This document shows, piece by piece, positions 1 through 64,000 of a stretch of 64,000 nt of DNA; position 1 is the stretch's first letter; every line of letters begins with the position of its first letter. Source of the stretch: Brumimicrobium salinarum (GTDB taxonomy: Bacteria > Bacteroidota > Bacteroidia > Flavobacteriales_D > Crocinitomicaceae); assembly GCF_002844555.1 (NCBI RefSeq), contig NZ_PJNI01000008.1, positions 1-64,000 of the forward strand, written 5' to 3'. The notes below the pieces were generated by a model. That model was not told the DNA's origin. It worked only from the letters and a program-made list of their open reading frames with translations, and did no database searches. The position numbers were made by a program, and so were the translations under genes.

Positions 1-1803
1 TACAACATCGCAGATGACTGTGGAAATAATATCGACGTAGTTCAAACGATTACGATTGATGATAATACCAACCCAACAGCAAGTAACCCAGCACCGGTCA
101 CGGTAGAATGTTTAACAGATGTTCCACCAGTTGATGTTTCAGTGGTTACCGATGCAGCAGATAACTGTACGGTAAACCCAACAGTTGCATTTGTATCAGA
201 AAGTTCAGACAACAACACATGTAACGGAGAAGTTATTACACGTATTTATAGCGTGACAGATGACTGTGGAAACAGCATTAATGTAACACATACAATTACT
301 GTAGATTCATACACTCCGACATTTACAGTTTCAAGTACTGACCCAACAGCATGTGGAGCAAGTGACGGAACAATTACTATCTCTGGTTTGAATGCAAACA
401 CTGACTATATCTTCAGTTATGATGGAGGAGCGAATACCAACATCACCACAGATGCAGCAGGAGAATATGTAATTACAGGGTTGCCAGCAGGATCTTATAC
501 AGATTATACCGTATCAGATGCAGACTGTCCAGCGTGTAACACCACAGAGAATGTAACCATGACCCTTACGGATCCAAATGCTCCAACTATTGACGCAGGA
601 GTTGATCAAGAAGTTTGTGAAGGAGAGACTGTTACATTAACAGCTGTTAATCCAGATGGAGCAACAATTACTTGGGACAATGGAGTGACGGATGGAGTAG
701 GGTTTGTTTCCCCGGTAGGAACAACGAATTATACTGTTACTGCAGAAATAGCCAATTGCTTTTCTTCAGATGTTGTTTCAGTATTGGTACACCCAACACC
801 AACAGTTTCTGCTGGAAATGATGTTGAAGTATGTGACGGAACACAAGTTACCTTACAAGGAAGCGGAGCTGCTACTTATGTGTGGGATAATGGGGTGACT
901 GACGGAACTCCATTTACACCAAGCGTAGGAACCATAACTTATTCAGTAGTTGGAACATCTGCGTTTGGTTGTGAAGCTTCAGACCAAGTTGACGTAACAG
1001 TAAACGAAAATACAGAGGTTTTATTCGAAGCTGATGTTACCGAAGGTTGTACGCCTTTAGAAGTTAACTTGGTGAGTTTAACACCTGGAGCTGCTGATTG
1101 TCAATTCACAATTGAAGGGATGCAAATCGATGGATGTGACATTAATTACACATTTACAAATCCAGGATGTTATGATGTTAACTTAGAGGTTGAATCAGTT
1201 AACGGATGTGTGAGTGACTTAACATTAAACAATTATGTCTGTATTGATAACTATCCAATTGCTGACTTTACAGTTGAACCAGGTCAACTTTCAAACATGA
1301 ATGATGAAGCTACATTTGTAAATGGTTCAATTGGCGCGGAAACATACGATTGGAGTTTCGGAGATGGAGAAACAAGTACTGAAAACAATCCAATTCACAC
1401 TTATTCAGTAGAAGAGGATGGAGAAGATGCCTACGAAATTCAGCTCATCGCATACAGTGAGTTAGGATGTCCTGATACAGCGTATGTAAAGTTACCATTC
1501 ATCGAAGACTTAATTTACTATGTTCCAAACACATTTACACCAGATGGAAATAAGTATAACGAAACCTTTAAACCAGTGTTCTCGTCAGGTTTTGATCCTC
1601 AAGATTACAACTTGAAGATATTCAACCGTTGGGGAGAGTTGATTTTTGAAAGTCAAAACGCTGCCTATGGATGGGATGGAACTTATGGTGTAGACAACAA
1701 CACTATTGTAAAAGATGGAGTGTACGTTTGGAAAATTGAATTTAAGAAAAAGTATAATGATGAAAGAATTGAGCTTGTAGGGCATGTAAATCTGCTAAAG
1801 TAG
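1..1803 (+). CDS. Large secreted adhesin-like protein, type IX 'type B' sorting domain (5' partial)
   Basis: The reading frame is open from base 1, so only the last 600 residues are present. Repeated cysteine-containing modules (TDDCGNSINVTHTITVD and a close relative at the window start) suggest HYR- or SprB-like repeats. Ig-like modules rich in 'TWDNGVTDG' and 'YVWDNGVTDG' follow, then a PKD-like domain (about residues 422-500, WSFGDG). The last ~95 residues (YVPNTFTPDG, FNRWGE, GWDGTY, GHVNLLK) are the classic gliding-motility-associated C-terminal domain that sends proteins through the type IX secretion system to the cell surface. It lies far from the secretion genes at 16-24 kb and 32 kb. 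A role in surface adhesion or gliding is inferred from this architecture, and the substrate is unknown. Confidence 0.9.
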   Translation, partial: YNIADDCGNNIDVVQTITIDDNTNPTASNPAPVTVECLTDVPPVDVSVVTDAADNCTVNPTVAFVSESSDNNTCNGEVITRIYSVTDDCGNSINVTHTITVDSYTPTFTVSSTDPTACGASDGTITISGLNANTDYIFSYDGGANTNITTDAAGEYVITGLPAGSYTDYTVSDADCPACNTTENVTMTLTDPNAPTIDAGVDQEVCEGETVTLTAVNPDGATITWDNGVTDGVGFVSPVGTTNYTVTAEIANCFSSDVVSVLVHPTPTVSAGNDVEVCDGTQVTLQGSGAATYVWDNGVTDGTPFTPSVGTITYSVVGTSAFGCEASDQVDVTVNENTEVLFEADVTEGCTPLEVNLVSLTPGAADCQFTIEGMQIDGCDINYTFTNPGCYDVNLEVESVNGCVSDLTLNNYVCIDNYPIADFTVEPGQLSNMNDEATFVNGSIGAETYDWSFGDGETSTENNPIHTYSVEEDGEDAYEIQLIAYSELGCPDTAYVKLPFIEDLIYYVPNTFTPDGNKYNETFKPVFSSGFDPQDYNLKIFNRWGELIFESQNAAYGWDGTYGVDNNTIVKDGVYVWKIEFKKKYNDERIELVGHVNLLK

Positions 1804-1840
1804 AAGAATGTCATTCAACACTCATTAAAGTTAATTACAA

Positions 1841-1873
1841 AAAAAACCGAACTCAATTTGAGTTCGGTTTTTT
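1841..1873. terminator. Bidirectional rho-independent terminator
   Basis: Perfect stem CCGAACTCAA / TTGAGTTCGG flanked by A-run on the left and T-run on the right. It sits between two convergent genes (adhesin and pyrF) and can terminate both. Confidence 0.9.
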
Positions 1874-1922
1874 GTTGACAATATCTTAAGGAAGACAGTA
1901 AATGCCAGACTTTAAATATATT

Positions 1923-2744
1923 TTAAATGAATTCTTTTTCTACTAGAATAACTTCCATTTGTTTTTGAATTTCAACAGCTTTTTCTCTTGATTTTTCCGC
2001 AAAATCTAATCCGTTTGAAGCATATAAAATTCCTCTAGAAGAGTTCACTAAAAGTCCACAATCTTCATTCCATCCAAAGTTTGAAGTATCCGCTAAGCTA
2101 CCTCCTTGTGCACCAATTCCAGGGACTAAAAAGAAGTGATTTGGGACGATATTACGAACTGTTTTAATGCTTTCTGCTCTAGTTGCTCCAACAACATACA
2201 TTAATTGTCTGGGAGTTCCCCATTTCGAAGTTTTTTCCAATACGTGCTCGTATAATTTTTTTCCATTCAAATCTGTCATGAATTGAAAATCAAGAGCTCC
2301 TTTATTTGAAGTCAATGCCAAGGCAATTACCCATTTATCTTTATACTCTAAAAAAGGAGTAATTGAATCTTCTCCCATATAAGGCGCAATGGTTACTGCG
2401 TCAAAATCCATGTATTCGAAGAATGTTTTTGCGTAATACCGAGAAGTATTTCCAATATCACCACGTTTAGCGTCGGCAATCGTAAACTTATCTTTTGGAA
2501 TGTAATCCAATGTTTTCTTTAATGACTCCCATCCTTTTGGTCCATGACATTCGTAAAAAGCAATATTTGGTTTGTAAGCAACACAATAGTCTTTTGTTGC
2601 ATCGATAATGGCCTTGTTGAACTCGAAAATAGGGTCTTCAGTGTCCAACAGGTGCTTAGGAATTAAATCCATATCGGTATCTAATCCAACACAAAGAAAA
2701 GATTTCTTTGATTTTATCTCTGCTATAAGTTTGTCTTTTGTCAT
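1923..2744 (-). CDS. pyrF: Orotidine 5'-phosphate decarboxylase
   Basis: Last step of UMP synthesis: decarboxylates OMP in the cytoplasm. The 273-residue protein starts with LCVGLDTD (first active-site Asp) and has the catalytic signature [16 protein letters not shown] with the Asp-Lys-Asp set, plus the C-terminal phosphate-binding stretch VPGIGAQGG. Length fits the longer type-2 PyrF found in Bacteroidota rather than the ~230-residue enterobacterial form. A -7 promoter box lies 25 bases upstream of the ATG and the gene ends at a shared terminator, so it is probably monocistronic. It lies in the same direction as purM-prfA, separated by a repeat-filled spacer. Confidence 0.95.
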
Positions 2745-2768
2745 TACTTACGATTAAAAATAAGAAGG

Positions 2769-2776
2769 CAAATATA
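2769..2776 (-). promoter_or_regulatory. pyrF promoter, -7 element
   Basis: Reads TATATTTG on the minus strand, an exact match to the Bacteroidota TAnnTTTG consensus, with the pyrF ATG about 25 bases downstream. No clear -33 TTG at the expected spacing. Confidence 0.6.
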
Positions 2777-2907
2777 GTGAAATTTTATGGGATATAGAGA
2801 GTTCATCTTATTTTGGTTTAAGGGCGACAAAGCGTTTTATTGGCAGGTTGAACCCCGAGGTAGTTGATACGTAGATAGATTTTTTGACCTTTAGGTGGTA
2901 ATTGGAG

Positions 2908-3002
2908 TTGAGCTGCCCCTTCAGGGCGCTGATGTAAGACGTATTTCAACCCCAAGGCGTTGCCATAGGGTTGAAATGAGTTGCCCTGAAGGGGCAGCTC
3001 AA
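2908..3002. repeat. Nested inverted repeat (REP/MITE-like)
   Basis: Outer arms are perfect over 20 bases: ttgagctgccccttcagggc at 2908-2927 and its reverse complement at 2983-3002. Inside, ATTTCAACCC (2943-2952) pairs with GGGTTGAAAT (2968-2977), giving a cruciform-like two-stage hairpin of 95 bases. GC content is clearly above the surrounding DNA. It looks like a mobile palindromic element of the REP or MITE class, but no transposase is next to it. Confidence 0.8.
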
Positions 3003-3197
3003 CAAAAAACAAGCATTGTATCCCAATAATCATTAATTGAGTTTTACGAAAAAATGCGCCACACAATCCGTGCAACGCATTTTTAATATGTTTTTCCTTG
3101 AATTCTTGAATTTTCAAATCCGATACCTATCGGATATCAATTATCAATCAACCTCGAGTCAACCAAAAATTCAACACTCATAATTCATCCTTCATAA

Positions 3198-4286
3198 TTA
3201 AACCAACCCTTCTTCACCCTTCAACTTCTCAGCATTCTCAGCCATCTTCAATGCATCAATCATCTCTTGAATGTCACCATTCATAAACGATGAAAGGTTA
3301 TACATCGTTTTGTTGATTCTGTGATCGGTAATTCTTCCTTGCGGATAATTGTATGTTCTAATTTTCGCAGATCTATCTCCTGAAGAAACTAAAGATTTAC
3401 GTTTTTCAGCGCGTTCTCCCATAACCTTGTCCAGTTCTACTTGGTATAATCTTGAACGCAAAACAGAAAGTGCTTTATCATAGTTTTTGTGCTGCGAACG
3501 ACCATCTTGACATTCAACCACAATTCCTGTTGGAGCGTGAGTTAATCGAATGGCAGAATCTGTTTTGTTAACGTGCTGACCTCCAGCTCCAGAAGCGCGG
3601 AAAGTATCACGACGAACATCTCCCATGTTTAATTCAATATCCACTTCTTCTGCTTCGGGTAAAACGGCAACTGTAATCGCGGAAGTATGTACACGGCCTT
3701 GTGATTCTGTTTCTGGAACACGTTGCACACGATGAACACCAGATTCAAACTTCATTGTTCCATAAACGCCTTCTCCTTCAACGTTCATTGAAACTTCTTT
3801 GTATCCAGAAGTTCCACCTTCCTGAGAGTTAATAATTTCAACTTTCCATCCTTTTTCTTTGAAGAACATGGTGTACATGCGGTAGATATCCTCAACGAAA
3901 ATACAAGCTTCATCTCCACCTGTACCAGCACGCAATTCAATAATCACGTTTTTATCATCTTCAGGATCTTTAGGAATCAACATGAACTTGATTTCCTCTT
4001 CCATTTCAGGACGTTTGTTTTCTAACTCGTCAAGTTCCATTTTAGCCATTTCTCGCATTTCGGGATCTTTTTCCTCTGCAAGTAATTCACGAGAAGAAGC
4101 AATGTTTTCCAAGACGTTTTTATACTCTTGGTAAACCTTATCTAATTCTTCTAAATCTTTGTATTCTTTGTTGAGCTTGACATAGCGTTTCATGTCCGAA
4201 ATAATGTCAGGGTCAACAATCAATTGACCAACTTCCTTAAATCGGTAATGTATAGCTTCTAATTTGCTTAATAATGTATTATCCAT
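3198..4286 (-). CDS. prfA: Peptide chain release factor 1
   Basis: Recognises UAA and UAG stop codons in the ribosomal A site and releases the finished peptide. The 362-residue length is standard. The hydrolysis motif GGQ lies at about residues 235-237 ([18 protein letters not shown]) and the stop-codon recognition tripeptide takes the P-x-T form of RF1 ([14 protein letters not shown]), not the SPF of RF2. The start is 8 bases downstream of the purM stop, so the two genes form an operon. The gene is followed directly by an ATTCATAATTC-type repeat. Confidence 0.97.
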
Positions 4287-4294
4287 AAATGTGA

Positions 4295-5461
4295 TTAATA
4301 TTCAAAAGTACCGAATTCTGATGTAATCGTAAGTTTTTTAGTTTCACTTTCTTCCACACGACCAACGATTTGTGCATCTACATTAAACGATTCTGAAATT
4401 TGAATAATGTCTTGAGCAATTTCTTCTGGTACGTAAAGTTCCATTCGGTGTCCCATATTGAAAACTTTATACATTTCCTTCCAGTCCGTTCCGGATTCTT
4501 CGTGAATCGCTTTAAACAACGGTGGAATAGGGAAGAGGTTATCCTTAACAATATGTAAATTATCTATAAAGTGCAATACTTTGGTTTGTGCGCCACCACT
4601 ACAATGAACCATTCCATGAATGTCTGCCCGGTGACTGTCTAAAATTTTCTTAATAATTGGAGCGTAGGTTCTCGTCGGAGAAAGCACTAGCTTTCCAGCA
4701 TCAAGTGGACTATCTTTAACTTTGTCAGTTAATTTGTAATTTCCACTATACACTAAATCATTTGGAACACTTGGGTCAAAACTTTCTGGGAATTTTTCCG
4801 CCAAATATTTATGGAAGACATCATGACGAGCAGAAGTTAATCCGTTCGATCCCATTCCTCCGTTATATTCTTTTTCGTAAGTCGCTTGTCCAGACGATGA
4901 AAGTCCCACAATTACATCTCCAGGTTGAATGTTGTGATTAGAAACCACATCTTCGCGCTTCATTCTAGCCACTACAGTAGAATCTACGATAATTGTACGC
5001 ACCAAATCACCAACATCAGCAGTTTCTCCACCGGTTGAATCAATTCCGATTCCCATTTCGCGTAAATCAGCCAATAATTCCTCAGAACCATTAATTAATG
5101 AAGAAAGCACTTCTCCAGTAATCAAGTTTTTGTTACGACCAATTGTAGAAGAAACCAAAATATTGTCTGTTGCTCCAACACACAATAAATCGTCAACATT
5201 CATAATCAAAGCATCTTGAGCAATCCCTTTCCAAACAGATAAATCACCTGTTTCCTTCCAGTACATATATGCCAAAGCAGACTTAGTTCCTGCACCATCA
5301 GCATGCATTACTATGCAGTGCTCTTCACTTCCAGTGAGGAGATCAGGTACAATTTTACAAAATGCTTGAGGAAAAAGTCCTTTATCAATATTTGCAATTG
5401 CATTGTGAACATCCTCTTTTCCTGCGGAAACGCCTCTTTGGTTGTAACGATTATCTGCCAT
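4295..5461 (-). CDS. purM: Phosphoribosylformylglycinamidine cyclo-ligase (AIR synthetase)
   Basis: ATP-dependent ring closure of FGAM to AIR, fifth step of purine synthesis. The 388-residue sequence shows the PurM N-terminal block ([14 protein letters not shown]), the [10 protein letters not shown] substrate/ATP-binding motif, [15 protein letters not shown], and the C-terminal GGAQTK and FNMGHRME blocks. It is about 40 residues longer than E. coli PurM, as is usual for the Bacteroidota subfamily. First gene of a purM-prfA operon with its own TATCTTTG promoter element 25 bases upstream. Confidence 0.95.
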
Positions 5462-5485
5462 GATTTTTAACGATTATGAAAAACG

Positions 5486-5493
5486 CAAAGATA
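5486..5493 (-). promoter_or_regulatory. purM promoter, -7 element
   Basis: TATCTTTG on the minus strand, an exact TAnnTTTG match, 25 bases upstream of the purM ATG. Confidence 0.6.
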
Positions 5494-5600
5494 AAGAAAA
5501 TTTAAGAGTTGTTTGTTGATATTTTGAGAACTATCCAATGAAAAAATCATAATTTAATAAAAGGGTAATTTCAGAAGGAAAGATTAAGTTCGCGAAAGGG

Positions 5601-5660
5601 GTAGTAACGGCATCCTTTTTTTACGATTTATCGAAAAAAAGATACAGTGGAAAACCCGAC
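5601..5660 (+). repeat. Dispersed intergenic repeat, copy 1
   Basis: About 60 bases containing ACGGCATCC, a T-run, then GAAAAAAAGATACAGTGGAAA and CCCGAC. The reverse complement occurs again at about 10034-10093 with only a handful of differences. Both copies are intergenic. This is a dispersed element or conserved RNA-like repeat, of unknown function. Confidence 0.75.
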
Positions 5661-5745
5661 GCTGTCATTTTTTTGATTCCATTAAAATCTAATTGAGATA
5701 AAAAAATGGCAGGGATTCGCCCAAAAATCAAGTAGGAATTGTCAA

Positions 5746-6666
5746 TTATCCCATTTTCTGTCGTTTACTCAAAAACTGAACAAGTAATTCATTCAACGGC
5801 TGATTCGTGTCTAGTTCATGGAAATCTATTCCATAAGCTCCGCATTTTTGTTCCAATTCCTTGAAATAATTTTCAACCTGTTTTGTGTAATGTTCTTTGA
5901 CTTCTCCCGGAACGAGCTTCATTTGTTCTCCAGTTTCCATGTCAACAAGCGTGTAAGGTCTATTTTCCAATTGAAAATCTAGTTCTTTCGCTTTGTCGAC
6001 CACATGAAAAAGAATTACCTCATGTTTATTGTGTTTTAAATGCTGAAGCGCTTCAAAAAGTTCGTCTTTTCCTTCAGGATCGTTTAACATATCTGAGAAA
6101 ATTACAATTAAACTGCGTCGGTGACAAAGTTCTGCAACATCATGTAAAACCTGAACAGCTTCCGTTGAAGCAGTTGTTTTAGCATCATATTGACGAAGTA
6201 ATTTTTCTAATTCAGAGAAGATAAAACGATGGTGACGATTAGATGATTTATTTTCGGTGTGTAATTGAATTTTGTCTGTAAAAGTGGTTAATCCTACAGC
6301 ATCTCTTTGTCTTTTTAGTAACTCCATTAAAGAAGCGATTCCGTAAATGCTGTATTTTAACTTCGACCAATTGTCTTGATCTTGAAAGTACATTGAACTC
6401 GATGTATCCAGCACAAACTGACAACGAAGATTGGTTTCTTCCTCGTATTTTTTAGTAAAAAGCTTTTCGGTTCGGGCATACAATTTCCAATCTACGTGCT
6501 TAGTTGATTCCCCCGTATTGTATAATCGATGTTCGGCAAATTCAACAGAAAATCCATGAAATGGAGATTTGTGCATCCCAGTAATAAATCCCTCAACAAT
6601 TTGCTTTGCCAAAACTTCTAGATTGCCAAATTGCTCTAAATATTCTCGTTGAATTTTCTCTGCCAT
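5746..6666 (-). CDS. DUF58 / von Willebrand A-like protein
   Basis: A 306-residue soluble protein with the DUF58 signature (VDWKLYARTEKLFTKKYEEE, near residues 78-97) followed by a vWA-like MIDAS motif (LDTSSSM) and a second conserved block, LIVIFSDML. DUF58 proteins typically work beside MoxR-type AAA ATPases, and in Bacteroidota often belong to Bat-type envelope stress loci. Here no MoxR or Bat gene is adjacent. The gene stands alone, with repeat-bearing spacers on both sides. Its exact role is unknown. Confidence 0.85.
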   Translation of the reverse strand: MAEKIQREYLEQFGNLEVLAKQIVEGFITGMHKSPFHGFSVEFAEHRLYNTGESTKHVDWKLYARTEKLFTKKYEEETNLRCQFVLDTSSSMYFQDQDNWSKLKYSIYGIASLMELLKRQRDAVGLTTFTDKIQLHTENKSSNRHHRFIFSELEKLLRQYDAKTTASTEAVQVLHDVAELCHRRSLIVIFSDMLNDPEGKDELFEALQHLKHNKHEVILFHVVDKAKELDFQLENRPYTLVDMETGEQMKLVPGEVKEHYTKQVENYFKELEQKCGAYGIDFHELDTNQPLNELLVQFLSKRQKMG

Positions 6667-6773
6667 GCGTGAAATATAGGGATTAATTATGAATTATTAA
6701 TGTCGAATTATGAATGTTGTATGAATGATTTTCGATAGTAATCACTTTGGTTTACTATCAAGGTTAATTTCCT

Positions 6774-7970
6774 TTAGTAAAGAAATCCAAAGAGCCACAA
6801 TGGAATTTTGTTTCCTCGACCGTATTCAATATTGTCTGCGGCTATATAACTGTTTGGTACTGATTTTATTTGCTGATTTGTCTTGTTCTTTCCACCAATT
6901 TCAAAAGTGTATATTTCATCCACTAAAAAATCTCCTTTTTCAGTATAATTGATCTTATGATAGTTGGATAATTGATTCGCAAAGAATGTTTCTCTATTAT
7001 TTCCTACATTCACATTCTCACGGGCCAAGTTGAAAATTAAATTTGTGTTTTCTAAATATATCTTTGAAGGTTTCTGTAAAATACTTATTCCTTGATTTTT
7101 TTTATGCAAATTTCGTGTTAATCCAATTTCTTCTAGATAGTGGATATAATAAAGCAATGTGGTTCTATTGATATTGATTTTTTCACTTAGTTTACTAATA
7201 TTTGGTATAAAAGGAACTGATTGAGATATGGCAACAAGTAATTGCTTGACTTTTGGAATATATGACAATTCAACAGATCTTAAAAGTGGAAGTTCAATTT
7301 CAAGCATCATATTAATTACCTCGCCTAAACGCATTTGATATAAATCCGGTTGTTCCTTGTAAAAAGGGTAGTAGCCTTCTTTCAAATATTTTTCGAAAAA
7401 CTCAAAAGGTTTGATCAGTTCAAGAATTTTTGATGACTCTTCGACATGGTTATTTATAATTTTGTCTAGAGAAAGTTTCGGCATTTTTATACCACTTTCG
7501 AGTTGAATGTATTCTCTAAATGAAAAGCCTTGCATATTGTAAATCACTGCTCGTCTGCTTAAATCAGCTCTAGCATTTAGTATTTCCAATAATGATGAAC
7601 CAGTGAAGACAATTTTAAGAGCTGGATAATCATCGTAGATATTTTTAATCTCCTGAGCCCAACCTGAGTATTTATGTACTTCATCAATAAATAAATATTT
7701 TCCGCCTTTTTTTTCGAAATCATCTACCAATCCCGAAAGAGAATTTGTGTTAAACCAAATATGATCCAAGCTAATGTAAAGCGAGTTTTCAATAGAATCA
7801 GCCAAGTGTAATTTGATATATTGAAGTAAAAGTGTTGTTTTGCCAACGCCTCTAGCCCCTTTTATACCAATTAAACGGGCATCCCAATTAATTTCGTTCA
7901 TTATAGCGCGAACGAAGTCAAGCTGCGTGTGTTTTAACTTTTGCTGATATTTTTCAAAAAGAATTTCCAT
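6774..7970 (-). CDS. AAA ATPase, DUF4143 family
   Basis: A 398-residue protein with N-terminal Walker A GARGVGKTT (about residues 39-47), Walker B YLFIDEVHKY and a sensor-like IVFTGSS. A winged-helix middle part (KLSEKININRTTLLYYIHYLEEIGL) and C-terminal DUF4143 region (YLENTNLIFNL, ETFFANQL) follow. Members of this family are widespread, often solitary ATPases of unknown role, sometimes grouped with toxin-antitoxin or defence genes. It stands alone here. The 5' end of the coding sequence, its start and its promoter have been duplicated in tandem upstream (8088-8277). Confidence 0.85.
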   Translation of the reverse strand: MEILFEKYQQKLKHTQLDFVRAIMNEINWDARLIGIKGARGVGKTTLLLQYIKLHLADSIENSLYISLDHIWFNTNSLSGLVDDFEKKGGKYLFIDEVHKYSGWAQEIKNIYDDYPALKIVFTGSSLLEILNARADLSRRAVIYNMQGFSFREYIQLESGIKMPKLSLDKIINNHVEESSKILELIKPFEFFEKYLKEGYYPFYKEQPDLYQMRLGEVINMMLEIELPLLRSVELSYIPKVKQLLVAISQSVPFIPNISKLSEKININRTTLLYYIHYLEEIGLTRNLHKKNQGISILQKPSKIYLENTNLIFNLARENVNVGNNRETFFANQLSNYHKINYTEKGDFLVDEIYTFEIGGKNKTNQQIKSVPNSYIAADNIEYGRGNKIPLWLFGFLY

Positions 7971-8277
7971 AATTGTATAGCTTGGTATACAAATATAGCT
8001 AAATTTTGTTTAGCCTGCTAATCAAAATTAATGAATCACCCCCTAACTATACATCATAGTACCAACTATGTTCGCATTCAACATTCATCATTATAGCGCG
8101 AACGAAGTCAAGCTGCGTGTGTTTTAACTTTTGCTGATATTTTTCAAAAAGAATTTCCATAATTGTATAGCTTGGTATACAAATATAGCTGATTTTTGTA
8201 GAACCCACTAAGCTAAATTAATGAATCAAACCCTAACCAAGCATCATACTACCACCCATGCTCGCATTCAACATTCA
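7898..8277. repeat. Tandem 190-bp duplication including gene start and promoter
   Basis: Two adjacent 190-base copies, 7898-8087 and 8088-8277. The first 103 bases of each (the first ~24 codons of the DUF4143 ATPase, start codon, palindrome and -7 box) are identical. The remaining 87 bases differ at 18 positions. The second copy therefore holds a start codon and promoter with only a stub of coding sequence. Confidence 0.9.
7973..7997 (-). promoter_or_regulatory. Promoter -7 box with overlapping palindrome, ATPase gene
   Basis: TATATTTG on the minus strand (7990-7997) matches the Bacteroidota -7 consensus. It overlaps a perfect inverted repeat TTGTATA-6-TATACAA (7973-7992) that ends three bases before the start codon. 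Such a position suits an autorepressor operator. The same arrangement is repeated exactly at 8163-8187. Confidence 0.5.
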
Positions 8278-8298
8278 TAATTCATCACTCATCATTAT

Positions 8299-8946
8299 TT
8301 AAGGTTTAAACTCCTTCAAAACCTTCTTCGTTCCAATTGCTTCCGTAATATAATCTACGCTTAGTTTTGGACTTCTCGCAGGTGAGTGACTTCTACCGTA
8401 AAAAATGATCTGTAAGTGCAATTTATTCCATTTTTCTTTAGGAAACACTTTTTTTGCATCTTTTTCTGTTTGTTCTACGTTTTTTCCATTTGAAATTCCC
8501 CATCTGTACAATAAACGATGAATGTGTGTGTCAACTGGAAATGCTGGAACACCAAAGGCTTGTGACATCACCACAGCGGCAGTTTTGTGTCCAACGCCTG
8601 GTAAAAACTCCAAGTCTTCGTAGTTGTCTGGGACAATTCCATCGTGTTTCTCGATTAAAATTTCCGACAAGCGATGAATGGCTTTAGATTTTCTTGGCGA
8701 TAATCCACATGGTTTAATGATTTCTCTGATTTCCTCGACAGAAAGTTTCACCATATCATAAGGATTATCAGCCTTTGCAAATAAATATGGTGTAATTTGA
8801 TTAACCCTTATATCCGTACATTGCGCCGAAAGTAAAACGGCAATCAATAAAGTATAAGGATCTTTATGGTCGAGTGGGACAGGAGTGGTAGGATAAATTT
8901 TATCCAATTCCTCCATAATAAACTCAGCTTTTTCTTTTCTAGTCAT
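8299..8946 (-). CDS. nth: Endonuclease III (no Fe-S cluster)
   Basis: DNA glycosylase/AP lyase for oxidised pyrimidines. The 215-residue protein has the helix-hairpin-helix LPGVGHKTAAVV with the catalytic Lys121, and the catalytic Asp139 in PVDTHIHRL. The C-terminus (YGRSHSPARSPKLSVDY) aligns with the region where E. coli Nth holds four cysteines for a [4Fe-4S] cluster. None of them is present. This cysteine-less form also appears in other flavobacterial Nth proteins, from memory. Its start overlaps the end of the upstream TPR gene by 8 bases, so the two are probably co-translated. Confidence 0.93.
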   Translation of the reverse strand: MTRKEKAEFIMEELDKIYPTTPVPLDHKDPYTLLIAVLLSAQCTDIRVNQITPYLFAKADNPYDMVKLSVEEIREIIKPCGLSPRKSKAIHRLSEILIEKHDGIVPDNYEDLEFLPGVGHKTAAVVMSQAFGVPAFPVDTHIHRLLYRWGISNGKNVEQTEKDAKKVFPKEKWNKLHLQIIFYGRSHSPARSPKLSVDYITEAIGTKKVLKEFKP

Positions 8947-9622
8947 TTTTATCCAATTTAAAACCGTTTTTCACGAAACCAATAAATTCTTTAAACACAC
9001 TTTTTTTGGTCACCAAGTCCTTAGATATCTTTCCAAAGGTTTGTTTTTCATCAGCCTTTAATTTTTTAGGTTGCAAAGGTTCTCCTTTAGGAATGTTTTG
9101 TGAACCTGGTTTTGGAAGAGGATTGTTATCCGCTGATTTTTCTCCATTATCTTTAAAATATATCTCCTCTTTGGCTTCCAATTCATCCAATTTCTCAAGC
9201 ATATCATCCTGAATCTTGGCCAACTTATCCGCCTTTTCAAAATTATCTTTAGCTTTTTGTTGATATCCTCTTTTTTCCATCAACAAGCCCAAATTATTGT
9301 GGGCAATTGCATCATCTGGATCTAATTCAACAGCTTTTTCATAAAGTTTAATAGCCGAGTCTAAATCACCAAAATAATCCTTAGCATAAGCCAATGCCGC
9401 ATATCTGTAACTATAAGTTTTATCTAAATTAAGCGACAATTCAAGATCATCAAAACACTTTTTCTTTTGATTCATGTGCAAGTGCAAAACCCCACGATGA
9501 GAGAGAATATCTGGATGATTCGGATCGAGTTTCAATGCTTTGTTAAACGCAACCAAAGATTTCTCAAATTTTTGAGCATCGAGTAGTTCCTGCGCTTTTT
9601 TATGTTCAGAATTAATATACAT
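8939..9622 (-). CDS. Tetratricopeptide repeat protein
   Basis: A 227-residue protein. Residues about 1-140 are TPR repeats (AQELLDAQKFEKSLVAFNKALKLDPNHPDILSHRG and AIKLYEKAVELDPDDAIAHNNLG are two of the units, given here only in part). A charged, low-complexity tail with Lys/Pro runs follows. No signal peptide, so cytosolic. TPRs mediate protein-protein contacts, and no partner can be named. First gene of a two-gene unit with nth (8-base overlap). It is divergent from the small gene at 9652 with only 29 bases between the starts. Confidence 0.85.
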   Translation of the reverse strand: MYINSEHKKAQELLDAQKFEKSLVAFNKALKLDPNHPDILSHRGVLHLHMNQKKKCFDDLELSLNLDKTYSYRYAALAYAKDYFGDLDSAIKLYEKAVELDPDDAIAHNNLGLLMEKRGYQQKAKDNFEKADKLAKIQDDMLEKLDELEAKEEIYFKDNGEKSADNNPLPKPGSQNIPKGEPLQPKKLKADEKQTFGKISKDLVTKKSVFKEFIGFVKNGFKLDKND

Positions 9623-9651
9623 TTGTCTTTCTTAATTAATAATACAAAACT

Positions 9652-9906
9652 ATGGACTTTCCACAATATAGAAAACGTTTTGATAACAAGTCTTTTTACA
9701 AAGTTACATCATTTACCACATTTGAGGAAGTACAACTGGTAGGTAAACGTTTTTTAATTCATGTTGTTCATGCCAAAAAGTATTTTGAAAAATTACAAAT
9801 TCAAGATATGTTAGCTTCAGAAATCGATATGTACCAAATGAGCGAAGAAAAGGAATTCGAAGAACAATGGCAAGCAGCGAAAGAGTATGTGGATTCTAAG
9901 CCTTAA
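9652..9906 (+). CDS. Small conserved hypothetical protein
   Basis: An 84-residue soluble protein with an N-terminal basic half (MDFPQYRKRFDNKSFYKV) and an acidic C-terminal helix (SEEKEFEEQWQAAKEYV). No cysteines, signal peptide or membrane segment. It is divergently arranged with the TPR gene, and codon use looks like neighbouring genes. I do not recognise a function. Confidence 0.6.
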   Translation: MDFPQYRKRFDNKSFYKVTSFTTFEEVQLVGKRFLIHVVHAKKYFEKLQIQDMLASEIDMYQMSEEKEFEEQWQAAKEYVDSKP

Positions 9907-10033
9907 GCAGCAGGCAGTATGCATTAAGCAGTATGCTCATCGTTTTCTCTCTCTCTCCCATTTCACTCTCCCTAATATCCACTGTCTTTGGGGCTTTCTC
10001 ATTTTTTCTCTCCGTAAACTCCAAGAAAAATGA

Positions 10034-10093
10034 GTCGGGCTTTCCACTGTATCTTTTTTTCGATGAATCGTAAAAAAGGATGCCGTTGCTATC
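10034..10093 (-). repeat. Dispersed intergenic repeat, copy 2
   Basis: Reverse complement of the element at 5601-5660, about 90% identical. It contains CCCGAC, CAGTGGAAA and ACGGCATCC on the minus strand. It lies between the small gene ending at 9906 and the oxygenase promoter. Confidence 0.75.
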
Positions 10094-10181
10094 CCTAAGC
10101 CAAATAAAAACACTTCTCCCCATTCTCAATCTGCTCTCCCTTCTCATTCCTTTACTCCATTCTATATGTAAAAAAAAATGC

Positions 10182-10189
10182 TATTTTTG
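10182..10189 (+). promoter_or_regulatory. Promoter -7 element of the oxygenase gene
   Basis: TATTTTTG, matching TAnnTTTG, 22 bases upstream of the ATG at 10211. Confidence 0.55.
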
Positions 10190-10210
10190 TTTTGAAACAA
10201 AATAGATATT

Positions 10211-11170
10211 ATGAGTAGTCCACAAGGAATCCCATCGGTTGATTTATCAGAGTTTTTAACTGGTGACGAGAAACAACAACAAAAATTTATCAATGAATTA
10301 GGAAAAGCATACGAAGATATTGGTTTCGTTGCGGTTAGAAATCACGGTATTTCTCAAGAGTTGATTGACGAATTGTATGAGCAAATGAAAATCTTCTTTG
10401 GTCAAGACGAAGCAGTCAAAAATAAATACAACATTCCTGGAATAGGAGGACAGCGAGGATATACCCCTTTTGGTAAGGAACACGCCAAAGGTAAAACTGC
10501 TGGTGATTTAAAAGAATTTTGGCACTTCGGACAATTTGTGGAAAATGAGCCGGCACTAGCTGAATCTTATCCTGATAATGTTGATGTTAAAGAACAACCC
10601 GATTTTCTTAAAGTTGGAAAACAGGCGTATAAAGCCTTTGAAGATACAGGAAGACACTTATTACGCGCAATTGCTCTGCATTTAGGATTAGAAGAAACTT
10701 ATTTTAATGAGCACATCCACAATGGAAACAGTATTTTACGCCCTATTCATTATCCACCAATAACAGGTGAAATTGAAGAAGGAGCTGTACGTGCAGGAGA
10801 ACATGAAGACATCAACTTGATTACATTATTGGTTGGAGCTTCAGCAGATGGTTTACAAGTCTTGAACAAACAAAATGAATGGGTTTCTGTAACTTCTATT
10901 GAAGACCATATTGTGGTAAATGTTGGAGATATGTTGCAGCGTTTGACCAATAACAAACTAAAATCTACAACGCATCGTGTAATTAATCCATCGAAAGAAA
11001 ATCTTGGAACAAGTAGATATTCAGTTCCGTTTTTCTTACACCCAAGATCAGAAATGCCGTTAAACTGTTTGGAATCATGTATAGATGAAAACAATCCAAA
11101 GCATTACGAAGATATCACAGCAGGAGAATATTTAATGGAAAGATTAAGAGAAATAGGATTGGTTAAATAA
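10211..11170 (+). CDS. 2-oxoglutarate/Fe(II) oxygenase, isopenicillin N synthase-like
   Basis: A 319-residue protein of the IPNS-like dioxygenase family. The N-terminal DIOX_N region (IPSVDLSEFL, then GFVAVRNHGI) is followed by the double-stranded beta-helix core. Iron ligands are visible as His198-x-Asp200 (GEHEDINL) and His255 (TTHRVINP), and the 2-oxoglutarate-binding R-x-S as Arg269 (SRYSVPFFLHP). The substrate cannot be read from sequence. Bacterial members modify small molecules. It has its own promoter and a strong hairpin terminator, so it is probably monocistronic. Confidence 0.92.
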   Translation: MSSPQGIPSVDLSEFLTGDEKQQQKFINELGKAYEDIGFVAVRNHGISQELIDELYEQMKIFFGQDEAVKNKYNIPGIGGQRGYTPFGKEHAKGKTAGDLKEFWHFGQFVENEPALAESYPDNVDVKEQPDFLKVGKQAYKAFEDTGRHLLRAIALHLGLEETYFNEHIHNGNSILRPIHYPPITGEIEEGAVRAGEHEDINLITLLVGASADGLQVLNKQNEWVSVTSIEDHIVVNVGDMLQRLTNNKLKSTTHRVINPSKENLGTSRYSVPFFLHPRSEMPLNCLESCIDENNPKHYEDITAGEYLMERLREIGLVK

Positions 11171-11193
11171 AATCAATTACGAATTACGAATTA

Positions 11194-11236
11194 AAAACCA
11201 GTAGGGGCGATTTGCAAATCGCCTTTACTGGTTTTG
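11194..11236 (+). terminator. Hairpin terminator with REP-like core
   Basis: A 42-base hairpin: AAAACCAGTA (11194-11203) pairs with TACTGGTTTT (11226-11235), around a perfectly palindromic core GGCGATTTGCAAATCGCC. The T-run follows. The core resembles the GTAGRRACGATTTGCAATC units found within the gene at 47921. Confidence 0.75.
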
Positions 11237-11303
11237 TTATCTATGATCGATTCATTTTTACCCAAATCTACCCACTAAAGTTTGTCATACGATCAATCGG
11301 ATT

Positions 11304-11365
11304 CGACAGAGCGTAGCGACGAGAAATCTTTCTTTATTGTGTTGTTTTTAGCATTAAGTATTTTT
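11304..11365 (+). repeat. Dispersed 'GACAGAGCGTAGCGACGAG' repeat, copy 1
   Basis: About 60 bases starting GACAGAGCGTAGCGACGAG and ending in TTTTAGCATTAAGTATTTT. Nearly identical to 14240-14299 and more loosely to 14562-14620. All three copies lie in intergenic DNA. Confidence 0.8.
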
Positions 11366-11401
11366 AGAATGGTGTAGCGACTCGAATTCATCGTTCATCG
11401 T

Positions 11402-12712
11402 TCATAATTCCTTAAAGTTGTTCACTTTTATATTATTAGATTGTAGCTCATTCATTAAGCTATACAATCCGAAAAACGCTCTGTTGATGTAAATAAAATG
11501 CTTTGAACCTCTTCCTGCATCTACTTTTCTTAAATCTTCATTTTTTGAATATTTTTCTGCCATCGTTGCTATTTTTTCGAAAAATGTTGGGTCAGAGAAA
11601 TCAAATTCTTCTTCGTGAAAGGGAAGGGCAAATAATCCAAGTAATTCCTTGAAAATACCACTGAAGAATTCAATTTCTTCAGGTGTGTCAGTGTCTTTGA
11701 GAATCTCTAAAGCTTTTAATTGTTGTCTAAACGCTGCTGGATTTTCTAAAATACTTGGCTTGGTTAATTCAAAATAAGGAAAATAAAAATCCTCTGGAAT
11801 CTCTTTCATACAGCCAAAATCAATAGCAATGAGTTCATCGTTTTTGGTAACCATAAAATTACCTGGATGTGGATCTGCATGCACTTTTCTTACTTCATGA
11901 ATTTGATGCATGTAAAAGTCCCATAAGGCTTGACCAACTTTGTTTGCTTTTTCTGGATCTTTATTGTTTTTAGTAAATTCAGAAATCTGTATTCCATCCA
12001 TCCAATCCATGGTTAGGACTTTTCCGGTGGAAAATTCCTCGTAGTATTTTGGAAATAATAAATTAGGAATGTGATGGCAAGCCTCTGCAACTGCAATACT
12101 TTGCGACAATTCCAAAGCGTAATCTGTTTCTTCCATCAGCTTTTCCTCAACTTCTTTGAAATAACGATCAGCATCTTGACCTTGAATGTTCAGCATACGC
12201 ATCGCAATGGGTTTTACCAATGCCAAGTCACTTCCAATGCTGTCGGCAACACCGGGGTATTGAATTTTTACAGCCAATTTCTTACCCTCTTTTTCTGCTT
12301 GATGAACCTGTCCGATGCTCGCAGCATTGATTGCCTCGTAATTAAATTCATCGAAAAGCTCAGATGGATTTTTACCAAAATAACGAGTCAATGTTTTCTT
12401 AACTAAAGGAGCAGATAGGGGAGGGACAGAAAATTGAGAAAGCGAAAACTTCTCTACATAAGCCTGAGGTAACATGGTTTTGTCCATGCTCATCATTTGT
12501 GCCATTTTTAAAGCACTTCCTTTCATGCTTTTTAAACTGTCATAAATGTCTGAGGCATTTGATTCGTCGAGTTTTGAACGGGCTTCTTCCTCAGATTTTG
12601 TCAACTTATTTCCGTAATACTTCAAATAGTTCACGCCAATTTTAGCTCCTGTAGAAACCAATTTGGAAGCACGATTAATTTTTGAAGTTGGAATTTTATC
12701 TATAGATTTCAT
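11402..12712 (-). CDS. ABC1/AarF (UbiB-like) atypical kinase
   Basis: A 436-residue protein kinase-like/ATPase fold of the ABC1 family. The family-specific N-terminal lysine motif appears as MKGSALKMAQMMSMD, the Ala-rich nucleotide loop as NAASIGQVHQA, and the catalytic loop and metal site as HADPHPGNFM and AIDFGCMKEI. No membrane segment is evident. Relatives support ubiquinone or lipid metabolism, and the target here is unknown. It is the last gene of an SDR-TetR-AarF operon (5-base gap to the TetR gene), and the stop is followed by the ATTCATCGTTCAT repeat. Confidence 0.88.
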   Translation of the reverse strand: MKSIDKIPTSKINRASKLVSTGAKIGVNYLKYYGNKLTKSEEEARSKLDESNASDIYDSLKSMKGSALKMAQMMSMDKTMLPQAYVEKFSLSQFSVPPLSAPLVKKTLTRYFGKNPSELFDEFNYEAINAASIGQVHQAEKEGKKLAVKIQYPGVADSIGSDLALVKPIAMRMLNIQGQDADRYFKEVEEKLMEETDYALELSQSIAVAEACHHIPNLLFPKYYEEFSTGKVLTMDWMDGIQISEFTKNNKDPEKANKVGQALWDFYMHQIHEVRKVHADPHPGNFMVTKNDELIAIDFGCMKEIPEDFYFPYFELTKPSILENPAAFRQQLKALEILKDTDTPEEIEFFSGIFKELLGLFALPFHEEEFDFSDPTFFEKIATMAEKYSKNEDLRKVDAGRGSKHFIYINRAFFGLYSLMNELQSNNIKVNNFKEL

Positions 12713-12717
12713 CTTTT

Positions 12718-13374
12718 CTATGCTTTAGATTTTCTTTCTTTCCAAAGAAATTTCCCCAAGTCAACAAAAGTATCGAAGGGCTTAGTATTCAAAGCTTCAA
12801 AACCTGCGTGAATTGATTTTTCGATTAAAACATCAGTTTTTTCAAATGAAGGGGAAGTGTCTTTCATCCAAAAACGCAAAATGAAAAGAAGCTGACCATA
12901 AGAAACTTTCGCCATACCTTTATCTATTATATTTGCAATGTTGTCGATAAAAACATCTGGAGACTCAATGTCTAGTGATTCCACAAAATCCGTGTACTCT
13001 TCCTTCAGCGGATCAAGTGTTTTTAACGTTTTTAGTTTGTTTTCATTTTGATTCAAAACATACATCACCAAACTTCTATTGGCAGTAAGCATCTCAAAAA
13101 ACGTAAAGTAAAAACTCAATAATTGATGTTGAGCATTTCCTTTTTTGTAATCTTCATCCTGATGCAGCAGTTGCATTGTGTTCTTAAATAAATCTACAAA
13201 AATGGCTGCATCAATTGCTTCAAATGTCCCGAAGTGAGCATAAAACTCAGCTTCTTCCATATTGTTTTCTTTGGTAAAAGCGTAGATGCTTTTTGGCTTT
13301 TCACCATGTTTTAGCACATGATCGCTGTATTTTTTTAAAATTGTATTTCTCGTACTTTGCTCTTGAATTTCCAT
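12718..13374 (-). CDS. TetR-family-like regulator
   Basis: A 218-residue protein. The N-terminal ~55 residues resemble a TetR-type helix-turn-helix (SIYAFTKENNMEEAEFYAHFGTFEAIDAAIF, quoted as two halves), where the usual Y-x-H-F appears as FYAHFGTFE. The remainder is helical and would be the ligand/dimer domain. It lies between the SDR and the AarF gene with 4- and 5-base gaps, so it is part of the same transcript and may control it. Ligand unknown. Confidence 0.75.
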   Translation of the reverse strand: MEIQEQSTRNTILKKYSDHVLKHGEKPKSIYAFTKENNMEEAEFYAHFGTFEAIDAAIFVDLFKNTMQLLHQDEDYKKGNAQHQLLSFYFTFFEMLTANRSLVMYVLNQNENKLKTLKTLDPLKEEYTDFVESLDIESPDVFIDNIANIIDKGMAKVSYGQLLFILRFWMKDTSPSFEKTDVLIEKSIHAGFEALNTKPFDTFVDLGKFLWKERKSKA

Positions 13375-13378
13375 GATT

Positions 13379-14077
13379 TTAATTTTTTATTGATGACATT
13401 CCTCCATCCACATGCATAACTTGACCTGTAATCCATTTAGATTTATCGCTTAATAAGAAAACGGCCATTTCAGCAATATCTTGTGGCTGACCAATCTTTT
13501 TTAGTGGATGTCTTTCTGCATTTGCTTTTTTCTTCTCGTCAGAACTTAACATCTTACCAGCAAGTTGCGTGTCTGTTAAAGAAGGTGCAATAGCGTTAAA
13601 TCTAATTTTTGGTGCATATTCAGCGGCTAATGATCTCATCAAACCTTCAATTGCCCCTTTCGAAGCAGCAACCTGTGAATGGAAATTAAATCCATTTTGA
13701 ACAGCAACTGTTGAAAAAAGTACAACACTGGCATTTCCTGATTTCTTTAATTTTGAGATTGTCGCTTGTAAGACTTTAATAGCTCCGTTTACTTGTAAAT
13801 CAAAATCCTCCAAAAAAGCCGCGGGTTTAATACGAGCGAAAGGTTTTAAATTGATACTTCCTGGACAGTAAACCAATCCATCAATTTCTTTAGGTAAAAA
13901 ATCCAAATCAATTGTCTCCGCCGTGACATCTAAATGATGGTATTTTATATTATCTGTATCTGAATTTCCGTCGTTTGAATTGTAAGTTGCCGTAACGTGA
14001 TTGTTTTCCTTTGCTAATTGCGCAGTGATAGCAGCTCCAATCCCGGAAGAACCGCCTATGATGATGTAGTTTTTCAT
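13379..14077 (-). CDS. Short-chain dehydrogenase/reductase with missing catalytic Tyr
   Basis: A 232-residue Rossmann-fold SDR. The cofactor motif GGSSGIG lies at residues 8-14, and the family 'PG' turn after PSLTDT and the terminal GQVMHVDGG are present. The catalytic Y-x3-K motif is replaced by Val136-x3-Lys140 (SQVAASKGA). The Ser of LFSTVAV is kept. Without the Tyr a normal reductase reaction is doubtful, so it may be an altered or non-catalytic SDR. First gene of the SDR-TetR-AarF operon. Confidence 0.85.
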   Translation of the reverse strand: MKNYIIIGGSSGIGAAITAQLAKENNHVTATYNSNDGNSDTDNIKYHHLDVTAETIDLDFLPKEIDGLVYCPGSINLKPFARIKPAAFLEDFDLQVNGAIKVLQATISKLKKSGNASVVLFSTVAVQNGFNFHSQVAASKGAIEGLMRSLAAEYAPKIRFNAIAPSLTDTQLAGKMLSSDEKKKANAERHPLKKIGQPQDIAEMAVFLLSDKSKWITGQVMHVDGGMSSIKN

Positions 14078-14239
14078 AATTCTATTTTGCTTTCTTGTAA
14101 AACAAAAAGAAAGAGAAAAGGTTTTTTTATTTGATATTTATTGTGATTTCAAAATAAGCAGCGAGGAGAAATTCTGTAAAACAATTGTTTAAACCCAACC
14201 CTTTGGCTTTTGAGAAAGATTTCTCAGTCATTTCATTTT

Positions 14240-14299
14240 GACAGAGCGTAGCGACGAGAAATCTTTCTTTATTGTGTTGTTTTTAGCATTAAGTATTTT
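14240..14299 (+). repeat. Dispersed 'GACAGAGCGTAGCGACGAG' repeat, copy 2
   Basis: Essentially identical over 60 bases to 11304-11365. Confidence 0.8.
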
Positions 14300-14561
14300 A
14301 AGAAAGACGCAGTGACGAGGAATCTCTTCTTAATCTTTGATAATTCCCCATAAATATTGATGTTTTGACAGAGCGCGAACTTGATAAATCTCTTTCCAAA
14401 CAATCGTTTAAACCAAACCCCTTGGCTTGTGCGAAAGATTTCTCATTCATTCCATTCCGTGCGAAATGACAACGTGTGGTTGTTGTGGGGGGTAAAAAAG
14501 AGGAAAAACGAAGTTTTTCTTCTTTTTTTTACTTATACCTCTCACTAAAGCTTGTCATTTC

Positions 14562-14620
14562 GACAGAGCGTAGCGACAAGAAATCCCTCTCTATTGCATT
14601 GCTTTAAGCATTAATTATTT
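14562..14620 (+). repeat. Dispersed 'GACAGAGCGTAGCGAC' repeat, copy 3 (diverged)
   Basis: Starts with GACAGAGCGTAGCGACAAG and keeps the order of elements (TTGCATTG, TTTAAGCATTAA) but with several substitutions relative to copies 1 and 2. Confidence 0.7.
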
Positions 14621-14669
14621 TTTGAAAGACATAGCGACAAAATTCATCGTTCATCATTCATAATTCCTT

Positions 14670-15956
14670 CTAAAGCGTTTTTACCAATTTCTCTAACCCA
14701 ATTCCTCTCGATCCTTTTAGTAAAATCAAATTATCTTTTGGACTTGCGGTTTCGAAAAACTCTTTTGCTTTTTCGGTATTTTTGAAAGCAAGAATTTCAT
14801 TTTTGTCTTTGAGTTGAGAGAATATTTCTCCGACAAACATTCCTTGTAGGTTTAGCGTTTTGCATAAATCGATGACTTCTTGATGATATTTTAAAGTGTT
14901 TTCTCCTAATTCCAACATATCTCCAATCACAAAAAGTTTATTTTCAGATGTGATTTCCGCAAAGTTTTCCAGTGCTGATTTTACACTTGTCGGATTGGCA
15001 TTGTAGGCATCCAAAATTAATGTGTTGTTGATTGTTTTTTCTACCTGAGAACGATTGTTACTCGGTTTATAATTTTCCAATGCAGATTTTATGGATTCAT
15101 TCTCAACTTTAAAATGTGAACCAATACATATTGCTGCCAACATGTTTAAGAAGTTGTATTTCCCAATGATTTGAGTTTGGACTTTTATTTTTCTATTCTC
15201 ACTTGTTTTCCATTCAAAACTCAACATTGGATCTAAGGCTAAAATTTCTCCTGAAATATCTGCGTTTTCTCTTAATCCATAAGTTGAAGTAGGGCAGGAG
15301 CTGGGTTTATGCTTAATCAAAACCTCGTCTTCTACGTTGATAAACAATCTACCTTCGTCTTCTTCAATCGCTTTATAGAGTTCTGTTTTGGTTTTTACAA
15401 TATTTTTTGGACTTCCAAATCCTTCAATGTGCGCATGTCCAATATTTGTAATGATTCCATGAGTTGGGTGAGCAATGTCGGTCAATTCTTTGATGTCTCC
15501 GATTTTACTTGCTCCCATTTCTATAATCGCAATTTCATGTTCAGGTGTTAACTTCAACAAGGTTAAAGGAACTCCTATGTGATTATTAAGATTACCTTCT
15601 GTGAATAGCACATTGTATTTTTGTGATAGTACAGCTGCTGTTAATTCTTTGGTGGTTGTCTTTCCATTGGTTCCCGTTATTCCAATTACCGGAATGTCAA
15701 GAGACTTTCTATGATGCTCTGCTAATTTTTGTAGAAAAACCAAACTGTTTTCCACATGAAAGATTTGCTTATTATCTGCTTTTGATTGATCATCAACAAT
15801 AGCATATTTTGCACCTTTCTCAATTGCTTTTTCGGCATATTCGTTTCCGTCAAAGTTTTCTCCTTTAAGTGCAATAAATAAATCGTTGTATTCAATTTTT
15901 CTTGTATCTGTTGATACTTGTCCACAATCGTAAAATAACTTGAAGAGTTCTGTCAT
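14670..15956 (-). CDS. murF: UDP-N-acetylmuramoyl-tripeptide--D-alanyl-D-alanine ligase
   Basis: Cytoplasmic ligase that adds D-Ala-D-Ala to the UDP-MurNAc-tripeptide. The 428-residue protein has the Mur-ligase P-loop GITGTNGKTTTKE (about residues 94-106), TEGNLNNHIGVPLTLL, the ATP/metal block IIEMGASKIGDIKEL, and the C-terminal domain motifs LDAYNANPTS and GDMLELG. Downstream of gldJ on the same strand but separated from it by a terminator. The stop is followed by an ATTCATCATTCAT repeat. Confidence 0.95.
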   Translation of the reverse strand: MTELFKLFYDCGQVSTDTRKIEYNDLFIALKGENFDGNEYAEKAIEKGAKYAIVDDQSKADNKQIFHVENSLVFLQKLAEHHRKSLDIPVIGITGTNGKTTTKELTAAVLSQKYNVLFTEGNLNNHIGVPLTLLKLTPEHEIAIIEMGASKIGDIKELTDIAHPTHGIITNIGHAHIEGFGSPKNIVKTKTELYKAIEEDEGRLFINVEDEVLIKHKPSSCPTSTYGLRENADISGEILALDPMLSFEWKTSENRKIKVQTQIIGKYNFLNMLAAICIGSHFKVENESIKSALENYKPSNNRSQVEKTINNTLILDAYNANPTSVKSALENFAEITSENKLFVIGDMLELGENTLKYHQEVIDLCKTLNLQGMFVGEIFSQLKDKNEILAFKNTEKAKEFFETASPKDNLILLKGSRGIGLEKLVKTL

Positions 15957-15960
15957 AATT

Positions 15961-15994
15961 CAAAAAAAAACCTCGACAAAATTGCCGAGGTTTA
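15961..15994 (-). terminator. Rho-independent terminator after gldJ
   Basis: On the minus strand AACCTCG pairs with CGAGGTT across a 10-base loop and is followed by nine T residues. It lies between the gldJ stop and the murF start. Confidence 0.85.
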
Positions 15995-16013
15995 AATATA
16001 ATTAATTCCTTAA

Positions 16014-18056
16014 TTATTTTCTGTTTTTTCTAGAATAATTCATTCCAGTTGGACTTCCAATTCTATCCATCGCACATCTAAAGCCGATGTAATCTGTAGA
16101 TTGATCTTCATCTAAGAATCTTCTGTTACCACCAACAATCCAATATGCTCTATCTTTCCAAGAACCACCTTTATACACACGTGACTTGTTAGAGACTAAT
16201 GTTGTAGGCCAAGCTGTTCTGTCATCACCTCCAGGTTTAATATTTGCTCCCCTTAAGTCATATTCTTCATGACGGCTTTGGTACATCACTAGATCAGGAT
16301 CTCTTCTTGCTTGATTAATGTCATTTTTACGTTTTGTATTATCGTAATGAATAGAAGACTCGATATCACCATCAACATAATCAATGTAGTCAGCTCTTCT
16401 GTAATTTAATCTTCCGATATTTTCTTCCTCAGTTACATTTCTATATTTAAGTTTTCCAGGTGTATCAATAATAAATTCTTGGAATCCATCTCTCAGTAGA
16501 GAAATAATTTCAAAAGCATATTCTTCACCTAATGGTCCAATTCTAATTTCATCTGCAAAGATACCATCAAATAACTCTTCTTGAATTACCATAGATGCTT
16601 CAGTGTTATATTTGTCATTTCTGAATGCAATTGCTTTATCTAAAACAGCATTGATATTCGCAATAATTTCAAGCTCCATTGAATCCTTAGTAAAGTCATG
16701 CGAAACATAAAATGGATCTGGTGCATAACCACGTGCTACTGGGTGTTTAGATTCATTTGTTTTCATTAGACCTTTCTGAATTACAGTATCATTTGGATCG
16801 TGCTTCTCTGCAGAAACTCTTTGATACCTTACACGCTCAAATTCGTTTAGGTATTCTTTCATACCATGTACGTCATACTCAACTTGAAAGTTTTTGTATG
16901 CCACAGCACCGGCATTATTTAAGACTTTTGTTTGAAAAACATTTCCTCTAAATGGTCTGAATTCATCTACGTCTTCAGAAGATAATGGACGATATACATC
17001 AAGAACCCATTCAGCTACGTTTCCTGCCATGTTGTATAAACCATAATCGTTTGGCCAGTAGGAGTCAACAGGTGCTGTAACGTCTGCACCATCATTAAGA
17101 TTCCCTGCAACTCCCATGTAATCACCACGACCACGAACGAAGTTAGCTCTAATCTCACCTTGGAACTCTTCATTTTCTTGTCTCACAAAGTGTCCATCCC
17201 ACGGATATATTCTTCTGTTGCTTATTACCTCAGAATCTTCTCCTGACATGTTTCCAATAAGTCCATAATAAGCAAACTCCCATTCGGCTTCTGTTGGCAA
17301 TCTGTAACGTGGAAGCAAAATACCATCTTCCATTCTTACTTGACGTTCACCTAAATCTTTACCTTTCTTACCTGTTGCATTCGAAGGATCTAAATCAGTT
17401 AAATTCTGTCTAATCTCTTCTTCGTATTGACCGTTTAAATATGATTCAGTATTAAAAGTTGCTTCATCAGCTTGATTAATATTAAAGTTGAGGATACCCT
17501 CTCTGATTAAAATATATTCATTTACACGATCTGTTCTCCATTTACAATAATCATTTGCTTGTAACCAAGATACACCTACAACAGGGTAATCTCTGTATGC
17601 AGGGTGACGGAAATAATATTCAACATATTTTTCATTAAACCCAAGTTCAGAACGCCAAACCAATGTATCAGGAAGAGCGTTTTTGTATATCATTGGGTAA
17701 CTTTGATATGCTCTACTGATCCAATACATATATTCTAACCAGTGAAAGTTTGTTACCTCCGTTTGATCCATATAAAAGGAAGATACAGTTAGTCTTCTTG
17801 GTCTATTGTTCCAATCATACATAACATCATCTTCAACACGTCCCATTGTGAATGTTCCACCTTCTACTAAAAGAAGTCCAGGTCCTGTTTCTTGATCTAC
17901 ATAAGGTACTTTTTGGAAACCACCTATACCAGGATTGTTATAATCCCAACCTGTGGTGTCGGATACTTCTCGAGAACATGAAGAAGCAATCGCTATAGCA
18001 CTCAAAGCGACAAACCATTGTGTGAATCTTTTCATATTTTTGGTCTTTATTTTCAT
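16014..18056 (-). CDS. gldJ: Gliding motility / type IX secretion lipoprotein GldJ
   Basis: Outer-membrane-associated lipoprotein needed for gliding and stabilising the type IX machinery. A lipoprotein signal ends in ASSC (Cys27). A second in-frame Met at residue 8 is an equally good start. The body is a formylglycine-generating-enzyme-like (SUMF1/FGE) domain: LLLVEGGTFTMG, YMDQTEVTN, YRLPTEAEWEFAYYG, NMAGNVAEWVLDVY, and C-terminal YKGGSWKDR...GFRCA. At 680 residues it is longer than the ~560-residue F. johnsoniae GldJ, with extra sequence in the middle of the domain. The N-terminal GWDYNNPGIGGFQ and the porU/porV context favour GldJ over GldK. Confidence 0.9.
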   Translation of the reverse strand: MKIKTKNMKRFTQWFVALSAIAIASSCSREVSDTTGWDYNNPGIGGFQKVPYVDQETGPGLLLVEGGTFTMGRVEDDVMYDWNNRPRRLTVSSFYMDQTEVTNFHWLEYMYWISRAYQSYPMIYKNALPDTLVWRSELGFNEKYVEYYFRHPAYRDYPVVGVSWLQANDYCKWRTDRVNEYILIREGILNFNINQADEATFNTESYLNGQYEEEIRQNLTDLDPSNATGKKGKDLGERQVRMEDGILLPRYRLPTEAEWEFAYYGLIGNMSGEDSEVISNRRIYPWDGHFVRQENEEFQGEIRANFVRGRGDYMGVAGNLNDGADVTAPVDSYWPNDYGLYNMAGNVAEWVLDVYRPLSSEDVDEFRPFRGNVFQTKVLNNAGAVAYKNFQVEYDVHGMKEYLNEFERVRYQRVSAEKHDPNDTVIQKGLMKTNESKHPVARGYAPDPFYVSHDFTKDSMELEIIANINAVLDKAIAFRNDKYNTEASMVIQEELFDGIFADEIRIGPLGEEYAFEIISLLRDGFQEFIIDTPGKLKYRNVTEEENIGRLNYRRADYIDYVDGDIESSIHYDNTKRKNDINQARRDPDLVMYQSRHEEYDLRGANIKPGGDDRTAWPTTLVSNKSRVYKGGSWKDRAYWIVGGNRRFLDEDQSTDYIGFRCAMDRIGSPTGMNYSRKNRK

Positions 18057-18112
18057 AATTATAAATGTTCTGTGTACAAATAACGTGTTTTTAATCTTTA
18101 GTTACAAATTTT

Positions 18113-19099
18113 TTAAAAAGAAGGACACGAAACAGTTCTGAAGCTTGGTTGTCTTGTTTTACAATTTAAGTCAAATCCAAGCGAAACTTCGTGAGAACCT
18201 CCTGAAACACCATTATTTAATTTTGATACGGTTACATCATAACTGTATCCTACTTTTATCGTTCCTGTATTTACTCCTAGTGAAAGGATGAATGCATCTT
18301 TTGATCTAAACCATGCTCCAGCTGTAAATGCGCCATATTTAACGTATGTTCCTAGCATTAACTCCATAAAACCTTGTTGGTATTGATAGATAAGGTTGGG
18401 CATGATAGAAGTTTCATTAGAATATTGAGATTTTCCACCAAGTCCAATTTTCGCTCCCATGTGTCCTGTTAAACGAATAGGCATTGGACTATCATCTCCA
18501 TTAATCATCGATTCGTTGGGCATGTTTAAGTGATGTCCTGAAACGCCGAAAAAGAAATTTTCTGTAAATCCTACCATTCCTGCAGATGCATCAAAGAAAC
18601 CACGAGAACCTCCACGAGGTACATCATTTGTTCCATAAATAAACCCTCTTCTTGGGTCAATCATATCTCCAAATGTCAGTTTGTCCCAATCAAGAAACTT
18701 TTGGTTCCATGTTGCTTTACCGGCAAACATCATCGTAAACTTTCTGTTTACTTTTAAATGATAATTGTAAATCAAGCTCAAAGTAGTATGGTTAATGGTA
18801 CCTTTACCTTGCTGATCATGCGTTGCAATCACACCAATTCCTCCCGAAATACTTTTCAAATATTGATCATAAGATGCAGAATAAGTGACAAAAGTTCCAG
18901 AAAGCGCAGGCCATTGATTTCTATAGTTAACAGCAAATCTTGGACAACCATGACTTCCAGCAAAAGCCGGATTCAAATATATTGGATTGGCATAGAACTG
19001 CGAAAACTGCGGGTCTTGAGCGTGGGATTTAAAAGACAACTCGCTGAACTGCAAGAAGATCAATATAAATGTTATTATGACGAAATTATACTTAAGCAT
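18113..19099 (-). CDS. PorP/SprF family type IX secretion protein
   Basis: A 328-residue outer-membrane beta-barrel protein. An N-terminal signal peptide (cleavage near SHAQD) is followed by the family opening DPQFSQFYANPIYLNPAFAGS and NYRNQWP, then amphipathic strands ending in VGYSYDVTVSKL and GSHEVSLGF. PorP/SprF proteins bind C-terminal domains of type IX substrates and link them to PorE or the motor. It is adjacent to gldJ (56-base gap) and divergent from porU. Confidence 0.88.
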   Translation of the reverse strand: MLKYNFVIITFILIFLQFSELSFKSHAQDPQFSQFYANPIYLNPAFAGSHGCPRFAVNYRNQWPALSGTFVTYSASYDQYLKSISGGIGVIATHDQQGKGTINHTTLSLIYNYHLKVNRKFTMMFAGKATWNQKFLDWDKLTFGDMIDPRRGFIYGTNDVPRGGSRGFFDASAGMVGFTENFFFGVSGHHLNMPNESMINGDDSPMPIRLTGHMGAKIGLGGKSQYSNETSIMPNLIYQYQQGFMELMLGTYVKYGAFTAGAWFRSKDAFILSLGVNTGTIKVGYSYDVTVSKLNNGVSGGSHEVSLGFDLNCKTRQPSFRTVSCPSF

Positions 19100-19278
19100 A
19101 GTCTATTTTTACAATAATACACAAACAACTGTCAATTTTACGAAAAAAATCTCGCATAGTTACAAAAAAAGAGGAAAGTTTTAAAATATGTTAAGGAACT
19201 CATCGTTTAAACAATTGAAAAAACTTAATTTAATGCATTCTTTTTTTAAACTTTGCAGTTTATATTATTATACAGAAA

Positions 19279-22200
19279 ATGAATAACATATTAATACGCT
19301 TCTTATTGCTAATTTTTACTGCTTCAGTTTCATATGTGGGGATTGCCCAAGATGAAATTCAACTTGATTTAAAATGGAATGATACGTTAGCAAAAATGAC
19401 TATTGGTAGCCAAATCGTAGAATACCCAAATCTTAAAAGTTCTTTTGTTAGCGAAAATGAATTTTTGTTTATACACAAATTTAAAAGGGCTAATTCAAAT
19501 ACAGCGCATGATTTTAGTCTGGTATCCTATCAAACAAGTCAATTGACCAATAAAGAAAAGCTGTTTTTACACAACGCCAATATTGAAGTTTCTTCAGCAC
19601 CGATAATTCGTGTAAAAAATAATAGTGATTTTAAAAATTACTACGCAAATGTTTCTTTTGTTCCATTTGTAAATGTAAACGGCGTTATTCAAAAAATAAC
19701 TTCAATAACCTTAAAGCAAATTTCCGCACCTATATATGAAACTAAGTCTGCTTCATTTGCAAGTGCTTCTGTTTTAAAAAACGGTTCAGGAGAGTGGTAT
19801 AAAATTAAAGTAAAGACAAACGGTATTTACAAAATAGATTATGATTTTTTAAAGAATATAGGTGTAAATGTTGATCAACTTAATCCTGATCATTTGAATA
19901 TTTATGGGAATGGATTTGGAAAGTTGCCAGAATCGAATGCTGAGTATAGGCCGGATGATCTTTTAAAGAATGATATTTCAGTTGTTGATGGAGGTGATGG
20001 ATCTTTTGATGCGGGAGATTATTTGTTGTTTTATGGACGAGGTCCGCATAAATGGGAGGCCAAGAATAACCGTTTTCAGCGATTATTAAACATTTATGCT
20101 AATTATTCTGTTTACTATATTAATATAAATAGTAATTCTATTCCTGCTCGAATTTCAAATGCCGTCATGTCTAGCAACACTCCAACACATGTTGTAACAG
20201 ATTATAATTCTTTTGCAATACATGAAAAAGAACTTGTGAATTTGATGAAAACAGGGCAACGTTGGTATGGAGAAAAATTTGATGCCAATCTGACTCAAAA
20301 CTTTTCTATTCAAATACCGCATTTGAACCCAAATAAACCAGCTAGCTTACGTGCTTATATGGCTGCAAAAAATGGTGGAGGTACAACAGGTTTTCGTGTT
20401 CAATATAATTCAACGACAATAGGCTCAGCTTCTATCGGAGCTTCCAATGACGATAGTTTTTCACGGGCTGGTTTCTTAACCTCTCCTTCTGGTTTTAACC
20501 CTTCGTCAAGCAATTTTAGTTTGAGGGTTAATTTTACGCGCTCCAACCCATCCGATGAGGGTTATCTTGATTTTTTAGAAGTAAATGCAAGAAGTTATTT
20601 GACTTATTTTGATGGAATGTCTTTTAGAGATCTTGAATCAGTCGGTGTTGGAAATATTGCAGAGATGCAAATTAGCAGTTTCCCAAGTAATGGAAAAGTA
20701 TGGGAGGTCACCCAACCGAATACACCAAAGTTAGTTACTGGTTCTGCTAGTGGTGGCACCTATAATTTTAGTTTTGCAGCTGATAGTTTACGTACCTTTG
20801 TCGCTTTTGCCTCACAATTCAACAGTCCAGAATATATTGGAAAAGTTGCACATCAAAACTTGCATGGACTTCCTGCTGCCGATTATTTAATTGTAACGCA
20901 CCCAAATTTTCTTAGTCAAGCGAACCGTTTAGCAACTTTGCATGAAGGTAAAGGACTTTCTGTTCATGTTGTGACAACAACCCAGGTTTATAATGAATTT
21001 TCTGGTGGAACTCAAGACCCAACAGCTATAAAGTATTTCGCTAAGATGTTTTATGATCGAGCAGGAGCTGATGTTTCTTTGAGACCTAAGTACCTTTTGT
21101 TATTTGGAGATGGTACATACGATCCGCTTTCACGAATTGCCAATAACAATTACATGGTTCCGGTTTATGAGACGTTAAACTCTGAGAATTATACTTCAGC
21201 TATTGTTTCTGATGATTATTTTGGCTTTTTAGATGATTCAGAAGAGTTTTCTCCTTCTGATTTGCTCGATATTGCTGTAGGACGACTTGTTGCCACTTCA
21301 AAATCTGACGCTATAACTTTGGTCAATAAAATCGAGCATTACATGAAAAATGGTTCAATGCTTTATTCATCCAATAATCTGCTGTGTGGAGAAGATGGAT
21401 ACATTTCAACTCATGGTGATTGGAGACTCAAATATACTTTAATTGCAGATGATGAAGAAAGTGGATATTTCATCAATCAAGATTTGGAACCCGCTTCTAT
21501 TTATGTTGATGCAAACCATCCTGAAATGAACGTAAAAAAGATTTATGCTGATGCTTACCCACAAATTACAACTGCAGGAGGAGAACGATATCCCGAAGTA
21601 AACAATGAAATTAATAGAAGTATTGAATCTGGATCATTAGTAACATGTTATGTTGGACATGGTAATTCCGAAAGTGCCGCACAAGAGAGAATCATGTCAA
21701 TCGGTTCTGTCCAGGAGTATGAAAATATTGATAAACTTACCTTATTTGTTTCTGCTACCTGTGAATTTGCTCGTATTGATGATAATGAGTTGGTTTCTAT
21801 TGGTGAATGGATGGCCTTGAATGAAGTTGGTGGTGCGATTGCTTTGATGACGACAACACGTGCAGTCTATTTTTCTACAAATTCTGTCACCACTAAGCAG
21901 TTTTTTGAAAATGTATTTACCCGAGATGCTTCAGGAAAACCATTAACCTTTGGAGAGATTATTTTAAGAACAAAAAACGGTGTTACGGGATCGTCTAACA
22001 ATAAAAGAAGCTTTATGCTACTCGGTGATCCTGCTTTGGAAATTGCGCTTCCCTATGAAAATATTGTATTGGATTCCATAAATAGTTTAGATGTAAATTT
22101 AGTAACTGATACAATTCGCGCTTTATCTAAAGTTAATATGAAAGGACATGTAGAGGATCAATATGGCAACCTTTTAACTGGTTTTAATGGTTTTGTTCAG

Positions 22201-23139
22201 CCTTCTGTTTATGATAAACCTGCATCTAGAGCTACATTAGGACAAGATGCTTTGTCACCAGTGATTCCCTTTTCACAACAAGACAATATTTTATTTAAAG
22301 GTAAGTCATCCGTTCAAAATGGACGATTTGAGTTTGACTTCATTGTACCGAAAGATATTGATTACAATTATGGAAAAGGAAAAGCTAGTTTTTATTCCTG
22401 GAGTAAGAACAATAATAATGGAGGAGGTTATTCCACTGACTTTTTAATTGGTGGGATTGATACAACGGGATTGAATGATCAGGTAGGACCTGAAATTGAA
22501 ATATATCTTAATGATGATAGTTTTGTAAGTGGCGGAATTACAAATGAATCTCCGGTTTTAATTGCTAATTTATTTGATGAAAGTGGTATTAATACAGTGG
22601 GGAATGGAATTGGCCATGATATTACGATGATTTTAGACGCCAAGACAAGTGAGGCAAAAGTGCTGAATGAATTTTATGAATCTGATTTAGACACCTACAA
22701 AAGTGGTAGTTTGCGTTACCAGATAGGTGATCTCTCACCAGGTTTACATACATTGACATTTAAAGCTTGGGATGTCAATAATAATTCGAGTGAAAAAACA
22801 ATAGAGTTCACGGTTCATGAAGATGAAGATATTGCACTCGATCATGTGCTAAATTACCCGAATCCATTCACTACGCATACCGAGTTTTTCTTTGAGCACA
22901 ATCAAGTTTGTGCAGCATTGGAGACGCAAATTGAAATATATACTGTTACGGGTAGATTGATAAAAACCATTAATAGAACAGTAGAAACAAGAGGGTTTAG
23001 AACTGAAGGTATACCTTGGGACGGAAGGGATGAGTTTGGAGATCAATTAGCTAAAGGAATTTATGTGTATAGAGTTACAGTGAAAAGTCCTGAAGGTGAA
23101 AAAGCCCAAGAAATGCAAAAACTGTATCTTTTGAAGTAA
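19279..23139 (+). CDS. porU: Type IX secretion signal peptidase PorU (C25 gingipain-like)
   Basis: Surface sortase-like peptidase that removes C-terminal sorting domains and attaches cargo to lipopolysaccharide. The 1286-residue length is in the family range. Signal peptide residues 1-23 (GIAQ/DEIQ). The peptidase C25 domain spans about residues 535-925, with YLLLFGDGTYDP, the catalytic His794 in CYVGHGNS and the catalytic Cys828 in SATCEFARIDD. The last ~95 residues (LNYPNPFTTHTEFFF, GIYVYRVTVKS, KLYLLK) form a type A-like sorting domain. It sits beside porV, its shuttle partner, as in other gliding Bacteroidota. Confidence 0.95.
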   Translation: MNNILIRFLLLIFTASVSYVGIAQDEIQLDLKWNDTLAKMTIGSQIVEYPNLKSSFVSENEFLFIHKFKRANSNTAHDFSLVSYQTSQLTNKEKLFLHNANIEVSSAPIIRVKNNSDFKNYYANVSFVPFVNVNGVIQKITSITLKQISAPIYETKSASFASASVLKNGSGEWYKIKVKTNGIYKIDYDFLKNIGVNVDQLNPDHLNIYGNGFGKLPESNAEYRPDDLLKNDISVVDGGDGSFDAGDYLLFYGRGPHKWEAKNNRFQRLLNIYANYSVYYININSNSIPARISNAVMSSNTPTHVVTDYNSFAIHEKELVNLMKTGQRWYGEKFDANLTQNFSIQIPHLNPNKPASLRAYMAAKNGGGTTGFRVQYNSTTIGSASIGASNDDSFSRAGFLTSPSGFNPSSSNFSLRVNFTRSNPSDEGYLDFLEVNARSYLTYFDGMSFRDLESVGVGNIAEMQISSFPSNGKVWEVTQPNTPKLVTGSASGGTYNFSFAADSLRTFVAFASQFNSPEYIGKVAHQNLHGLPAADYLIVTHPNFLSQANRLATLHEGKGLSVHVVTTTQVYNEFSGGTQDPTAIKYFAKMFYDRAGADVSLRPKYLLLFGDGTYDPLSRIANNNYMVPVYETLNSENYTSAIVSDDYFGFLDDSEEFSPSDLLDIAVGRLVATSKSDAITLVNKIEHYMKNGSMLYSSNNLLCGEDGYISTHGDWRLKYTLIADDEESGYFINQDLEPASIYVDANHPEMNVKKIYADAYPQITTAGGERYPEVNNEINRSIESGSLVTCYVGHGNSESAAQERIMSIGSVQEYENIDKLTLFVSATCEFARIDDNELVSIGEWMALNEVGGAIALMTTTRAVYFSTNSVTTKQFFENVFTRDASGKPLTFGEIILRTKNGVTGSSNNKRSFMLLGDPALEIALPYENIVLDSINSLDVNLVTDTIRALSKVNMKGHVEDQYGNLLTGFNGFVQPSVYDKPASRATLGQDALSPVIPFSQQDNILFKGKSSVQNGRFEFDFIVPKDIDYNYGKGKASFYSWSKNNNNGGGYSTDFLIGGIDTTGLNDQVGPEIEIYLNDDSFVSGGITNESPVLIANLFDESGINTVGNGIGHDITMILDAKTSEAKVLNEFYESDLDTYKSGSLRYQIGDLSPGLHTLTFKAWDVNNNSSEKTIEFTVHEDEDIALDHVLNYPNPFTTHTEFFFEHNQVCAALETQIEIYTVTGRLIKTINRTVETRGFRTEGIPWDGRDEFGDQLAKGIYVYRVTVKSPEGEKAQEMQKLYLLK

Positions 23140-23165
23140 AACACAATAAATTTTTAAGGAATACG

Positions 23166-23173
23166 TATATTTG
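23166..23173 (+). promoter_or_regulatory. porV promoter, -7 element
   Basis: TATATTTG, an exact TAnnTTTG match, in the 95-base gap between porU and porV. It rules out a start at 23175 and supports the ATG at 23235. Confidence 0.55.
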
Positions 23174-23234
23174 TATGCTATTCTATTTTATGGAGAATGT
23201 CGTGCGAAAATTTAAAGCGAGAATACAAACAATA

Positions 23235-24506
23235 ATGATAAAAAAATATTTATTAACTGGAGCAGCTACTTTTTTTGGATTAGCGCTTTTGGCCCAAAGT
23301 GGAAACAAAGCAACAGATGCTGAAGACTTACAATTGAATACGATAACCACATCTGTTCCATTTTTGCAAATTACACCTGATTCACGTTCTGGTGCAATGG
23401 GAGACGTTGGAACGGCATTAAGTCCGACATCGAATTCTTTTTTCTGGAACACCTCCATGTTAGCTTTTACGGAAGAAAAATCAGAGGTCTCTTTGTCGTA
23501 TTCGCCGTGGCTTCAGAATTTAGCATCAGACATTAATTTGTCGCATTTGGCTGGTTTTTATAAAATCAATGATCGAAATGTTGTGGGGGGATCTTTGCGC
23601 TATTTTAGCTTAGGTGAAATCGTATTTACAGATAATGAAGGAAATACAACAATCAAAAATACACCTACAGAGTTTGAAATTCTTGCAGGGTACTCTTTTC
23701 GTTTGAACAATAATTTTTCATTAGGATTGAATGGTAAATTTATTTCTTCAAATTTAACTGCTGGAGTAGCTGTAGAGGGAGCTGAGAGTACCGCAGGATT
23801 GGCAGGTGCTGCAGACCTATCTTTTTCTTATCATAATGACGATGTAAGATATGGAGGTACGAGAGGTGCGCTCGCTTTTGGTATAACCTTAAATAATATT
23901 GGTAATAAAGTATCTTATACCGTTGAAAACGATAGAGATTTTCTACCAACTAATATTAAAATTGGTTCTGCAATGACATTTGATTTTGATGCTTATAATA
24001 GCTTGACTTGGGCGGTTGACTTCTCGAAACTGCTTGTTCCAACACCACCAATAAGGAATAGTCTAACAGGAGAAATAATGTCTGGATACGATCAGAATAT
24101 AGGTGTTGTACCCGGTATGTTACAATCTTTTTATGATGCTCCTGGAGCCTTGGCGAAAGATGATAATGGTGATTATATTCAAAACCCTGATGGCTCGTAT
24201 CAAGTGGTTGAAGGGACAAAGTTTCGTGAGGAATTAAATGAAATCATGATTGGTACAGGTTTAGAGTACTGGTATAACGATCTTTTTGCAGCCCGTGCAG
24301 GTTATTTTTATGAAAACCTTAAAAAAGGAGCAAGACAACACTTAACTTTTGGTATTGGGTTGAAATATAGAATGTTTGGAATTGATTTTTCCTATTTGAC
24401 TTCTCTAAGAAGAAATAATCCTTTGCAAAATACCATTCGTTTTACCCTTAGGTTACATCTAGGTGGCGCGGCAAGTTCAGATAAAGCAAATGTAAAACCA
24501 CAATAA
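23235..24506 (+). CDS. porV: Type IX secretion outer-membrane protein PorV (LptO)
   Basis: A 14-strand-type FadL-like barrel that carries substrates from the SprA translocon to PorU. I chose the ATG at 23235 because it begins a clean signal peptide (MIKKYLLTGAATFFGLALLA). A longer in-frame version from 23175 would start next to the -7 box. The mature 400-residue part has the family opening PFLQITPDSRSGAMGDVGTA, NSFFWNTS and SYSPWL, and ends with FGIGLKYRMFGIDFSY. It follows porU, and its stop overlaps the ispF start by one base (TAATG), so ispF is translationally coupled. Confidence 0.93.
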   Translation: MIKKYLLTGAATFFGLALLAQSGNKATDAEDLQLNTITTSVPFLQITPDSRSGAMGDVGTALSPTSNSFFWNTSMLAFTEEKSEVSLSYSPWLQNLASDINLSHLAGFYKINDRNVVGGSLRYFSLGEIVFTDNEGNTTIKNTPTEFEILAGYSFRLNNNFSLGLNGKFISSNLTAGVAVEGAESTAGLAGAADLSFSYHNDDVRYGGTRGALAFGITLNNIGNKVSYTVENDRDFLPTNIKIGSAMTFDFDAYNSLTWAVDFSKLLVPTPPIRNSLTGEIMSGYDQNIGVVPGMLQSFYDAPGALAKDDNGDYIQNPDGSYQVVEGTKFREELNEIMIGTGLEYWYNDLFAARAGYFYENLKKGARQHLTFGIGLKYRMFGIDFSYLTSLRRNNPLQNTIRFTLRLHLGGAASSDKANVKPQ

Positions 24507-24985
24507 TGAAAATTAAAATTGGTTTTGGTGTCGACGTGCATCAACTCGTTCAAAATCGAGATCTTGTTATTGGAGGTGTGAAAATTCCAGCAGAACTTGG
24601 TGCTTTAGGACATTCTGACGCAGATGTTTTACTTCACTCAATTTGTGATGCTATGCTTGGCGCACTTAATTTAAGAGATATTGGTTATCATTTTTCGGAT
24701 CAAGACCCAAAGTATAAAGACATCGATTCAAAAATCTTATTGCGAGAAACTTTTCTATTAGTTAAGGATAAAGGCTTTGTTTTAGGTAATCTTGACGCAA
24801 CTGTTATCCTTGAAAAACCAAAGGTAAATCCGCATATTCCTGAAATGCAAAAGGTAATTGCAGAATTGCTTGAAACTGAATTAGAAAATGTTTCAATTAA
24901 GGCGACAACACATGAAAAAGTCGATTCCTTCGGACAACAAAAGGCAGTGAAAGCTTATGTTGTTTGTTTACTAGAGAAGGCCTAA
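24506..24985 (+). CDS. ispF: 2-C-methyl-D-erythritol 2,4-cyclodiphosphate synthase
   Basis: MEP-pathway enzyme forming the cyclic diphosphate intermediate of isoprenoid synthesis. Standard 159 residues. Metal ligands are seen in GFGVDVHQL (Asp10, His12) and the following His in LGHSDADVLLHSI, and the tail KATTHEKVDSFGQQKAV is the family signature. It is linked by a one-base overlap to porV, an odd functional pairing but a shared transcript. Confidence 0.96.
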   Translation: MKIKIGFGVDVHQLVQNRDLVIGGVKIPAELGALGHSDADVLLHSICDAMLGALNLRDIGYHFSDQDPKYKDIDSKILLRETFLLVKDKGFVLGNLDATVILEKPKVNPHIPEMQKVIAELLETELENVSIKATTHEKVDSFGQQKAVKAYVVCLLEKA

Positions 24986-25054
24986 CCTAAAATTTATATC
25001 GAATTTTTCAAACCGGAATTAAACACATTCATTTTGGTTTTTCTTGTGTAGAAA

Positions 25055-25918
25055 TTACCAGTCATCTGGAACCACAAAAATAACCTCTGAATTCTCAAGG
25101 ATAAGTAATTGGGGGTTAACTAAAGGTATATTTAAGTCTATGGTTGTAAAACTCACTTCGTTTATTGAAGTAGTTTGAGTAGCAGAGAGCCAATTTGGAC
25201 GCTCTAAAACTCCGAGGACAGGCTTAGTCAAGTTTTGCGCTTCAGATTGATAAACATAGCGTTTGGGTATTTTCTGACATATTTTATTGTTGGTTTTAAC
25301 ATTGTTGGTAAAGAAAATTCCTTTTAAAAACAAATATGAAACATCAATATTTTTATTGATCTTATGGAATACCGACTTACTTTTTCCCAACGGAAGCTGA
25401 TGTTGAAGTACTTTTTCTAACTTTAAACCTAAATGATCCTTTTTACGCGGCCCAATCCAGTTTGAAGGTAAATCTGGGCGATGCTTATCGCTAAGTAAAT
25501 AATATTTTACCGCACACTCTAAGTGGATTACCTGATGTTCATACGCTATAATAAAGTCTATTTCACCAATCGTTGTTTTATTATCTATAATTTGATGATT
25601 TTGTAATAACAACGTAATTGGTCTAAATGTCTGAAAAAAATAGGAGAGCAATGCTTCTGCATAAAAACCGAGTCTTTTATTTTTCTTTCGGTGAAGAAAA
25701 ACTTCAAGCGGTTTTGGGTTTTGATCAAGCTCAATAAAATAAGTTTGTGCACGCACTTTCCATTCTTCTTGTAATTCAAAAGGAAATAAAGCATATGATG
25801 ATAGACTATATTGATGAGAAAGCGGTGAAGTAGAGAATAAAAGCCAATACAAGTCTTTGACCATTATGTTTTTTAAAGAGATTTCATCATTAATCTTCAT
25901 AATTGTTAAGATAGACAA
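25055..25918 (-). CDS. DUF1853 family protein (predicted nuclease fold)
   Basis: A 287-residue protein with the DUF1853 core GEIDFIIAYEHQVIHLECAVKYYL (quoted as EIDFII then HLECAVKY). The D...E-x-(A)VK arrangement resembles a PD-(D/E)XK fold. C-terminal part contains KGIFFTNN and RPNWLS. No signal or membrane segment. It is divergent from the small gene at 26061. Function unknown. Confidence 0.65.
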   Translation of the reverse strand: MSILTIMKINDEISLKNIMVKDLYWLLFSTSPLSHQYSLSSYALFPFELQEEWKVRAQTYFIELDQNPKPLEVFLHRKKNKRLGFYAEALLSYFFQTFRPITLLLQNHQIIDNKTTIGEIDFIIAYEHQVIHLECAVKYYLLSDKHRPDLPSNWIGPRKKDHLGLKLEKVLQHQLPLGKSKSVFHKINKNIDVSYLFLKGIFFTNNVKTNNKICQKIPKRYVYQSEAQNLTKPVLGVLERPNWLSATQTTSINEVSFTTIDLNIPLVNPQLLILENSEVIFVVPDDW

Positions 25919-26006
25919 ATCCGGCTAAAAATTCAGTAAAAAAGAAATAATTATTATTTCTGTTGATTAAACATTTTCATATTTAAAATTTAAAAACCTT
26001 TTATTT

Positions 26007-26036
26007 TTGTGAATCCTAATTGAATTGATATTTTTG
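26007..26036 (+). promoter_or_regulatory. Promoter of the 26061 operon
   Basis: TTG (26007-26009), a 19-base spacer and TATTTTTG (26029-26036): a full match to the Bacteroidota -33/-7 pattern, 25 bases before the ATG at 26061. Confidence 0.7.
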
Positions 26037-26060
26037 TGCTGAATTTACAAATCGATAGAT

Positions 26061-26321
26061 ATGAGAATTGTTGATACCATACCGCACGAGCGCTTCAAGA
26101 TTCAAATTTTTTCCTATAATGGTAAATATACCGTAAAAATTGAATTAGGACAATTCGAGCAAAGTTATAAAATAGGTGAGCTTGATGTCATGGGATTGGC
26201 AGATGTAAAAGCCATGATTACAACAGAGTTCCTTAATAATTGTCTCAAAAGATTTGTAGACATGCGAACAGATTGGAATGAATCTTTTAAAAATAAAAAT
26301 ACAAACATTACAAATAAATAA
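26061..26321 (+). CDS. Small conserved hypothetical protein
   Basis: 86 residues, beta-rich N-terminus (FKIQIFSYNGKYTVKIELGQFEQSYKI) and a helical C-terminal half. Cytosolic. Preceded by a strong promoter and followed after 4 bases by the lipoprotein gene, so both are co-transcribed. I know of no function. Confidence 0.65.
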   Translation: MRIVDTIPHERFKIQIFSYNGKYTVKIELGQFEQSYKIGELDVMGLADVKAMITTEFLNNCLKRFVDMRTDWNESFKNKNTNITNK

Positions 26322-26325
26322 ACCC

Positions 26326-26985
26326 ATGAAAAATATACTTTTAATTTCTACTTTAATTCTTGGATCAGTTGCTTTTTTTACATCTTGTAACAATTCAAAT
26401 AATGAAAATGTAAAAAATGAAACACCTGTTAAAGTAGTAGAGAAAAAACAAATGGGAGAAGGTGAAACAGGTATTGCAATGGCCTACTACCACCAAGATA
26501 GTATTGCTACTCAATTTGGTTTTTACAGAGAAATTGATTCTGTTCTTAAATCAAAAGAGCTTAATTTCCAAAAGGAGTTAGAGAGAAAATACCGTGCTTA
26601 TCAAGCTTATGAAGCGGATGTACAAAAAAGAATGGAAGCCAATGAAATTACAGGTTATCAAATTGAAGATATCCAACGAACAGCTATGGAAAAGCAACAG
26701 GCTATTCAACAGTTTGAACAACAGCGTGGTGCTGCACTTCAAAAAGAGTCAATGGAATACCAAACCGCACTAATGAACAAAATTGCTGAAGCTGGAAAAG
26801 AATTCTCTAATAAAAAGGACATAGATTTATTGTTTTTTTATCAAAAAGGTGGTCAGATTACGTTTATTAATAACGCCTATGATGTGACAGATGAATTTAT
26901 CAATTTCTTGAACGACAGAGAAGAAGAATTGATGTCTGGTTTTGAAGATGAGGTGGAAGCCATCCAAGAAGTAGAAGAGAATTAA
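26326..26985 (+). CDS. Lipoprotein with Skp/OmpH-like coiled coil
   Basis: The start at 26326 is chosen because it opens a lipoprotein signal (MKNILLISTLILGSVAFFTSC, lipobox FTSC). An earlier in-frame ATG at 26278 overlaps the previous gene. The 219-residue product has a long charged helical hairpin (about residues 70-165, LNFQKELERKYRAYQAYEAD and similar) followed by FYQKGGQITFINNAYDVTDEFINFLN, which resembles the end of OmpH/Skp family chaperones. Likely a periplasmic lipid-anchored chaperone-like protein. Second gene of the operon starting at 26061. Confidence 0.8.
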   Translation: MKNILLISTLILGSVAFFTSCNNSNNENVKNETPVKVVEKKQMGEGETGIAMAYYHQDSIATQFGFYREIDSVLKSKELNFQKELERKYRAYQAYEADVQKRMEANEITGYQIEDIQRTAMEKQQAIQQFEQQRGAALQKESMEYQTALMNKIAEAGKEFSNKKDIDLLFFYQKGGQITFINNAYDVTDEFINFLNDREEELMSGFEDEVEAIQEVEEN

Positions 26986-27024
26986 TATTATTTTCTTTCC
27001 CATTCATTAAAAAGCGCAGAAAGA

Positions 27025-27576
27025 ATGTTTATTGCCCAAGAAAAATTAAAAAACAATATTGCAGAATATGTTATCTATATGTACCAAGTGGAGGATATGG
27101 TTAGGGCGTATCAGTTTAATATTGAGCAAATTCGGGCGAATATAATACGTCCACAAATTAAGAGTGAATCTTTTGAAAATGAGGCCGTAACTTGGTATCA
27201 AGATATAATCGATGAAATGAAGTCGCGAGGTTTAGAAAAAAAAGGCCACTTGCATCGTTTAGGAGAGGTTATAACCGAACTCATTTATCTGCATAATACC
27301 TTGAAGGATGTAGTTAAAGACAAAAAATACCTTGATTTATTAAGTGCAGCAGATGAAAACATTGAGGCTTTTCAAAAGAAAAGTGATCTTGGTGATTTAA
27401 ACCTGGTAGAGGTTTGTTTTCAAGCACTGTATATGAAACTTTTACTAAAGTTGAAAGGGCAGGAAATTAATGCTGAGTCAGAAAAAGCTTTTGATACAAT
27501 GCGCATAATTTTAGCATATCTCACTAAGGCTTATCATAAAATGAAAGCAGGTGATATGAGTATGTTTGAACAGTAG
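27025..27576 (+). CDS. DUF4924 family protein
   Basis: 183 residues, all-helical. The opening FIAQEKLKNNIAEYVIYMYQVEDMVRAY matches, from memory, the Bacteroidota-specific DUF4924 family (quoted as IAEYVIYMYQVEDM). Cytosolic. It lies 39 bases after the OmpH-like lipoprotein gene and may share its transcript. Function unknown. Confidence 0.7.
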   Translation: MFIAQEKLKNNIAEYVIYMYQVEDMVRAYQFNIEQIRANIIRPQIKSESFENEAVTWYQDIIDEMKSRGLEKKGHLHRLGEVITELIYLHNTLKDVVKDKKYLDLLSAADENIEAFQKKSDLGDLNLVEVCFQALYMKLLLKLKGQEINAESEKAFDTMRIILAYLTKAYHKMKAGDMSMFEQ

Positions 27577-27631
27577 CCATAAAATTATATGATGAGCCAG
27601 GTTTTTTGAGACTTTTTTCTTTACTTACAGA

Positions 27632-28552
27632 TTAAGATCTAAATTTGTCATTAAATCTTTTCACTTGTTCCTGACGCAATTCATCAAGATGCTCAGGAAC
27701 TGTTCTTTTCCAGCGCTTGTGCGACCATATCCAAAATTCCGGTGCTTCATTTATTGTTTGTTCAAGTAAACGAACAAATTGCTCTGTAAGTTCCCCATAT
27801 TTAAGTGAACGCGGATCCGAGCTAATCTCTTGTAAACGCATTGAGTAATGTCCACGTTTAAGTTTGTGAATACTAAAATAGACTACTGCATGATTGTATG
27901 TGTTCGCCAACATTTCTGGACCGAATAAAATACCTGATTTTTGATTTAAAAAATCCGTCCAATAACATTTATTTGAATCTCCAGGAGACTGATCGGCTAG
28001 AACTAATGTAGCAATTTGCTCTTTGTTCTCCTTAAAAAACTGATGCACAATTTTCGAGTGAATAACCCTCATTCCAAAACGTGATCTTCGGGCATTTAAT
28101 TTTTTATCCCAAAAACCATTACTTAGTGGCATTCCAATTCCTACAGCTTGGTGTTTAAATAATAAATTTTGACCTGTAATTAGCCATTCCCAATTATTGT
28201 AATGTCCAGACACTAATAATACACTTTTTCCTTGCGCATACAATCTGTCCATAACTTCTGATTGCTCAACTTGAAATCGTTTCAGTAATTGCTTTTTAGA
28301 AATACTTAGATTCTTTGCTCCTTCAGCTAGTAAATCAGTTAGGTGACGATAAAATTTTCTTTCAATTTTGCGTTTTTCTTTTTTAGTTTTATTTGGAAAA
28401 GACCGTTCAATGTTTGTTCTTACTACTTTTCGGCGATACGGAATAATGGTAATTAATAATAAATAAAAAACATCAGTAAATAAGTACAAAACCCGCAATG
28501 GAAGTAAAGAAAGCGGATAAATAAGCACATAATACGCCAGGGCACTTAACAT
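27632..28552 (-). CDS. Lysophospholipid/lipid A acyltransferase (LpxL/HtrB family)
   Basis: Inner-membrane acyltransferase, 306 residues, probably acting on lipid A or another membrane lipid. An N-terminal hydrophobic anchor (about residues 1-40) is followed by IPYRRKVVRTNIERSFP, the catalytic H-x4-E/D motif as SGHYNNWEW, and conserved LADQSPG and APEFWIWSHKRWK. Convergent with DUF4924. A possible small membrane protein lies just upstream at 28609. Confidence 0.88.
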   Translation of the reverse strand: MLSALAYYVLIYPLSLLPLRVLYLFTDVFYLLLITIIPYRRKVVRTNIERSFPNKTKKEKRKIERKFYRHLTDLLAEGAKNLSISKKQLLKRFQVEQSEVMDRLYAQGKSVLLVSGHYNNWEWLITGQNLLFKHQAVGIGMPLSNGFWDKKLNARRSRFGMRVIHSKIVHQFFKENKEQIATLVLADQSPGDSNKCYWTDFLNQKSGILFGPEMLANTYNHAVVYFSIHKLKRGHYSMRLQEISSDPRSLKYGELTEQFVRLLEQTINEAPEFWIWSHKRWKRTVPEHLDELRQEQVKRFNDKFRS

Positions 28553-28608
28553 TTGTTTTTTTTGTGTAAAATTATAAAATTAATGAATCAATAGCTGTCG
28601 AAAAATTG

Positions 28609-28830
28609 TTAATTGTTTAAGCTATTTAGCTTTTGAATTGCATCCTTTTGTTTGTATTGCTCTTTATTTTCTAAAGGGTTCGTTTTTACATAATAATGTA
28701 GAGGTAGAGTGTTTGAAAATAAAATGATGACCAATATAAAAAGGTAAGAGGCGAGCGAATTGGTTTTACGGTTTGCGATTTTAAGGGGTAACCTATTTAC
28801 TAAAGCAATTGTGAAACAACTTATTATTTA
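28609..28830 (-). CDS. Possible small membrane protein (no ATG found)
   Basis: An open frame on the minus strand, ending at 28609, encodes a basic stretch (KIANRKTNSLAS), a hydrophobic segment (YLFILVIILFSNTLPL) and a helical tail (ENKEQYKQKDAIQKLNSLNN), an organisation like a real single-pass protein. It ends 56 bases before the acyltransferase start. No ATG, GTG or TTG start is obvious in frame, so the gene may be broken or start unusually. Confidence 0.3.
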
Positions 28831-28874
28831 TTTGTTGAGGTGATATTGAAACTTTAGTTAAATTAAAATCAATT

Positions 28875-28908
28875 TTTGTAGCATAACAAAATATTATACA
28901 TATCTTTG
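28875..28908 (+). promoter_or_regulatory. rpsO promoter
   Basis: TTTG at 28875-28878, spacer 22 bases, TATCTTTG at 28901-28908 (TAnnTTTG). The start codon follows 48 bases later, leaving a short leader. Confidence 0.65.
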
Positions 28909-28956
28909 CAGCTGTGTTTCAAAGCACATACATAAAAATCATTAAATAATATTGGA

Positions 28957-29226
28957 ATGTATTTATCACAAGAAAAGAAAGAAGAAATCTTTAAAAAACA
29001 CGGAAAGTCAGAGAAAGACACTGGATCTGCTGAAGGTCAAATCGCTTTATTCACTTACCGTATTGGTCATTTGACTAATCATTTGAAAACAAATCGTAAA
29101 GATTACAATACACAACGTGCATTGCAGTTGTTAGTAGGTAAACGTAGAAGTCTTTTAGACTATTTAAAAGCTAAAGACATCTTGCGATACCGTGCGATTG
29201 TTAAAGAATTAGGATTGAGAAGATAA
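28957..29226 (+). CDS. rpsO: 30S ribosomal protein S15
   Basis: Primary 16S rRNA-binding protein of the small subunit. 89 residues, the standard length, with KDTGSAEGQIALFTYRIGHLTNHL and QLLVGKRRSLLDYL (signature helices, quoted in part). It is followed by a terminator and then pnp, the common rpsO-pnp order in bacteria, in which S15 and PNPase are co-regulated. Confidence 0.97.
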   Translation: MYLSQEKKEEIFKKHGKSEKDTGSAEGQIALFTYRIGHLTNHLKTNRKDYNTQRALQLLVGKRRSLLDYLKAKDILRYRAIVKELGLRR

Positions 29227-29247
29227 TTTTTGATTACAATTTTATAG

Positions 29248-29289
29248 AAAAGGGGGGCAAACGAAATTTTTCGGAGTTCCCCTTTTTTG
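29248..29289 (+). terminator. Terminator after rpsO
   Basis: AAAAGGGG (29248-29255) pairs with CCCCTTTT (29279-29286), followed by T residues. The long loop contains a small CGAAA/TTTCG stem. Confidence 0.65.
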
Positions 29290-29478
29290 TTAAAATGATA
29301 GTTGGGAAACTTGAAATCCAAAGAAGTTAAATTGTTTGATAAGAAAATTGTCAAAGACAAGGCTTATGAAGATTTTGATTTTAGGCGTTTATCTATATAA
29401 ACAAGTAAAATGAAAATCGAGTATAACGCAGGATTTGAATTTTTCTTACAAAGAAATAAAATTTGTAAATAAATAAAT

Positions 29479-31614
29479 ATGAATATAGGAATAAAAAAGT
29501 CCATCACTATCGGAGGTAAAGATATCTCTGTAGAGACTGGAAAGCTTGCAAAACAAGCAGACGGTTCAGTAGTGTTACAAATGGGCAACACAGTTTTATT
29601 AGCTACAGCTGTGTCTTCGAAAGAAGCTAAAGAAGGAATCGATTTTCTACCTTTAACAGTAGATTATCGTGAGAAATTTGCTGGTGCAGGTCGTATCCCA
29701 GGTGGTTTTTTACGCCGTGAGGGTCGTCCATCAGATTTGGAAATTTTAATTATGCGTTTAGTGGATAGAGCTTTGCGTCCATTGTTTCCAGATGATTACC
29801 ATGCAGATACGCAAGTAATGATTCAAATGATGTCTTACGATGGTGAGCACATGCCAGATACTTTAGCAGGATTTGCTGCTTCTGCGGCAATTGCAGTTTC
29901 TGATATTCCATTCAATGGACCAATGTCAGAGGTACGTGTTGCACGTGTTGATGGTGAGTTTATCATAAATCCATTGAAATCTGAGTTGGAAAAAGCAGAT
30001 ATGGAATTGATGATTGCGGGTACGATGAAGGACGTTGTGATGATTGAAGGAGAAATGCACGAAGTGCAAGAATCTGATTTAATCGAAGCAATAAAAATCG
30101 CACACGAAGCAATTAAAGAACAATGTCAGTTCCAATTAGATTTGGCAGCTGAAGTTCCATCTTCTTCTCCAAAGCGTGAATACTCTCATGAAGATTCAAA
30201 TGAAGATTTTGAGAAGAAAATTCATGATTTCGCTTATGAAAAATGTCAAGAAGTAGCGCGTCAAGGTCATGCCGACAAAGAGAAGCGTTCTGAAGGGTTT
30301 AAAGCGATTAAAGAAGAAGTAAAAGCTTTGTTCACCGAAGAAGAATTGGAAGAAAACGAAAAGTTAATCGGAAGTTACTATGCTAAAACAATGAAAGAAG
30401 CTGTTCGAGATGTGATCTTGAATGAGCGTATTCGTTTGGATGGTAGAAAATTTGATGAAATTCGTCCTATTTGGAGTGAGGTAGATTATTTGCCAATGGT
30501 GCACGGTTCTGCTGTATTTACAAGAGGTGAAACGCAATCATTGACAACACTTACTTTAGGTGGTAAAATGCAAGAGCAAATGATTGATGCTGCAACTTAC
30601 CAAGGAACAGAAAATTTCATGCTACACTATAATTTCCCTCCATTCAGTACGGGAGAAGCATACCCAATTAGAGGGGTTTCTCGTCGTGAGGTTGGACACG
30701 GAAACTTGGCTTTACGTGCATTGAAATATGTATTGCCAGAGGATAATCCTTACACAATTCGTTTGGTTTCAGAAATTTTAGAATCTAACGGTTCTTCTTC
30801 TATGGCTACTGTTTGTGCAGGTACACTTGCATTAATGGATGGTGGTATTCCAATTAAAGCGCCAGTTTCTGGTATTGCTATGGGATTAATCATGAACAAA
30901 GAAGGAAAATACGCTGTATTGTCTGATATCTTAGGAGATGAAGATCACTTAGGAGACATGGACTTTAAAATTACAGGAACTTCAAAAGGAATCACAGCTT
31001 GTCAAATGGACATTAAAGTTGACGGATTGCCTTACGAAGTATTAACTGAAGCTTTAGAGCAAGCAAAAGATGGTCGTTTACACATTTTAGGCGAATTAAA
31101 TAAAACGATTTCTGAGCCAAATACAGAGTTGAAACCATCTGCTCCAAGAGTAGAAACAATTCGCGTTCCTAATGAAGCGATTGGTGCAATTATCGGACCT
31201 GGTGGGAAAATCATTCAACAAATTCAAAAAGATACAGGAGCAACTGTAATGATTGAAGAAGATGAGTCAACTGGAGAAGGAATTGTTCAAATCTTAGCTG
31301 AAGGGGCAGAACCAATGGATGCTGCAACGAAATCTATTCGTGATATTGCATTCCCTCCAACGGTTGAAGAAGGTGAAGTTTACGAAGGAAAAGTGAAATC
31401 TGTCCAAGCTTATGGAGTTTTTGTTGAAATTCTTCCAGGAACTGATGGATTAATTCATGTTTCGGAATTTGCTAACGAACGTATTGCAAAAATGGAAGAT
31501 GTTGCCAAAGAAGGTGATATGTTGAAGTTTAAAGTAGTGGGTCGTGATCCAAAATCTAAAAAGTGGAAACTTTCTCGTAAAGTGCTTTTAGCAAAAGATG
31601 AAAAGAAAGATTAA
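29479..31614 (+). CDS. pnp: Polynucleotide phosphorylase
   Basis: 3'-5' exoribonuclease/polymerase of the RNA degradosome. The 711-residue protein has two RNase PH domains ([31 protein letters not shown] and [17 protein letters not shown] in the second), a KH domain at about residues 567-630 ([17 protein letters not shown]) and an S1 domain from about residue 632 ([18 protein letters not shown]). Downstream of rpsO, separated by a terminator, and ending at its own strong terminator. Confidence 0.97.
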
Positions 31615-31939
31615 TCTTTAAAAGTCTATAATAAGTAAAGCCGTCCTGAGTAATTGGGACGGCTTTTTTGTTTCTCAACTAATTGCTATTCTTTATGTTT
31701 TGAAATTAAATTTCATGAGATAACACAAACTTACAAAAGCTCCATAATTGAAGTTAATAATCCGGGTTAATTCAATAATCGCTTCTTTTCTAAACAACTT
31801 TTTGAAAATAATACGTAGGTTTAAATTAAATTTTACACATCAAATGAGAATCCGCTTAAATTAATTTTATATTTTATCAACCTTTTACGAATAGAATACG
31901 TCATTATATATAATGAGAATAATGGCTCAATAAATCACT
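31615..31939. other. Intergenic region pnp / PorP-SprF gene
   Basis: 325 bases. It holds the pnp terminator and a perfect 16-base palindrome TCATTATATATAATGA (31901-31916), 24 bases before the next start, which could be an operator. Nothing else is recognised. Confidence 0.5.
31637..31669 (+). terminator. Terminator after pnp
   Basis: AAAGCCGTCC pairs with GGGACGGCTTT, followed by a T-run. Confidence 0.9.
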
Positions 31940-32986
31940 ATGAAGCAACAAATAAATACACTGTTTTTATTAACGACTGCAGTTTTAGTATTCATAAACT
32001 TATCTGTTTCTGGTCAAGATCTTCATTTTTCGCAAATGAAATTTTCTCCTATGCAAGTTAATGCTGCAAATGTGGGGATTAACGGAAAGTACAATGCAAT
32101 TGCTAACTATCGTTCACAATGGAATAGTGTAGCCAATCCTTTTACAACTGTAGGCGCATCTTTTGATATGAAGTTTAATTCCTCAAGAAGAAGTAAAGGG
32201 TTTTTAGCTGGCGGTGTAAATTTTTATCACGATGTTGCTGGAGATTTGAATATGACGACATCCAATGTTAATTTGTCAGTTGCATATCATTTGAAAGTGA
32301 GCCGTTTTAGTACTTTAGGTTTAGGAATGCAGATTGGGTATGGTCAGAGGGGCTTAGGCAGAACAACTGGTCTTTATGCAAGCCAACACAATGGCGTTGA
32401 TTTTGACCCAACGATAGCAAGCGGAGAAACTTTTGGTCAAACAAACTTTGGTTTTGTTGATGCTGGAGGCGGACTTGTTTTTAATCACAACTCACTATCG
32501 AGTAATTCCTTTCGATCAGGAGGGTATAAGTTGTCAGTGGGTCTGGGAGCTTTTCACCTTACTCGACCCAATTACTCATTTCTTCAAGGAGGAAACGATA
32601 AATTGGATATGCGTTTTTCTGCTCACATCGAATCTGAATTTTTTCTCAAGAATTCAAAACTTTCCCTGCTTCCAGCCATTTATTTTCAAAGACAGGGAAC
32701 CCATCAAGAAGTTTATTTTGGAACTTATTTGAATTATCATATTGTTCCTGCTTCATCAAGAACCTCCTTAGTGAAGTCATTTTCCATAGCTTATGGACCT
32801 TTTTATCGATTTGGAGATGCTTTTGTCAATAAATTACTAATTGTTTTTGACTCATATTCATTAGGTGTTTCTTATGATATCAATATATCTTCATTAACTC
32901 AAGCGAGTAAGGGAAGAGGAGGGATAGAATTTATGCTCAGATATGCATTAAAGAAAAGCCAACAAACGAGATCTAGGATTAATTAA
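31940..32986 (+). CDS. PorP/SprF family type IX secretion protein (second copy)
   Basis: 348 residues: signal peptide, then DLHFSQMKFSPMQVNAANVG and NYRSQWNSVANPFTTVGASFD, the family hallmarks, followed by beta strands to VSYDINISSLTQASKGRGGIEFMLRY. SprF-like proteins usually accompany a specific large type IX cargo. Here the expected cargo gene is absent, and only a sorting-domain relic lies 93 bases downstream. It is diverged from the copy at 18113. Confidence 0.88.
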   Translation: MKQQINTLFLLTTAVLVFINLSVSGQDLHFSQMKFSPMQVNAANVGINGKYNAIANYRSQWNSVANPFTTVGASFDMKFNSSRRSKGFLAGGVNFYHDVAGDLNMTTSNVNLSVAYHLKVSRFSTLGLGMQIGYGQRGLGRTTGLYASQHNGVDFDPTIASGETFGQTNFGFVDAGGGLVFNHNSLSSNSFRSGGYKLSVGLGAFHLTRPNYSFLQGGNDKLDMRFSAHIESEFFLKNSKLSLLPAIYFQRQGTHQEVYFGTYLNYHIVPASSRTSLVKSFSIAYGPFYRFGDAFVNKLLIVFDSYSLGVSYDINISSLTQASKGRGGIEFMLRYALKKSQQTRSRIN

Positions 32987-33290
32987 ATCCTAAAATCAAT
33001 TGAGGAAAATCTTTCAGCTACTCTGAATTCATCTTACGGCAATAAACAACATGATTATTTATTTACCGGTTCTTCTAAAGAGATAAACATAAAAGTTTAA
33101 ATATTCGAAATTATTTTATCAATAAAACAGGAACTACTTATGTTGGTCATGTCAACTTACTAAAATAAAGGCGGTTATACGTTCGTGATTTAATTGAATA
33201 TATTGTCTAATTTTTTATGAATTCTACCAAAATTGGTATCAATTCTGGATGTAAAGGAAGGTCTGGCTGATAGTAAGTCTTAATGTTTTC
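32987..33290. other. Intergenic region with sorting-domain relic
   Basis: 304 bases. Contains the relic at 33079-33168, otherwise no gene is recognised. Confidence 0.6.
33079..33168 (+). pseudogene. Relic of a type B sorting domain C-terminus
   Basis: A short frame with no start ends NKTGTTYVGHVNLLK-stop. The last residues GHVNLLK equal the C-terminus of the adhesin at 1-1803, and the form is typical for this domain. Stops interrupt the frame upstream. It lies directly downstream of a PorP/SprF gene, where such cargo is commonly encoded, so this is probably the remainder of a deleted secreted protein. Confidence 0.65.
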
Positions 33291-33524
33291 TTGCTTGTCT
33301 CTTGCCCTGTTTGTGAAAAAGAGCGAAAACCAACCAAAGGCTTTTTATCAGCACTTAGCGCACCTGCAAGAAGAGCGTTAGAACACGAAGGCATTTTGTC
33401 AGCAGACCAATTATCAGCATATACTGAAAAAGATATATTAAAACTCCACGGAGTTGGACCAGCCTCAATGCCAACATTAAAAAAGAAGCTTTCTGAAAAA
33501 GAACTCAAATTTAAAGAACCATAA
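33291..33524 (+). CDS. Small helix-hairpin-helix protein, RNAP alpha-CTD-like
   Basis: 77 residues from a TTG. The core (PTKGFLSALSAPARRALEHE, ILKLHGVGPASMPTLKKKL) resembles the alpha C-terminal domain of RNA polymerase, with a GVGPA hairpin. A CPVC motif precedes it, possibly half of a zinc finger. Related small proteins have more N-terminal residues, and no in-frame ATG exists here, so the 5' end may be damaged. DNA binding is inferred. Confidence 0.6.
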   Translation: MLVSCPVCEKERKPTKGFLSALSAPARRALEHEGILSADQLSAYTEKDILKLHGVGPASMPTLKKKLSEKELKFKEP

Positions 33525-33543
33525 TTATCTCAAATTTTGAATT

Positions 33544-33765
33544 ATGAAATCGGTACTCGTTTTTAAAACCTCAGTAACATCAAAAAGTGAAGTCAACAAA
33601 CTCCAACCTACACTTAACCAACTCATGCACAAAAATGAACGCTGGAATTTTGACCTCGAAGATTGCGACCATATCCTACGAGTAGAAACCCTTGACCCAA
33701 AACCTGAAAAATTTATAACAGTAATAAAACGTGAAGGTTATTTTTGTGAGGAGCTGGAGGACTAA
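33544..33765 (+). CDS. Small HMA-like conserved protein
   Basis: 73 residues with a beta-alpha-beta-beta-alpha-beta appearance: MKSVLVFKTSV, NQLMHKNERWNFDLEDCDHI, LRVE, FITVIKREGYFCEEL. It resembles heavy-metal-associated or ferredoxin-like small domains found in Bacteroidota but lacks the C-x2-C copper motif. It is 19 bases after the previous small gene, so the two are probably co-transcribed. Function unknown. Confidence 0.6.
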   Translation: MKSVLVFKTSVTSKSEVNKLQPTLNQLMHKNERWNFDLEDCDHILRVETLDPKPEKFITVIKREGYFCEELED

Positions 33766-33783
33766 ATATTTTGATAAAATTAT

Positions 33784-34766
33784 TTAATTGTACTCATTAA
33801 TTTTAACAACTAATTTACCTGAAACCCCACCTTTTTCAATATGTTTATGCGCTTCTTGTATTTTTTCCAAAGAATACACAGTGTCAATTACTGGACTTAT
33901 TTGATTTAAGCTAACCATTCTTGATATTTCTGAAAGATCCTGACCAGATGGTTTTACCCATGCAAATGTTTTTTTCTTAATCTTTTTATTATTTCTTAAC
34001 CAGGGTATTAATGCAGCAATGGGGTATGGAGTATTTGTAATAAAAACGCCTTTTTTGTTCAATAAAAACTTTGTTTGTTCGTATGATAAGTTTGATGCCA
34101 CATCATATATGAAATCAAACTTTCCTTCAATATCTGATATTGAAGTCAATTTATAATCATAGAAATAATCTGCCCCTAAACTTAAAACCAATTGTTTATT
34201 CTTTTCTCCAGCAATAGCAACAACCTCCGCACCAATTGATTTTGCAATCTGTACAGCAAAAACCCCAACCCCACCAGACGAACCATTAATCAAAATACGA
34301 TCTCCTTGCTTAATTTTGACTTTTTCACTAAAACCTGATATGAAGTTAAAGCACATAATGGCACAGAAGCAGCCTCTTCAAAAGTGAGATTAGAAGGTTT
34401 TAATGATAATGTATCGGCTCTAGTTGCTACATACTCTGCATATGAGCCAGTCTTAGCGAATCCAAAATAAGATGGTTTTTCATAAGAGTCTGTCATCCCA
34501 TATACATGGTCTCCTACCTTAAAACCATGAGCTTCATCACCACATTTAACTACTATTCCAGCAGCATCGTTTCCAAGCACCATCGGGAATTTCTTGCCAA
34601 GAACCTGTCTTAACTCCCCTTTTCTGATTTTATAATCTAATGGGTTAATACCTGTTGCTATAACTTTTATCAAAACTTGGTTTTTCTTTATATCAGGCTT
34701 TGGAAAATCGTTATCTAAAGATAAAACATTTGGGTCACCAAAACTATTAATTATTGCTGCTTTCAT
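33784..34766 (-). pseudogene. Zinc-free alcohol dehydrogenase / quinone oxidoreductase, frameshifted
   Basis: Two overlapping frames (34290-34766 and 33784-34356) together give one ~325-residue MDR oxidoreductase. The first frame has FPMVLGNDAAGIV and EAASVPLCALTSYQ, the second GDRILINGSSGGVGVFAVQIAK and a C-terminal VSGKLVVK. The join lies in a T-run (A-run 34330-34333 on the plus strand), where adding one base restores ...TSYQVFSEKVKIKQGD. It is therefore a single-base deletion: either a true mutation or a sequencing error. It lies next to a Crp-like regulator gene. Confidence 0.85.
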
Positions 34767-34878
34767 AAATAAATCATTACCGAATTGAATAAAAAGAAGA
34801 GATTAATGTCCCCTCCACCTCACTAACATTTGTTATCGCAAAGTTCTAAATCTTATTTCTTCTTTGAATTGACAAATA

Positions 34879-35457
34879 TCAAGAAATTGACTTACTGAGT
34901 TTATTTCTTATTCTACTCAGTGTTTCTGGTGTCATACCAAGCATAGATGCTAAATAGTTTAGTGGAACTTGATTAAAAAGTTCAGGTTGAGACTTAAAAA
35001 GCTGACTATATCGTTCTTCAGCGTTCATTGAAAGGTGAGAAACGACCCTGTTTTCCAAAACCGAAAAACAATTGGTTAAGAACATTTTTTCAAGTTTATT
35101 CCATCTTGGAAGTCGATCACCAATTATATCATAATTCTCTTTAGACAGTGTCAATAAAGACACATCACTTAAAGCTTGAAAGTTAACCTTTGATGTTTGA
35201 CCATATACAAACCCTGACAAATCAACGGCAAAATAACCGCTTGTGGAAAACCATTTAGTAATTTCTTTATTGTTTTCGTAAAGGAACTCTCTTAAAATCC
35301 CATTTTCAACAAATCCTAAATGATTTACATATTGGCCTGTTTGTAAGAAGTAATCCCCTTTTTTAATTTTTTTTGGTTTAAAAAAACCCTGAATACTTTC
35401 AAACTCCTTTTCAGTAAACTCAAATGTTTCAATTATACTTTTTCTTAGTTCCAACAT
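34879..35457 (-). CDS. Crp/Fnr-family transcriptional regulator
   Basis: 192 residues: N-terminal cyclic-nucleotide-binding-like beta-roll (KKGDYFLQTGQYVNHLGFVENGILREF) and C-terminal helix-turn-helix (PLNYLASMLGMTPETLSRIRNKL, quoted in part as LASMLGMTPETLSRIR). The phosphate-binding cassette residues needed for cAMP are not evident, as is usual for this Bacteroidota group. Same strand and 112 bases upstream of the broken oxidoreductase gene, which may be its target. Confidence 0.88.
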   Translation of the reverse strand: MLELRKSIIETFEFTEKEFESIQGFFKPKKIKKGDYFLQTGQYVNHLGFVENGILREFLYENNKEITKWFSTSGYFAVDLSGFVYGQTSKVNFQALSDVSLLTLSKENYDIIGDRLPRWNKLEKMFLTNCFSVLENRVVSHLSMNAEERYSQLFKSQPELFNQVPLNYLASMLGMTPETLSRIRNKLSKSIS

Positions 35458-35555
35458 GTGTTTTCAAATTAAACTATAATTTACTTTTTTGCAATTATTT
35501 TGTGGGCTTTTTATTAAAGAACTCACAGATACATGTTATTCAGTTAAATAAATCG

Positions 35556-35960
35556 CTACCTTTTATTCCGCATCGCCTTAACATGCTCCAAACGCTTATC
35601 ATTTACAAATTCAGAATACTTCTTTGATCCTATTCCGTACAGCGCCATTTTTCCTTCATTGTTATAGTGAATTCCCCAACCATAACGCTTGCCAAGTGGG
35701 GAAGCCCTAAAACAGGCTCTTCCTTTGGAAAAATACGCTTCCATTTCTGACTTATCATGAGGAGAAAAATCGTTTTTTAATGCATGAATGGTAAACAACA
35801 CTTCATCAGAAGTATATCGATAAGGGTGTTGATCAATTATTTCAAATTGCAACAAGGCAACGGTTTTTTTCTCACCTTTCATCGCTGGAATTTCTGCCAC
35901 TTTTACAGGACAGTCTTCTGCTATTTCTATAAACGTGTTAAAGTAATTCGTTGTTTTCAT
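35556..35960 (-). CDS. DUF6157 family protein
   Basis: 134 residues. The sequence blocks TNYFNTFIEIAEDCPVKVAE, RACFRASPLGKRYGWGIHYN and LYGIGSKKYSEF match the DUF6157 family as I remember it. Cytosolic, no signal. Function unknown. Confidence 0.7.
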   Translation of the reverse strand: MKTTNYFNTFIEIAEDCPVKVAEIPAMKGEKKTVALLQFEIIDQHPYRYTSDEVLFTIHALKNDFSPHDKSEMEAYFSKGRACFRASPLGKRYGWGIHYNNEGKMALYGIGSKKYSEFVNDKRLEHVKAMRNKR

Positions 35961-36386
35961 AGTTTTAATTTATAAGATTTCGTGAGGACATTAAATGAAA
36001 GCACTAAAAGTCTTAATATCTTAAAATCTAATTGTCTTACCTCTAAGTACCTAAAGTAGCTTCATTAATCTAATCGCTGTTGAATTTTTGTTGTCAATTC
36101 CTGAACGAGTTCTTTTAAACGTTCGGGTTCTACAATTTGAGCACAATCACCAAACATTAAATACCATCGGGCTAAAAACTCCAATTCACAGGTCATAAAA
36201 GTCATATTCATTTGATTGCCGTCTTCCTCTTCACCGACAAATCCATAATATTTTCGTCCTCTCTCAATGTATTTTACAACATCTTTGTCAACCCGAATGA
36301 CAACTTTTGTTTGCTCCGAAAATTTCTCCCCTGAACGAATTTCGTCAACGGTTTTGTGCTCGCGGGTAAAATTGTCCGTTGTTCTT
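35961..36386. other. Intergenic stretch containing a truncated WYL regulator
   Basis: 426 bases with no intact gene. The right three quarters are the regulator fragment at 36065-36385. The left ~100 bases show nothing recognisable. Confidence 0.6.
36065..36385 (-). pseudogene. C-terminal fragment of a WYL-domain transcriptional regulator
   Basis: Minus-strand frame without a start reads VVIRVDKDVVKYIERGRKYYG, MTFMTCELEFLARWYLMFGD and RLKELVQELTTKIQQRLD-stop (quoted in part). This is the end of a YafY-like WYL regulator (FLARWYLMFG, C-terminal helix). The HTH and WYL core are missing. It abuts the truncated hydrolase at 36387, so a deletion fused the two genes. Confidence 0.75.
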
Positions 36387-37217
36387 TTAATTCCTTTGAT
36401 TCATACCTTTAATGATTTTTAATTCTGCTTCATCGTTTCCTTCCTTCTGAAGTAGAGCATCTTTTTTGGTAACCTGAATATCAGTTGAGCCATGGAGAAT
36501 TAAAATTGGAATTTCTAACTTTCTGATTTCATCTTTTGGATTGTATTTTAACCATGAAATTAAATAAGGTTGAACACTTTTTCTGAATAATGAAGCTAAT
36601 TCAGGCGAGAAATCATCCACTTTATCTCCTTGTTTCAGTGTCTCTAATATATTATTTACCTCTTTCTCAAAATTAGGATTCTGTTCCTTTATTTGTTGAA
36701 TCAGGACTTCATCAATCGCTCTGCCAGTTCCAGCCAAAGAAATAAATTTGCTGATTGATCTTTGTTGGGCAGCTAAAACACCAATCAATGAACCCTCAGA
36801 GTGTCCAAGTAAAATGATATTTTCAAACTTCTTTTTTGAAAGATAATCTATTAATGCGGTGACTTGTTTAACGTTAGTTTCAAATCTTAGGTCTTTCTCC
36901 TCGATTGAACTTTCGCTTTTTCCGATCATCAATTTATCGTATCGTAAACTGCTGATGCCATTCTCTGCTAAATTTTCAGCTAACATTCGATAGCTATTGG
37001 CTTGTAACATCAAACTGTTTCCATTTCTATCGGTTGGACCAGAACCAGGAATAATGAGAACTATTGGAGCAGATTTGTGGTCTTCCACTTTGAGTAAAGT
37101 TCCGTATAGTTTTCCTTCGTCAATTTTTACTTTGATTTCTTTTTCCTTTTGGGCAAAAGCAGAGGGATTAACAATAAAAAATATTGAAACAAGCAGAAAC
37201 CATTTTAAATTCTTCAT
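36387..37217 (-). CDS. Alpha/beta hydrolase, C-terminally truncated
   Basis: Start at 37217 begins a signal peptide (MKNLKWFLLVSIFFIVNPSA, cleavage after FAQ). A longer frame would start at 37280 and overlap the pabB upstream region. The fold shows the oxyanion loop PGSGPTDRNGN and the nucleophile elbow GHSEGS. The acid Asp is probably in ILHGSTDIQV. The expected catalytic His after KGMN (normally KGMNH...) is lost: the frame stops as KGMNQRN, about 40-50 residues short. Probably inactive. Divergent from pabB. Confidence 0.75.
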   Translation of the reverse strand: MKNLKWFLLVSIFFIVNPSAFAQKEKEIKVKIDEGKLYGTLLKVEDHKSAPIVLIIPGSGPTDRNGNSLMLQANSYRMLAENLAENGISSLRYDKLMIGKSESSIEEKDLRFETNVKQVTALIDYLSKKKFENIILLGHSEGSLIGVLAAQQRSISKFISLAGTGRAIDEVLIQQIKEQNPNFEKEVNNILETLKQGDKVDDFSPELASLFRKSVQPYLISWLKYNPKDEIRKLEIPILILHGSTDIQVTKKDALLQKEGNDEAELKIIKGMNQRN

Positions 37218-37269
37218 CGGATTATTGTTATTTTCGTCTTTGCAAGATAAGAATTTTGATTTACAATTA

Positions 37270-38466
37270 ATGAAAAACATTTACACGTATTTAACGAACA
37301 ATAAAACACAATCTATTTTGGCTTTTGATCCGATAAGCATTTTTGAATGTAAAGATGGAAGATGTTTGAAAGAAGCTGCCGATTTTCTCGAAAAGCACAC
37401 AGAAGATTATCGTTTTGGATATATTTCATACGATTTGAAAAATGAAGTTGAAGATCTAAAATCGCAGAATCTTGATCGAATTCAATTTCCTACTGTTGGT
37501 TTTTTTGTTCCAAAATATGTTGTAGAATGGAATGAAGACGAAAAACTTAATTTTCTAAAGGGAAAAGCAGATCAAAAAGCATTAGATTTCATCGCTCAAT
37601 TTGAGCGTAATAAAGACATTTTGCCAATCAATAATGTGGAATTGAAACCTGGTTTGAGTAAAACGGAATACATTTCAAAAATTGATGAGCTTCAAAAAGA
37701 AATTCAATATGGAAATATTTATGAAGTTACCTATTGCCAGGAGTTTTTTGCTGAAAATTGCGAAATAGCAGTTTTGCCCACATATTTTGAATTGAATAAA
37801 AAAACAAAAGCTTCTTTTTCTTGCTTTCTAGGATGGAATGGGAAATATCTACTTTCGGCAAGTCCAGAACGATTTTTGAAAAGAGAAGGAGAACAATTAA
37901 TTTCTCAACCCATAAAAGGAACAGCCAAACGCGGAAGTACACCCAAAGAAGATTTGAAATTGAAAACAGATTTACTTTCCAGTGAAAAAGAACGTGCTGA
38001 AAATGTAATGATTGTCGATTTAGTCCGAAATGACTTATCGAGAATTGCCAAGCGAAACTCTGTAAAAGTAGACGAATTGTTTGGCGTTTATACTTTTGAA
38101 ACTGTTCATCAATTAATTTCAACCATCTCTGCTGAAATAGATAAAAGTGTTTCCATATTGGATATTCTCAAAGCTTTATTTCCTATGGGGAGTATGACAG
38201 GAGCTCCAAAGATTTCTGCAATGCAGTTAATCGAAAAGCATGAAACTTTCAAAAGAGGGTTGTACTCTGGAAGTGTTGGATATTTTAAACCTAATGGAGA
38301 TTTCGATTTTAACGTCATAATTCGCAGTATTTTATATAACGAAAAGAATAAAACAATCAGTTGTCCTGTTGGAGGAGCGATAACTTTAAAATCTTCTCCA
38401 GAAATGGAATATGAAGAGTGTTTAGTGAAAGTAAAAGCGCTAAAAGAAACTTTACAAAGTAAATGA
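37270..38466 (+). CDS. pabB: Aminodeoxychorismate synthase component I
   Basis: Chorismate-utilising enzyme of the folate branch (4-amino-4-deoxychorismate synthesis, with PabA supplying ammonia). 398 residues from ATG 37270. An earlier in-frame start at 36997 would overlap the hydrolase on the other strand. The Lys of QPIKGTAKR favours PabB over anthranilate synthase (Ala there). ENVMIVDLVRNDL, FETVHQL and GSMTGAPKISAM are conserved. The stop overlaps the tilS start (ATGA), so the two are coupled. Confidence 0.88.
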   Translation: MKNIYTYLTNNKTQSILAFDPISIFECKDGRCLKEAADFLEKHTEDYRFGYISYDLKNEVEDLKSQNLDRIQFPTVGFFVPKYVVEWNEDEKLNFLKGKADQKALDFIAQFERNKDILPINNVELKPGLSKTEYISKIDELQKEIQYGNIYEVTYCQEFFAENCEIAVLPTYFELNKKTKASFSCFLGWNGKYLLSASPERFLKREGEQLISQPIKGTAKRGSTPKEDLKLKTDLLSSEKERAENVMIVDLVRNDLSRIAKRNSVKVDELFGVYTFETVHQLISTISAEIDKSVSILDILKALFPMGSMTGAPKISAMQLIEKHETFKRGLYSGSVGYFKPNGDFDFNVIIRSILYNEKNKTISCPVGGAITLKSSPEMEYEECLVKVKALKETLQSK

Positions 38467-39647
38467 ATGAAACGCCAAAATATTGGGTTGCCTGTAGTGG
38501 AGGAGTAGATTCTGTTGTTTTGTTGCACCTTATGGTTGCTCAGCAAAAAGAGGTTGGTGTTCTCCATTGTAATTTTCATTTGCGTAAAGAATCCTCAAAT
38601 GAAGATGAGACTTTTGTAAGAAATTTGGCAGCTGAATTAAATGTTCCTATCCGTGTAAGAGAATTCAACACCATTGCTTACGGTCAAGATAATCGGATTA
38701 ATACACAGTTGGCTGCACGTGAATTGCGCTATAATTGGTTTGATGAAATCATAAAAAACGAAAATGCGATTGTATTATTGGCGCATCACTACGATGATCA
38801 AATGGAGACATTTTTCTTACAATTAAGAAGAGGAGCCAAAATTAAAGGACTTGCTGGAATGCCTAAATTTAGAAATGGATATTTGCGCCCTTTGCTTAAA
38901 CATTCTAAAAAGGATTTAATAGCGTTAGCTAATCAAAATAATTGGACTTGGCGCGAAGATGTTACCAACGCCTCAAATGATTATTCGAGGAACTGGTACC
39001 GAAATGAGGTGATTCCTTTTTTTAAGCAAAATAATTTCCCTCTTGATGATGTTATCCCTTTAATAACAGCTTTTCAAAAGCTTTTAGGCTATTTTCAGGA
39101 CTTAAAACTTCCAACAGAAATTGGAATAGAAAATTGGAATAACCTACCATATCTATGGAAACAATTTGTATTGACAGAGCATGGACTTGGCGAATACTCG
39201 GTAAAAGAAATAGATAAACTATCTTATTCAATTAAAGGAAAAAAGATTGGAAATGCACAATGTAAGGTTTGGAATGAAGGAGGTGAGCTTGTTTTTGTGC
39301 AAAACAAAAATTTATCTGACTTTTATATTGACATCTCACATCTACATGTTAAAGATGTAATTATGGAGCCAGGAGAATTGTACCTAGACGCCTCAAAAAT
39401 AGATGGCCCACTTATAGTTCGAAAATGGGAAGCAGGTGATTACTTTCAGCCTTTAGGAATGAAAAACAATAAAAAAATAAGTAAATTTCTTAGGGATAGA
39501 AAGGTGAAAACTCATGTAAAAGAACGCATACAAGTCTTAGTTGATTCAAAAAATGATGTTATCGGTGTTTTTGACTTTGGTGTTTCCGAGAATGTGAAAA
39601 TAGATGAAAATACAGTTTATGTTTTACACGTTGTTTTAAAAGGCTGA
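38463..39647 (+). CDS. tilS: tRNA(Ile)-lysidine synthase
   Basis: Modifies C34 of the AUA-reading tRNA-Ile. 394 residues with the PP-loop CSGGVDSVVLLHL (residues 9-21), AHHYDDQMETFFLQLRRG and the C-terminal domain (FQPLGMKNNKKISKFLRDRKV). It overlaps pabB by four bases (ATGA), so it is co-translated with it. Confidence 0.95.
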   Translation: MNETPKYWVACSGGVDSVVLLHLMVAQQKEVGVLHCNFHLRKESSNEDETFVRNLAAELNVPIRVREFNTIAYGQDNRINTQLAARELRYNWFDEIIKNENAIVLLAHHYDDQMETFFLQLRRGAKIKGLAGMPKFRNGYLRPLLKHSKKDLIALANQNNWTWREDVTNASNDYSRNWYRNEVIPFFKQNNFPLDDVIPLITAFQKLLGYFQDLKLPTEIGIENWNNLPYLWKQFVLTEHGLGEYSVKEIDKLSYSIKGKKIGNAQCKVWNEGGELVFVQNKNLSDFYIDISHLHVKDVIMEPGELYLDASKIDGPLIVRKWEAGDYFQPLGMKNNKKISKFLRDRKVKTHVKERIQVLVDSKNDVIGVFDFGVSENVKIDENTVYVLHVVLKG

Positions 39648-39706
39648 AATTGAAGTGTATGATGTGAGTTTTTAGACTTTGTTACATCATCTTAGGTGTG
39701 AATTGT

Positions 39707-39714
39707 TATATTTG
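39707..39714 (+). promoter_or_regulatory. Promoter -7 element of the lipoprotein gene
   Basis: TATATTTG, matching TAnnTTTG, 23 bases before the ATG at 39737. Confidence 0.5.
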
Positions 39715-39736
39715 GTATTGTACTATTACATGTAAA

Positions 39737-40489
39737 ATGAAACTTCATTTTAATATCTTTTTAATTTTTATTTTATTCACCTTTCTTCAAAGCTGTGGAG
39801 TTCATTACGGAAATGGTTTTAAGCGAAAGTTAAGTGTAAAAAAAACGAAACCTCCACAGTTGAGTAAAGTGATGCATCAAGATAGTGTTTTAGTAATTCT
39901 TGATAAAAAACAAACTCAAAAAAGTGCCTTGGTTAAGTTAAAACCTAAAAATCCTCTTTCATTTCCAAAAACAGTAAACAAGCATTCTGAAGTTAAAAAT
40001 AGAGAAACATATTCTACTAACATAATTGATCCTAAAAATCAAAACTCTTCATACGCTCAAATAGACATTTTTAAAGAAAAACCAGAAATAGATACTCACA
40101 AAACTTCTATTGACACCCAAAAAGTATATAATGAAATTGAAAAGGTAGATGATCCTTCCAAACCAATAAACCGAGCGTTAAGAATACATCCCATCATAAT
40201 CGTTTTAGCCACACTCTATTATTTTTATTTGCAATTAATAGGTTTAGGAATCGTCTTCTTTGTTGGTTTATATGTTCTATCGATTGGCGGAACACTTTTC
40301 TTGGCAATTCCTGTTTGGCTCTTGTTAGGATATCTAGTGACTGCTGTACATTTATATTTCGTTTCACAACTTTTTGAAAGAACCGATGGCTCAGGCACAC
40401 TCACCATGAGAGAAGCTTTAAGGAAAACTATATTAATATTCTTTGGTTTCGTGTTGGCTTGTTTGGCTTTGTTTCTGATATATTGGTAG
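39737..40489 (+). CDS. Lipoprotein with C-terminal membrane segments
   Basis: The start at 39737 opens a lipoprotein signal (FTFLQSCG, Cys about residue 20), and the start at 39698 would precede the -7 box. The 250-residue product has a charged linker and then three or four hydrophobic segments (IHPIIIVLATLYYFYLQLI, LFLAIPVWLLLGYLV and ILIFFGFVLACLALFLIYW). I do not recognise the family. Convergent with the hydrolase pseudogene. Confidence 0.7.
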   Translation: MKLHFNIFLIFILFTFLQSCGVHYGNGFKRKLSVKKTKPPQLSKVMHQDSVLVILDKKQTQKSALVKLKPKNPLSFPKTVNKHSEVKNRETYSTNIIDPKNQNSSYAQIDIFKEKPEIDTHKTSIDTQKVYNEIEKVDDPSKPINRALRIHPIIIVLATLYYFYLQLIGLGIVFFVGLYVLSIGGTLFLAIPVWLLLGYLVTAVHLYFVSQLFERTDGSGTLTMREALRKTILIFFGFVLACLALFLIYW

Positions 40490-40524
40490 TTATATTTTAT
40501 TTTTGCGTTGAGTCAATATTCATT

Positions 40525-41378
40525 TTATAATTCCTCAAACATCATTATATCAAACAGTTCCTCTTTGATGTGAGGTTTGAAAATATCATGTCCAAACGGA
40601 AGAAGTTTTAACTGGTCTAATTGTTTCACCTTACTTGCGAATTGTTTTGCGCTTTTGGGAGTTATTATTTTATCGTATTCTCCAACAATTAAATTAAAGT
40701 TTACTTGATGTTTTTGAAGCACTTCTTTTACTTTTTCTTCAGACGGTCGTAATTTTCTAAATGCGCTCCATGTCTGGTAAGCTCTTTCAAACTTTTCAGG
40801 ATCAGAGGTGTAAAAATCTAAGAAATCAACAATTTTTGGATCTATTAATTTTAGCTTTGATAAAACCTTTGAAATGCTCATTAATTCTTTAGGTTTTTTA
40901 ACCCAACGTCTGAACAATTTTCTAGTCCACCATTGGCGTTGTGACCAACTATAAAAGTTATTATCATCAAGTCCGTCTGGAGCAATCAAGAATAAACTTT
41001 TTACCCGGTGCGCGAAAAAGGCAATGCACTCAATGTAAATCGTCCACCTTGAGAATAAGCAACCCAATGAAAATTGTTTACAGCTTCTTGAATTAATATT
41101 TTTTCCAACAATTTTTCAACATGTTTTGATGTAATGAAATCCTGTTCGATTCGGTGAGGTGAAAAAGTAGAAAAGTCGTGCAAAAATAAATGAATAGAAA
41201 TGATTTTTCGGGTATCTTTTTGTAAAAACTTGAAATCCTCAGCAGTTCTACCATTCCCGTGAAAACAGAGAACAGAGGTATCTCCATCTCCGTATACTTC
41301 ATAAAAAAGATCAAAATCAAGATGGCTTACTTTTCTTAGATTTCTATTATTTTTTTTCATTTTAAAAGCTTCCTTCAA
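40525..41378 (-). pseudogene. Alpha/beta hydrolase, frameshifted
   Basis: Two frames (41001-41378 and 40525-41067) make one ~280-residue hydrolase. The first has VLCFHGNGRTAEDF (oxyanion loop) and WVAYSQGGRF (nucleophile Ser in SQGG). The second has LFLIAPDGLDDN and a terminal FGHDIFKPH with the likely catalytic His. They meet at the five-base A-run 41015-41019 (plus strand). One extra base restores SALPFFAHRVKS. Otherwise well conserved, which suggests a very recent loss or a sequencing error. Confidence 0.85.
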
Positions 41379-41474
41379 ATTTATTCTTTCAACAACTATT
41401 TTTAATGTTTAGAAATTATTTAAAAAATAGCGGATAAAAAGTTATGCACACCTATAAAAGTAGTAAAATTGAAT

Positions 41475-41482
41475 TAAATTTG
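41475..41482 (+). promoter_or_regulatory. carB promoter, -7 element
   Basis: TAAATTTG, matching TAnnTTTG, 51 bases upstream of the carB start. Confidence 0.45.
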
Positions 41483-41532
41483 TGTCCAATTTGTATCACG
41501 CTTTAACATGAAAAGCAAAAAGAAAAATTGGA

Positions 41533-44349
41533 ATGCCTAAGAACGAGAAGATTAAGTCGATTTTAATTATTGGAAGTGGACCTATTGTAATTGGTCAAGC
41601 CTGTGAATTTGATTATTCAGGATCGCAAGCAGCACGATCATTGAGAGAAGAAGGAATTGAGGTAACTTTGATTAATTCAAATCCCGCAACAATTATGACT
41701 GATAAAGTGGTTGCAGATAATATTTATTTAAAACCACTAGAACCAGAAAGCATTCGTGAAATTATCGAAAAACATGATATTGATGCCGTTTTGCCTACCA
41801 TGGGTGGACAAACTGCGCTAAACCTTGCCATTAAATGTGATGAACTGGGAATTTGGGAAGAAAACAACATTGATATTATAGGTGTTGACATCGATGCAAT
41901 TGAAGTAACGGAAAATCGTGAGGCTTTTCGTAATTTGATGCACGAAATTGATGTTCCAATGGCACCACAAAAAACAGCAAAATCTTTCCTAGAAGGAAAA
42001 AGTGTTGCTCAGGAATTTGGATTGCCTTTATGCATTCGTTCCTCATACACCCTTGGTGGAGCAGGAGCAGGAGTCGTTTATGATGAAAAAGAATTTGATA
42101 ATCTTCTAGACGCTGGTTTGCATGCCTCTCCAATTCACGAGGTGATGATTGACAAAGCTTTGATGGGATGGAAAGAATACGAATTGGAATTGTTGCGTGA
42201 CAAAAACGACAACGTTGTGATTATTTGTTCTATCGAGAACTTTGATCCGATGGGTGTACATACCGGAGATTCGATTACTGTTGCACCTGCAATGACACTG
42301 TCTGATTCTACTTTCCAAGAAATGCGTAACATGGCCATCAAAATGATGCGTTCTGTAGGTAATTTCGCTGGAGGATGTAACGTACAGTTTGCAGTTTCTC
42401 CAGATGAAGAAGAAAAAATCATCGCAATTGAAATTAATCCACGTGTTTCTCGTTCATCAGCATTGGCTTCGAAAGCAACGGGATATCCAATTGCTAAAAT
42501 TGCAGCTAAATTAGCGATTGGTTATACATTAGATGAATTGGATAATCAAATTACAAAAACTACATCTGCTTTATTTGAGCCGACATTGGATTATGTAATT
42601 GTGAAGATTCCACGTTGGAACTTTAATAAATTCCCAGGAGCCGATAGAAAATTAGGTTTACAAATGAAATCTGTAGGTGAGGTGATGGGAATTGGCCGTT
42701 CTTTCCAAGAAGCACTCCAAAAAGCTTGTCAGTCTCTAGAAATCGGAAGAAACGGATTGGGCGCAGACGGCAAGGAAATTACAGATCAAAATGAAATATT
42801 AGAAAGTTTAGAGTTCCCAAGTTGGAACAGACTCTTCCATATATATGATGCGATTAAACTAGGAATTCCTTTTAATCGTATTCATGAAAAAACGAAAATC
42901 GATGTTTGGTTCTTACGTCAAATTGAAGATTTAATCAAGTTAGAACGTAAAATTGAATCAAAAACGCTTGATAATCTACCTAAAGAAATGCTTTTCGAAG
43001 CAAAACAAAAAGGTTATGCCGATCGTCAGGTAGCTCACTTATTACGTTGTTTAGAATCAGAAGTTTATGCTAAGCGTGAAGAACTTGGTATTCAACGTGT
43101 TTACAAATTAGTAGATACTTGTGCAGGTGAATTTCCCGCTCAAACACCTTATTATTACTCAAGTTTTGAATTAGAAAACGAAAGTGAGGTTACAGATAAA
43201 AAGAAAATCGTTGTTTTAGGATCTGGTCCAAATAGAATTGGTCAGGGAATTGAATTCGATTATTCTTGTGTGCATGGTGTTTTAGCTGCGAAAGAAGCAG
43301 GATACGAAACCATCATGATTAACTGTAATCCAGAAACTGTTTCAACGGATTTCGATACAGCAGATAAATTGTATTTTGAACCTGTTTTCTGGGAACACAT
43401 TTATGACATTATTCGTCATGAAAAACCAGAAGGAGTAATTGTTCAATTGGGTGGACAAACCGCTTTGAAATTAGCTGAAAAACTTGAACGATATGGCATA
43501 AAAGTTATTGGAACAAGTTATGATGCGCTCGATTTAGCTGAGGATAGAGGAAGGTTTTCTCAATTGTTAAAAGACAATGATGTTCCTTATCCAGAATTCG
43601 GAGTGGTAGAAAGTGCCGAACAAGCATTAGAATTATCCGATGATTTAGGTTTTCCATTGTTGGTACGTCCATCTTATGTACTAGGTGGTCAGAAGATGAA
43701 AATTGTAATCAACAAAGAAGAATTAGAGCATCATGTGGTTGATATTTTACATGATATGCCTGAAAACCAAATTTTATTGGATCACTTTTTAGGAGGAGCG
43801 ATAGAGGCAGAGGCAGATGCAATTTGTGATGGAGAAAATGTTTATATCATAGGAGTGATGCAGCACATCGAACCTGCTGGAATTCACTCGGGAGACTCTT
43901 ATGGAGTTTTACCACCTTACAATTTAGGTGACCTTGTAATGCAGCAAATTGAAGATATCACAAAAAAGATTGCTGTGGCTCTTGAAACAGTAGGATTGAT
44001 TAACATTCAATTCGCGATTAAGGACGACAAGGTATATGTAATTGAGGCTAATCCAAGAGCTTCTCGTACAGTTCCATTCATTGCTAAAGCTTATGATGAA
44101 CCGTATGTAAATTACGCAACGAAGGTAATGTTAGGCGAAAATAAAGTGACTGATTTTGATTTCAAACCACGTAAAGAAGGTTATGCGATTAAGATTCCAG
44201 TATTTTCGTTTAATAAATTCCCGAATGTTAATAAGGAATTAGGGCCTGAGATGAAATCAACGGGTGAAGCGATACGTTTCATCAAAGATTTAAAAGATCC
44301 TTTCTTTACAAAAATATTTGCAGAACGTAACTTATATCTTTCAAGGTAA
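41533..44349 (+). CDS. carB: Carbamoyl-phosphate synthase, large subunit (short form)
   Basis: Makes carbamoyl phosphate for arginine and pyrimidine synthesis with CarA. 938 residues: two homologous ATP-grasp halves (GSGPIVIGQACEFDYSG in the first, GSGPNRIGQGIEFDYS in the second). E. coli CarB is ~1073 residues, and here the C-terminal MGS-like allosteric domain is absent, the sequence ending soon after ELGPEMKSTGEAI. That is usual in Bacteroidota. carA is not adjacent. Confidence 0.96.
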   Translation: MPKNEKIKSILIIGSGPIVIGQACEFDYSGSQAARSLREEGIEVTLINSNPATIMTDKVVADNIYLKPLEPESIREIIEKHDIDAVLPTMGGQTALNLAIKCDELGIWEENNIDIIGVDIDAIEVTENREAFRNLMHEIDVPMAPQKTAKSFLEGKSVAQEFGLPLCIRSSYTLGGAGAGVVYDEKEFDNLLDAGLHASPIHEVMIDKALMGWKEYELELLRDKNDNVVIICSIENFDPMGVHTGDSITVAPAMTLSDSTFQEMRNMAIKMMRSVGNFAGGCNVQFAVSPDEEEKIIAIEINPRVSRSSALASKATGYPIAKIAAKLAIGYTLDELDNQITKTTSALFEPTLDYVIVKIPRWNFNKFPGADRKLGLQMKSVGEVMGIGRSFQEALQKACQSLEIGRNGLGADGKEITDQNEILESLEFPSWNRLFHIYDAIKLGIPFNRIHEKTKIDVWFLRQIEDLIKLERKIESKTLDNLPKEMLFEAKQKGYADRQVAHLLRCLESEVYAKREELGIQRVYKLVDTCAGEFPAQTPYYYSSFELENESEVTDKKKIVVLGSGPNRIGQGIEFDYSCVHGVLAAKEAGYETIMINCNPETVSTDFDTADKLYFEPVFWEHIYDIIRHEKPEGVIVQLGGQTALKLAEKLERYGIKVIGTSYDALDLAEDRGRFSQLLKDNDVPYPEFGVVESAEQALELSDDLGFPLLVRPSYVLGGQKMKIVINKEELEHHVVDILHDMPENQILLDHFLGGAIEAEADAICDGENVYIIGVMQHIEPAGIHSGDSYGVLPPYNLGDLVMQQIEDITKKIAVALETVGLINIQFAIKDDKVYVIEANPRASRTVPFIAKAYDEPYVNYATKVMLGENKVTDFDFKPRKEGYAIKIPVFSFNKFPNVNKELGPEMKSTGEAIRFIKDLKDPFFTKIFAERNLYLSR

Positions 44350-44370
44350 TAAGTCAAAATATTTAAAAAT

Positions 44371-44402
44371 AGAGGTGGTCGTACAGATGATCACCTCTTT
44401 TA
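44371..44402 (+). terminator. carB terminator
   Basis: AGAGGTGGTC pairs with GATCACCTCT (one G-U), 8-base loop, followed by TTTTA. Confidence 0.8.
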
Positions 44403-44445
44403 TTATCACTCAACGTCATTATTTCATCAAACTATTTCATTAAAA

Positions 44446-44717
44446 ATGTTTTTATTAAGTGTCACGGGTACGGTTCGAATGATTTTAATAATCATCGCTG
44501 TTTTTGTCATCATTCGTTTCATCGGTCGATTGTTAATGGCTAAGAACAGTTTGAAAGATGAAAAAAATATCATCAGAATAACGAAAGCTATCGAAAAGCG
44601 AAAGCTAAAAGTGAGCAAGAAAAAGGAAAGATACATATTGTTGATGGACGATACCGAGATGCGGAAGATGTATCTTTTGAGGAAATCAAAGATGATGAAA
44701 AAAAAGACAAAAAATAA
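44446..44717 (+). pseudogene. DUF4834-like small membrane protein, frameshifted
   Basis: The first frame begins with a transmembrane segment (TVRMILIIIAVFVIIRFIGRLL), then runs into a basic nonsense tail (ending at 44736). Adding one A to the seven-base A-run at 44561-44567 switches to a frame reading KYHQNNESYRKAKAKSEQE, GKIHIVDGRYRDAEDVSFEEI and DDEKKDKK-stop at 44717, which matches the DUF4834 layout (TM helix then acidic 'DAEDVSFEEI' end). So a single-base deletion or an error. Confidence 0.75.
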
Positions 44718-44793
44718 TTTGATCTTAAGGGTTTGAATTCCAGTTGGATTTAAAAAGGATTAAAAAAAAGATACATTATTTTTAAAAAAAGTC

Positions 44794-44823
44794 TTGCAGA
44801 AGGAAAAAAGTTACTTATATTTG
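44794..44823 (+). promoter_or_regulatory. tRNA-Asp promoter
   Basis: TTG at 44794-44796, 19-base spacer, TATATTTG at 44816-44823: near-ideal Bacteroidota promoter. It gives a leader of about 145 bases before the tRNA. Confidence 0.75.
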
Positions 44824-44974
44824 CACTCGCCTAAGGAAACAACAAAGGCACTTACAACGGTAAGAAAACACAGTTTGAAAAAGATAAAGTAACTTTGTAA
44901 ATCAAGGTTTGAACAATACAAAATAAAGCAACTTCGGTTGTCTCTGACTGTTGTCAGAAAATAAAGTTTATTTT

Positions 44975-45048
44975 GGTCTGGTAGTTCAGTTGGTTAGAAT
45001 ACCTGCCTGTCACGCAGGGGGTCGCGGGTTCGAGTCCCGTCCAGACCG
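44975..45048 (+). tRNA. tRNA-Asp (GUC)
   Basis: 74-nt cloverleaf: acceptor GGTCTGG / CCAGACC, anticodon arm CCTGTCACGCAGG with GTC, T arm CGGGTTCGAGTCCCG. The discriminator is G, and CCA is not encoded. Followed by a strong terminator and then a tyrosine integrase, so this gene is the probable insertion target of the island. Confidence 0.97.
45020..45048 (+). other. Candidate attL at the tRNA-Asp 3' end
   Basis: Tyrosine integrases often use tRNA 3' ends as attachment sites. The integrase starts 265 bases downstream. I found no second copy of this 3' segment to the right in the window, so the attR site, if any, lies outside. Placement is inference. Confidence 0.35.
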
Positions 45049-45072
45049 CATTGACGAAAGTCAAAACAAATC

Positions 45073-45107
45073 AAAAGCCCTTGAAACGCACGTTTCAAGG
45101 GCTTTTT
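45073..45107 (+). terminator. Terminator after tRNA-Asp
   Basis: Perfect 15-bp stem AAAGCCCTTGAAACG / CGTTTCAAGGGCTTT with a two-base CA loop, followed by TT and C. Confidence 0.9.
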
Positions 45108-45312
45108 CATTAATACCCCTTAACAAAACATTCAATTTTTCACACCCAAGTTGGTTACCTGTTCGGTTACCTCCCACTTATCTTTGAAAAAAGGTAACCG
45201 AATTAAATCGAATTGCTCATTAACAAAGCGATTCAGAGGTATGTTTTATACACTTTTAAAGAGTTTTGATTGCAAATAATAGTATTTGCTGGTTACCAAA
45301 AATTTAAAAAGT

Positions 45313-46569
45313 ATGAAAACGAATCAAACATTTACAATTTTGTTTTGGTTATTCAAAGCCAAAATGCGAAACGAAAAAGCACCTATCTACTGCAGAATTA
45401 CAGTAAACGGAAAAAGAGCACAGTTTTCTCTTAAACGTTCTATAAAACCAGAAAAATGGAATTCATCATCAGGAAAATTAAAAGGAAACTCTGAAGAAGC
45501 ACGAATTCTAAATAGCTACCTCAATAAAGTAAGAAGCGAGTTACATAAACATTTCAATTTGTTAGAAGCAAAAGACGAATTCATTTCTGCCGATACAATT
45601 AAAAACAGCTATTTAGGAATTAACGAAGAAGAGAGAAGCCTAATTGAAACATTTGAATACCATAATAATCAAATGAAAGAGTTAATCGGTATAGATGTCG
45701 TAAAAGCTACACATACAAAATTTGAAACCGTACTCAAAAAACTTAAAATCTTTATGAAGAACCATCATAAACGATCCGATTTAGCATTAAAAGAGCTAAA
45801 TCATAAGTTTGTAGTTGATTTCGAATACTTCTTAAAAGTAGATCAAAAAATCGGTCACAACACCACAATGAAATACATTCGGAACCTCAAGAAAGTAATG
45901 AACATGGCAGTTACCAATGATTGGTTAGCAAAGAATCCATTCGCTAGTTTCAAATGCTCCAATAAGAAAGTACATAGAGAAATCCTCACTGAAGATGAAT
46001 TACAACTATTGACTGAAAAAGAATTTACTATACAACGTCTGGAGGAAGTGCGCGATGTTTTCTTATTTTGTTGTTATACCGGCTACGCCTTTGTTGATGT
46101 TGAAAAGCTAACACCATCCAATTTAGTACGAAACATTAATGGTGAACTTTGGATTTATACCAATCGTCAAAAAACAGGAGCAACTTCAAACGTTCCTTTG
46201 TTAGCTCTAGCATTAAAAATTGTTCAGAAATACAAAGAAAATCCTTATTGCGAAGCGAAAGGAAGATTACTGCCTGTTAAATCCAATCAAAAGATGAATG
46301 CCTACCTCAAGGAAATTGCTGATATATGCGGAATAAAAAAGAAACTAACGATGCATATCGCACGCCATACCTTTGCCACAACAATTACGCTGTCCAATGG
46401 AGTACCCATTGAAACCGTTTCAAAACTATTAGGCCATACTAAACTTGCAACAACTCAAATTTACGCCAAGGTAATGGAGCATAAGGTAAGTGCTGATATG
46501 AGTAGTTTAAATGAAAAGTTGAATTATCAAAGGGAAGGAGAGAAGGATGATCAAACCAAAACCGTTTGA
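45313..46569 (+). CDS. Tyrosine site-specific integrase (IntDOT-like)
   Basis: 418 residues from ATG 45313 (a TTG start at 45286 is also possible). N-terminal arm-type DNA-binding domain (ILFWLFKAKMRNEKAPIYCR), SAM-like core-binding domain (ELNHKFVVDFEYFLK), and catalytic domain. Visible active site: Lys of TNRQKTGATS, His-x2-Arg in MHIARHTFAT (about H348-R351), His in LLGHTKLA and Tyr in TQIYAKV. The first catalytic Arg, normally in a TGLR-type motif, is replaced (CYTGYAFVDV), as in Bacteroidota integrases such as IntDOT. It marks the island's left end. Confidence 0.93.
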   Translation: MKTNQTFTILFWLFKAKMRNEKAPIYCRITVNGKRAQFSLKRSIKPEKWNSSSGKLKGNSEEARILNSYLNKVRSELHKHFNLLEAKDEFISADTIKNSYLGINEEERSLIETFEYHNNQMKELIGIDVVKATHTKFETVLKKLKIFMKNHHKRSDLALKELNHKFVVDFEYFLKVDQKIGHNTTMKYIRNLKKVMNMAVTNDWLAKNPFASFKCSNKKVHREILTEDELQLLTEKEFTIQRLEEVRDVFLFCCYTGYAFVDVEKLTPSNLVRNINGELWIYTNRQKTGATSNVPLLALALKIVQKYKENPYCEAKGRLLPVKSNQKMNAYLKEIADICGIKKKLTMHIARHTFATTITLSNGVPIETVSKLLGHTKLATTQIYAKVMEHKVSADMSSLNEKLNYQREGEKDDQTKTV

Positions 46570-46735
46570 TGTTTTAAGAGTAATTCCCATCCTTTTCACC
46601 GACTGTAAAACATTGTTTGAAGCTTCACTATTTATTTAGTAAATAAACGTTGAATGTTCTTATAATCAAATATTTTAGAACGTATCTGCACATTTATACG
46701 TAGGAGTAGGTATATCAATTTAAATATTTACTATT

Positions 46736-47551
46736 ATGAAGAATATCAAAGTAATGATAGGTCAGTTACACACTGATTTAGAGGAATTGGGTTATTCTGA
46801 GCATACGGCTCATATTAACAGTGAAAAAATTCTAAATTGTTTAACAGAAACACTACAAAAAGTACGTTTGTATGTCCTCAAAAATGGATTCTTAACAACT
46901 CGAGATGAAATTCATTTTTTTGAAGATGTAAGGCCCGAATTAGTATCTAGAATTACTTACATAACTTTCGTTATGGAGTATCAGATTGTTAGCCGTTATT
47001 GTGCGGAGGTAAGAGAAAATCTCATTAAAAAAATGACCAATGACTTCACACAGCTAATTAGTGATAATAAAAATCATATTATTCAAATGAATCGGGGCTT
47101 GGAAGAAGATAAACGAAAGTTTTTTATTCGTAAAAATTTTCGACCTCCAATAAATAATTTGGGAAATCTAGTTCGAATGGATTCAGAATTCACTACATAC
47201 CATAGCCTTTTGATTCAAAAAATAAAATCAAATGAATTAATTCATAATTTTTTAAATCAAGTAAAGAAAGAACCCAATACTGCACTTTCAAACTTGAAAT
47301 GGACTGGCAAAAAAGTATCTCTTATTGAACTTATGTATGCTCTTTATTATTCAGGTGTATTTAATAACGGGAAAATGGATATAAAATCTTTAACAAAATC
47401 TTTTGAGCATTTTTTTAACGTAAAGTTAGGCAATGTTTATAGAGCATTCAATGAAATTAAAAACCGTAATGAACCTACAATTTTTTTAGATATATTGAAA
47501 ACATCAATTCAAAATAAAGTCGATGAAGAAGAGGGGTATTATCCCGAATAG
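46736..47551 (+). CDS. RteC-domain protein
   Basis: 271 residues. The C-terminal half carries the RteC signature LKWTGKKVSLIELMYALYYSGVFNNG...IKSLTKSFEHFFNVKLGNVYRAFNEI (quoted in pieces: LKWTGKKVSLIELMYALYYS; FEHFFNVKLGNVYRAF). RteC is the response factor that activates excision genes of CTnDOT-type conjugative elements in Bacteroides, and diverse relatives occur in many Bacteroidota islands. Alone, without rteA/rteB. Likely regulates the adjacent element functions. Confidence 0.85.
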   Translation: MKNIKVMIGQLHTDLEELGYSEHTAHINSEKILNCLTETLQKVRLYVLKNGFLTTRDEIHFFEDVRPELVSRITYITFVMEYQIVSRYCAEVRENLIKKMTNDFTQLISDNKNHIIQMNRGLEEDKRKFFIRKNFRPPINNLGNLVRMDSEFTTYHSLLIQKIKSNELIHNFLNQVKKEPNTALSNLKWTGKKVSLIELMYALYYSGVFNNGKMDIKSLTKSFEHFFNVKLGNVYRAFNEIKNRNEPTIFLDILKTSIQNKVDEEEGYYPE

Positions 47552-47645
47552 TCATATTTATTTTACCGTATGTGGGGAAGTGTTCGGTATTAAACTCTTT
47601 TAAATCATTCAAATTTGCATAGAACAAATCATAATACATTATTCT

Positions 47646-47918
47646 ATGGCAACTACAGTTTTAACAACAGATGATCTTCGAGAGTTCAAACATGAATTAC
47701 TAGAGGAAATTAAAAGCCTCATTAATGAGGAGAAACCAGAACCCAAAAAATGGTTGAAATCTTCACAAGTCCGAAAGATGTTAAGCATCTCTTCTGGCAC
47801 ACTTCAAACCTTGAGAGTTGATGGTGTAATACCATTTTCGAGAGTAGGAGGGAGCATCTACTATGCGTATGACGATATCGTCAAAATTCTCAAGGAAAAT
47901 AAAGTAGTGAACCGTTAA
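47646..47918 (+). CDS. Small helix-turn-helix protein (excisionase-like)
   Basis: 90 residues: N-terminal helix, then a MerR/Xis-type winged helix (KKWLKSSQVRKMLSISSGTLQTLRVDGVIPFSRVGGSIYYAYDDIVKIL, quoted as KKWLKSSQVRKML and VIPFSRVGGSIYYAYDDI). Such proteins act as excisionases or regulators in Bacteroidota elements. The next gene starts with GTG two bases after this stop. Confidence 0.75.
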   Translation: MATTVLTTDDLREFKHELLEEIKSLINEEKPEPKKWLKSSQVRKMLSISSGTLQTLRVDGVIPFSRVGGSIYYAYDDIVKILKENKVVNR

Positions 47919-47920
47919 TC

Positions 47921-48712
47921 GTGGAAGTAAACTACATTAAACAACTCACTGAAGTAATGGGTAGGTTTTCAGATGACGAACGTCTGAATCCTACTCATGT
48001 GAGTTTGTATTTAGCTTTGTTTCTGCTTTGGAACCTGAATCGGTTCAAGAACCCTATTTCTATAAATCGTTCTGAAGTGATGAGAGTTTCAAAAATAGGC
48101 TCAAATGCAACATACCATCGTTGCATTAAAGACCTTCACAATTGGAATTACTTTGAATACATTCCTTCAAAAAACCCTTTCAAAGGCAGTTTAATTAACA
48201 TGTTCATTTTTAAACCAAGTCCTAAACAAGCTGTAAACAACAACAGTCTCAAAACTGAACAAGTACCCGAACAAGTAGTGGAACAAGCTCTAGTACCTTA
48301 TATAAACAGTATAAACAATACAAAGAATATAAACAAGAGTAAACGGAGTAGAGACGATTTGCAATCGTACGATTCGTCCAAATCCAAAAGTTCCAGTAGG
48401 AACGATTTGCAATCACCCAAAAAAAATAATTCAAAACCACCCACCTCAAGAAAAAGATTCGTTCCTCCGGAACTTGATGAGGTAAAAACTTATTTCAAAG
48501 AAAAAAGATCATCATTTCAGCAAGCCGAAATGTTTTTCAACCATTTCGAATCCAATGGTTGGATGGTTGGTGGCCGATCAAAAATGAAAAACTGGAAAGC
48601 AGCAGCCCGGAACTGGATCACAAGAAGTGAACAATACAAAGCACAAAAACGAAGCCCGGCACAACAACGTTTACACGTCAACGAAAACAAAGATTATTCT
48701 GAACCATTGTAA
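47921..48712 (+). CDS. Replication-organiser-like protein
   Basis: 263 residues from GTG 47921. N-terminal winged helix (LNPTHVSLYLALFLLWNLNRF, NRSEVMRVSKIGSNATYHRC, quoted in part) resembles phage and plasmid replisome organisers. The C-terminal FFNHFESNGWMVGGRSKMKN and WKAAARNWITR matches the DnaT/DnaD-like end seen in such proteins. A Ser/Asp/Lys-rich linker is made of REP-like DNA (48348-48414). It is followed by a DnaC-like ATPase, the usual partner. Confidence 0.7.
   Translation: MEVNYIKQLTEVMGRFSDDERLNPTHVSLYLALFLLWNLNRFKNPISINRSEVMRVSKIGSNATYHRCIKDLHNWNYFEYIPSKNPFKGSLINMFIFKPSPKQAVNNNSLKTEQVPEQVVEQALVPYINSINNTKNINKSKRSRDDLQSYDSSKSKSSSRNDLQSPKKNNSKPPTSRKRFVPPELDEVKTYFKEKRSSFQQAEMFFNHFESNGWMVGGRSKMKNWKAAARNWITRSEQYKAQKRSPAQQRLHVNENKDYSEPL
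48348..48414 (+). repeat. REP-like units inside the linker of the replication gene
   Basis: Two 19-base units, GTAGAGACGATTTGCAATC (48348-48366) and GTAGGAACGATTTGCAATC (48396-48414), two differences between them. They encode RDDLQS and RNDLQS. A similar core (GTAGGGGCGATTTGCAAATC) forms the hairpin at 11194-11235. Confidence 0.6.
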
Positions 48713-48740
48713 AATTCAAACCATGAAAAAACTCACGCTA

Positions 48741-48761
48741 GTGCGAGATTTCATCTCGTAC
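48741..48761. repeat. Short hairpin GTGCGAGATTTCATCTCGTAC
   Basis: CGAGAT pairs with ATCTCG over a three-base loop. Outer bases also pair. A close relative (TGCGAGATTTTATCTCGTA) is at 49453-49471. The two flank the DnaC-like gene. Confidence 0.55.
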
Positions 48762-48778
48762 TACTAAAAAATTAAGAC

Positions 48779-49402
48779 ATGAAAAAACCGTACACAGTCA
48801 AAAACAAAATGCGCCATTTCAAGTTTCACGATACTTTACATTTCCTCCAAAATGTCGGAAAAGAAAAGTATGGCCAAGAATTCCGATTCCACAACGAGGA
48901 CATAAAAATTCTTCACAAGCTCATCATTTACATGATCCACGAAGACATCCAATGCAAAAAATATGGAATTGACCTCAACAAAGGAGTTTTACTAACGGGG
49001 CCAGTTGGATGTGGCAAAACATCTTGGATGAATATTATTCAAGTTTTACTATTTCAAAATCAAACCTTCCAAGTCAAATCAACGCGAGACATCGCTTTTG
49101 AATTTAACCAGGAAGGATTTTCAACAGTACTCAAATACGGCAATCGCAACAAAACACTCTGTTTGGATGATATCGGAGTTGAGCAAAACATCAAATTTTA
49201 TGGAAACGAATGCAACACCATTGCCGAAATTCTCTTAAAACGTTATGACCTCTTGATAAATCATCAAGTCATTACCCACGCCACAACCAACCTAACAGCA
49301 AATGAAATCGAAAACATCTATGGAAATCGCGTCCGCTCAAGACTCAGAAAGATGTTCAATCTCATCTCATTTCCTGCGTCCACCAAGGACAAAAGGAAAT
49401 GA
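48779..49402 (+). CDS. DnaC-like ATPase (helicase loader family)
   Basis: 207 residues, AAA+ ATPase with Walker A GPVGCGKTS (residues 74-82) and Walker B KTLCLDDIG (about residue 129-136), then sensor-like THATTNLTANEIE and an arginine-rich NRVRSRLRKM. This fits DnaC/IstB-type helicase loaders. It follows the replication-organiser-like gene, so the two could load a replicative helicase on the element. Confidence 0.85.
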   Translation: MKKPYTVKNKMRHFKFHDTLHFLQNVGKEKYGQEFRFHNEDIKILHKLIIYMIHEDIQCKKYGIDLNKGVLLTGPVGCGKTSWMNIIQVLLFQNQTFQVKSTRDIAFEFNQEGFSTVLKYGNRNKTLCLDDIGVEQNIKFYGNECNTIAEILLKRYDLLINHQVITHATTNLTANEIENIYGNRVRSRLRKMFNLISFPASTKDKRK

Positions 49403-49452
49403 GCTAATGAGATGAAATCCTGACCAAAGCGTCTGGATTCAATCTCAGCTGC

Positions 49453-49471
49453 TGCGAGATTTTATCTCGTA
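49453..49471. repeat. Short hairpin TGCGAGATTTTATCTCGTA
   Basis: Second copy of the CGAGAT-TTT-ATCTCG hairpin (first at 48741-48761), at the other side of the DnaC-like gene. Confidence 0.55.
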
Positions 49472-49493
49472 GCTAAATGTTATCAATCTGTAA

Positions 49494-49513
49494 GGGCGTT
49501 TTGCAAAACGCCC
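49494..49513. repeat. Perfect 20-bp palindrome
   Basis: GGGCGTTTTGCAAAACGCCC is fully self-complementary. It lies just before the amidase gene and shares the TTTGCAAA centre with the REP-like elements at 11206 and 48348. Confidence 0.75.
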
Positions 49514-49536
49514 AAAAATTATAAAATAATTTTTCT

Positions 49537-50466
49537 ATGAAAACATTGAAGCTTAATTCAAAAGGCCAACAAGTAAAACAACTCCAACTCCTCCTCAACA
49601 TCATCCCTGACGGAATCTTCGGTCCACAAACCCAACAATCCGTTATCTTCTTCCAAAAATCACAAAACATAGCCGTAGATGGAATCGTAGGTCCAATAAC
49701 CTGGTCATTACTCTACGACGGTTGGAAAATGATAAACAACCCAAACGATGAAGAATCACTTTACGAACAATACCTACTCCCAAACTACGCATACCATAAC
49801 CAACCAACAGAAAAGAAATCAATATTTCTTCATCACACAGCAGGTTGGCAAAATCCATATCGTGTAATAGATCACTGGGGCGAACGACCACACAAAGTAG
49901 CCACCGAATTTGTCATTGGCGGACAATCCATTCACAACGACAATTCAGATCACGATGGAACAATTCTCAAAGCAATCCCCAATAATGCTTGGGCATGGCA
50001 TTTAGGAATTGGCAACCATCCAGTCCATAGCCAAAGCATTGGCGTAGAACTTTGCAGCTTCGGTAGATTAACAAAAGGCTACTTCAAAAAAGACGAGAAC
50101 AGAAAACCAAAACCAATCGAAAGAGCTAAAAACTCCTACTTCACTTACGTTGGCCAAGAAGTAGATCCCGAACAAGTCGAAGAACTTGTCGAACCTTTCA
50201 AAGGTTTTTCCTATTATCATAAATATTCTGACAACCAGTTGCAGTCGCTTAAAAAACTCCTTCAACACCTTGGCAACAAACACAGCATCGATATTCGCGA
50301 AGGATTACCGAACCTCATCCGAAAGAAAGGAGTTAAAGCATTTGAAGTTGAAAGTAAGAATATGTGTTTGAATTTCCCTGGTATTTGGTCTCACGCCAAT
50401 GTGAATAGTCTGAAGGATGATGTGGCTCCACAGGAGGGGTTAATTGAAATGTTATTGGGGGTGTAA
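49537..50466 (+). CDS. N-acetylmuramoyl-L-alanine amidase with peptidoglycan-binding domain
   Basis: 309 residues: N-terminal PG_binding_1 domain (residues 1-60, LLNIIPDGIFGPQTQQSV and VDGIVGPITWSLL), then an Amidase_2-type zinc amidase (SIFLHHTAGW with His99/His100; WAWHLGIGNHPVHSQSIGVEL). No signal peptide is evident, which fits an endolysin-type or element-encoded hydrolase that needs another exit route. It follows the replication genes on the same strand and ends at a terminator. Confidence 0.88.
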   Translation: MKTLKLNSKGQQVKQLQLLLNIIPDGIFGPQTQQSVIFFQKSQNIAVDGIVGPITWSLLYDGWKMINNPNDEESLYEQYLLPNYAYHNQPTEKKSIFLHHTAGWQNPYRVIDHWGERPHKVATEFVIGGQSIHNDNSDHDGTILKAIPNNAWAWHLGIGNHPVHSQSIGVELCSFGRLTKGYFKKDENRKPKPIERAKNSYFTYVGQEVDPEQVEELVEPFKGFSYYHKYSDNQLQSLKKLLQHLGNKHSIDIREGLPNLIRKKGVKAFEVESKNMCLNFPGIWSHANVNSLKDDVAPQEGLIEMLLGV

Positions 50467-50471
50467 AAAAT

Positions 50472-50505
50472 AAAAGGGAATGAACGAGCGTCCTATTCCC
50501 TTTTA
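50472..50505 (+). terminator. Terminator after the amidase gene
   Basis: AAAAGGGAAT (50472-50481) pairs with ATTCCCTTTT (50495-50504). Confidence 0.85.
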
Positions 50506-50641
50506 AACCTAACCTAACCACCTAAATCACGACCAATATAAAGATAAAAATTCAATTTTATAGAAAATTCTCAAGTCGAATTTGATTTGGTTAAATTAAA
50601 TTATTATTTTGACACGTACTCTACTAAATTACTTAACCGAA

Positions 50642-51886
50642 ATGGCGAACGATTTATTTAAAAAGGCAAAAAGACTTATAGAAATTCAAGAGAACAAAAA
50701 AGGTCAATGTTTTGTGTATGGTTGTAGAAATAAAACTATTCAATACCATCCTACACTAGAATCCAAAATTATTAAAGGATTATATGAAAAGGACAAGGAG
50801 AATAAGGAAACTGTATTCTATTTGAAAGATAACCCAAAATATACTCCTGAATTGTTGACAAAGAAATCATTGGAAAATATAGAGCCTAAGAGAAAGTTGG
50901 TGAGCAGAAATATTGAAAAATCTTCTCTTTTGATTGGATTTTGTAAGCGGCACAACTACGAGATTTCTAATAAGCTAAATAATGCGTCATACAAAAACGA
51001 GAATAAAATAAATTTTCTTCATGCCTTTAGTGCTTATGCAAGCTATACATCTAAATCGAAAAAACAAATCTCTTTAGGATGTACTGAAATGTTAGATGTT
51101 TTAGAAAATAAAGAAGAACAAATGACACCTTGGAAGGAGTCACTTTTACCAATGGTTCAAAAGGTGTTAGATGATATACCAGATGACTTTTTTATAGGTT
51201 TTGGGACGATGGAACCATTAACCGAAGTCTTAGATCAAGTTGTTGAAGCAATTGAAGAAACAGAGTTCAGTGTAGCTATAACTCACATACAAGAACAAAT
51301 CAATGATAAAAAATTGTATCCAATGACAGCAACAGATTTTAAGACCAAAATAAAGCTTTTAGTTCATTCTATTTGTTTAAGTGATAAGTGTCCCGTTACC
51401 CATTCAAAATATGATTTAGATTTCTTTATGATGATGTTTGAAGGGGTAAAAAAAATGGAGAGTAAGGTGAATTTAATGTGGTTATGCAATAAATATGATG
51501 AAATGACTTATGTTTCTCGATCTATAAAAGGGATTTATGGGATAGTTGGTAGCTTTGTTTACAAATTAAGCGACGAACAGTTAGTAACTTTGTCAATATT
51601 TCCTGAATATGAAAAAGGGAGGACCCAAGTTTTACAATCCAGTCTCAAAGACAACGGTGTAGATTTTAAAAAAATAAAAGAAATGGATGAGTATGAATAC
51701 CGTCAACTCATTTCTGTAATCATAGCAGATAGTGGATCTAATATCTTTATGAGCCCAAGTTTCTTCTATAATCTGGAAACAGATATCCAATCTAGATTTC
51801 TGGATAAGGAAGGTGATGGAAAGCGTATAAATATTTTTACAGAAAACACAGAGTTAGAAGATAAAGATCAAATTATTCTCAATTGA
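50642..51886 (+). CDS. Unknown protein with Cys/His zinc-finger-like N-terminus
   Basis: 414 residues from ATG 50642 (a TTG at 50609 would add 11). The N-terminal region has C23-x4-C28...H36 (CFVYGCRNKTIQYH) and C101-x2-H104 (GFCKRH), a spacing like zinc-ribbon/HNH-like proteins of the type 'C..C...H...FC..HD' often seen in defence islands. The middle and C-terminal parts are helical and lack known motifs. It lies just before hsdR on the same strand, with a 262-base gap. I know of no function. A defence role is inferred from place only. Confidence 0.6.
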   Translation: MANDLFKKAKRLIEIQENKKGQCFVYGCRNKTIQYHPTLESKIIKGLYEKDKENKETVFYLKDNPKYTPELLTKKSLENIEPKRKLVSRNIEKSSLLIGFCKRHNYEISNKLNNASYKNENKINFLHAFSAYASYTSKSKKQISLGCTEMLDVLENKEEQMTPWKESLLPMVQKVLDDIPDDFFIGFGTMEPLTEVLDQVVEAIEETEFSVAITHIQEQINDKKLYPMTATDFKTKIKLLVHSICLSDKCPVTHSKYDLDFFMMMFEGVKKMESKVNLMWLCNKYDEMTYVSRSIKGIYGIVGSFVYKLSDEQLVTLSIFPEYEKGRTQVLQSSLKDNGVDFKKIKEMDEYEYRQLISVIIADSGSNIFMSPSFFYNLETDIQSRFLDKEGDGKRINIFTENTELEDKDQIILN

Positions 51887-52148
51887 CAAAAGCTGTAAAT
51901 TATTTAAAAAAAAAAACTAGCACCATTAAGTCGTTTCTGTTTGATACAGAGATATGTATTTGAGTATGCCGAAGTTTGCCTCCTTGCCGCTGAGAGGTTA
52001 TATCTAGCAACAAAGTGCCCTCATTTCACCAAATTTCCTATCTTTAGCCACAATACAAACCAAAAGACATTAATTGGTATTTACAACCTATTAAAAAAGC
52101 CCATTCATTAACACTTTAACACTGCGGCTTGAAACTAAGTAAAGGAGT

Positions 52149-54596
52149 ATGAATAAAAAAGACCTCTCAGAATCAGATATAAAAGCAAAGTTCATTACAC
52201 CAGGGATATTAAAAGCTGGTTGGGATGAACATACACAAATTGGTCGTGAAATTTATTTTACTGATGGAAGAATCTATGTAAAAGGAAAAATGACCCGAAG
52301 AGGTAAACGAAAGTTTGCTGATTATATTCTGTTTTATAAACCCAACGTTCCTATTGCAATTATTGAAGCTAAAAGCAACTCACACAGCATTCGAAGTGGA
52401 ATTCAACAAGCTTTGGGTTATGCAGAAACACTTGATATTCCTTTTGTATTTAGTAGTAATGGAGACGGATTCTATTTTCACGATAAAACAGTAACGGACG
52501 GTGAAATTGAAAAAGAAATATCATTGGATGAATTTCCATCACCAGCTGAACTTTGGGAGAAATACAAAAAGTTTAAAGGAATAAAAACGGAAGAGCAAGA
52601 AAGAATTGTTTCTGAGGATTATTTTTCTGACAACTCTGGAAGAACGCCAAGGTACTACCAACAAATAGCCGTAAATAGAACTGTTGAAGCTGTGGCCAAA
52701 GGTCAGCAACGTATGATTTTGGTGATGGCTACGGGAACAGGTAAAACCTACACAGCTTTTCAAATTGCCCACCGTTTGTTTAAGTCAAAAGCGAAAAGAA
52801 AGATTCTTTTCTTAGCTGACAGAACCGCTTTGGTTGACCAAACTTTAAGGGGTGACTTTAGGCATTTTAAAGATGCAATGACTGTCATTAAAAAGAAGGT
52901 CGTTAATGTGGATGGTAAAGACACCTTGGTTTCCAACAATAAAAGAGGAATAGATTCTGCCGATAAAGCTTTTGATGTTTTCTTAGGGTTATATCAAGGG
53001 TTAAGTAATGCAGAACCTGGAGTACCAGATGCTTTTAAAGATTTTACCAAAGACTTTTTTGATTTAATTATCATTGATGAGTGTCACAGAGGTAGTGCCA
53101 AGGAAGATAGTAAATGGCGAGAAATATTGAAATACTTTGATTCTGCTACTCATATCGGATTAACCGCCACGCCTAAAGAAACAGAAGAAATTTCCAATCA
53201 AGATTATTTTGGGGAACCAATTTATACCTATTCCTTAAAACAAGGAATTGATGATGGTTTCTTGGCACCATACAAAGTAGTGAAAGTCACCTTAGATGTT
53301 GATGCAGAAGGTTGGCGACCTCCAAGTGGTTATCTCGACAAGAATGGAGAACCTGTTGAAGATAGAATTTACAACCGAACTGATTTTGACCGCAATATTG
53401 TAGTTGAAGAACGACGGAAAATCGTAGCAAAAAAAATCACTGAATTCCTTAAAGGATACAATCGATTTGCAAAGACAATTGTTTTCTGTATTGATATTGA
53501 ACACGCTGAAGGAATGAGAACAGCCTTGATTAATGAAAATCCTGATTTGTTTAGTGAAAACAATAAGTACATCATGCAAATCACTGGAGATAACGCCGAG
53601 GGGAAAAGAGAATTAGACAATTTCATTTCGCCTAGTGAAAAATATCCTGTTATAGCTACAACTTCTAAATTGATGACTACGGGTGTTGATGCGCAAACCT
53701 GTAAACTCATTGTTTTAGACAGTAACATTGGTTCGCCAACAGAGTTTAAACAAATTATAGGGAGAGGAACACGATTAAACGAAGAATACGATAAAACGTA
53801 TTTTACCATCATGGATTTTAGAAATGCGACGGACCATTTCGCAGATCCTAATTTCGATGGAGTTCCTGAAATGATTAAAGAGGCAAATCAAGAGGAAGAT
53901 CTTTCAGGCGCTGATGACATTGAACCTGATGAGCCGATAGTTGATGATTTAGATGACAATAACGAAATCGATTTTGATGAGCCTGAAGGGTATCCAGAAG
54001 TAGAAGGCGGTGGAGGTGTAGTAGAAGATCCACGAGAAAAAACCTATGTAGATGGTGTAGAAGTCACTATAATGGGTGAGAGTGTTCAATATTTAGATGA
54101 ATCTGGAAAATTGATCATCGAATCTTTTATTGACTATACCAAGAAAAGTGTGAACGAGCAATACCGAACTTTAGATGATTTTTTGAGCCGATGGAACAGT
54201 GAAGAAAAGAAAAGTGTTATCGTTAAAGAATTGGAAGAGCAAGGAATATTCTTTGAAGAATTAAAGAAAAAAGTAGGAAAAGAATTTGATCCTTTTGATT
54301 TGATATGTCACGTAGCGTTTGATGCAAAGCCTTTAACGCGAAAAGAAAGGGCAGATAATGTAGTAAAACGAAACTACTTTACTAAATATGGAAAGCAAGC
54401 TCAAGAAGTAATCAAAAAACTACTTGAAAAATATGCTAAAGACGGAATAGTAACCATAGAAAGTACGGAAGTTTTAAGATTAGACCCATTAAATGAATTA
54501 GGAACACCAGTCGAGTTAATTAAATCTTTTGGTGGGAAAGTAAAGTATCTTGAAGCTTTAAAAGAGTTAGAAAACGAATTATATAAATTAGCTTAA
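52149..54596 (+). CDS. hsdR: Type I restriction enzyme, R subunit
   Basis: Motor and nuclease subunit. 815 residues with an N-terminal PD-(D/E)XK site (Asp58 ... Glu73-Ala-Lys75, ADYILFYK/IIEAKSN), an SF2 helicase with Walker A MATGTGKTYTAF (about residue 193), DECHRGS (about 309) and GLTATPKE. The C-terminal EcoEI-type helical region includes DPFDLICHVAFD. Length and motifs match EcoEI/HsdR-like enzymes. First gene of the RM block, with a gap of only 2 bases to the next gene. Confidence 0.95.
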   Translation: MNKKDLSESDIKAKFITPGILKAGWDEHTQIGREIYFTDGRIYVKGKMTRRGKRKFADYILFYKPNVPIAIIEAKSNSHSIRSGIQQALGYAETLDIPFVFSSNGDGFYFHDKTVTDGEIEKEISLDEFPSPAELWEKYKKFKGIKTEEQERIVSEDYFSDNSGRTPRYYQQIAVNRTVEAVAKGQQRMILVMATGTGKTYTAFQIAHRLFKSKAKRKILFLADRTALVDQTLRGDFRHFKDAMTVIKKKVVNVDGKDTLVSNNKRGIDSADKAFDVFLGLYQGLSNAEPGVPDAFKDFTKDFFDLIIIDECHRGSAKEDSKWREILKYFDSATHIGLTATPKETEEISNQDYFGEPIYTYSLKQGIDDGFLAPYKVVKVTLDVDAEGWRPPSGYLDKNGEPVEDRIYNRTDFDRNIVVEERRKIVAKKITEFLKGYNRFAKTIVFCIDIEHAEGMRTALINENPDLFSENNKYIMQITGDNAEGKRELDNFISPSEKYPVIATTSKLMTTGVDAQTCKLIVLDSNIGSPTEFKQIIGRGTRLNEEYDKTYFTIMDFRNATDHFADPNFDGVPEMIKEANQEEDLSGADDIEPDEPIVDDLDDNNEIDFDEPEGYPEVEGGGGVVEDPREKTYVDGVEVTIMGESVQYLDESGKLIIESFIDYTKKSVNEQYRTLDDFLSRWNSEEKKSVIVKELEEQGIFFEELKKKVGKEFDPFDLICHVAFDAKPLTRKERADNVVKRNYFTKYGKQAQEVIKKLLEKYAKDGIVTIESTEVLRLDPLNELGTPVELIKSFGGKVKYLEALKELENELYKLA

Positions 54597-54598
54597 TT

Positions 54599-55219
54599 AT
54601 GAATATTTATTTAAATGAATTATGCTGTGCTTTTAAAGATGTTGATGAGAAATATTATTCAACACAAGCTTTTTCAGGAAACTGGAGAGAGCTTGAGCCA
54701 GAAAAAAGAAAAAAATATTTTCAGCATATTGAAAGGAATTTCGCATATGAATTATATCACCAGTGGAAAATTATCAGAACTAATAGTGTTTTAGAAAATG
54801 GGAAAGATGAGTTAACATTAAACGCCGAGATAGGTAAAAATGGAATAAAGCATAAATTCGTGTCAAATACAGTATATCCTGACTTAGTTTTGCATCAGGG
54901 ACAAATGGAAACTGAAATGCATAAACAAATTATTTTTGTTGAAATAAAAACTGATCCTAGTATAGATAAGAAAAAGCTAAAAAAAGATTTGTGTAAATTA
55001 GAAATGGCTGTAGGAGAATCATTAAACTATCAGAATGCAGTATTTGTAAGTATAAATTCTGATTATAATAAATTAATTAATAACATTTATAATATTATTA
55101 ATGATTTTAGTGAAGCTTCTTGTAATAAAATCAACCTACTAACAAAGAGGGGTAATGAGGTGATTTTTGTAAGTTTTGAAAGTATTAAACAACAAAATTC
55201 ACTAACTAAAGAATCTTGA
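54599..55219 (+). CDS. Predicted PD-(D/E)XK protein embedded in the RM operon
   Basis: 206 residues. A plausible nuclease active site is visible: Pro94-Asp95 (VYPDLVLHQ) followed by Glu115-x-Lys117 (FVEIKTD). The N-terminal helical region (ERNFAYELYHQW) could supply the further Glu. No membrane segment. Starts 2 bases after hsdR and ends 55 bases before hsdM. It is not a normal part of type I RM operons. A role as accessory nuclease or fidelity factor is inference only. Confidence 0.65.
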   Translation: MNIYLNELCCAFKDVDEKYYSTQAFSGNWRELEPEKRKKYFQHIERNFAYELYHQWKIIRTNSVLENGKDELTLNAEIGKNGIKHKFVSNTVYPDLVLHQGQMETEMHKQIIFVEIKTDPSIDKKKLKKDLCKLEMAVGESLNYQNAVFVSINSDYNKLINNIYNIINDFSEASCNKINLLTKRGNEVIFVSFESIKQQNSLTKES

Positions 55220-55274
55220 CTGATCATCAATTACTTACCGAATGAAAATCGACTATTAACATTAATAATACAAA

Positions 55275-56711
55275 ATGACAAACGTATCCGCTGTAGTTAG
55301 CAGCATAAGAAATATAATGCGACAAGACAGAGGAATCTCTGGAGACGCGCAACGATTAGAGCAACTCGGTTGGATGTTGTTCTTGAAAATTATAGATGAT
55401 AAAGACCAAGAATTTGAAATTATTAAAGACGATTATGTTTCAGTAATCCCTGAAAAATTTCAATGGCGAACCTGGGCAGCAGATGCCGAAGGAATTACGG
55501 GTGATGAATTGTTGGAATTTATTGACAGCAATGCCGAAGGAAACAGAGGTTTGTTTGCAACGTTGAGAAATCTAAGCAGCAATACCAATCCAAAAAGAGC
55601 AGCGATTGTAAAGGAAGTTTTTGAAGGTTCTAACAACTTTATGAAGTCGGGATATGAGATGCGTAAAGTGATCAATAAACTGAATGAAATTGACTTTAAT
55701 AACTCAAAAGATAAACAAGTATTTGGTGATATTTATGAAAGCATTTTAGTTGAATTACGTGATGCTGGAAATAAAGGAGAATATTATACCCCTAGAGCAG
55801 TTACGCAGTTGATGACCCAAATGACGGATCCTCAATTAGGAGATAAAGTACTCGATCCTGCAGCTGGAACGGGTGGTTTCCTCACAGAAGCCATTGAACA
55901 CGTAAGAGAGAACTATGTGAATACCGTAAAAGATGAACACATTCTTCAAAAAAGTATTTCTGGATGGGAATTAAAACCCGTGGCTTATGTTCTCGGATTA
56001 ACCAATTTAATTCTTCACGATATTGACATTCCCGAATACCTGTATAAAGACAGTTTGAAAGTAGAATACAACGCCATAAAAGCAAAAGACAAAGTAGATG
56101 TCATTTTGGCCAATCCTCCTTTTGGTGCCAGCATTGCCGACGGTGTAGAAACCAACTTTCCGTCTAGTTACAGATGCAAGGAATCTGCGGATTTATTCGT
56201 CATTTTAATGTTGCAACTTTTAAAACACGATGGACGCTGTGCCATTGTTTTACCTGATGGTTCCATTACAGGTGATGGTGTAAAAGCACGTATCAGAGAG
56301 AAACTACTTACCGATGCCAATTTACACACCATTATTCGTTTGCCGCAATCTACATTTTTCCCCGCAACGGTAAGCACCAATCTTTTGTTCTTTGAAAAAG
56401 GTGAAAAAACAAAAGATATTTGGTACTACGAACATCAATTGCCAGCAGGTCAAAAGTCTTACTCTAAAACAAAACCTGTTCAATTTAAAGAGTTTCAGCC
56501 AATTGTTGATTGGTGGAATAACAGAAAAGAATCTGATGTGGCTTGGAAAGTGAATGTGAAGGATTTGAAAAATTGGGATTTGGATATAAAGAATCCGGTT
56601 GTGGAGGAGGAAGAGAAGATGATGACGACATCCGAAGCTCTTGAGAAATTAAATAATTCAATAAATACGAGTCGGGAATTAGTAAAAGACTTGACAAAAT
56701 ATTTAAGATAA
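55275..56711 (+). CDS. hsdM: Type I restriction enzyme, M subunit (N6-adenine methyltransferase)
   Basis: 478 residues. N-terminal HsdM helical domain (IRNIMRQDRGISGDAQRLEQLGWMLFLKI), SAM-binding LDPAAGTGGFLTEAI and the catalytic NPPF motif (LANPPFGAS). Methylates adenine in the site chosen by HsdS. The stop is 2 bases before the hsdS start. Confidence 0.96.
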   Translation: MTNVSAVVSSIRNIMRQDRGISGDAQRLEQLGWMLFLKIIDDKDQEFEIIKDDYVSVIPEKFQWRTWAADAEGITGDELLEFIDSNAEGNRGLFATLRNLSSNTNPKRAAIVKEVFEGSNNFMKSGYEMRKVINKLNEIDFNNSKDKQVFGDIYESILVELRDAGNKGEYYTPRAVTQLMTQMTDPQLGDKVLDPAAGTGGFLTEAIEHVRENYVNTVKDEHILQKSISGWELKPVAYVLGLTNLILHDIDIPEYLYKDSLKVEYNAIKAKDKVDVILANPPFGASIADGVETNFPSSYRCKESADLFVILMLQLLKHDGRCAIVLPDGSITGDGVKARIREKLLTDANLHTIIRLPQSTFFPATVSTNLLFFEKGEKTKDIWYYEHQLPAGQKSYSKTKPVQFKEFQPIVDWWNNRKESDVAWKVNVKDLKNWDLDIKNPVVEEEEKMMTTSEALEKLNNSINTSRELVKDLTKYLR

Positions 56712-56713
56712 TT

Positions 56714-58084
56714 ATGGGTAAAGAATTTAGAATCAAAGATTTTTTAATACGAATTAAGGATCAAATTATCATCGAGGATGATACTACTTATAAGAGAGTA
56801 ACTGTATCAGGAAATCATAAAGGAGTAAAGTTAAGAGATGAAGTTATTGGAGCATTAATAGGAACAAAAAAACAATTTGTGATTAAGGCTAAAGATTTTA
56901 TTTTATCTAAGATCGATGCTAGAAATGGTGCTTTTGGTATTATCCCTGATGAATTAGATGGAGCAATTATTACCGGAAATTTTTGGACTTATTCAGTGGA
57001 TACTGACTTGATAGACACAGAATGGTTTTTTTACTTTACGCACTCATATAATTTTATTCAAATTTGCATTGAATCAAGTACAGGTTCAACACATAGGAAA
57101 TATCTAGATGAAAAAGTGTTTTTAAATCATAAGATTTTTGTTCCCGAAATTAAAGAGCAAAAACAAATGGTTAAGAGGTATAAAAGTAGTTCGAAAATAT
57201 CTAAAAAATTGTCTTTAGAAATTTCTTCACAAAAAGAATACCTATTCCAACTCAAGCAATCCATTTTACAAGAAGCAATTCAAGGAAAACTCACAGAAGA
57301 ATGGCGAACTGCTCGACAGGCTCAAGAGTCACCATTGGAAGAGGCAAGTGAGTTACTCAAACGGATAAAAGCTGAGAAAGCCCAACTCGTCAAAGAGAAG
57401 AAAATTAGAAAAGAAAAAGCTTTGCCGCCTATATCAGATGAGGAAATTCCTTTTGATTTGCCAGAGGGGTGGGTTTGGACAAAGTTAGGTGATATATGTA
57501 CTAAAACTGGTTCAGGAAGTACGCCAAGAGGTGGGAAATCAGCCTACATAGAAGCTGGAATACCGTTCATTAGATCCCAAAATGTTTATGATGGCGGTTT
57601 AAGATTAAGTGGTGTTGCATATATCCCAATGGCCACACATAAAAAAATGAAAGGAACAAAAGTTCAAGCTGAAGATTTATTACTCAATATTACAGGAGGT
57701 TCTATAGGTAGATGTTGTATTGTACCAAAAGATTTCAAAACAGGAAATATAAATCAGCATGTTGCTATTATTAGAACCTTAATAAAAAGCAATGGATACT
57801 TTATTCACAAGGTTGTTTGCTCTCCCTATTTTCAAAATATGATTTATGAAGCACAAACTGGAGCTGGAAGAGAAGGATTACCAAAGAATAAAATGGATAA
57901 TATACTAATTGCATTACCGCCACTGGAAGAACAACAAGAAATCGTAAAAAAGGTAGAGGTTTTAATGGAGCATTGCGAGGAATTAGAAAAAGAAGTAGCA
58001 GAAAGTGAAGCCAATGCACAGATGTTGATGCAGGCGGTTTTGAAGGAGGCTTTTGAAGGGGAGATTAAAAAGGAAATGGTATGA
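56714..58084 (+). CDS. hsdS: Type I restriction enzyme, S (specificity) subunit
   Basis: 456 residues with two target-recognition domains. TRD1 starts almost at the N-terminus (FILSKIDARNGAFGIIPDEL) and ends near residue 180. A helical spacer (QKEYLFQLKQSILQEAIQGKLTEEW) follows. TRD2 starts at LPEGWVWTKLGDICTKTGSG and ends with PPLEEQQEIVKKVEVLMEHCEELE. The recognised DNA sequence cannot be read from the protein alone. Confidence 0.95.
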   Translation: MGKEFRIKDFLIRIKDQIIIEDDTTYKRVTVSGNHKGVKLRDEVIGALIGTKKQFVIKAKDFILSKIDARNGAFGIIPDELDGAIITGNFWTYSVDTDLIDTEWFFYFTHSYNFIQICIESSTGSTHRKYLDEKVFLNHKIFVPEIKEQKQMVKRYKSSSKISKKLSLEISSQKEYLFQLKQSILQEAIQGKLTEEWRTARQAQESPLEEASELLKRIKAEKAQLVKEKKIRKEKALPPISDEEIPFDLPEGWVWTKLGDICTKTGSGSTPRGGKSAYIEAGIPFIRSQNVYDGGLRLSGVAYIPMATHKKMKGTKVQAEDLLLNITGGSIGRCCIVPKDFKTGNINQHVAIIRTLIKSNGYFIHKVVCSPYFQNMIYEAQTGAGREGLPKNKMDNILIALPPLEEQQEIVKKVEVLMEHCEELEKEVAESEANAQMLMQAVLKEAFEGEIKKEMV

Positions 58085-58120
58085 GTGATTGTTATAAACA
58101 TATCTTAAGTTAATTTTAAA

Positions 58121-58735
58121 ATGGGAGATTCACCACATATATTGAAAAGGGGTTCTTTGTTTGCAATGTTCTGTCTATCCTATTTGCCTTTGTTTTTATT
58201 GCTTGCAATTAAGATTTTATTTGAAAAATTTAATCGTTTCAAATTTGTTGAAATCAGCTTAGACTCAATAAAATTATTTATATCTGAATTTGGCTTTTTA
58301 GCTTTACTTACTTTCTTGACTGTTTATGCTATAGTTGGAACGAAATTAACTTTTAAGAATATTTCTAAGAAAAAAAGGAATGCTTTTCCTGTAAAAGTCA
58401 CATCTATTAGACCCAAAAATGAAGAATCATTATCTTATTTGGCAACATACGTTATTCCTTTAATGATTCAGGGAAACATTGATACATATAATTACATTGT
58501 TTTTTCGATTCTATTTTTTATTTACTACAAGTTATATTCAACTTCTAGTTTAATATTGATTAATCCAATACTAAACATGAAATATGGTTTGTTTGAACTA
58601 GATTATATACATTGCTCTAATAACAAAGTAAAGAGAAACGCCTTAATCATATCAAGTCAAAAATGGATTGAGGAAGAGGAGGAGTTAAAACTTTTAAAAT
58701 TAAGCCATCGGTTATATTATGCCTATAAAAACTAG
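58121..58735 (+). CDS. KwaA-like four-helix membrane protein (Kiwa defence)
   Basis: 204 residues with four hydrophobic segments: about residues 13-34 (LFAMFCLSYLPLFLLLAIKI), 52-76 (FGFLALLTFLTVYAIVG), 105-120 (YLATYVIPLMIQ), 123-147 (YIVFSILFFIYYKLYSTSSL). A conserved INPIL follows. Size and topology match KwaA, the membrane sensor of the Kiwa anti-phage system. The call rests mainly on the following DUF4868/KwaB-like gene. 36-base gap to hsdS, 17 bases to the next gene. Confidence 0.7.
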   Translation: MGDSPHILKRGSLFAMFCLSYLPLFLLLAIKILFEKFNRFKFVEISLDSIKLFISEFGFLALLTFLTVYAIVGTKLTFKNISKKKRNAFPVKVTSIRPKNEESLSYLATYVIPLMIQGNIDTYNYIVFSILFFIYYKLYSTSSLILINPILNMKYGLFELDYIHCSNNKVKRNALIISSQKWIEEEEELKLLKLSHRLYYAYKN

Positions 58736-58752
58736 AAAACTAAAGATATAAA

Positions 58753-59781
58753 ATGGAAGCGACAGATTTGTTAGAAGAACTAAATGAATATACAGAAAGT
58801 GAAACAATTCACATGTATATTATTGAAAGAAAGAAAAAAGCAGGTGTTAAAACAAAAGCAAAACCATCTGAAAAATTTGAATATGTACCTTTACAAGTAG
58901 ATTTAAGTGAGGAATTAGCTCCAAGTATCCAGGACATGCTCAAAAAAGTGATCAATAAAAAGGTGCGCGATGACATTGAAATAAAAGAATATCAGGTAAT
59001 AGATGATACAGAAGATAAGATTCAGACTTACAAGGATCTCGGAAAGATAACAGGTTTTAAAGAATTTTTGAATTCAAGATTAGGAGGAGAGATTAAAGCT
59101 CTAAAGTCCTTTGAAAAATTAGCTGAATTAGAAAAGGCATGGGCTATCTGCTATGGCTTTTACAGTTCTGAAAAACAGGATTGGTTGTACTGTATTAAGA
59201 AACTGGCGCCTAGAAATATGGCAGTAGATCAATCTTTATCAAAAAATCTCAAAGGTGCTATGAAAAACTCAATTAATTCAGTTTTTGATACCACAACTAG
59301 CACTCTAAAACCAATGAACGGTTTCTCTATCAATATCGAACCTAGTATTGATATGATTTATTTTGATCAAAATATTTATATATTCAACAAAAAAGGCTTT
59401 GAAGATATAACAAGCCTAACTGAGGAATTCATAGAATTGAGTAAGGAGTTGGTTGAAGAGGTTAATGATATAAATTTCGTAAATGGAATAGAGCACATTT
59501 CGTCTGTTATATTAAGTAAGCCATCATTTAGAAATAAACTTATCAAGGCTAAAGATATTGGGAATATCGATTTTTTAAAAACCTGTAAGAACTTCAAATT
59601 GGAGTTCAATCGAGCAGGAAAGAAATTGAAAATTAAATTCTCTTACGATGTTGATGGGAAGATAAATGCTAAGGACGAAGAAGAAGCTAAAAACATTATC
59701 CAAGTTATAAGCGAGTTTTACAAAGAAGGGATTTTTGGAGGTAAAGTTTTCGAAACCGCAGCTGGGAGGTTGAAAAAATAG
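58753..59781 (+). CDS. KwaB-like DUF4868 protein (Kiwa defence)
   Basis: 342 residues. The DUF4868 core is recognised in KPMNGFSINIEPSIDMIYFDQNIYIFNKKGFEDI (quoted as IDMIYFDQNIYIFNKKGFED) and the later KLKIKFSYDVDGKI region. DUF4868 is the KwaB component of Kiwa, a DNA-binding effector that acts with membrane KwaA. Length is close to that of E. coli KwaB. It follows the KwaA-like gene by 17 bases, which supports the assignment. Confidence 0.78.
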   Translation: MEATDLLEELNEYTESETIHMYIIERKKKAGVKTKAKPSEKFEYVPLQVDLSEELAPSIQDMLKKVINKKVRDDIEIKEYQVIDDTEDKIQTYKDLGKITGFKEFLNSRLGGEIKALKSFEKLAELEKAWAICYGFYSSEKQDWLYCIKKLAPRNMAVDQSLSKNLKGAMKNSINSVFDTTTSTLKPMNGFSINIEPSIDMIYFDQNIYIFNKKGFEDITSLTEEFIELSKELVEEVNDINFVNGIEHISSVILSKPSFRNKLIKAKDIGNIDFLKTCKNFKLEFNRAGKKLKIKFSYDVDGKINAKDEEEAKNIIQVISEFYKEGIFGGKVFETAAGRLKK

Positions 59782-59814
59782 ATTTTTTAAGTAGGGAATT
59801 AATATAGAAATGGT

Positions 59815-60993
59815 ATGACGGACATAAATCAAACGAAGCTAGCCACATTACTTAATGATACAGGGTCGATTGTAAAAGAACACCGAAAAAATATAAGAGA
59901 AAAAGGCGAAGATTTTAATATCTTTTCTGTATTGAAAATGGAAGAGGATGAAACCAAAACACATTCAGGAATGATTGTGGCGTTGTTAGATCCTAATGGG
60001 AATCATTATCACGGCCAAAGATTTTTAGAATTGTTTCTTAAAGAAATCGGTTATGAATATGAGGATGAAAACCTAATTTTGGTAAAAGTTAAAGCTGAAC
60101 ATAATTTGGGGAAAATTCCAGAAGATTATTTAAGTGGAGGCTCCATTGATATTTTAATCAACTTTCCTTCAGGAAAAGCAATAGCTATAGAAAATAAAAT
60201 TAAGGCTGGCGATCAGAAAAACCAGATGTATAGGTATAGTTTGTATAAAGGAGCAGACAGTAGATTATATTATCTAAATCTTTATGGTGAAAAACCAACA
60301 AAGAAAAGTCTTTATAAATTATCAGACAAAGATTATGATATCATTACTTATAAAACTCATGTCTTAAATTGGTTGGAGAATTGTTTGTTAATAGTAAAGC
60401 CTGGTTCAATAGTTGAAAATGCAATAAAACAATACAGAATTTTAATAAAAAATCTAACTCATACAATGGATAATAACCTAGAAGTTAAGCTAAATAAGCT
60501 AATTGAAAACAATCTAAAAGAAGCAAAATATATTCACTCACACTTCCGAAAAGCTGTTTCTAACATTAGAGAAAAACTTAGAATTGCAGTTTGTGAAGAA
60601 ATAAATAATAGGAAGTTAGATGTGACTGCACGTCCAGGGAACGATACTTCTCATGTTTACTCACAGATTTGGTTGAACTCTGAAAAGCTTCATGTTAAGG
60701 ATCTACAATTTGGTTTAGAGTCATTCTCGGGAAAAGGACATAATCATGGACGTATTTTTATAGGTGTATTTGATAGAGAAAAGGAAAAGGAGTATGAAAT
60801 TCTAAGTGATGGCGATTATAGATTGAATTCTTCTTGGCCTTTAATTAGAGATATAAAAACACCATGCGATAATCATTTGAATTTGTCCAGTATAAAAACG
60901 CTTGAGAAATTGTTAGATGATGCTGATTATTTTAATGAGATGGTCGATGAGGTTGTAAACCAAGTTAAGGATTTTGTTGAGTTATATCATTAG
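59815..60993 (+). CDS. PDDEXK_4-type nuclease-like protein
   Basis: 392 residues. N-terminal EDETKTHSGMIVALLDPNG, then Asp112 (GSIDILINF), Glu126-Asn-Lys128 (IAIENKIKAGD) and Gln/Tyr residues (DQKNQMYRYS) match the PD-(D/E)XK motif set of the PDDEXK_4 family. 33 bases after the kwaB-like gene and on the same strand, so probably in the same transcript. It could be a third part of the Kiwa unit or a separate nuclease. I know of no standard three-gene Kiwa. Confidence 0.75.
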   Translation: MTDINQTKLATLLNDTGSIVKEHRKNIREKGEDFNIFSVLKMEEDETKTHSGMIVALLDPNGNHYHGQRFLELFLKEIGYEYEDENLILVKVKAEHNLGKIPEDYLSGGSIDILINFPSGKAIAIENKIKAGDQKNQMYRYSLYKGADSRLYYLNLYGEKPTKKSLYKLSDKDYDIITYKTHVLNWLENCLLIVKPGSIVENAIKQYRILIKNLTHTMDNNLEVKLNKLIENNLKEAKYIHSHFRKAVSNIREKLRIAVCEEINNRKLDVTARPGNDTSHVYSQIWLNSEKLHVKDLQFGLESFSGKGHNHGRIFIGVFDREKEKEYEILSDGDYRLNSSWPLIRDIKTPCDNHLNLSSIKTLEKLLDDADYFNEMVDEVVNQVKDFVELYH

Positions 60994-61132
60994 TAGTGCT
61001 TTTGAGGAAATGAAAAGGTGTTGTTTGATTTGAATCATTCAGTTTTTAATTCCCCTAAAGGAAAGAACTTTAAAAAGAACATCAAACATATAAGAGATGA
61101 AACGTATTAGTCTGTAAAACGTGAAGAATAAG

Positions 61133-61651
61133 TTAAATTTGTTTTTTATCTTCAATTAAATCTAAAAGTTTTTTCGCTTCAGATATTATTTTAGAATGTT
61201 CTTTTATGAGATCAAATGAAATTACATCATTTTTATGTTTTAATTGAACAATAAACCTTCCATTTATTAACATATATGCTCCTCCATGAAAATGACTGTC
61301 AGTGATTTTAATTTGATTTATTTCTTCATTTTTTCTTGGATTATCAAAGGCTCTATGTGCTGTTAATTTATGTCTTAGTGGGATAAACCTTAGTATTTCT
61401 GGCATTTCAATTTCATAAGAGATTCCTAAATCTGTAACACTATCGCTTTTGGCATAAAAATAAAACTGTCCCATTCTATTTAAATAAGCAGTAAGCTCAT
61501 GTCTCATAGAGTTAATCGTGATCCAATTTTGACTTCTAGCTTGATCAGTGTATTTATCTTTTACTATAGGATTTAAACTTTGATGAAGTCTATAATAGTT
61601 GTTAAAATGGTAAACCAACCCCTCAATAATTGTCCTTTCGTTATAATGCAT
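61133..61651 (-). CDS. Hypothetical protein, possible HEPN-like
   Basis: 172 residues. Contains Arg93-x5-His99 (RHKLTAHRA) within a helical region, consistent with the R-x4-6-H motif of HEPN RNases, and a second R-H (SMRHELTAYLN). It is not enough to be sure. Starts 17 bases after the PIN gene stop, so it may be co-transcribed with the PIN and XRE-ImmA genes. Confidence 0.45.
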   Translation of the reverse strand: MHYNERTIIEGLVYHFNNYYRLHQSLNPIVKDKYTDQARSQNWITINSMRHELTAYLNRMGQFYFYAKSDSVTDLGISYEIEMPEILRFIPLRHKLTAHRAFDNPRKNEEINQIKITDSHFHGGAYMLINGRFIVQLKHKNDVISFDLIKEHSKIISEAKKLLDLIEDKKQI

Positions 61652-61667
61652 TTTGTCTTTACTTTTA

Positions 61668-62180
61668 TTAGTTATCCTCCCAATCCATCAACCTTCCCTC
61701 AAATTCCTTCATCAACTTAGAATTATTCTGATACATCACATTTTGCTGAATCAGCTCCTTTAACTTTTCAGAAGCTTCTTTTTTACTTAAAATACCTTGT
61801 TCTATCAATTGGTCAAAAATCCATAGCATTCCATGGTATTCTATAGCTACTTTCTTGGCGTGATTGCGAATAACTTTGTCGCTGCTCAAAACGATTGCTT
61901 CATGTTTTTTGGCAAGGAATAATACGGTTTTGTCAACTTCGGATAAGGCACGAGGGTAATTCGTATTCATTATTTCAATTCTTTCAGCAGAAGCTATGGT
62001 GTGGATTGTTAGCTTCCCAACACTCACAAAAGCATCGAGCACGTTTCTCTGTTCTGGATATAACTCGTTGAGTACATCTAATGAAGTGTATAATTCTAAA
62101 TCAATAGAAAAGAAAGATACGGTTAAATTTAGGTCGTGCAAATCAATAAAGATACACGCATCGGTAATGGCTATCTTCAT
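61668..62180 (-). CDS. PIN-domain protein (predicted toxin RNase)
   Basis: 170 residues with the PIN acidic set: Asp7 (ITDACIFIDL), Glu39 (VLNELYPE), Asp83 (EVDKTVLFLA), Asp101 (SSDKVIRNHA). PIN domains of this group cleave RNA as toxins, and here the partner would be the upstream XRE-ImmA protein, 6 bases away. Fits the COG2856-PIN toxin-antitoxin type predicted from gene neighbourhoods. Confidence 0.8.
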   Translation of the reverse strand: MKIAITDACIFIDLHDLNLTVSFFSIDLELYTSLDVLNELYPEQRNVLDAFVSVGKLTIHTIASAERIEIMNTNYPRALSEVDKTVLFLAKKHEAIVLSSDKVIRNHAKKVAIEYHGMLWIFDQLIEQGILSKKEASEKLKELIQQNVMYQNNSKLMKEFEGRLMDWEDN

Positions 62181-62186
62181 AGATTC

Positions 62187-63245
62187 TTATATCATTTTAG
62201 TGTTTGCTTTAAATGCTGCAAGCGTCATGTTTTTAAGTGCTGCCGCTTTGCTCATGGAAATCAATTCTTCCACAACGGCTCTGTATATTAATTGGTCAAA
62301 ACGCCCCGATTCTTCGTGTCCATGATATTCAAAAGGCTCATCAACCCTCCAATTATTATCATCCATCATTTTAAAGAATTGTCGTGTATAATTATTATTT
62401 ACAATTTTGCAAACATTAGCCCGCATCACAATAGCTTGCATGGATATTCCGTATTGCTTCTTGATATTGCCCAATTCATTCATAGATAATTGCTTTCTGT
62501 GTTCACCCAATTCTTGTTTAATTGCAGCCTCGGGCAATAACATTGCTCCCGCAAACTGATGACACAAAGTTTCAATTTGTTTATGGGTTAGGCTCTCATT
62601 AAAGTCTAACAGTAAATGTCCCAATTCATGCAATAAGGTAAACCTCAATCGGTCTTTTTTATTATCCATTTGGGTTTCATTGTAGGCAATTACAGGAATA
62701 TTTCCATTGGCATAAGTTTGTAAACCATCAAAATTGCCATCAGCTTTAATTTTTAAAACTTTAATGTGTTTATCCTCTAGTAGTTCAGCGATGTTGGGCA
62801 TGGCATTATTACCAAGTTTCCATTCTTTACGCAGAGAATTAGCCGCATGATTTACATTGGCATAACCAGAAACTGCTGGATAATCTTCCAATGGGTTTAC
62901 AAAATTATTTTTTATCCCTAAAATTTCTTCTATTTCAAGATAGCGAGAAAGATAGTCCTTGGTTTGCTCTTGAATTCTGGTTTCTTCTTTTGCAGGTATT
63001 TTTAGTTTACGATATTCCACTTTTCCAATCTCTACGGTCATAGGATTAAAAAAGAAATCTGGTCGTACATTAAATATTTTACTGAATTCAGCAATCATTT
63101 CACTATCAGGAATTACTTCACCTTTTTCATAGCGATAAATAGCTTGCCTAGTGATTTTATTATTGAGTTTGTCAACAACGTCCTGTAAAGATAGTCCACT
63201 TAACAATCGAGCTGATTTAAATCTTTCCGCGAAAATAGTATTCAT
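62187..63245 (-). CDS. XRE-family / ImmA-IrrE metallopeptidase regulator
   Basis: 352 residues. N-terminal HTH_3 domain (LSLQDVVDKLNNKITRQAIYRYEKGEVIPD), and in the middle the M78 peptidase motif HExGH: His206-Glu207-x2-His210 (LLHELGHLLLDF), followed by HQFAGAMLLPE. Such proteins combine an operator-binding domain with a protease that can clear repressors. Paired with the PIN gene (6-base gap). Upstream are TTTGTAAA sites that suit autoregulation. Confidence 0.88.
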   Translation of the reverse strand: MNTIFAERFKSARLLSGLSLQDVVDKLNNKITRQAIYRYEKGEVIPDSEMIAEFSKIFNVRPDFFFNPMTVEIGKVEYRKLKIPAKEETRIQEQTKDYLSRYLEIEEILGIKNNFVNPLEDYPAVSGYANVNHAANSLRKEWKLGNNAMPNIAELLEDKHIKVLKIKADGNFDGLQTYANGNIPVIAYNETQMDNKKDRLRFTLLHELGHLLLDFNESLTHKQIETLCHQFAGAMLLPEAAIKQELGEHRKQLSMNELGNIKKQYGISMQAIVMRANVCKIVNNNYTRQFFKMMDDNNWRVDEPFEYHGHEESGRFDQLIYRAVVEELISMSKAAALKNMTLAAFKANTKMI

Positions 63246-63267
63246 TGTTTTTGGTTTTAATTAAAAC

Positions 63268-63295
63268 AAATATAGGTGTTTTTTAGTTTACAAAG
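63268..63295 (-). promoter_or_regulatory. XRE-ImmA promoter with operator site
   Basis: TATATTTG on the minus strand at 63268-63275 (TAnnTTTG). AGTTTACAAA at 63286-63295 covers the position of the -33 box (TTTG on the minus strand). Confidence 0.5.
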
Positions 63296-63386
63296 TTTAT
63301 TTCGTATAGATTTTAACATGTTTATATTGGTTGAATATCTGTGTTTATAATCATTTTATAAAGGATTTATAGAAAATAGGCAACCT

Positions 63387-63430
63387 TTGTAAAGTTTACA
63401 ACGTTATTTGTTTTTAATATTTTGTAAACT
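63387..63430. promoter_or_regulatory. Further operator-like sites
   Basis: A perfect 7-1-7 inverted repeat TTGTAAA-G-TTTACAA (63387-63401) and TTTGTAAACT (63421-63430). With 63286-63295 there are three sites of the same motif in the 269-base gap. Confidence 0.45.
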
Positions 63431-63514
63431 GATAAAAATTATATATAATTGAATAGACGTCCAGTTCTTTCGGTCGAGAAGTGAGAGAATAATGTAAACA
63501 AAAACTTAATTAAG

Positions 63515-63637
63515 ATGGCGAAAGACGCATCCGGTAAGAAGTTCAATAGAGTTCCTGCTCACACTAAAAAAGTAGGTGGAAAAACTATTAAAGTTAAAGA
63601 GCATATCCGAAGTAATCGTAAAGATTCAAAAGGATAA
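63515..63637 (+). CDS. Small basic protein, 40 residues
   Basis: ATG at 63515 to TAA 63637 (MAKDASGKKFNRVPAHTKKV then GGKTIKVKEHIRSNRKDSKG). Lys/Arg-rich, no membrane segment, spaced like a real gene after a leader. It is upstream of another tiny gene. Function unknown. Confidence 0.6.
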   Translation: MAKDASGKKFNRVPAHTKKVGGKTIKVKEHIRSNRKDSKG

Positions 63638-63710
63638 TTAATGTTCTTAAAAAGAGCGAATCTCCTCTGCTCTGGAAAGGAGAAGTAAATAATAATTTTA
63701 AATCATACTT

Positions 63711-63863
63711 ATGATGAAAAACTTACAAAAATCAAATCAAGTTAGTGTTTGTCACAAAAACAGCTGTGTACATGCAGCAGGTGAAAATGCTAAAATGATT
63801 ACAATGGGCGCAACATTAATGTTGGTGCTTATTGGAATTGCAGTATTACTAAAATCTGCATAA
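63711..63863 (+). CDS. Small membrane protein, 50 residues
   Basis: ATG 63711 to TAA 63863. Residues 1-30 hydrophilic with a C-H-x3-C pair (VCHKNSCVHAAGE), then a single hydrophobic helix (GATLMLVLIGIAVLLKSA). Likely inner-membrane. Adjacent start at MM allows one residue difference. Same direction as its neighbours, so possibly an operon with the next gene. Confidence 0.55.
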   Translation: MMKNLQKSNQVSVCHKNSCVHAAGENAKMITMGATLMLVLIGIAVLLKSA

Positions 63864-63928
63864 TGATAATTGGGAAGGGAGAAAGACTTCCTTCCTAAAT
63901 TTTAATTTTTATAAAAACAAAAACGCTT

Positions 63929-64000
63929 ATGAAGCACGATTACTTTAAATATTATAATTCAAAAACTTTACTAACTCTTATTGTATTGATATTATCCCCA
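63929..64000 (+). CDS. Start of a secreted or membrane protein (3' partial)
   Basis: 24 residues visible: MKHDYFKYYNSKTLLTLIVLILSP, here seen as a charged start followed by a hydrophobic run (TLLTLIVLIL), a signal peptide or anchor. The rest lies outside the window, so it cannot be named. Confidence 0.5.
   Translation, partial: MKHDYFKYYNSKTLLTLIVLILSP

Follow-up and report, generated by a model that had tools for sequence, protein, structure and literature searches.

Defence modules probably stacked in one type I restriction–modification operon of Brumimicrobium salinarum, with Kiwa inserted behind hsdS

Type I restriction–modification (RM) loci of Campylobacter carry variable accessory genes, rlo and mlo, at their hsdR and hsdM sides, and these belong to other gene families than those considered here. 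DarTG2 lies inside the type I RM system of enteropathogenic E. coli, in the RRDM island (PMC12255303), and TgvAB is embedded in the type I RM cluster of V. cholerae VPI-2, where it acts on phages with modified DNA (PMC11411939). A third report describes Kiwa as a membrane-held system that binds incoming phage DNA and stops replication and late transcription, with no cutting (PMC12904381).

The DNA analyzed here (the window) comprises the first 64,000 nucleotides of contig NZ_PJNI01000008.1 of Brumimicrobium salinarum. It holds a type I RM operon in which the Kiwa pair and a PDDEXK_4 gene, called S26 below, follow hsdS. The features discussed are as follows.

44975..45049, + strand: tRNA-Asp
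45286..46569, + strand: tyrosine integrase of the element (PF00589, PF13102, PF17293)
46736..47551, + strand: RteC element regulator (PF09357, 1.7e-40)
50642..51886, + strand: Cys/His ORF1, no family match (Csm2 only, E 0.02-0.08)
52149..54596, + strand: hsdR, EcoAI-family type I restriction subunit, 815 aa (NF046051, PDB 3h1t)
54599..55219, + strand: guest 1, PD-(D/E)XK-like protein, 206 aa, GC 0.267 (by-eye motif, weak profile match)
55275..56711, + strand: hsdM, type I N6-adenine methyltransferase (N6_Mtase 2.9e-65; PADLOC MTase_I 2.1e-181)
56714..58084, + strand: hsdS, type I specificity subunit (PF01420 7.4e-22, two Methylase_S stretches)
58051..58084, + strand: repeat copy 1 (repeat family D1), the last 34 nt of hsdS with the stop codon
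58121..58735, + strand: kwaA, Kiwa membrane protein, 204 aa (PADLOC PDLC00212, 2.1e-50)
58753..59781, + strand: kwaB, DUF4868 Kiwa effector, 342 aa (PADLOC PDLC00223, 3.1e-60; PF16162)
59785..59818, + strand: repeat copy 2, a decayed hsdS 3' end running from behind kwaB through the ATGA start of S26
59815..60993, + strand: S26, PDDEXK_4 nuclease-superfamily gene, 392 aa, PADLOC candidate PDC-S26 (PF14281, PDLC04974)

The gene run and its element

All eight ORFs were confirmed at these coordinates on the + strand. From hsdR the order is hsdR, the PD-(D/E)XK-like gene, hsdM, hsdS, kwaA, kwaB and S26, with successive intergenic gaps of 2, 55, 2, 36, 17 and 33 nt. The guest defence genes are thereby embedded in one tight, co-directional run with hsdR, hsdM and hsdS. 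The original prediction had counted eight genes on one strand with most gaps of 2-55 nt, and this held for seven of them; the Cys/His ORF1 lies 262 nt ahead of hsdR. No relative of ORF1 was detected in the plasmids or viral contigs searched, and its structure model (pLDDT 30) was unusable. With this gap it stands outside the tight run, and, having no family match and no relatives in those plasmids and viral contigs, it is probably no part of the unit.

Promoter and terminator scans of the run gave results at or below chance, promoter-like sites being no commoner than in shuffled sequences. A scan for the Bacteroidota -7 motif with a -33 TTG returned zero matches, and RNA folding of the two outer gaps was no better than in shuffles. 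The GC content is.355 in hsdR,.374 in hsdM and.338 in hsdS versus.267,.270,.317 and.309 in the guests, a modest contrast.

Profile matches agreed with the predicted identities of hsdR, hsdM, hsdS, the KwaA-like protein, the KwaB-like DUF4868 protein and the PDDEXK_4 protein. HsdR scored 1137.8 bits against the equivalog model NF046051 (cut-off 550) and matched PDB 3h1t at 2.8e-149; HsdM (N6_Mtase) and HsdS (Methylase_S) were both above their cut-offs and are adjacent, as an EcoAI-family type I RM system demands.

KwaA stands beside KwaB and both matched their family profiles (PADLOC for both; Pfam for KwaB, with 45.7 bits against PF16162, cut-off 26.3). The NCBIfam equivalog cut-offs were not reached (KwaA 61.4 of 100 bits, KwaB 20.9 of 200 bits), which marks the pair as a divergent relative, so the name Kiwa is used here in the wide PADLOC/Pfam sense. 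KwaA weakly resembled the solved KwaA (PDB 9o0i/9mrg, E about 0.003). A profile of other KwaB proteins matched the solved KwaB at 7.8e-9; the window KwaB alone gave no match to that structure, and a single-protein scan of genome contigs with it returned no relatives. Six KwaB loci were retrieved from viral contigs.

S26 matched PF14281 at 7.4e-28 and PDLC04974 at 4e-146 over nearly its whole length, and residues D112, E126, K128, Q134 and Q137 were invariant across 12 aligned copies; it hence combines the PDC-S26/PDDEXK_4 profile match with PD-(D/E)XK residues. Viral contigs yielded no S26, and a literature search found no published function of PDC-S26.

The 206-aa protein is encoded within the run, and its assignment to the PD-(D/E)XK class rests on a PD...EIK motif recognized by eye, a weak PD-Lambda-3_A match (PADLOC, E 0.0014) and a low-confidence model (pLDDT 43.8) with the core order H-E-E-E-H-E-H-E. 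A fold search with this model, itself too weak a query to use, returned nothing at E 0.001, its top rows being acetyl-CoA carboxylase chains. No homologues were found by phmmer in the searched Kiwa, Shedu, S26 and HsdR stretches, and none in plasmids.

The run lies on a tRNA-Asp integrative element of ~36 kb, alongside CBASS-type cyclase and E2 genes and an RmrA-type gene. Positions 45033-45052, i.e., the last 17 bases of tRNA-Asp and 3 bases beyond, are repeated exactly at contig position 80983, and the two copies likely mark the ends of the element.

Guest slots and the repeat around Kiwa

The HsdR sample comprised 37 stretches of 49 places outside the window, and only runs ordered hsdR-hsdM-hsdS were counted (n=19: the window, L162 and 17 others). 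The gap between hsdR and hsdM was occupied in eight of these 19 runs. Besides the 206-aa protein, the occupants included GmrSD_N, DUF4268, Abi_2, PDDEXK_3, Mrr_cat and further proteins; in six of nine guest-free relatives whose junction was inspected, the gap measured -4 to 8 nt. The hsdR/hsdM junction is a variable guest slot with mostly unrelated occupants. The accessory nuclease-like genes had been predicted to sit at fixed positions; across genomes their positions differ. In one relative (L207) it is a GmrSD_N protein that fills the slot, a placement to be compared with TgvAB. The edges of the 206-aa gene bear no insertion trace, the best match being 18/34.

The Kiwa pair is flanked by two copies of a 34-nt sequence, of which 25/34 positions are identical and the last 12 nt exact. 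Copy 2 begins 4 nt past the kwaB stop. When shifts of up to 15 nt were allowed, this was the sole pair reaching 25/34 among 2,648 ORF-end/ORF-start pairs in the window; with no shifts, two of 2,668 pairs reached it, the other being a trivial stop/start overlap of two neighbouring ORFs (38463-38466). Among the other Kiwa-in-RM loci scanned, none held a repeat as strong (best scores: L031 21/34, L074 16/34, L162 18/34). The repeat ties the 3' end of hsdS to the start of S26, so an older junction of hsdS with S26 was probably there before Kiwa entered it, as far as the sequence can tell.

The repeat might instead be what is left of another, truncated hsdS copy once lying between Kiwa and S26, with no duplication on the entry of Kiwa. 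Copy 2 does resemble an hsdS 3' end, extra hsdS copies occur in type I loci, and L074 holds a second, short hsdS-like ORF; but copy 2, which begins 4 nt past the kwaB stop, has no other hsdS sequence ahead of it, and we hold this origin to be rather doubtful. Insertion of Kiwa into the hsdS-S26 junction is the reading followed below.

Kiwa, S26 and RM genes in other genomes

The check proposed with the original prediction, a search of DUF4868 neighbourhoods, gave a divided answer. Type I RM next to Kiwa is not a one-off: five loci (the window, L029, L031, L074 and L162) have kwaA-kwaB directly behind hsdS or hsdM. The PDDEXK_4 gene, by comparison, accompanied Kiwa in only one of 46 other Kiwa loci within the fetched stretches (divergent, on a Hymenobacter plasmid), and Kiwa occurred in none of the 17 other S26 stretches fetched. 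In two further type I operons (L037 and L040), S26 is the immediate downstream neighbour of hsdS and stands there alone.

Several sequences were left out of these counts: Kiwa rows L030, L033 and L034 as repeats of L055, L079 and L080 (shared sequence), rows L066 and L067 as almost the same sequence as L065 (kwaB identical, the rest about 96% across 11 kb), and L167-L169 (three of ten class matches), which are without KwaA and KwaB by profile.

Fitting the type I label of the five rows to the KwaB tree takes five label changes, at least four of them forced by well-supported branches; these changes may be losses or gains, and the branches of the window and L029 are long. The type I rows were scattered no more widely than shuffled labels.

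Shedu loci served as the control (29 of 32 places). In reading the comparison, it should be kept in mind that the Shedu genome sample differs from that of the Kiwa set, that the latter came mainly from a motif-based scan skewed to one part of the family, and that the RM profiles were derived partly from Kiwa neighbours. Type I runs accounted for 7/29 Shedu versus 6/46 Kiwa loci under a loose rule (p 0.23) and for 6/29 versus 4/46 under a strict one (p 0.17). Since Shedu occurs in type I runs no less frequently than Kiwa, type I RM was not supported as a special partner of Kiwa, and type I operons seem, from these counts, to be general hosts that accept guests. Any RM gene in the run was found for 19/46 Kiwa loci versus 8/29 Shedu loci (p 0.32), the Kiwa figure including the weak cases L049 (a short hsdM-like ORF), L069 (a short type IIG-like ORF) and L060 (an hsdM-like ORF four genes away). 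In L079 an Eco57I-type methylase ORF overlapping kwaA had been overlooked by gene calling, and its addition gave 20/46 (p 0.22); neither count shows an overall enrichment of Kiwa with RM genes relative to Shedu. C5-methylase (type II) genes were present in 10/46 Kiwa runs and in 0/29 Shedu runs (p 0.0055).

These counts bear on whether the arrangement has any operon-level meaning. Mere crowding in a defence island would account for the CBASS-type cyclase, E2 and RmrA-type genes on the same element, as well as for the similar RM-neighbour rate of Shedu. It fits poorly with seven genes on one strand at gaps of 2-55 nt, with five loci, at scattered points of the tree, where Kiwa comes directly behind hsdS or hsdM, and with two other operons in which S26 is the first gene after hsdS; we regard it as unlikely.

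The opposite possibility is the one raised originally, that the fusion of type I RM with Kiwa is a functional unit. In such a unit, HsdRMS, KwaA-KwaB and S26 would cooperate on the same DNA, e.g., with Kiwa tethering injected DNA to the membrane for cutting by HsdR or S26. The three parts do meet again in the Hymenobacter plasmid NZ_CP141189.1, in a different order and with S26 on the opposite strand, ~1.6 kb ahead of hsdR, and many branches in the KwaB phylogeny have Kiwa accompanied by RM genes, with the C5-methylase excess over Shedu. Yet S26 is missing from 45 of the 46 other Kiwa loci as far as the fetched stretches reach, the RM partners of Kiwa vary over types I, II and III, and 27 of the 46 have no RM gene found in the run (L079 with its overlapping methylase ORF being counted among them, and some stretches stopping at contig edges). 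A fixed composite unit was accordingly rejected on the neighbourhood counts of Kiwa, S26 and R-M-S stretches, and true cooperation of the three parts appears quite improbable. Equally hard to favour is a preference of Kiwa for type I, II or III RM partners in Bacteroidota, gained repeatedly because Kiwa needs or exploits RM, e.g., by tethering unmodified incoming DNA at the membrane for the RM enzyme, with S26 as an extra cutter in the present operon.

A stack of modules and the described systems

Altogether, we consider it probable that one type I RM operon took up these defence modules as a stack, with Kiwa inserted between hsdS and S26, and that they do not make one new machine. What comes from the sequence is the gene order, the tight gaps, the recurrence of RM-Kiwa and RM-S26, the variability of the junction and the repeat flanking Kiwa. 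The type I RM operon on the tRNA-Asp element would have gathered separate modules in accessory slots. The PD-(D/E)XK-like gene would occupy the one between hsdR and hsdM and S26 the one behind hsdS, and Kiwa would have entered later, between hsdS and S26. We infer that the genes may be co-transcribed from ahead of hsdR, move jointly and give layered protection. The putative type I RM system would cut unmodified DNA; Kiwa, by analogy, would bind incoming phage DNA at the membrane and block replication and late transcription, with no cutting; S26 would add a further predicted nuclease. The modules more likely act in parallel than as one complex.

No published report of type I RM, Kiwa and S26 in combination was found. 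Kiwa and an uncharacterized PDDEXK_4 gene would join the defence systems known inside type I RM operons, and the repeat is a candidate trace of how a stack may grow, with the newcomer placed between hsdS and a guest already there. Kiwa pairs with RM at scattered places, apparently repeatedly and chiefly in C5-methylase runs, which makes mutual help versus co-travel a testable question.

The window pair resembles known Kiwa in that KwaA and KwaB are adjacent, full length and in the kept order, and differs in being distant in sequence and set in an RM operon. With DarTG2 in the RRDM island (PMC12255303), the likeness lies in a complete second defence system within a type I RM operon, DarTG2 standing between hsdS and hsdR; the guest there is a toxin-antitoxin system and a repressor gene heads the island, whereas the window carries Kiwa and S26 in the order R-x-M-S-Kiwa-S26. 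With TgvAB (PMC11411939), the window shares a guest within the type I RM operon, in that case a two-gene guest; unlike the guests of the window, TgvAB belongs to type IV restriction and resembles GmrSD.

Gene content of the run and of its integrative element

Reading of the ORFs delimited a run of seven co-directional genes, and the features considered here are the following:

52149-60993, plus strand: hsdR, a 206-aa PD-(D/E)XK-like gene, hsdM, hsdS, kwaA, kwaB and a PDDEXK_4 gene
contig 45033-81002: integrative element of ~36 kb in tRNA-Asp, with an exact 20-bp repeat at both ends
61133-63245, minus strand: three-gene unit of an RmrA-type protein, a PDC-S70-like protein and a 172-aa protein (PADLOC)
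contig 63929-66253 (window 63929-64000 and the adjoining stretch L002): CBASS-type cyclase (5.1e-111) and E2 (5.8e-61) (PADLOC)

From hsdR through the PDDEXK_4 gene (S26) the spacings are 2, 55, 2, 36, 17 and 33 nt. HsdR is an EcoAI-family subunit (1137.8 bits; cut-off, 550), profile searches found N6_Mtase in HsdM and Methylase_S in HsdS, and PADLOC profiles recognized KwaA (2.1e-50), KwaB (3.1e-60) and, as the candidate PDC-S26, the last gene (4e-146). Since neither KwaA nor KwaB reached the NCBIfam equivalog cut-offs, the Kiwa of the window was regarded as divergent. The Cys/His ORF1 (50642-51886), assigned to the operon in the original prediction, was left out because hsdR starts 262 nt downstream of it, profile searches gave no family match and no relative was found in plasmids or viral contigs.

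The tRNA-Asp gene is followed by an integrase and RteC. Its final 17 bases plus 3 past it are repeated exactly at contig position 80983; hence, the run sits within a ~36-kb integrative element, which also carries the RmrA-type gene (PADLOC 1.2e-45), grouped with the PDC-S70-like gene (2.7e-05) and the 172-aa gene (no PADLOC match), as well as the CBASS-type cyclase and E2 genes, preceded by a 205-aa ORF that may encode the effector. An endolysin-like amidase with peptidoglycan-binding domains is also encoded there (window 49537-50466).

Restriction genes in the vicinity of Kiwa

KwaB was retrieved from 6/395 phylum genomes and 11/395 class genomes (the window's included in both), two plasmid records and 37 loci of a genome-contig collection; KwaA adjoins it in 7 of the 10 non-window class genomes with KwaB. 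Once five duplicates or near-copies had been dropped, 46 non-window loci were compared, with co-directional genes separated by ≤300 nt assigned to the same run. RM genes shared the run with Kiwa in 19/46 loci (18/39 and 1/7 class loci), a count that takes in three weak cases (L049, L060, L069) and misses L079, where an Eco57I-type methylase ORF (1129 aa) overlaps the kwaA start. The anticipated association of Kiwa with type I RM recurred in 4/46 loci: hsdR-hsdM-hsdS-kwaA-kwaB in L162, hsdM-hsdS-kwaA-kwaB in L031, Kiwa flanked by hsdS and hsdR in L074 and Kiwa directly after hsdM in L029, the Hymenobacter plasmid NZ_CP141189.1. Type II C5 methylases were present in 10 loci and type III RM in two (L047, L050). 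Pfam names among representative neighbors were C5 DNA_methylase, EcoRII, NgoFVII-like, and type III methylase and endonuclease.

The C5-methylase runs (L048, L052, L054, L064, L065, L068, L071, L073, L076, L080) end, or nearly so, with Kiwa; EcoRII occurs in the L071 run and an NgoFVII-like enzyme in L064, and in L068 and L073 a gene of the DUF2357-PDDEXK_7 cluster stands between the C5-methylase genes and Kiwa. The type III methylase and endonuclease genes lie 3' of kwaB, directly in L050 and one gene later in L047.

Shedu (PF14082), used as the control, was found in 27/395 genomes, and 29 of its 32 places were looked at. RM genes were in its run in 8/29, seven of them type I. Kiwa was not enriched with RM overall (19/46 versus 8/29, p 0.32) or, under equal rules for both systems, with type I RM (loose rule, 6/46 versus 7/29, p 0.23; strict rule, 4/46 versus 6/29, p 0.17). 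The enrichment with C5 methylases (10/46 versus 0/29, p 0.0055) is no more than suggestive: it is one of several tests, the sampling differed between the two systems, and Kiwa neighbors served as seeds for the C5 profile. Shedu itself lies among hsdM, hsdS and hsdR within type I RM operons in L116, L120, L127 and L129.

On the KwaB tree (45/47 rows), the five type I rows correspond to five label changes, i.e., gains or losses, of which well-supported branches require at least four; eight changes account for the ten type II rows. This scatter is not above that of shuffled labels, and long branches, including the window's, leave individual placements unsure.

Guest genes and the edges of Kiwa

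The 206-aa nuclease-like gene had been thought to hold a fixed place inside the RM unit. HsdR matches at E 1e-60 or better were found in 43/395 class genomes (the window's counted), and the hsdR/hsdM junction was occupied in 8/19 runs of R-M-S order (the window, L162 and 17 others). The occupants in the seven other filled runs were GmrSD_N, DUF4268, Abi_2, PDDEXK_3, a weak Y1_Tnp match, Mrr_cat and a family without a name, common to L214 and L222; in 6/9 guest-free relatives with printed junctions the hsdR-hsdM distance was -4 to 8 nt. Since the junction is filled by such varied families, the 206-aa gene is best seen as the occupant of a variable slot rather than a fixed subunit.

S26 was found in 16/395 phylum genomes (the window's counted) and 15/72,556 plasmid records. 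It did not prove a steady partner of Kiwa, which was absent from all 17 non-window S26 stretches; one plasmid, that of Hymenobacter, combines all three modules, type I RM, Kiwa and S26, the last of which lies on the strand opposite to hsdR, with its start ~1.6 kb upstream of that gene, and appears to span the start of the record. RM genes were in the S26 run in 2/17 stretches (L037, L040), in both with hsdS directly 5' of S26. All 12 aligned copies, including the one in the window, share D112, E126, K128, Q134 and Q137, and S26 is probably a nuclease. In 4/5 other plasmid regions viewed (L172, L173, L175, L176), S26 has a WYL-domain gene next to it or nearby.

The 3' end of hsdS (58051-58084) recurs at 59785-59818 with 25/34 identical bases, the last 12 exact; this second copy starts 4 nt past the kwaB stop and ends within the ATGA start of S26. 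No other pair reached 25 among 2,648 ORF-end/ORF-start pairs of the window (shifts of 15 nt allowed, pairs <80 nt apart excluded), and two random 36-nt windows shared an exact 12-mer in 26/20,000 trials. Together with the hsdS-S26 adjacency in L037 and L040, the repeat favors, as the simplest history readable from the sequence, that Kiwa entered an older junction in which the hsdS stop overlapped the S26 start and that the duplicated hsdS end has since decayed. The main rival is that the second copy is the remnant of a second hsdS; no repeat of equal strength was found in three other Kiwa-in-RM loci scanned. The GC content (.338-.374 in RM genes versus.267-.317 in guests, the non-RM genes) weakly fits the insertion of Kiwa.

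Putative action and comparison with known systems

Whereas the gene arrangement, its recurrence elsewhere and the repeat are seen in the sequence, a single transcript for the run and a layered mode of protection are inferred. Type I RM would act by cutting unmodified DNA. Kiwa is described as sensing infection at the membrane and as binding injected DNA, which is left uncut while replication and late transcription are blocked (PMC12904381), other accounts reporting RecBCD-dependent interference (PMC11514479) or DNA degradation (PMC12322248). S26 would be a candidate further nuclease. The guests may extend the protection to phages escaping restriction, by analogy with TgvAB, which is reported to act against phages with modified DNA (PMC11411939).

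Titles and abstract openings of mainly open-access papers yielded no report of Kiwa inside RM operons; defense guests in type I RM are already known, and the run of type I RM, Kiwa and S26 is therefore regarded as a novel grouping of an already known type. PDC systems were themselves derived by 'guilt-by-embedding' (PADLOC-DB v2.0.0, PMC10855318). A Streptococcus thermophilus defense island is reported to contain Kiwa along with R/M systems (PMC11514479), near but not embedded in them. The closer parallels are DarTG2, which in E. coli sits between hsdS and hsdR of a type I RM operon (PMC12255303), and TgvAB, embedded in the one of V. cholerae (PMC11411939), both guests inside type I RM like Kiwa and S26 here.
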